IMG/VR virus record: IMGVR_UViG_3300010354_000815
Coordinates: 1 to 21,447 of that record
Length of the DNA: 21,447 nucleotides
Strand: one strand, 5' to 3'
Source of the DNA: a virus
Under the pieces are notes generated by a model. The model ran no database searches, had not been told where the DNA came from, and was given only the letters and a program-made list of their open reading frames with translations. This document shows, one piece after another, positions 1 through 21,447 of the stretch (position 1 is the stretch's first letter; each line of letters starts with the position of its first letter). The translations under genes and the position numbers were made by a program.

Positions 1-1042
1 CGAATGATGCCAAACCTTTTTGACGAGTAGTAACTAATCCAAGGTGTCTCCAAGATACTGTTCCGTCTGAAGCATCTCCAGTAGTATGAACGGGAGCAGT
101 AGCACCTGAAGTACCTGCGTTTAGTGCCTGGTATAATCTTCCACTATTCGTTACTTTGGCGTATCTTGCATATGAAGTTGAAGTTACCCATGCAGATGCA
201 GTTGTTCCTTCTACTGCAGTTGCGATTGGATAATCCGTTGCAGCAGTAAATCTACCCCACTGATCGACAGTAAATTGAGTTGCATTAATAGTTTGAGTTG
301 CACTTGCAATAGTAGGAGTATTATAAGTTCCTGCCGTTACCGTTGTATTAATAAGATCTAAAGTTGGATTTCCAGCAACACCAGAACCATTAACAACTGA
401 AATTCTTCCTGCAGTACCAGTAACCGTTCTAGTTGCAATATTACCATCAGAAACACGAGTAATAATACCAGTTGTAGTTAAATCTGCAATACCTTGAAGG
501 TCCCTATCATATCCTTGAGCAGAAACTCCTTCAGTAGTTCCGTTTAGATTATATGCAGTAATACTGTTTGGGGTAGATGCATTTGTAATTCTTCCCTTCG
601 CATCAACAGTAACTTTTGTATACGTTCCAGTACTATTAATTGTGCCATCATAATGGGGAAGTGTTGGTATAATTTGCAGAGCAGATGATAAGTTTAAGTT
701 TGACGAACCATCGAAAGTTGCCGAAGCAGTTACATCTCCAGTTAAAGCAATTTGTCTAGTGTTTGCTAAGCGAGTTGCAGTAGCAGCATTTCCAATCAAC
801 GATCCTGTAATTGCACCAGCCTGAAAATTGCCATCGGCATCTCTTTGGACCAACGTATTTGGAGTATTGGTAATTGATTCTAGGGGCCTCTCATATTTTA
901 ATGAGTTCCAAGAAGTAACACCATCACCAATTTTAATTCGACCAGTATCAATTTCTATCCCAAGTTCACCAATGGCTAACGTTGGGTTCACGTTTGACCA
1001 TTCTTGAGCTGATCCTCTTCTTAATTGAATTCTATTTGCCAT
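1..1042 (-). CDS. Tail fibre protein, N-terminal 347 residues (runs off the window)
   Basis: The reading frame starts at ATG 1042 and stays open for 347 codons to the window edge, so the C-terminus is missing. Residues 4-50 carry the fibre-start motif IQLRRGSAQEW...GELGIEIDTGRIKIGDGVTSW, found at the N-terminus of many phage fibres and major-tropism-determinant-like proteins. It is followed by a GDVTASATFDGSSNLNL segment (about 102-118), common in tail fibres. Two copies of a GTY...FTVD/VTVD-x-x-GR-[IF]T-x-A unit lie at about 139-156 and 238-268. A GTSGATAP...DGTVSW module follows at 310-330, resembling small surface-binding modules of tail proteins. The family role is host recognition at the virion tip. 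The likely start is supported by a weak GGA about 10 nt upstream and by a late promoter 47 nt upstream. The gene follows a terminator, so it is probably transcribed as its own late unit. Receptor and full length are unknown. Confidence 0.85.
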   Translation of the reverse strand, partial: MANRIQLRRGSAQEWSNVNPTLAIGELGIEIDTGRIKIGDGVTSWNSLKYERPLESITNTPNTLVQRDADGNFQAGAITGSLIGNAATATRLANTRQIALTGDVTASATFDGSSNLNLSSALQIIPTLPHYDGTINSTGTYTKVTVDAKGRITNASTPNSITAYNLNGTTEGVSAQGYDRDLQGIADLTTTGIITRVSDGNIATRTVTGTAGRISVVNGSGVAGNPTLDLINTTVTAGTYNTPTIASATQTINATQFTVDQWGRFTAATDYPIATAVEGTTASAWVTSTSYARYAKVTNSGRLYQALNAGTSGATAPVHTTGDASDGTVSWRHLGLVTTRQKGLASF

Positions 1043-1088
1043 TGGTAATTATCCAAAAATACGTTTTAACGCAACTATTCTCTCTATG

Positions 1089-1096
1089 TATTTATA
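1089..1096 (-). promoter_or_regulatory. T4-type late promoter for the fibre gene
   Basis: Read on the minus strand this is TATAAATA, an exact match to the T4 late promoter -10 element recognised by the phage sigma-like factor gp55. T4 late promoters need no -35 box, and none is obvious here. The last base lies 47 nt before the fibre ATG at 1042, giving a leader of roughly 35-40 nt. The element sits directly downstream of a hairpin terminator and overlaps the end of its T-tract. That position is what a fresh transcription start for the fibre would need. Confidence 0.75.
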
Positions 1097-1120
1097 AAAA
1101 AATAGGGGGGTATACCCCCC
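1096..1120 (-). terminator. Intrinsic terminator after the 69-residue gene
   Basis: On the minus strand a perfect GGGGGG/CCCCCC stem (1120-1115 with 1110-1105) closes a TATA tetraloop and is followed by TATTTTTTT. The hairpin starts 4 nt after the TGA stop of the 69-residue gene. The whole stem-loop is a 16-bp palindrome. Only the minus-strand side has a T-run after it, so it should stop leftward transcription. It ends the gp8-DUF4815-small-protein unit and insulates the fibre gene. Confidence 0.9.
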
Positions 1121-1124
1121 ATCA

Positions 1125-1334
1125 TCATTCTTCGATAGACCCCTCATCAGTTTCTACATCATCTTCTTTACCAAGATATTCTAGAGCTTCAATTGCACCT
1201 AAAAGTTTTAAAGCAATCGTTTCATTCTCTTTAATTTTTTGTGCTAACTGTTGATTTTCATTAATTAATGTTTGATATCTTTCTTTAAATTGCGATACCA
1301 ATTCTTCTGGGGTTGATTTTTCAATGGTCATCAA
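1125..1334 (-). CDS. Small acidic-tailed coiled-coil protein, 69 residues; possible fibre chaperone or adaptor
   Basis: Residues about 10-50 (EELVSQFKERYQTLINENQQ and onward) form a charged heptad-like helix predicted to be a coiled coil. They are followed by an ALEYLGKEDD break and a very acidic tail (EDDVETDEGSIEE). There is no signal peptide or membrane segment. The gene overlaps the 78-residue gene by 14 bp and lies just upstream of the fibre gene. Size, helical coiled coil and acidic end resemble T4 gp57A, the roughly 79-residue trimeric chaperone of tail fibres, and small proteins next to fibre genes in other phages. This is a resemblance of form, not demonstrated homology. The start was placed at the first of two ATGs because GGAG lies 7 nt upstream. 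Function is otherwise unknown. Confidence 0.8.
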   Translation of the reverse strand: MMTIEKSTPEELVSQFKERYQTLINENQQLAQKIKENETIALKLLGAIEALEYLGKEDDVETDEGSIEE

Positions 1335-1557
1335 TTTTCTCCTTAATTAATAATTTAAGTAATGATTTAATTTCTTGCATATCAGAATTTAGGGAACTTA
1401 CATCATTTTTCAATTTAACAAGTTCTTCCTTTTCTTTTTTTATGCGATTATAATTGCTGATGTAGTTTTCATACTCAGTCTTATTAGTATTTATTATAGC
1501 ATTTGTACCCTCATCTCTTAATAGATGATGTTGGTTTTCAATTTTAATATATCCCAT
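1321..1557 (-). CDS. Small coiled-coil protein, 78 residues
   Basis: The N-terminal quarter has an IENQHHLLRDEGTNAIINTN segment that recalls small proteins of cyanophage tail clusters (N-terminus of the type ...EN...L.RD..TNAI.NT). Residues about 25-74 form a strongly charged helix with leucine/isoleucine heptads (KEKEELVKLKNDVSSLNSDM, then EIKSLLKLLIKEK), a likely coiled coil for trimerisation or docking. The ATG lies 2 nt after the TAA of the 2411-residue gene and has no good Shine-Dalgarno. Translation probably depends on ribosomes finishing that gene. Between a baseplate gene and a fibre gene it may be a minor structural connector or assembly factor. No enzymatic motif is seen. Confidence 0.8.
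   Translation of the reverse strand: MGYIKIENQHHLLRDEGTNAIINTNKTEYENYISNYNRIKKEKEELVKLKNDVSSLNSDMQEIKSLLKLLIKEKIDDH
1342..1345 (-). promoter_or_regulatory. Ribosome binding site deciding the start of the 69-residue gene
   Basis: GGAG read on the minus strand stands 7 nt before the ATG at 1334 and 10 nt before a second in-frame ATG at 1331. The first spacing is the better one. The site lies inside the last codons of the 78-residue gene, whose TGA stop (1323-1321) comes after the new start. The two genes are therefore likely translated in a coupled way. Confidence 0.7.
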
Positions 1558-1559
1558 AA

Positions 1560-4500
1560 TTAACTTGCTAAGGCAATAGCTCTAAAGTATTTAAATTGTG
1601 GTACAATTGCTTGATTAGAAGATGACATACAAATTTTAATTTGGAATTTTACAAATTCTAATCCAGAAGCAGAGTACTCATAAGGTCTGAAATGATATTC
1701 ACTTGCGGGGGTGACAGGACTATCTGGACCACCATCTTCATTAAAAAATGTCCATCCAATAGTACTTTCAATTCCAGTAAAACCTGGTGGAACGACACGA
1801 TACAATACTCTAAAATTAGTTTCACCTGGTCGATAGGCATCAAAATATACTTTTATAGATCTTGAAATTTGATTATCTAATGGAATCATTCTAGTAATAT
1901 ATACAGCATCATGAGGATCACCAACAAAATTAACGGCACTATTCCAATTATCTGGATTATTGATCCTATTTGATGTTGTTATAATACTAGATCTATCCAA
2001 ATCTACAACTGGAGATAGTAAGTCACTTTCACTAGACAATAATAATTCTAATGTAAATGACTTTTCACCAGCAAGTTTGGAATTTTCATTTGTTCCTGAT
2101 AAAATTAATTTTTGTGATTCGAGATAATTTAGACTATTTAATGATACTGGTACATATTGACCATCATTGACAAATGAAGCTTCAGTTGTAGTTCCATTGT
2201 TGATAGAAGAACCAGTAATAGTATTAATTCTAGAAACAATAGAGGTTTTGGATTGTTGTACAACTTGTATTGATGGAGTTATATATTCAAATGCAATATT
2301 TTGTGATGCTGTTCCTACAGTTCCACCAGATTTAATTCCTGATGATGATACAGAATCACATTGTAAATCATATGAATCTAACGTTGGGTTTAAAATACCA
2401 ACATGCGTTTTATTAATTTCCGTGAGTGGAATACCATCTAAATTATAGCACTCAACAAAAGCTCCATCGGTATGTGAAACCGCAACAGTTCCATTTTGTC
2501 CCCTACCACTAGTTTTAATTGTAATTGTAGTTCCGTCATTTCCTATTGCTGTGTATGCCATAATCTCATTATCTACTTTAATATAACCTGGATTATCATC
2601 TCCTATAGGAAGACCATCGATAGTAGTGTGGAATGCAGAAGCATCGCTAACACTTAAAGATAATTCTGATGATGTTATTGTTGTTTTTAGAGTTGTGGGA
2701 GGTATTTCTGATAATATACCAGTAATCGTAACTTGATTAGTTGTATCATGCATTCCATGATTACTGTGTAGCACAGTAATTCTCTTTGATATAGAAGAAT
2801 ATGTTGGTGTTAAACTTAAATATTTTTGTACTGAATCACCCGAATAAGTTGTATTAGAACTATCAACTGTTCCAGATACAGATGGAGAAGATTGGGAAAT
2901 TGTTTCTCCATTAGTAAATTGCTTGGAAACATAATTTACAGTTGCAGTATTAGTACCAGAATTCCAGGCCGTAACAATTGCAGTTGCTCCACTAGTGCTT
3001 CCTGTTAGTGTTTTACCAACACCAAAAGTTCCCGTTGGAGATGTAATTCTAATAGATCCTAATGATTGACTACTTACAATTGGATATGTAACTACTCCAC
3101 CAATACTGCTTCCTTGTAGAAACGTTCCATCAACGTTATCAACTATTAATTGATATGGTGATGTTGAGGTTACAACTTGTTGAATAGTTGCTGAAGCATT
3201 TGTAGTTGCTTGATAAATTCTAGCACCAATAGTATATGACCCACTAGTGTCGGAAAGAATTAATGTTTGAGTTGGTTTTTGTGTAATAATTGGATCTTCC
3301 CTTAGTGTAACAATTCCTCTATTACCTACACCCAGTTCAGCATTATTTAAAACTAATTTTCCACTTAGGGGACCAAATTGAGCTCTATAGATGTTAAATT
3401 TAAGATCCTGAAGTTGATTTGGTGACCAAGTTGAAGCATTTTGAGATTTAAATAAAACACCAGCATAAGGTTGAGCTGAAATTGTTCTATCTCCAGTAAT
3501 ATCAATTTCACCCATTTCAGAAATCCAAACTGTATATTTATTTGAATCTGAGAATAGAACAAAACAATATTCCTCAGTATCACTAATATAAACTGGTGCT
3601 GGGAATCTGAATACTGTAGGTATAGAAGCGTTTTCAGAAATCTCTACGTTTTCTGGATATACTGTAACTGTTGATAGGGGAAGAATGCGATTAGTTGGGA
3701 TACCATTTTGCATTACTCGAATTTGACCGCTTACTGGAACATTAGTATCTTTAGAATTGAAATAAACTTCAACCTTGGATAGATAACATCCTCCCTTTTC
3801 CTGAACAATAAAAGATTGTGCTAGAGGATCCCACCATCCAATTACAACTTGTTCACTTCTAGTTCTGGTTGTAGTTCTTTCGTCTAAAATTGGAATAGTT
3901 TGAACATCTGCATTTCTAATTGAAAGAACAGTTTCTTGTGATGTTTCTAATGTACCAGTTGCTTCATATGTAACTTGAGCACTCGAATCTGTAGAAGATC
4001 CGATTGCTGGTGCAGCATCAGTTGAACTAGTTGTTAACTTAAATACTCTTCTTCCAGTTGCCCATCTTGGATTTGTTGATATATTTCCTCTTGGAATAAA
4101 AAATGCTCCTTTAAATGTTCCTCTTGGATCGGTAATTAATCTTCTATCACTAATTACTGCTTTAGCACCAGAAGATAATCCAGTAATAATATAATTTGGT
4201 TGTATATTACCAAAATAATTTGAACTTACTTGCTCTGCTAAAGAATTTACATCAATATTTAAATATGAAGTTTCTGATGAGTATACATCAGATAACTCAG
4301 CTGAAGTATATGGATTATATCTGTATCCATCATTCAAAGCAGCAACTTTAGATCTAAAAATTACCGTTTTAACTCCAGTAGAAGACACTTCTTCCATGCT
4401 GACAGTTTCACCAACTTGGAATGGAATACTATTAGAATTTGGATTTATTGTAGGATTTTTAATTAATTCAAGAATTTTTGGTATAATATATGTGGTTACA

Positions 4501-7500
4501 GGAACGTTATCGAAGAATGCATAGATTCTTGTAGATGGTTTTAATCTCTCAGCTTTAATTGCAATATTTCTTGAGCGGATCCAAGGAATCGAAGTTTTAT
4601 TGATAATTCTAGATCCTAAACTCTGAGAATCAAATCTTTCAACTACTCTTTGTTGAGTACCTGTTCGTCTTTCAATAATTCCTGTTGTTGTAGTGGTTCG
4701 TGTACCGATAGCTGGTATTAATCTACCTAGAGGACCTACCCATCCTCTCCATTCACCTCCAGATGTAGTTGCTCTTGCTCCAGACCAATCTTCAACCCAA
4801 GATCCCCATTGCTGAGGACCAAATCCATTTTGATCTGCTCCAATCTCTCTTGATCTGGATTGAAAATCTCCTTCAACTCTAACAATATTAACTGGAGCAA
4901 TTTCAGTTTCAACCCAATCATCACTAGAAGGATTTAATTCTATTGCGCCCAAAAAGGTGAAAACGTTGAATGGGTTAACATTTTCAACTCTAGATGCGTA
5001 TGGTTGTTGAATTAATAATAAGTCTTCGAATGGTAAAGTAACTAGACCAGTATTTCTAACAACGTTAGAAGATGCAGTTTGATTGTATATTAAAGAAGTA
5101 TTTGAGGTATAGTGAGAAGGTCTTAAAATTCTTTCTGCAAAATCGATAGATGCGGAATAATCTTCATTATCACTATCAATTACATTTTGATTTTCGAATG
5201 AATCTACAAAAAATCCATTTTTAAATTTATCATTACCAAATTCATCTTGGATTGTTAAAGTATTTGTTTCCTGCTCTAAGAGAGTTAATACACTGTAATA
5301 TTCAACATTTGAAATTCTTCTATCCAATAGTGCAATATCTCTCATCGAATAGCGTTTGATATTTTCTTTAAATACCAAACTATCCACGTCAGGATCATAT
5401 CCATATGCTTCATGTGCAATCGTAGCAAGAAGCATAACTCCACTTGTATCATCTGGAGGAGATGGAATTTCTTCAGACTTTCCTGCAACTAATAAAAATC
5501 TACCATCCTTATCGACAAAAAGTTTATCAATTCTCTTCAAATAATAAGAATAATCACATCTAAAATCGGAATCTGGTTTAGGAATATCGAAAACAGTAGA
5601 TCCTTCAGAAACTGAAAACACTCTACTAGAGAAATCAAATGTCGAACAAACTAAATTAAATGGATCTGATAGTGTACCATCTCCATCTGCCAAAGAAGCA
5701 ACAGCAGGTCTAAAGTCTAAAACATCTCTTAACTGTTTTTTAGCATATAAAGTTGTTCCTGTTCCAGCTGCAGGAGTAAATGATGGAATATCTTTATAGT
5801 CAGTTCCAACATAAGAATCAATATTAAAATAATCTCCAGTAGATTCGTGGGAATAGTAATCTGCAACTATCTTTAATTTTCTAATTGGGTCATTCGAACC
5901 TTTCTTTCTAACAATTTTAGAAACATCATAGAAAAATTCCTTTTGTCCAGATTCCAAATAGAATGATGATGTAATATTTTTACTACCAGCATTAATAGAT
6001 CCTGTAGCATCACTAATTAAAGCTTCTATTGCATCACCATTACTATTAAAACCAGTAATAGTTTCATTTTGTTGGAAAGTTAAATTATTTTCGTATACAA
6101 CACTCAATCTCAAATTGCCACTATTGAAATCAACAACAAAAGCTTTTGCACCAGAAGTTTTTCCTGTAATTAATGATCCAGTTGCAAAGAAAGCAGATTC
6201 AACCAAAGTGATATATGGTATTACAGCATCATTATTATCTACGGATTCGTATACAGCTCTTAAATTATATACATCTGAAACACCCAAAGAAATTTCTTTA
6301 TCTTCAATTCTAATGCCATAGATATTAGAGTATGACAATCCATATTGAATCTGATCACTTTGCTTATAGGTTTTTCCAACCTTCCAAATTTTCATCTTAT
6401 TGCCATTTTTAACTTTTTCGGTGACAATATTTTTGGAGATTGCTGCATTGAAGCGAACCGAAGTAATTCCAACAAGATTGCTAACTGTAATAGTTGATCT
6501 TGGAACACCACTAGTATTAAATGTTGTATAAGCAGCTCCAGATGAATTACTATTTTGTAATACTAGTACAGTACCAATAGTATAAGATGAACCACCAGAT
6601 ATTCCAGTTACTACTAAATTGTAATTTTCTGTCTCTACAGATTCAAACTGTTGATTCTCTGCAAGAGCAATTGTAAAACTGTTACTTGTAATCTGAGATT
6701 CATATGTTCTTCTGATGATCATACTTTCATCAGAAATCGTTTTGATGGATTCTTTTGGCATTTCCGTAAAGAGATCCCCATTTTGCTTACCTTGAAGTTC
6801 TGGTCTCTTTCTAACTACAACAGTGTATTCTGTACCAGTTGTAGGACTAAATCCATTAACAGGAGTTACTTTGAATACCTGTGTGCTGTATGTGAAGATT
6901 GTTGAGGTATCTAAATCTGCTGGTACTGCAGCAACAGTAAAATAATTGGTAGGTGAAATATACAAACGATCCCCAGGTCTAACTTCTGGAGAAATATTAC
7001 TATTAAATCCAGTTAAATACCCTTGAGATGAAACAATCGTATATGTAAATTTATCGCCAGTTAATTTTACTTCATCAGTAAAAGAAATATCACCAGTTAA
7101 TATTACTGTGCTAGAAACATTTCTACCCGCAATTTGTCTAACATCCGAAAATTCATAAGTATATACTTTAGAAATGGTTCCTTTGTCTCGGCCGTCCACT
7201 TCAATGACTTCTCCAGATCGGAAAGAACCACTTACCCCGTATAAAGTGACAGTTTGACCAGTGAACGAAGTTCCACTACTCAGACGAAGAAAACCTGTGG
7301 CACCACTAGTCTTACCTCTAATCAATGATCCACCTTCAATAGTTACAGATCCAGTCAAATACAATTTTGTAAAAAGAGAAATGTCAAAAATATGAGCATC
7401 ATAATAATCATTTAAATTTCCTTCAACGGTATCTGTTCCACTAGAAGTAAATTCCCAACTTGCAATTCTAGCTAATCCAATAATATTTCCTGCAACAGCA

Positions 7501-8795
7501 CCTGGAGATGCTGTTACAGCATCTCTCAATTCAATTGTTTGATATGAATTATCAATATCAGGACCACTTAAAATAGGAGATCCATATACATTAGATAATT
7601 GAATATTATTACCCAACTCAAAAGGAATAATATTATTTTGTAATGATTTGTATTCTCTAGGTTTTGGCAAATCTAGATATACTGGCGAATCTCTAACAAT
7701 TGGGTATCCTTGAAGATATACTCTTCCTGGTGAAATTTGTATAGTATATAAATCTTCCGATGCTAATACTTTAGTATCCTCGGTATAAGTACCAGCAAGA
7801 TATACTCCATTATTAAAACCATCATTCAAACATTCTCTAACTTTAATATCAAATGGAGTGACCATAAAATCTCCAGCGAGATCGTATAGTTGCGATGCAA
7901 AACGCTTTTCTAATTCATTATATTTTGTTTCGTCAACTCGTAATTCTACCTTACCTTTTTTGAGTCTTAAAAGTTCTAAGAAATTTTTATCTGCATCATC
8001 ATCAATATCTTTTTTGACTAATGTTGCTTTAATCTTAAATCTATGAGCACCTGGAGCTGCATAGTTAGAAGATCCAGCAGCATTATCATTGAGAGATGAA
8101 TCGTCTTCGGAAGTTATAATCGATTCTGATATTTCAAGTCCAATTCTATATGATGGATTTTGACTATACTGTTCTAAAATTAAACTTTGAAATTCTACGT
8201 CAACAAAAAATCCTCTGATAAAATATACACCAGTATTAATATATGCAATAGATCCTATTTGTGTTGCATCATTTGGGATTAATTGTGCGACAGGGGTTCC
8301 AATTTCAATTAAAGTTGTTCCAAAAGTAATTTCCGAATCTACAATAATTTGTTCGTTATTTTGAAATTTTTTATTTGTTTTTTGTGTTCCACCAGATTCA
8401 GTATATTTTACATACAATGTGATGAAACCTTTATCGGATTCAACATTACTAATAGTATTAATGACTTCGGCTTTTACTCCACTAGTAAGACCAGTAATAG
8501 TTTTTCCTAATAATGATGTTCTATAATTCTCAACTTCAGATCCTAAGAATGATGATTGTAATAAAATGCAGTCTACAGTGTTGTCCCAACCAACCTGGCC
8601 AGGAATAACCATAGCACCATCTTTAAATAGATGGGATCCTACACTTTCTACTTGATTTTGCAAGATAGATTGTAGAGTTGTTAATTCTCTAGCTTGAATT
8701 GGAAATCCAGGTCTAAAAAGAACTTTATAAAAGTTCTTAAATTTGTCAAAATCATCATAATAAGGGCTGACATTCAGGTTGGTATTCTGTGACAT
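1560..8795 (-). CDS. Giant DUF4815-type virion structural protein (2411 residues), baseplate periphery
   Basis: The N-terminus has YYDDFDKFKNF and VLFRPGFPIQARELTTLQ (about 12-42), the start of the DUF4815 family of phage structural proteins. The family continues through SPGRVYLQGYPIVRD (about 355-370) and LRDVLDFRP (near 1028). Later conserved blocks are W-rich WGSWVEDWSG (about 1335), IPWIRSRNIAIKAERLKP (about 1405-1425), WWDPLAQSF...GGCYLSKVEVYF to LKFNIYRAQF (about 1652-1805), and a C-terminal sheet-rich domain with IKVYFDAYRPGETNF and ending ALAS (about 2255-2411). At least five G-x-T/S-S-G-x-x-A modules (near 101, 490, 880, 1540, 1935) interrupt it. A GYIKVDNEIMAYT...RGQNGT block lies near 2065-2115. 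No signal peptide or membrane segment is seen. It follows gp8 by 19 nt with AGGA 5 nt before the ATG. Its slot is that of T4 gp9/gp10, so a wedge or fibre-connector role is plausible but inferred. Confidence 0.85.
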   Translation of the reverse strand: MSQNTNLNVSPYYDDFDKFKNFYKVLFRPGFPIQARELTTLQSILQNQVESVGSHLFKDGAMVIPGQVGWDNTVDCILLQSSFLGSEVENYRTSLLGKTITGLTSGVKAEVINTISNVESDKGFITLYVKYTESGGTQKTNKKFQNNEQIIVDSEITFGTTLIEIGTPVAQLIPNDATQIGSIAYINTGVYFIRGFFVDVEFQSLILEQYSQNPSYRIGLEISESIITSEDDSSLNDNAAGSSNYAAPGAHRFKIKATLVKKDIDDDADKNFLELLRLKKGKVELRVDETKYNELEKRFASQLYDLAGDFMVTPFDIKVRECLNDGFNNGVYLAGTYTEDTKVLASEDLYTIQISPGRVYLQGYPIVRDSPVYLDLPKPREYKSLQNNIIPFELGNNIQLSNVYGSPILSGPDIDNSYQTIELRDAVTASPGAVAGNIIGLARIASWEFTSSGTDTVEGNLNDYYDAHIFDISLFTKLYLTGSVTIEGGSLIRGKTSGATGFLRLSSGTSFTGQTVTLYGVSGSFRSGEVIEVDGRDKGTISKVYTYEFSDVRQIAGRNVSSTVILTGDISFTDEVKLTGDKFTYTIVSSQGYLTGFNSNISPEVRPGDRLYISPTNYFTVAAVPADLDTSTIFTYSTQVFKVTPVNGFSPTTGTEYTVVVRKRPELQGKQNGDLFTEMPKESIKTISDESMIIRRTYESQITSNSFTIALAENQQFESVETENYNLVVTGISGGSSYTIGTVLVLQNSNSSGAAYTTFNTSGVPRSTITVSNLVGITSVRFNAAISKNIVTEKVKNGNKMKIWKVGKTYKQSDQIQYGLSYSNIYGIRIEDKEISLGVSDVYNLRAVYESVDNNDAVIPYITLVESAFFATGSLITGKTSGAKAFVVDFNSGNLRLSVVYENNLTFQQNETITGFNSNGDAIEALISDATGSINAGSKNITSSFYLESGQKEFFYDVSKIVRKKGSNDPIRKLKIVADYYSHESTGDYFNIDSYVGTDYKDIPSFTPAAGTGTTLYAKKQLRDVLDFRPAVASLADGDGTLSDPFNLVCSTFDFSSRVFSVSEGSTVFDIPKPDSDFRCDYSYYLKRIDKLFVDKDGRFLLVAGKSEEIPSPPDDTSGVMLLATIAHEAYGYDPDVDSLVFKENIKRYSMRDIALLDRRISNVEYYSVLTLLEQETNTLTIQDEFGNDKFKNGFFVDSFENQNVIDSDNEDYSASIDFAERILRPSHYTSNTSLIYNQTASSNVVRNTGLVTLPFEDLLLIQQPYASRVENVNPFNVFTFLGAIELNPSSDDWVETEIAPVNIVRVEGDFQSRSREIGADQNGFGPQQWGSWVEDWSGARATTSGGEWRGWVGPLGRLIPAIGTRTTTTTGIIERRTGTQQRVVERFDSQSLGSRIINKTSIPWIRSRNIAIKAERLKPSTRIYAFFDNVPVTTYIIPKILELIKNPTINPNSNSIPFQVGETVSMEEVSSTGVKTVIFRSKVAALNDGYRYNPYTSAELSDVYSSETSYLNIDVNSLAEQVSSNYFGNIQPNYIITGLSSGAKAVISDRRLITDPRGTFKGAFFIPRGNISTNPRWATGRRVFKLTTSSTDAAPAIGSSTDSSAQVTYEATGTLETSQETVLSIRNADVQTIPILDERTTTRTRSEQVVIGWWDPLAQSFIVQEKGGCYLSKVEVYFNSKDTNVPVSGQIRVMQNGIPTNRILPLSTVTVYPENVEISENASIPTVFRFPAPVYISDTEEYCFVLFSDSNKYTVWISEMGEIDITGDRTISAQPYAGVLFKSQNASTWSPNQLQDLKFNIYRAQFGPLSGKLVLNNAELGVGNRGIVTLREDPIITQKPTQTLILSDTSGSYTIGARIYQATTNASATIQQVVTSTSPYQLIVDNVDGTFLQGSSIGGVVTYPIVSSQSLGSIRITSPTGTFGVGKTLTGSTSGATAIVTAWNSGTNTATVNYVSKQFTNGETISQSSPSVSGTVDSSNTTYSGDSVQKYLSLTPTYSSISKRITVLHSNHGMHDTTNQVTITGILSEIPPTTLKTTITSSELSLSVSDASAFHTTIDGLPIGDDNPGYIKVDNEIMAYTAIGNDGTTITIKTSGRGQNGTVAVSHTDGAFVECYNLDGIPLTEINKTHVGILNPTLDSYDLQCDSVSSSGIKSGGTVGTASQNIAFEYITPSIQVVQQSKTSIVSRINTITGSSINNGTTTEASFVNDGQYVPVSLNSLNYLESQKLILSGTNENSKLAGEKSFTLELLLSSESDLLSPVVDLDRSSIITTSNRINNPDNWNSAVNFVGDPHDAVYITRMIPLDNQISRSIKVYFDAYRPGETNFRVLYRVVPPGFTGIESTIGWTFFNEDGGPDSPVTPASEYHFRPYEYSASGLEFVKFQIKICMSSSNQAIVPQFKYFRAIALAS

Positions 8796-8800
8796 TTCTT

Positions 8801-8804
8801 TCCT
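8801..8804 (-). promoter_or_regulatory. Ribosome binding site of the DUF4815 gene
   Basis: AGGA on the minus strand sits 5 nt before ATG 8795 within the 19-nt gap after gp8. No TAAATA core occurs in this gap, so the gene is probably read from the gp8 transcript. The strong site fits the need for a high-copy structural protein. Confidence 0.6.
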
Positions 8805-8814
8805 ATCTTTTTAA

Positions 8815-10347
8815 TTAGAATTCGATAACAATTTTAATATCTTCAATCTGATCGCTTGCGCGAGAAATCGATCTCCTATTATCTATATAGATAACTTCGC
8901 CGCTGTTTCTTTGGATCTCTGGATAAGCATATCCAGATGTAAATTTCATTCCCAAATCATATTCGGTGTTGTTAATTGTCCTTGTGGAAGTTCCAGGAAC
9001 AGCAGGGAAATTGACATCTGGTTCTGCAGATGCACCTGAGGAGGAACCAGTAATAACATTACTACCGTCAAATAAATTTAAGGATCCAGTAATTTCTGGA
9101 TAAATTCCATCAATTCTATTTTGATAAAATTTCAATACTTTAGTCGTAGAATTCCAAGAAATAACTCTCCCCCTAGATGTAATAGATTGCCCACTTACAG
9201 TTCTAGTTTGAGTAATAATTTCATCTACAATAAAATTTCCTTGAAAAGTTGGTGAAAAAATTACCGCTTTTGTAGCACTAAGAGTTAAATCTGAAGATAA
9301 TTCTTGAGTATTGTATTTGTATGGATTTAAAAGTAATCCAATTCTGCGGTAATCATTATCAATTGGAAAGTCACCAGATCCTTCTGAGTAAGAAAGTTTG
9401 GCATTTACCATTACTCTATATCCACCCAATTCAAATGATGGATCAGAACCATGACCACTTTGAGGAGGAATAATTACATCAATAGTTCCGCCAGTTCCAG
9501 TTCCAATTCCATTGATAGAATCAACTATAATTTTTCCAAAAGTATACCCAGTTCCACCAGAAGTTACAGTTGCATTTACAATTTTACCACCGTCAATAAC
9601 TAATGATACTCTTCCACCAGTACCATCTCCTACAATTGCAACATTGTCATAGGTTCCATTGTTATAACCAGATCCAGAAGCAGTAATTACAACAGTATCA
9701 ATTTCACCTGCTACAGCATTACTTAAAACTGAGGTGTCTTCTAGAACTGGTATATATTCAGATGAGAAAAATTTTAAAACTTGAGCAACTGGAATTGTAT
9801 ACATGTATTTCCATCTATATCCGTCAGCTGTAGTTACAATAGATGTTGAAGTTCCAGTTGGTTCGATAGTTGATGGTTTTCCATTGGGATCTGATGGTGA
9901 TGTTCCATTATAAATGCACTTATAAACTTGATAAGTAGAATTTACAACATAGAAATCGGCATCGTATAAACGAGTAGATCCTGATGCGGCTGTTTTTGTA
10001 GGTGAATAATCATGACGATACATATCATAAATATAACCTAATCCACCAGTAGTTTTTTCTGGCGGAGTCCAGTCAATTCTACGAACTACTTGAATAGTAT
10101 CGTTTGACAAAATTCGTTTCAGAGAGATCATATCATCATATAAATCGCTGTACTCCTCAAAACTATCAATAGCTTGTGGAGGATTATTTTCATTATCCCA
10201 TGCTTGAGGTCTTCCAATAAAAATATATAAACGATCTCTATCAGATCCAGCAACTAAATCCGTTGCTTCTGGATCTGGACCTTCTAGTGACTTAATAAAT
10301 TTTGATGCCGAATAAATTCGGAATTGGTCTGTAAGAAGTGCTGACAT
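8815..10347 (-). CDS. 8: Baseplate wedge protein gp8 homologue (510 residues)
   Basis: In T4, gp8 is a dimeric wedge protein that binds gp7, gp10 and gp6 in the baseplate. The match here is collinear. Residues 40-53 (LYIFIGRPQAWDNE) fit T4 IFITFGRSEPWSS. Residues 161-187 (IEPTG...DGYRWKYMYTIP) fit TIEPGDGYVWEYLFEIP. YRRIGLLLNPY (333-343) fits FRQISIITNPL. The last 30 residues (NSGEVIYIDNRRSISRASDQ...) fit the T4 end. T4 gp8 has 334 residues; the extra length here includes a glycine-rich insert at about 215-300 (SGSGY, GDGTGG, GGTGY, VIIPPQSG) and a stretch with GSSSGASA near 434-441. The insert closely resembles a module in the giant upstream protein. The start has GGGA 7 nt upstream. A possible late promoter lies in the 45-nt gap before it. 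Confidence 0.9.
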   Translation of the reverse strand: MSALLTDQFRIYSASKFIKSLEGPDPEATDLVAGSDRDRLYIFIGRPQAWDNENNPPQAIDSFEEYSDLYDDMISLKRILSNDTIQVVRRIDWTPPEKTTGGLGYIYDMYRHDYSPTKTAASGSTRLYDADFYVVNSTYQVYKCIYNGTSPSDPNGKPSTIEPTGTSTSIVTTADGYRWKYMYTIPVAQVLKFFSSEYIPVLEDTSVLSNAVAGEIDTVVITASGSGYNNGTYDNVAIVGDGTGGRVSLVIDGGKIVNATVTSGGTGYTFGKIIVDSINGIGTGTGGTIDVIIPPQSGHGSDPSFELGGYRVMVNAKLSYSEGSGDFPIDNDYRRIGLLLNPYKYNTQELSSDLTLSATKAVIFSPTFQGNFIVDEIITQTRTVSGQSITSRGRVISWNSTTKVLKFYQNRIDGIYPEITGSLNLFDGSNVITGSSSGASAEPDVNFPAVPGTSTRTINNTEYDLGMKFTSGYAYPEIQRNSGEVIYIDNRRSISRASDQIEDIKIVIEF

Positions 10348-10382
10348 TAATTTATCCCAAAAGTTTATGATTCCCTATACTA

Positions 10383-10389
10383 TATTTAG
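10383..10389 (-). promoter_or_regulatory. Possible late promoter element upstream of gp8
   Basis: The minus strand reads ACTAAATATAG in the gap between the 700-residue gene and gp8. It shares the TAAATA core of the T4 late element but lacks the first TA of TATAAATA. It ends 36 nt before the gp8 ATG, leaving room for a leader with the GGGA ribosome site (10358-10355). It is listed because similar cores occupy the two other longer gaps. In AT-rich DNA a chance match is easy. Confidence 0.4.
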
Positions 10390-10392
10390 TTG

Positions 10393-12495
10393 TTAAAATT
10401 CATCATTTCTAATTCTAGTTAAGTAATCCACAGAAAGAATTCTCCATGATGCTCCATTAGATCCTGTTATTTTTTCACCACCCAAAATTGCTTGTGCAAT
10501 AGCACCAGTTCCAGATGCAGATGTAAAAGTTATTGAAGGTGGTGTTATATAACCATATCCTCCAACATTAACGGTAATCGAAGTTATTTGATCAGCAGTT
10601 AACTGTGAAGTTGCTGTACAATTAACTATTGATGATGGTATATTTACCGTGACTGGATCTGCATATCCATTTCCACTATTTAATATTCTGATATCTATTA
10701 TTGTGGAATCATACGAAAACTCATAAAGTATACCTTTTAAAGGATCTGCAGTATCATATGGCACTGGATCTTTAACTACTAAGGTATATGTGCTTGGATC
10801 CCAAGAAACTACCGTAGCTTCTATTAAAGATTCTACTCCAGTTATAGTTTCTCCAACAGTAAAATTTATACCATTATAATTATTTGGATTTCTCGTATCC
10901 ATTTTTATTTCTATAAATGCATTATGTTCAACTCCTTCGTTAAGATTTCCAGCATCGGTAATAGTTGCTATCTTAAACGGTGTGCCTGAATCTTTTATTT
11001 GATCCCCTGCTTCAAATAGGGTGGTATTTGTACCTCCAGTAGTTTCTTCAATGCCATATAGAGTAGATGCATTCCCAGAATCTAAATTAATTTGATTTTC
11101 ATATGAAGTACCAGTATTAATTAAGTCTGGATACCCATTTCCAGCGCCATCCAATTCATCATCATCTTCAAATGCCTGATCTACGAATACTGAAGGTGGT
11201 TGAGTCAATCGATAGATAATTGATCCTACAGAATCTATTACTACATGTGGTAATTCAAAAGCATCTGACGAATCTGCAATTCCACCATCAAATACAACTG
11301 CAGATTTTTCTCCTGGAGTTCCAGCATCAATAAAAGCCAATTCATCAATTCGGAATACTACAAACAACTCTCTTGTTTCTGGTATCCAATCATATACTAT
11401 TGCAATTTTACTTGTAGATGATTCTTCTGTTCTGATGACTCTATCACCAATATTAAATTCATATGCACTTACTTGAGTATTTGGATCATTTTGAGTTGCA
11501 TCCAATACAACTCTTTGGTCATATCTAAAATTTAATCCCCTAGTACACCCAGTCAACCTATTTGAATCTTTTCCTGTATATCTAATTAATTCCTTTTCTA
11601 AAAGGACAACACCACTTCCGCTGTAAGGATCTGTATTAGATATATAAATTGAAGTATCCGATCTTCCTATGTTTTTAGTTATACCAGATAATTGATATAC
11701 TTGTAAGTTGTATGACTGACGATTTCTTGCTTTTCTTTTTAATTTTGCCTTTCGTGTAAACACTACGGTTGGCGCACTCGTATATCCATATCCAGGATCA
11801 GTAACAATAATATCATCAATAGAACCCTGATTAATAACTGCTTTCCCTTTAGCTCCTACTCCACCACCTCCAACAAAAAGAACATATGGAGCATCAAGAT
11901 AAAATTGACCAGGATTGGAAATTGTAACATTATTAGAAATAATACCTTTAACATCAATTTCGGCTGCTCCTGTTGCTCCAGATCCACCACCGCCAGTTAT
12001 CGATAGAAATGGTGGTGTTTCATAATCTCTTCCACTATTTAAAATGGATAGACCTGTAACTGCTTTAGAAACTGCTTTAATTACTGCACCCCCGCCAACA
12101 GCACCTAAAACTGATGCATTAACATCATAAAAATGTTTATCGCCATTTTTGGTAACTTGTATATAATCAATTTCACCATTTTCTTTTAGAATTATTTTGG
12201 CCGCTGCTGGATCTGGTTGCTCTTCTCCAGATGGTACAACTGGAGTTAGTTGAACTCTTAATGGATTATATCCTTCTCCACTATCTAAAACCTTAACCGC
12301 AACAATTTTTCCATTATTGATTACTGGTTGTAAAACAGCTGCTCGTGTAGGAGTTCCTGCATTTCCAATACTTAAAAGTGGAGGATTGTCTGGATCATAT
12401 CCAGATCCCCCATCCACAACGATAACAGAATCAACTCCTAAATTATCATTAAAGATGGGTGAAATAGATGCTCCAGATCCAGGTACTATTGCCAT
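10393..12495 (-). CDS. GxGY-repeat virion structural protein (700 residues)
   Basis: No family name is certain. Seven beta-type repeats of the form I/V-x-x-x-G-x-G-Y-x-x-P-P-x-[VL]-x-[IF] are visible: SGYDPDNPPLLSI (31), GEGYNPL (73), GRDYETPPFLSI (155), GQFYLDAPYVLF (196), GYGYTSAPTVVF (235), GNGYADPVTVNI (608) and GYGYITPPSITF (646). Glycine-rich turns such as GGGGSGATG lie between some of them. A basic stretch RKAKLKRKARNR (249-260) separates the first repeat block from a middle domain with SIYISN...LLEKELIRYTGKD...CTRGLN (about 282-322). That segment recalls the EIMAYT...RG segment of the DUF4815 protein. There is no signal peptide. It sits immediately before gp8, in the region where T4 encodes gp7. 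An elongated accessory protein of the baseplate or its spikes is a reasonable inference. The start has AGG 8 nt upstream. Confidence 0.8.
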   Translation of the reverse strand: MAIVPGSGASISPIFNDNLGVDSVIVVDGGSGYDPDNPPLLSIGNAGTPTRAAVLQPVINNGKIVAVKVLDSGEGYNPLRVQLTPVVPSGEEQPDPAAAKIILKENGEIDYIQVTKNGDKHFYDVNASVLGAVGGGAVIKAVSKAVTGLSILNSGRDYETPPFLSITGGGGSGATGAAEIDVKGIISNNVTISNPGQFYLDAPYVLFVGGGGVGAKGKAVINQGSIDDIIVTDPGYGYTSAPTVVFTRKAKLKRKARNRQSYNLQVYQLSGITKNIGRSDTSIYISNTDPYSGSGVVLLEKELIRYTGKDSNRLTGCTRGLNFRYDQRVVLDATQNDPNTQVSAYEFNIGDRVIRTEESSTSKIAIVYDWIPETRELFVVFRIDELAFIDAGTPGEKSAVVFDGGIADSSDAFELPHVVIDSVGSIIYRLTQPPSVFVDQAFEDDDELDGAGNGYPDLINTGTSYENQINLDSGNASTLYGIEETTGGTNTTLFEAGDQIKDSGTPFKIATITDAGNLNEGVEHNAFIEIKMDTRNPNNYNGINFTVGETITGVESLIEATVVSWDPSTYTLVVKDPVPYDTADPLKGILYEFSYDSTIIDIRILNSGNGYADPVTVNIPSSIVNCTATSQLTADQITSITVNVGGYGYITPPSITFTSASGTGAIAQAILGGEKITGSNGASWRILSVDYLTRIRNDEF
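11758..12405 (-). repeat. Five GxGY beta repeats coding region in the 700-residue protein
   Basis: This stretch encodes five degenerate repeats, each centred on a G-x-[GDF]-Y motif, most followed by a proline and a short beta strand (residues 31-246). Spacing between repeats is irregular, about 38-82 residues, with glycine-rich linkers. The repeats are clear in protein but degenerate in DNA, so they look old rather than recently expanded. Confidence 0.7.
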
Positions 12496-12517
12496 TATTA
12501 TTACCTATTTACATTAG

Positions 12518-12525
12518 TATTTATT
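12518..12525 (-). promoter_or_regulatory. Possible late promoter element upstream of the 700-residue gene
   Basis: The minus strand reads AATAAATA, seven of eight bases of the T4 late element, overlapping the TAA stop of the giant gene. The ATG at 12495 is 22 nt further on, with AGG (12506-12504) between. A transcript starting some 6-8 nt after the element would have a leader of about 15 nt, just enough for the ribosome site. It is a plausible but weak call in AT-rich DNA. Confidence 0.4.
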
Positions 12526-15500
12526 ATGGTACAACGTTGCTTACAACTACAGTTGGATATGCGTATCCAGATCCTCTTTGTATAACGTCTATTCTACTAA
12601 CTCCAACCAAAGCTTTTGCTTGAGCATCAAATCCAGTAGAAGAATCAAATGATACTGTTGGTCTAGATATATAACCATCTCCAGAAGAAGTTAATTGTAA
12701 CTTACTAACTCTTCCAGTAACTAAATTTGCTAAAGCTTGAGCATTCCTACCCAAAACAGAACCAAGATAATCATAAGTAATTAATGAATTTGAAGACTCA
12801 ATAACAGCAACGGTTCTATTTTGATCCTCACCTTCTATTTCAAGTACATCACCAGATTCTATAGGAGGTATAATTTCTGCTGCAATAACATCAGCATCGG
12901 AACCAATGTAAGAGAAGGCAACAAAAGTAGATCCAGCTCTAGGAATTTCTGCAAAAATAATTCTAGAACCAACAAGTTGGAATGCGACTCCAGGTTCTTG
13001 AATAACACCGTTTAATGAAACTATAATATTATTTTCTGGTTTAATATTAGTTGATGATACTCCCGATGTAATTGTTAAGGAGTAGAATACTTCATTTAAT
13101 TTTAAATTGAAACTACTTCTTAGAGAATCAAATTCAAAACTTATATCATCCAACTGACGAAGTTTACCAACATATACAGCATGGAAAGATGATCCAATTT
13201 CAGGTGGTTCGACAAATTGGATTTTATCACTAAACGCAGTATAAGATGGTCCAGGAGGTTGTAAAATTCCATTAACAAATACTAATAAGTGACCATCAGA
13301 ATCAGGGAAGAATTGATCTCCATTATTAGTTGTAAGATCAAAAGTATCCTGAACTCCATTAAATCCAACAAAGGATCTACTAACGGTTCCTGTTATTTCA
13401 ACTACATTTGATATAACCGCTCTATAATTATTTGATGCAATAACTTGAGCGTATGTATTTAACAATCCTGTAACATCAGTCAAATAAACTCTGTATCCAG
13501 TTCCATAAGAAGTAATTTTACTAACAGTAGCATAAGAATTTGATGGAGTAGTTGTTATAGTAGTAATAGTTGCTAGTCCACTAGGATATTGTTCACCACT
13601 ACCATAATAAGCTACACTATCTCCAATAATAAAAATATCATCGTCTAAAATATTACCAATATAAATGTAAGCAGTAGATCCACCAGGAAGAATTTCATAA
13701 TCAATAATAGTTGCATATTTTCCTTGAGAAATATTATCAATTATATTTGTTATTTGAGATCCAACAGGAAACTCCAGTAAATCTTCATCCAAGTTAACTG
13801 TCAAACGATATGTATTAGTTGTGTGGATTATATCACCGATACCAAGAGATTCTGATTGCGAATCTTGTAAAATATCAATATAGTGTGAACTTATACTAGA
13901 ATATACTATTCTAGTATTGATAAATTCGCCCTGAGTAGATTCTGTTTCAATAACTAATCTCGAACCTGTGTTTGAAAGAATTGGAGAAATATTATAATCA
14001 TAATTTAAACAAGTTAGAGATGATGACGAATACAATCCCTTAATATAGGAATTGGCATTGAAAGAACCAATAACATTTTTTAACTGAACTCTATTGACTA
14101 TTGATGTAATTTCTGCAGTGAAATTGGAAGTATTCAATAATGTATCTCCAATTGCAAATGGACCTTGACCAACTAAAACATCAATATAACTTTCAAATTC
14201 TCCATTTTCAATAGAAACAATAGTGCATGTTCTTGATGGTTGTCCTTGAATGGTTAATATTTGATTTTTTTGGAAGGTTTCTGCTTCTTCATCATATTCA
14301 ATAGTAAATCTGAGATATATATCTTTTACTGTTGCACGATTAAATATTATTGATTCTATCTCAGCATTTCTTCCTGAGGTAAATCCATAAACATAATCAC
14401 CAACAGAAATTTTTCCTGTAACTGGACTTATTGACGTTCTAGTTGGATATGTTTTTGTTGGAACAGTAATAGAATTTGAACTAATGATTGCATTATTTTC
14501 AATATAATCAGCATTGTTTAGAGTTCCTAGCAATATAGCCATTCTATTATCAATAAAAGTTTGCATTGTAGTTAAGTTGGAACCAGTTATAGATATGTTT
14601 ATATCTGTATATGCGTATTGACCAGAAGCAGTAGCAGGAGAAGTTAAAGTCTCTGCTATTGCTTGTTTCATTAACGCATTAACTTGATTGTATGCATATA
14701 TGCTTTGAACCAACTCACCTTGTAGTGACAATACAGTACCAGTAGCAGCATCGATGTATGCTAATGTTGCATTTACAATACCAGAATTTCCATTTGTCAA
14801 TAAATCATATACAAGTGCATCAACAATATAACCAATATCTCTTAAACATTTTGCATTTCCTCCAGGAACAGTAAACGATGGATAATTATTCAAAGTTCTC
14901 TGTAAAGATTCATACTTAATATATTCTTTATTGAATAATAATAGTTTAGCTGTATTTCTTTGTAATGTGCTGCCTGGTTGCAAAATACCAATTGCGACAT
15001 CAAATAACGTATCAATAGTGGACTTGATATTTGCACAACCACCACCATAAGTTCCATCATCAATACTGATAGATAAATCAGTATACTTAGTTGCAGTTGC
15101 TCCGTATTGAGTTGTATATGTTGTTGATGGACCAGTTATCCAGTTATTGATAGCAAGTTGACATAACTCGTTAACTTTTTCAAAAGCTACTATAGTTGGT
15201 AATAATTCATTTTTAACATACTGAATGTTTCCATTTCCAATATAATATTCCATAGCGGATACAATATTGGAATTTCCACCAGTGATTAAATCTGATATGA
15301 TGGATGGGATAATATAATCCACAATGTCTCTTTCGCAGACATCTGCAGATCCTCCTGGATACGTAAAAGCATTGTAGATTATACCGTTTAATGTATATCT
15401 AAAATAAGATTCGATGTATCCAGTTGCTTCTTGAGCGATGTAGTTTCTATTAAACCAGAGTAAGTCTCCAGCATCTCTATAGACTTGACCAGCTGGAGCA

Positions 15501-18500
15501 ATTATATCATTAATACTATTCCATAAAGTATCAATTGCAGATTTGACATTCGCGCATCCACCTCCATCAACAATTACTTCTAATGGTGGAACTGGAACTT
15601 TATCTGTATACGTTGGAGAGGAACTTAAAGTTCCATCAACAGCAGATTGACATAATAAACTCATTTGAGTATGGGCATATAGACTTTGTAATGCCTGTAA
15701 TTTAATAAAGTTCAATCCCCCATTTGCATCAATATAGAATTTTGCTGCTGTAATAGTATTATAATTACCTCCATTTTCTAGATCTTCAGCAACGGCATTC
15801 AATAATAATGATAAATCTAACTTACAACGATTTGTACCATCAGATCCATTAGAAGTATCTCCAGGAATTTCTAAATCTGGATAACGATTTTTTAATCTTC
15901 CCGCTACTTCATCTACAATATAAGAAGAATTTAATCTTAATAAATTTGCAGCATCTCTAAATCTATGTCTGGTATCAGAATCAAATTGACCAGTAATAAT
16001 ATTATTAGTTGTTGTATTAATTTGATTTACGGTAAAAGAAGTTTCGATATAATTGGATGCCTTTGCAGTAACCCCAGAACCATTGGATATAGTTTCTTCT
16101 AAAGTATATGTTCCAACTTGTTGACCAAGATATAATATTTTTAATGCATAATTGATACCAATTATAGTTGCACTTGCTCCAGAAGTAGATCCTGTAACAG
16201 TGTTTCCTACTTGGAAATTACCTCCTGAAATAGTATGATAAGATAATTTTTTAGATGATACTTCTTCTCCTAAAGAAAAATCTCCAGTTTCGTTAATATA
16301 ATCAACACTGATATTTTGGATTAAATCTTTACTTTGAACGTTTGATGTGAGACCACCATCATCAATTATATTTGTATTACCATGGATTAATAATTTTGTA
16401 TAGGTATCATTTGAAAATGGAAGTTGTGCTGGAGTAAATGCGGTTGAGTATCTTGTGAAATTTGATACTCTGATCTCATCAAGATAACCATTATATTGAT
16501 ATTGATTAGTATAAGTATCATCATACCCAATCATTAAACCAGTAGCATTTGCGGATGCTGATGACGTACCAGTATGAACCAAACTACCATTTACAAATGA
16601 TCTGATAGTAGTTCCACTTCTAGTCCAAGCAACGTGAGCCCACTGACCAACCTGTACAGTAGTTCCAGATGATTGTTCGTTAATTGTTACACCATCAAAA
16701 GAAGTTAGATATAATGTACTTCCAACTTTACGAAGTCCCCAATAAAAATTAGGTCCACCAGTCAAAGAGAAGATCATTGAATATGTACCAGATGGTAATG
16801 ATGGAACATATATCCATGTTTCTAAAGTATAATTACCAAAATCAAAATCCGAAGCATCTGTAATAGTTAAATAATCTCCAGATCCATCTAAATAAATTGA
16901 TCCATTACCAAATTTAGATTGCGTTGAAGAGGAAGACGCATTTCCAGAAACCGTAATGGTTTTGGGTGTTCTTTGATTATAATCAAAATCTAAAACGATA
17001 TTTGTTACATCTTCAAATGGAACAAAATTAGATTCTACTTTAATATCAGAATCTTCTAAATCTGTAACTTCAATCAAAGATTTGCTTAGATCATCTACTA
17101 TTGCATTTGGATTTTGTGGATTTACGATTCTATTAAATAAAAGACCGAAGAAAGAACTTGGATCGCTAATCGAAATTGAAGAAACGAAAGTTCCAGTTTC
17201 TGGATCTTGATATGGAGATATTCCTGTAATTTTAGCAACAATTCCAGATTTAGCAGAAACTATAAAATTATTTAATTGCAATTCTAATAATCCTGATGGA
17301 CTATCATAAGTTCCAGAAGACTTACTAATTACTATACTATTAGTAACTGTATTTAACTCACTATTTAAGTTTATTTCTTCAACAATAGCAGTTTTTCCAT
17401 TTAAGTTAGTAATCCTTTCCTTAAATTCAAAAACATTATCATTTTGAATATCGTCCTTAGAAACTAAAGTACAGTTCAATCCTGTAGCAGTAGAAATTAT
17501 AGTTTCTCCATTGGAAAACGTTCCAGAAATATTAAAAATCGTTATTGTTGAAGTTGTAGATGATACAACTGTAGCTGTAGCGTTTGATGTTAATCCTCTA
17601 ATTGAATTTCCTAGTTCTGGTAAAATACCAGACACATTGTTGATAGTTAAAATGTATGTGTTTTCAAAAGTTAATGCTATCTCAGCATAACTAATTTTTG
17701 TAGGAGCTAAAGGAGCTTCAAAGAATACAATACTACCTTGCTGAACAACAAAAGAAGTACCTGGAGATTGTGCGACACCATTAATAACAATCATGAATTG
17801 ACTTGTATTTGCAATTACAACATTACCGTCAATTGTCAAGGGGAAAGTTTTTCTGACACCATCAAATAAGGGGGAAATATCATCTAATTTTTGAACAACT
17901 GAAGTTAAAATTTCCTCCGAAGAAGTCAAACGCTTGGATCTGAAAAGAACTTGAGTATTGTCAAAATCTTGATAAACTGGTTCCACCAATGCAAAATTAT
18001 CAATATCAGCGACAACAGAACTTTCTATCAAATTGACACTCTTAGTCAATTCAAAATCTGTTTTATCTGTCAATCCTTTACCACCCTCAGAAATATCAAT
18101 TTCTCCAAATACTTTAAATCCAGCTGGATGAGTTGTATCAATTAAAGTATTTCTCCACTCTTCAATTGGAACGGGAGATTTAACATTATAAGAGTATGCT
18201 TGATATAAATAGGAATCTTGAATTTTTTGTACAATTTCACTTGGTTTGCCAATATCATCTAAAAACTTACCTACTGTATTGGTAATAGAGTTAACTTCTA
18301 AAACACCCTTGGCAATATTAATTTGAGTTATTGTACCACTTGCCTTTGACACGACTCCACTAATTTGCTGACCAACCTCAAAAATACCATTAACTGATGT
18401 AATTTTTAGAAGTCTTGGTCCAACCTGCCATCCATCATTGGTGGAAACATATCCAGAAGCAGTTGCGGTTTCTAGTGCCTCACCTTGGAATACAAATTCT

Positions 18501-21447
18501 CCAGAAAGGAATCTTCCAGTTTCTACAATTGCTTCCGCACTACCACCAAAAGACGAGGTGAGAATAATTTGTCTACCTGTTCCAGCATTAGCAAAGGAAA
18601 TATAATTGCCACTAACAGCATCTTGAGGTGTTAGTGCAATTCTCAATTGATCATCTTCAAGACCAGCAGAAGATCCTGCAATTGCATAATAGATTTGATC
18701 TGGATCAATATAACCAAATGAAGTTAATGGGAATGAAGATCCTTCTCCAAGATCTTGAACGCTAAATGTAACTTCGGCTCCATTTTGAATACCATGTGGG
18801 AACGAGAATTGAAATAAACCTAAGTCTAAATTGACAACATACGTAAAGCTAGATTTTAATGATACTGTAGGAGCAGTAGAGTAACCAGAACCAGGATTTT
18901 TAACAAGAATATCGCTAATTCTACCATTTTTAACTAATGCCTGAGCAATAGCTCCACTTCCACCACCACCTTCAATTATAACTTCTGGAGGAGTTGTATA
19001 TCCTGTTCCTGGATCTACTACTTTAATACTACTTAAAATACTAGTATTTACTAATTGTAAATTTACTGGGAAGGTAATTTCAGGTCTTAAAGTGTAATCA
19101 TGAGTATAATTAAAACCAAAGTTATTGTTTCTTAATTTTTTAATTTTACCTACATTTGTACCTTTTGTGAAAATAGACGCTCCAGATCCTTTTGGAGGGA
19201 TAACAACCTCTAGTTCAGCACCAGAACCAGCTAGACCTGGGCCTAATATACCATCAATAGCATCCACATCAATAAACGCTGTAGTATATCCTTTTCCTGG
19301 ATCAGTAACGGTAACCTCTACAATTTGACCCGCAGGATCAGTAGTTCCATCGACTAAAATTGATACTTTACCTCCAGTTCCATCTCCCAAAATAGGAACA
19401 CTAAAATATTCACCTGCTTCGTATTCTGTTCCTGGTTCAATAATATCTACCCTTTCAATTTTTCTAGATGAAACAATATCGCTAACAATTGGAAGTTTTT
19501 TATAAAAACCTCCACCATTAACTAAACGAATTTTTGAAATTGGTCCTACAGCTTTAGTTGAAGAAGTTGAATAATATGAAGATGAAGCAACAGCAACCTT
19601 TTCTGGTTCAAAAAGTAACTCAAATTTAAATTTATTTGGACCAGATGTAATTGTTCCTCCAGCCAAATCCGTGATTACAAAAGAACCGATATAAGGACTT
19701 GGTTGAACATCAATATAAGATGTATTATCAACTGGACCATCCAAACTCAAATCGGATGGGTCCGCATAGTAACTAATATTAGCAGCATCATCAGTAACTT
19801 TAAACGAGATAAATGGTGAATTTCCAGGTTCATCAAATCCAGGAGTTCCTCTCCTAACAATGTTTTTAAATGTGTATTCAATTTTATATAAGTTATCTCT
19901 ATAGAATGAGAGATAATGACCTTGCATAGATGAATGGGAAGTATCAAAAGTATATTGCTGTCCGTAAATAAATTTAAATATTGGATTTTTTACAAAAATA
20001 TTAACCGTTTGATTTGTTATGAAACTGGAAGCCACATCAGATAATCTGACTATAAATTCCTTTTTGGACAAAATTGAATATACGTCAAATGTTCCTGATA
20101 ATGGTGCGTATGTTGGTGAAGTTGTTACGTAAACAATAGATTGCTCATTAAGATAATGAGAAGTATTTGATCTTACAAAAATCAAATCGGTATTATCTAT
20201 TGAATCAACTTGCAAAATTTTAGTTAAATTAGTAATAATACTAATCTGAGTTACATTTGTTAATCCACCTATAACAACAGAACTATATGCACTATTAAAT
20301 ACAAAATTGGAGCTACTTAATGTTACAACAGAACCAACGACATAACTAGAACCAGATGATACGGCATCAATTCTAATAAGATAATCGGCATCGGAATAAG
20401 GTTTAAATTTGGCATCTAAACCACCTGGTATGGAAATCGTAAAAGATCCTGGAGACGTATTTGATACATTCGTAAATGGATATGCCAATATCTCATTTAC
20501 AAAATCATCAGAACTGCTCAATTGACCCGTTGCCAATGAAAATGTTCCTGTAATATCTGCAATTAAAACATAGTTATCTATTAAATTTTTGTCTATGATT
20601 TTTGCTGATGCTATCGTCACACCGATAGAATTTTTAAGAACTAATGTAGTACCAACATTAAAATTAAAAGACTGATTAATATTTAATTTTCTTATGTTGT
20701 CTATTTTGCTTGTTGTGAATGAATTGAAGAAAAACTTATCGAGTGCATTTGCAGTAACTTTTACTTTTGTGCCACCAATAGTAGGAATAGTAGCAGTTCT
20801 TGAAGACCACAAATCTACAGTTGAAGTTGGAATTGCATTATTTTGCGTTAATAATGAATTTGTAGAGTTAAAATCTAAAATTTGAAGACCTTCTGATCCT
20901 AAAATGTAAGTTGAAACGATAGTATTTGAATCTGTTGATGCTGTAATAGAAGAAGATGTAGTTCTGCTGATACTGTATCCGTGATCAGTTAAGGTTATAG
21001 TTCCCAATCTTTCAGTATCCGCATTTTTATCTGCTTTAAACACAAATCCAGATGCCTGACCATAATCTACAACTGCATATGCAGATGTAGGAGTAGATCC
21101 ACTGTAAGATACAACATAGTTACTTAAACGAATATCATCAACTCTTGTTGGATTTGAAAGAGATCCAGTAGTGCTTCCAAAATCAATTTCAGTAGGATTT
21201 ATATTTACTGAACTCGTTCTTTGCGAGTATTGAGTTCCATTTATATAAACAGTATAAGTAGCAATTGAATTAGAGAAAGATTTAGTTAATGCGACGTGAG
21301 CATAACCAGCATTCATTAATGTAACAACATCAGTTTGCGTACTCCAACTACCTGCAGATCCATTTAGCTCTGTTCTAAGTTTTCCATAATTACTACCAGT
21401 TGCGCTATTGATTTGAATAATAATATTATTAGAACCGTCAGTGACAG
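12524..21447 (-). CDS. Giant multidomain virion structural protein, C-terminal 2973 residues (5' end outside window)
   Basis: The frame is open from the right edge (codon at 21445) to TAA 12524. The first ATG, at 21316, lies inside a laminin-G-like domain, so it is not the start. Visible order, numbering from the edge: LamG-like end (1 to about 115, with AHVALTKS and VDDIRLSNY); glycine-rich GxGY region (about 638-865, with GDGTGGKVSILVDG and VVIPPKGSGA); a VINGVAQSPG unit (about 1215); a complete LamG/concanavalin-like domain (about 1491-1672, with LETWIYVP, WAHVAWTR, LDEIRVSNF); three helical repeats of about 160 residues (about 1819-2312); two more NG-x-x-Q-x-PG units (about 2700-2850); a final GDGYISRPTVSF/GSGYAYPTVVV pair. 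G-x-T-S-x-A modules are scattered. LamG folds often bind sugars, so a surface or host-contact role is inferred. It lies where T4 has gp7 but shows no gp7 similarity I can recognise. Confidence 0.85.
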   Translation of the reverse strand, partial: VTDGSNNIIIQINSATGSNYGKLRTELNGSAGSWSTQTDVVTLMNAGYAHVALTKSFSNSIATYTVYINGTQYSQRTSSVNINPTEIDFGSTTGSLSNPTRVDDIRLSNYVVSYSGSTPTSAYAVVDYGQASGFVFKADKNADTERLGTITLTDHGYSISRTTSSSITASTDSNTIVSTYILGSEGLQILDFNSTNSLLTQNNAIPTSTVDLWSSRTATIPTIGGTKVKVTANALDKFFFNSFTTSKIDNIRKLNINQSFNFNVGTTLVLKNSIGVTIASAKIIDKNLIDNYVLIADITGTFSLATGQLSSSDDFVNEILAYPFTNVSNTSPGSFTISIPGGLDAKFKPYSDADYLIRIDAVSSGSSYVVGSVVTLSSSNFVFNSAYSSVVIGGLTNVTQISIITNLTKILQVDSIDNTDLIFVRSNTSHYLNEQSIVYVTTSPTYAPLSGTFDVYSILSKKEFIVRLSDVASSFITNQTVNIFVKNPIFKFIYGQQYTFDTSHSSMQGHYLSFYRDNLYKIEYTFKNIVRRGTPGFDEPGNSPFISFKVTDDAANISYYADPSDLSLDGPVDNTSYIDVQPSPYIGSFVITDLAGGTITSGPNKFKFELLFEPEKVAVASSSYYSTSSTKAVGPISKIRLVNGGGFYKKLPIVSDIVSSRKIERVDIIEPGTEYEAGEYFSVPILGDGTGGKVSILVDGTTDPAGQIVEVTVTDPGKGYTTAFIDVDAIDGILGPGLAGSGAELEVVIPPKGSGASIFTKGTNVGKIKKLRNNNFGFNYTHDYTLRPEITFPVNLQLVNTSILSSIKVVDPGTGYTTPPEVIIEGGGGSGAIAQALVKNGRISDILVKNPGSGYSTAPTVSLKSSFTYVVNLDLGLFQFSFPHGIQNGAEVTFSVQDLGEGSSFPLTSFGYIDPDQIYYAIAGSSAGLEDDQLRIALTPQDAVSGNYISFANAGTGRQIILTSSFGGSAEAIVETGRFLSGEFVFQGEALETATASGYVSTNDGWQVGPRLLKITSVNGIFEVGQQISGVVSKASGTITQINIAKGVLEVNSITNTVGKFLDDIGKPSEIVQKIQDSYLYQAYSYNVKSPVPIEEWRNTLIDTTHPAGFKVFGEIDISEGGKGLTDKTDFELTKSVNLIESSVVADIDNFALVEPVYQDFDNTQVLFRSKRLTSSEEILTSVVQKLDDISPLFDGVRKTFPLTIDGNVVIANTSQFMIVINGVAQSPGTSFVVQQGSIVFFEAPLAPTKISYAEIALTFENTYILTINNVSGILPELGNSIRGLTSNATATVVSSTTSTITIFNISGTFSNGETIISTATGLNCTLVSKDDIQNDNVFEFKERITNLNGKTAIVEEINLNSELNTVTNSIVISKSSGTYDSPSGLLELQLNNFIVSAKSGIVAKITGISPYQDPETGTFVSSISISDPSSFFGLLFNRIVNPQNPNAIVDDLSKSLIEVTDLEDSDIKVESNFVPFEDVTNIVLDFDYNQRTPKTITVSGNASSSSTQSKFGNGSIYLDGSGDYLTITDASDFDFGNYTLETWIYVPSLPSGTYSMIFSLTGGPNFYWGLRKVGSTLYLTSFDGVTINEQSSGTTVQVGQWAHVAWTRSGTTIRSFVNGSLVHTGTSSASANATGLMIGYDDTYTNQYQYNGYLDEIRVSNFTRYSTAFTPAQLPFSNDTYTKLLIHGNTNIIDDGGLTSNVQSKDLIQNISVDYINETGDFSLGEEVSSKKLSYHTISGGNFQVGNTVTGSTSGASATIIGINYALKILYLGQQVGTYTLEETISNGSGVTAKASNYIETSFTVNQINTTTNNIITGQFDSDTRHRFRDAANLLRLNSSYIVDEVAGRLKNRYPDLEIPGDTSNGSDGTNRCKLDLSLLLNAVAEDLENGGNYNTITAAKFYIDANGGLNFIKLQALQSLYAHTQMSLLCQSAVDGTLSSSPTYTDKVPVPPLEVIVDGGGCANVKSAIDTLWNSINDIIAPAGQVYRDAGDLLWFNRNYIAQEATGYIESYFRYTLNGIIYNAFTYPGGSADVCERDIVDYIIPSIISDLITGGNSNIVSAMEYYIGNGNIQYVKNELLPTIVAFEKVNELCQLAINNWITGPSTTYTTQYGATATKYTDLSISIDDGTYGGGCANIKSTIDTLFDVAIGILQPGSTLQRNTAKLLLFNKEYIKYESLQRTLNNYPSFTVPGGNAKCLRDIGYIVDALVYDLLTNGNSGIVNATLAYIDAATGTVLSLQGELVQSIYAYNQVNALMKQAIAETLTSPATASGQYAYTDINISITGSNLTTMQTFIDNRMAILLGTLNNADYIENNAIISSNSITVPTKTYPTRTSISPVTGKISVGDYVYGFTSGRNAEIESIIFNRATVKDIYLRFTIEYDEEAETFQKNQILTIQGQPSRTCTIVSIENGEFESYIDVLVGQGPFAIGDTLLNTSNFTAEITSIVNRVQLKNVIGSFNANSYIKGLYSSSSLTCLNYDYNISPILSNTGSRLVIETESTQGEFINTRIVYSSISSHYIDILQDSQSESLGIGDIIHTTNTYRLTVNLDEDLLEFPVGSQITNIIDNISQGKYATIIDYEILPGGSTAYIYIGNILDDDIFIIGDSVAYYGSGEQYPSGLATITTITTTPSNSYATVSKITSYGTGYRVYLTDVTGLLNTYAQVIASNNYRAVISNVVEITGTVSRSFVGFNGVQDTFDLTTNNGDQFFPDSDGHLLVFVNGILQPPGPSYTAFSDKIQFVEPPEIGSSFHAVYVGKLRQLDDISFEFDSLRSSFNLKLNEVFYSLTITSGVSSTNIKPENNIIVSLNGVIQEPGVAFQLVGSRIIFAEIPRAGSTFVAFSYIGSDADVIAAEIIPPIESGDVLEIEGEDQNRTVAVIESSNSLITYDYLGSVLGRNAQALANLVTGRVSKLQLTSSGDGYISRPTVSFDSSTGFDAQAKALVGVSRIDVIQRGSGYAYPTVVVSNVVP
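12900..13380 (-). repeat. Two adjacent NG-x-x-Q-x-PG beta units in the giant protein
   Basis: Two units encode LLVFVNGILQPPGPSYTAF...IQFVEPPEIGSSF and IIVSLNGVIQEPGVAFQLV...IIFAEIPRAGSTF, each preceded by an F-[ND]-G/S...F-x-L stretch. A third copy (MIVINGVAQSPGTSF...IVFFEAPLAP) lies about 4.5 kb upstream near 17690-17880. This unit is widespread in phage tail fibres and baseplate-associated proteins and probably forms a small beta domain on the virion surface. Confidence 0.75.
14505..15990 (-). repeat. Tandem triple helical repeat inside the giant protein
   Basis: Three consecutive units of roughly 155-170 residues each are encoded here, at about 15990-15490, 15490-14972 and 14972-14505. 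Each opens with a helix of the pattern LL-x-x-N-x-x-Y-I (LLRLNSSYI, LLWFNRNYI, LLLFNKEYI). Each continues with C-x-x-D-[IL] and a DL-x-x-[GN]-GN-x-x-x-[IV]-x-A stretch. The first two close with GGGCAN[VI]KS[AT]IDTL; the third ends with a degenerate TMQTFIDNRM version. They stand out as alpha-helical in an otherwise beta-rich protein and hold most of its cysteines. Confidence 0.8.

Follow-up and report, generated by a model that had tools for sequence, protein, structure and literature searches.

Three tandem units in a giant tail protein of a T4-like cyanophage are almost certainly domains of the phycobiliprotein fold, related by descent to the phycobiliproteins with which cyanobacteria harvest light. 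The phycobiliprotein fold together with bilin binding is our best joint explanation of these units, and we put its probability at roughly one half. The window analysed here is the whole 21,447-nucleotide stretch of virus record IMGVR_UViG_3300010354_000815; the three helical units form a repeat region at positions 14495–15970 on its minus strand.

Table 1. Repeat units, their cysteines and neighbouring features (window coordinates)
Feature	Position	Strand	Evidence
Giant gp7-position baseplate/tail structural protein, T4-like cyanophage	12524..21445	-	phrog_701, phrog_18802, gene order
LamG-like (concanavalin A fold) domain, residues 1520-1663	16457..16888	-	PF13385, E 2e-24
Unit 1, residues 1828-1982, 155 aa	15500..15964	-	PF00502 E 0.006 alone; unit profile; AlphaFold2 triple
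Unit 2, residues 1989-2155, 167 aa	14981..15481	-	unit profile, held-out test, AlphaFold2 triple
Unit 3, residues 2163-2309, 147 aa	14519..14959	-	PF00502 22.7 bits alone; AlphaFold2; Foldseek
Cys1874, unit 1	15824..15826	-	aligned with bilin Cys84
Cys1932, unit 1, third cysteine (LLCQ)	15650..15652	-	without known bilin equivalent
Cys1964, unit 1	15554..15556	-	aligned with bilin Cys153/155 of beta subunits
Cys2037, unit 2	15335..15337	-	aligned with bilin Cys84
Cys2095, unit 2, third cysteine (ELCQ)	15161..15163	-	without known bilin equivalent
Cys2137, unit 2	15035..15037	-	aligned with bilin Cys153/155
Cys2200, unit 3	14846..14848	-	aligned with bilin Cys84

The units share 30–36% pairwise identity (BLASTP E 1e-19 to 6e-25). 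In a held-out test, a profile built from two units recovered the remaining one with E-values of 1e-19 to 1e-26, as compared with a best E-value of 0.049 among 200 shuffles. Using phage-only alignments, AlphaFold2 modelled unit 3 with a pLDDT of 88.9 (pTM 0.84) and all three units together with a pLDDT of 86.7 (pTM 0.85). These results bear out the original prediction of three equivalent, all-helical units in tandem. Variation in copy number among marine phages, raised in the same prediction, was also found: repeat-bearing frames contain 2 to 7 substantial units, profile matches reach 16 per genome, and in some phages the arrays are degenerate.

The units had also been thought to match no named domain. 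The array, however, scored 39.1 bits with PF00502 (curated cut-off 22.2), and the whole protein was likewise above the cut-off. Among single units, unit 3 exceeded it, unit 1 reached 17.0 bits and unit 2 gave no PF00502 match. When a single array was searched against PDB sequences, all 30 matches at E ≤ 1 were phycobiliproteins, and so were the best 60 matches of the family profile. Alignment with cyanobacterial phycocyanins by hhalign gave an E-value of 3.5e-10 over 124 columns, with both cysteines aligned; the score was 63.8, as compared with 8.9–16.4 for 10 column shuffles and a reversal. In cyanobacterial genomes, the phage repeat profile matched phycobiliproteins only. Finally, the best 50 PDB folds returned by Foldseek were all phycobiliproteins, both for the unit 3 model (TM up to 0.78 by target) and for the triple, and the predicted model has the globin-like, all-helical phycobiliprotein fold. 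The three equivalent domains of the original prediction therefore stood, whereas its unnamed domain gave way to a confident match with a characterised family by PF00502, PDB, hhalign and Foldseek.

With the beta subunits of phycocyanin and phycoerythrin, the units share this predicted fold, a Cys-x-Arg-Asp bilin motif followed by a Gly turn, a second cysteine ahead of the last helix and, in unit 3, a PGGN motif ahead of the first cysteine. They differ in lying in tandem inside a giant tail protein and in their low identity to these subunits (15–19% in the fold search). The X–Y helical hairpin was not found, the hhalign alignment beginning after these helices, at phycocyanin residue 38. Arg91, which serves alpha–beta assembly, is mostly replaced by Asp or Glu among 66 unit clusters. 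Phycobilisome discs are built from separate subunits of 160–180 residues, whereas these units recur inside one protein at least 2973 residues long; they are therefore to be regarded as a phycobiliprotein-fold domain and not as a phycobilisome subunit.

The minus-strand frame encodes 2973 residues, the C-terminal part of the giant protein; its 5′ end is open and lies outside the window, as does the part presumed homologous to the N-terminus of T4 gp7. Together, phrog_701 (3105 bits) and phrog_18802 (1883 bits) span the giant protein. The gene precedes gp8 and a DUF4815 gene, an order that matches S-CREM1, S-H38 and P-SSM4, where annotations call the homologue a baseplate wedge subunit or initiator. 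Homology over the full length, together with the gene's place in the baseplate cluster, puts the protein among the cyanophage gp7-position baseplate proteins. The likeness to T4 gp7 is one of gene position and naming: isolates place the cyanophage gene between gp6 and gp8, and the homologue goes by the name gp7 or baseplate wedge initiator in several records. The cyanophage protein is, however, far larger (5,000–7,000 residues in isolates), and the repeat, the LamG-like domain upstream of it and other modules are additions. Virions of S-SM1 contain a homologous giant protein, detected as its orthologous group (PMC3037559).

The 2973 residues include exactly 10 cysteines (residues 1325, 1874, 1932, 1964, 2037, 2095, 2137, 2200, 2407 and 2479). 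Seven lie in the repeat, three each in units 1 and 2 and one in unit 3, precisely as had been counted by eye. As judged by alignment, the two conserved cysteines of the units are collinear with the two at which beta-phycocyanin carries its bilins (the Cys84 position is Cys82 in the beta sequences used). Unit 2 has the motifs C-E-R-D and GGGCANI. Unit 1 has C-K-L-D, Leu replacing Arg86, and its second cysteine lies within GGGCANV. Unit 3 has C-L-R-D and has lost the second position; the absence of GGGC from this unit, and its Met in place of the LC cysteine, had been noted correctly. Thus, Cys84 is accompanied by Arg86 and Asp87 in units 2 and 3, and the second bilin cysteine is present in units 1 and 2.

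The same pattern was seen across 66 diverse unit clusters, in which 77 of the 96 cysteines occupy the two columns aligned with bilin cysteines. At and next to the first column, Cys84 is present in 50 clusters, Arg86 in 35 and Asp87 in 54; the second column holds Cys in 27 of the 66 and is gapped in 16. Cys84 is absent from about one-quarter of the clusters, and such units would not be chromophorylatable at that position. Nevertheless, at least one Cys84 unit is kept in 99 of 100 loci. Over these loci, loss of Cys84 accompanies loss of Asp87 and a Tyr, not of fold residues. The association seemed overwhelming when relatedness was ignored; since a tree-aware test of this co-loss was not significant (p 0.125), we regard the covariation as suggestive and do not count it as proof.

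Searches of viral contigs, queried with single arrays, found the repeat in 361 records of phages, every one a Kyanoviridae-like cyanophage; among the phages searched it was limited to cyanophages. A candidate partner is the phage-encoded lyase CpeT (PF06206), an enzyme unrelated to the repeat in descent. CpeT was present in 18 of 21 repeat-bearing genomes and in none of 8 that lack the repeat (raw counts over 29 genomes, ignoring relatedness). T-type lyases act at beta Cys153/155 (PMC10452541), the position of the GGGC cysteine of the repeat. The cpeT gene lies within ∼2 kb of the repeat gene in 5 of the 18 phages and 34–72 kb away in the other 13. S-SKS1, S-BM3 and ACG-2014f have Cys84 units and no CpeT over the cut-off; hence, CpeT is not available in every case. 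The S-type lyase PF09367 was not found in the 29 genomes. The CpeT of P-HM1 is said, in a 2017 J Biol Chem report, to bind phycoerythrobilin tightly without transferring it to a host subunit. Absence of cpeT has been noted for Syn1, S-SM2 and S-SSM7 (PMC3037559).

Thioether attachment of a pigment accounts for the cysteine positions no less well than disulfides or metal would, and the chance that at least some units carry bilin is about even. Several observations count against it: Arg86 is missing from unit 1 and the second cysteine from unit 3, the units keep neither Arg91 nor the X–Y helices, P-SSM2 has bilin synthesis genes and no repeat, and cpeT is mostly distant. It may well be, if at somewhat less than even odds, that the fold was captured for purely structural use, as a pigment-free helical spacer or oligomerisation module of the baseplate whose cysteines persist for packing, cpeT serving host phycoerythrin. 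The variable, partly degenerate arrays and the units without Cys84 agree with such a use. So does the published view that phage cpeT aids host light harvesting, which is based on the rise of host phycoerythrin upon S-PM2 infection (PMC10452541, PMC2984593). However, the best-conserved cysteines lie exactly at the two bilin positions, and the Cys-x-Arg-Asp set is retained whereas the subunit-interface Arg91 is not. Moreover, Prochlorococcus phages with both cpeT and the repeat exist, and their hosts lack phycobilisomes (PMC2984593).

A new helical rod, hinge or tape domain, stabilised by disulfides or metal as first proposed, is now very improbable. It would account for an array that is all-helical, tandem and cysteine-rich for the giant protein, but the units match a named family, and cysteine in the 66 clusters is all but restricted to the two bilin columns. 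An obligate within-unit disulfide is ill suited to the 13 to 25 clusters that retain the first cysteine without the second. A tape measure or whisker helix was rejected because fold and family point elsewhere, and a metal or disulfide spacer because the cysteines occupy the bilin columns. Chance or convergent resemblance of an unrelated helical domain around the C-x-R-D helix would suit the modest single-sequence PDB E-values (about 1e-3) and the ∼60 columns around that helix spanned by the strongest HMMER matches, but is scarcely credible given a profile–profile score ∼4-fold that of the best shuffle, a full-length alignment including both cysteines, listed fold-search matches that are exclusively phycobiliproteins and an occurrence limited to phages of cyanobacteria.

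If the units do bind bilin, the pigment would be supplied late in infection by the host or, in some phages, by phage-encoded ho1 and bilin reductases. Phage CpeT, host lyases or both would then link it by thioether bonds to the unit cysteines, and the finished tail would become a biliprotein. That CpeT acts on the units is a tentative proposal. The most likely consequence would be that the pigment stabilises the structure or activity of the tail, or that the tail responds to the pigment. Of the candidate roles, one in light-dependent adsorption, a trait of some cyanomyoviruses, is the most intriguing but also the step with the least support; it is speculative and unlikely. The full scheme, in which CpeT-attached bilins turn the tails of T4-like cyanophages into biliproteins and make adsorption or tail activation light-responsive, is a long shot. 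S-PM2 and P-HM2, both reported to be light-dependent in adsorption, carry the repeat and cpeT.

In the open-access literature we found no earlier report of phycobilisome domains in phage tail proteins; many subscription papers lay outside this search. The bilin genes of cyanophages have been termed a mystery, above all in Prochlorococcus phages, and what phage cpeT does has been described as 'unresolved' (PMC3037559, PMC2984593). A phage-encoded acceptor with the phycobiliprotein fold and its pigment-attachment cysteines is a possible substrate for these genes within the virion, and the tail of the virus may hold a pigment that absorbs light. Light-dependent adsorption, as in S-PM2 and P-HM2, becomes testable at the protein level; if true, a light-responsive biliprotein tail would link the unexplained bilin genes with this unexplained behaviour. 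Even pigment-free, the reuse of a light-harvesting fold in the tails of most T4-like cyanophages would be a striking case of domain capture from host to virus.

The three tandem helical units predicted in the giant tail protein, with their motifs and cysteine count, were all borne out when the window protein was re-examined, and the homology among the units was far above chance level. As a protein family, the array is a phycobiliprotein-fold domain, a variation on a known kind. In Pfam, PF00502 (Phycobilisome protein) scored above its curated cut-off for both the whole protein (30.9 bits) and the array (39.1 bits). When a single sequence was searched against every PDB chain, the 30 hits at E ≤ 1 were without exception phycocyanin, allophycocyanin or engineered derivatives, and they aligned at the chromophore motif (unit 3 kCLRDIGY, phycocyanin alpha KCARDIGY). 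Using a profile built from the units of isolate phages and IMG/VR contigs, the best 60 PDB matches all belonged to the phycobiliprotein family (top E 3.8e-6). Profile–profile comparison of the phage units with phycocyanins of cyanobacterial genomes gave E 3.5e-10 over 124 columns; the score was 63.8, and the null controls reached 11.1 (columns reversed) and no more than 16.4 (ten column shuffles). In the reverse search, the phage profile found matches in 11 of 11 cyanobacterial genomes, and all 18 proteins examined were phycocyanin- or phycoerythrin-like subunits. PF00502 already exceeds its cut-off in 5 of 29 phage genomes, so automatic annotation may exist unremarked; we found no description of the tail location, array form or CpeT tie of this repeat in the searchable literature.

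Structure prediction agreed with this assignment. AlphaFold2, run on a phage-only alignment with no templates, gave a confident model of unit 3 (pLDDT 88.9, pTM 0.84). When it was compared with 350,542 PDB chains by Foldseek, all 50 listed matches were phycobiliproteins (probability 1.00, target TM 0.56–0.78), one of them designated a bacterial fluorescent protein of that family. The E-values were moderate (7.6e-4 at best), as expected from an identity of only 13–19%. In the three-unit model (pLDDT 86.7, pTM 0.85) the three domains are helical and equivalent, and the 50 PDB matches listed for it were likewise all phycobiliproteins. Within a collection of predicted viral structures, those matches at E ≤ 0.001 that carry a name are tail or structural proteins of cyanophages and proteins of uncultured Caudovirales. 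The models support the sequence evidence but are not fully independent of it, since phycobiliproteins were included in AlphaFold training.

The window, a viral contig of 21.4 kb, comes from a T4-like cyanophage's tail module and has its main genes all on the minus strand. Judged by sequence, the giant protein is the counterpart of the very large proteins that Kyanoviridae have at the gp7 position; across the array, the isolate that matched best was S-CREM1 (50% identity). A glycine-rich beta motif, SGY..PP.V...GGGGSGA.A.A, is repeated in the giant protein, a 700-residue protein and gp8 (window 8815-12495 and 12524-21445), and all three were cross-matched by PHROG head closure and wedge profiles.

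Tail-module features of the window
Feature	Position	Strand	Matches
Giant protein, open at window edge	12524-21445	minus	phrog_701, phrog_18802
Array unit 1	15500-15964	minus	
Array unit 2	14981-15481	minus	
Array unit 3	14519-14959	minus	
Baseplate protein	10393-12495	minus	
gp8	8815-10347	minus	
DUF4815 protein	1560-8795	minus	
Small structural protein		minus	
Mtd_N tail protein		minus	

In the combined profile, both conserved unit cysteines aligned with the two bilin cysteines of beta-phycocyanin, Cys82/84 and Cys153/155. With beta or alpha subunits alone, the local alignment spanned only the first 60 columns; the case for equivalence of the second cysteine therefore comes from the combined profile together with similar downstream sequence, phage CANVKSAIDTL resembling phycocyanin CSALMSEIAGYF.

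Conservation was counted over 66 unit clusters (60% identity). Of these, 50 have the first cysteine, 54 the following Asp and 35 the Arg; the second cysteine was found in 27, with 16 clusters gapped there. Together, these two columns contain 77 of the 96 cysteines, and at 99 of 100 loci the first cysteine is present in one or more units. A third cysteine (LLCQ/ELCQ; window 15650-15652 and 15161-15163) occurs in units 1 and 2 as well as roughly 9 of the 66 clusters, and no bilin cysteine aligns with it. In the 16 cases without the first cysteine, Asp87 was also gone in 12 and a Tyr after the next helix in 10, while N12, D57, G61 and N108 were usually retained. The joint loss suggests that a ligand site, not the fold, has decayed. 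Co-loss p-values calculated without a tree are inflated because the units share ancestry; on the tree there were about eight changes, with independent pairs at 3.8:0 (Asp) and 4.0:0 (Tyr), most control residues near zero and a sign test p of 0.125. Arg91, an alpha–beta interface residue, is not conserved in the phage units, so that the pocket, but not the contacts made in the phycobilisome, seems to have been maintained by selection.

The array occurred in 361 phage records: one is a single-cell marine virus (Kyanoviridae), and the other 360 carry the names Synechococcus, Prochlorococcus or Cyanophage; the divergent S-RSM4 array as query gave 344 records of the same kinds. Taken as a marker of the tail module, gp8 was found in 676 records, 459 with cyanophage names; the repeat was in none of the Klebsiella, Vibrio and Rhizobium phages among them. 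Nor was it found in SAR11 phage HTVC008M, in a same-family Methylophilales phage, or in P-SSM2, S-CAM9, S-SRM01, RN05-S, S-N03 and AG-345-F15. In S-RSM4, short tandem copies of the unit's first ~40 residues (the N-terminal helices) precede a full unit (frame p12099, residues 882-920, 925-963 and 968-1006), and similar copies occur in S-PM2 and S-RIM32.

Across 29 genomes, CpeT (PF06206 over its cut-off, matches within one frame summed) was present in 18 of the 21 genomes that bear the repeat and in none of the 8 that lack it (Fisher p 4e-5, which ignores relatedness). A full-length cpeT and a giant unit-bearing gene are no more than about 2 kb apart in S-PM2, S-RSM4, S-RIM32, ACG-2014e and AG-345-P14, the last with 16 bases between the end of cpeT and the opening of the repeat frame; the distance is 34–72 kb in the remaining 13 phages. 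The Prochlorococcus MED4 phages MED4-213 and P-HM1 have the repeat, cpeT, bilin reductase and heme oxygenase. P-SSM2 (AY939844) has heme oxygenase and bilin reductase and lacks both cpeT and the repeat; hence the presence of bilin synthesis genes is by itself no guide to the repeat, and the bilin genes of P-SSM2 need another explanation. Recombinant phiCpeT reportedly bound phycoerythrobilin in a 2017 J Biol Chem study, without transfer to a host subunit. T-type lyases act at beta Cys153 (PMC10452541), the position that the GGGC cysteine occupies in the phage units.

S-SCSM2R, which has CpeT and the repeat, also carries a phage nblA (phycobilisome degradation; 28527-28694). The S-PM2 record (AJ630128, 155000-182000) places 16 tRNA genes within the giant repeat gene p218; ARAGORN detected none inside p218 and nine a short way upstream, in the surroundings of cpeT, so the tRNA coordinates in the record appear to be shifted.

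The unit-bearing giant protein of S-SSM5 is annotated T4-LIKE GC 969, similar to an S-SM1 protein, and analysis of purified S-SM1 virions had detected T4-GC969 (PMC3037559). The S-SM1 repeat itself sits in a protein named virion structural protein; members of the giant-protein family therefore occur in virions, and by analogy we infer the same for that of the window phage.

P-HM2 and S-PM2 each carry the repeat and cpeT, and S-PM2 was reportedly the main phage of a 2010 study of light-dependent adsorption. Such adsorption has been reported for several marine cyanomyoviruses (PMC2984593, PMC5082946); P-HM2 fails to adsorb in the dark, and the podovirus P-SSP7 infects in the dark (PMC7112961). 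These published phenotypes make a light-linked role of the array conceivable, and we consider it improbable because the phages covered are few and differ in many other respects. The best-supported view is that a phycobiliprotein domain was captured by a phage and tandemly duplicated. The captured domains probably still carry bilin, which would make the baseplate a biliprotein.
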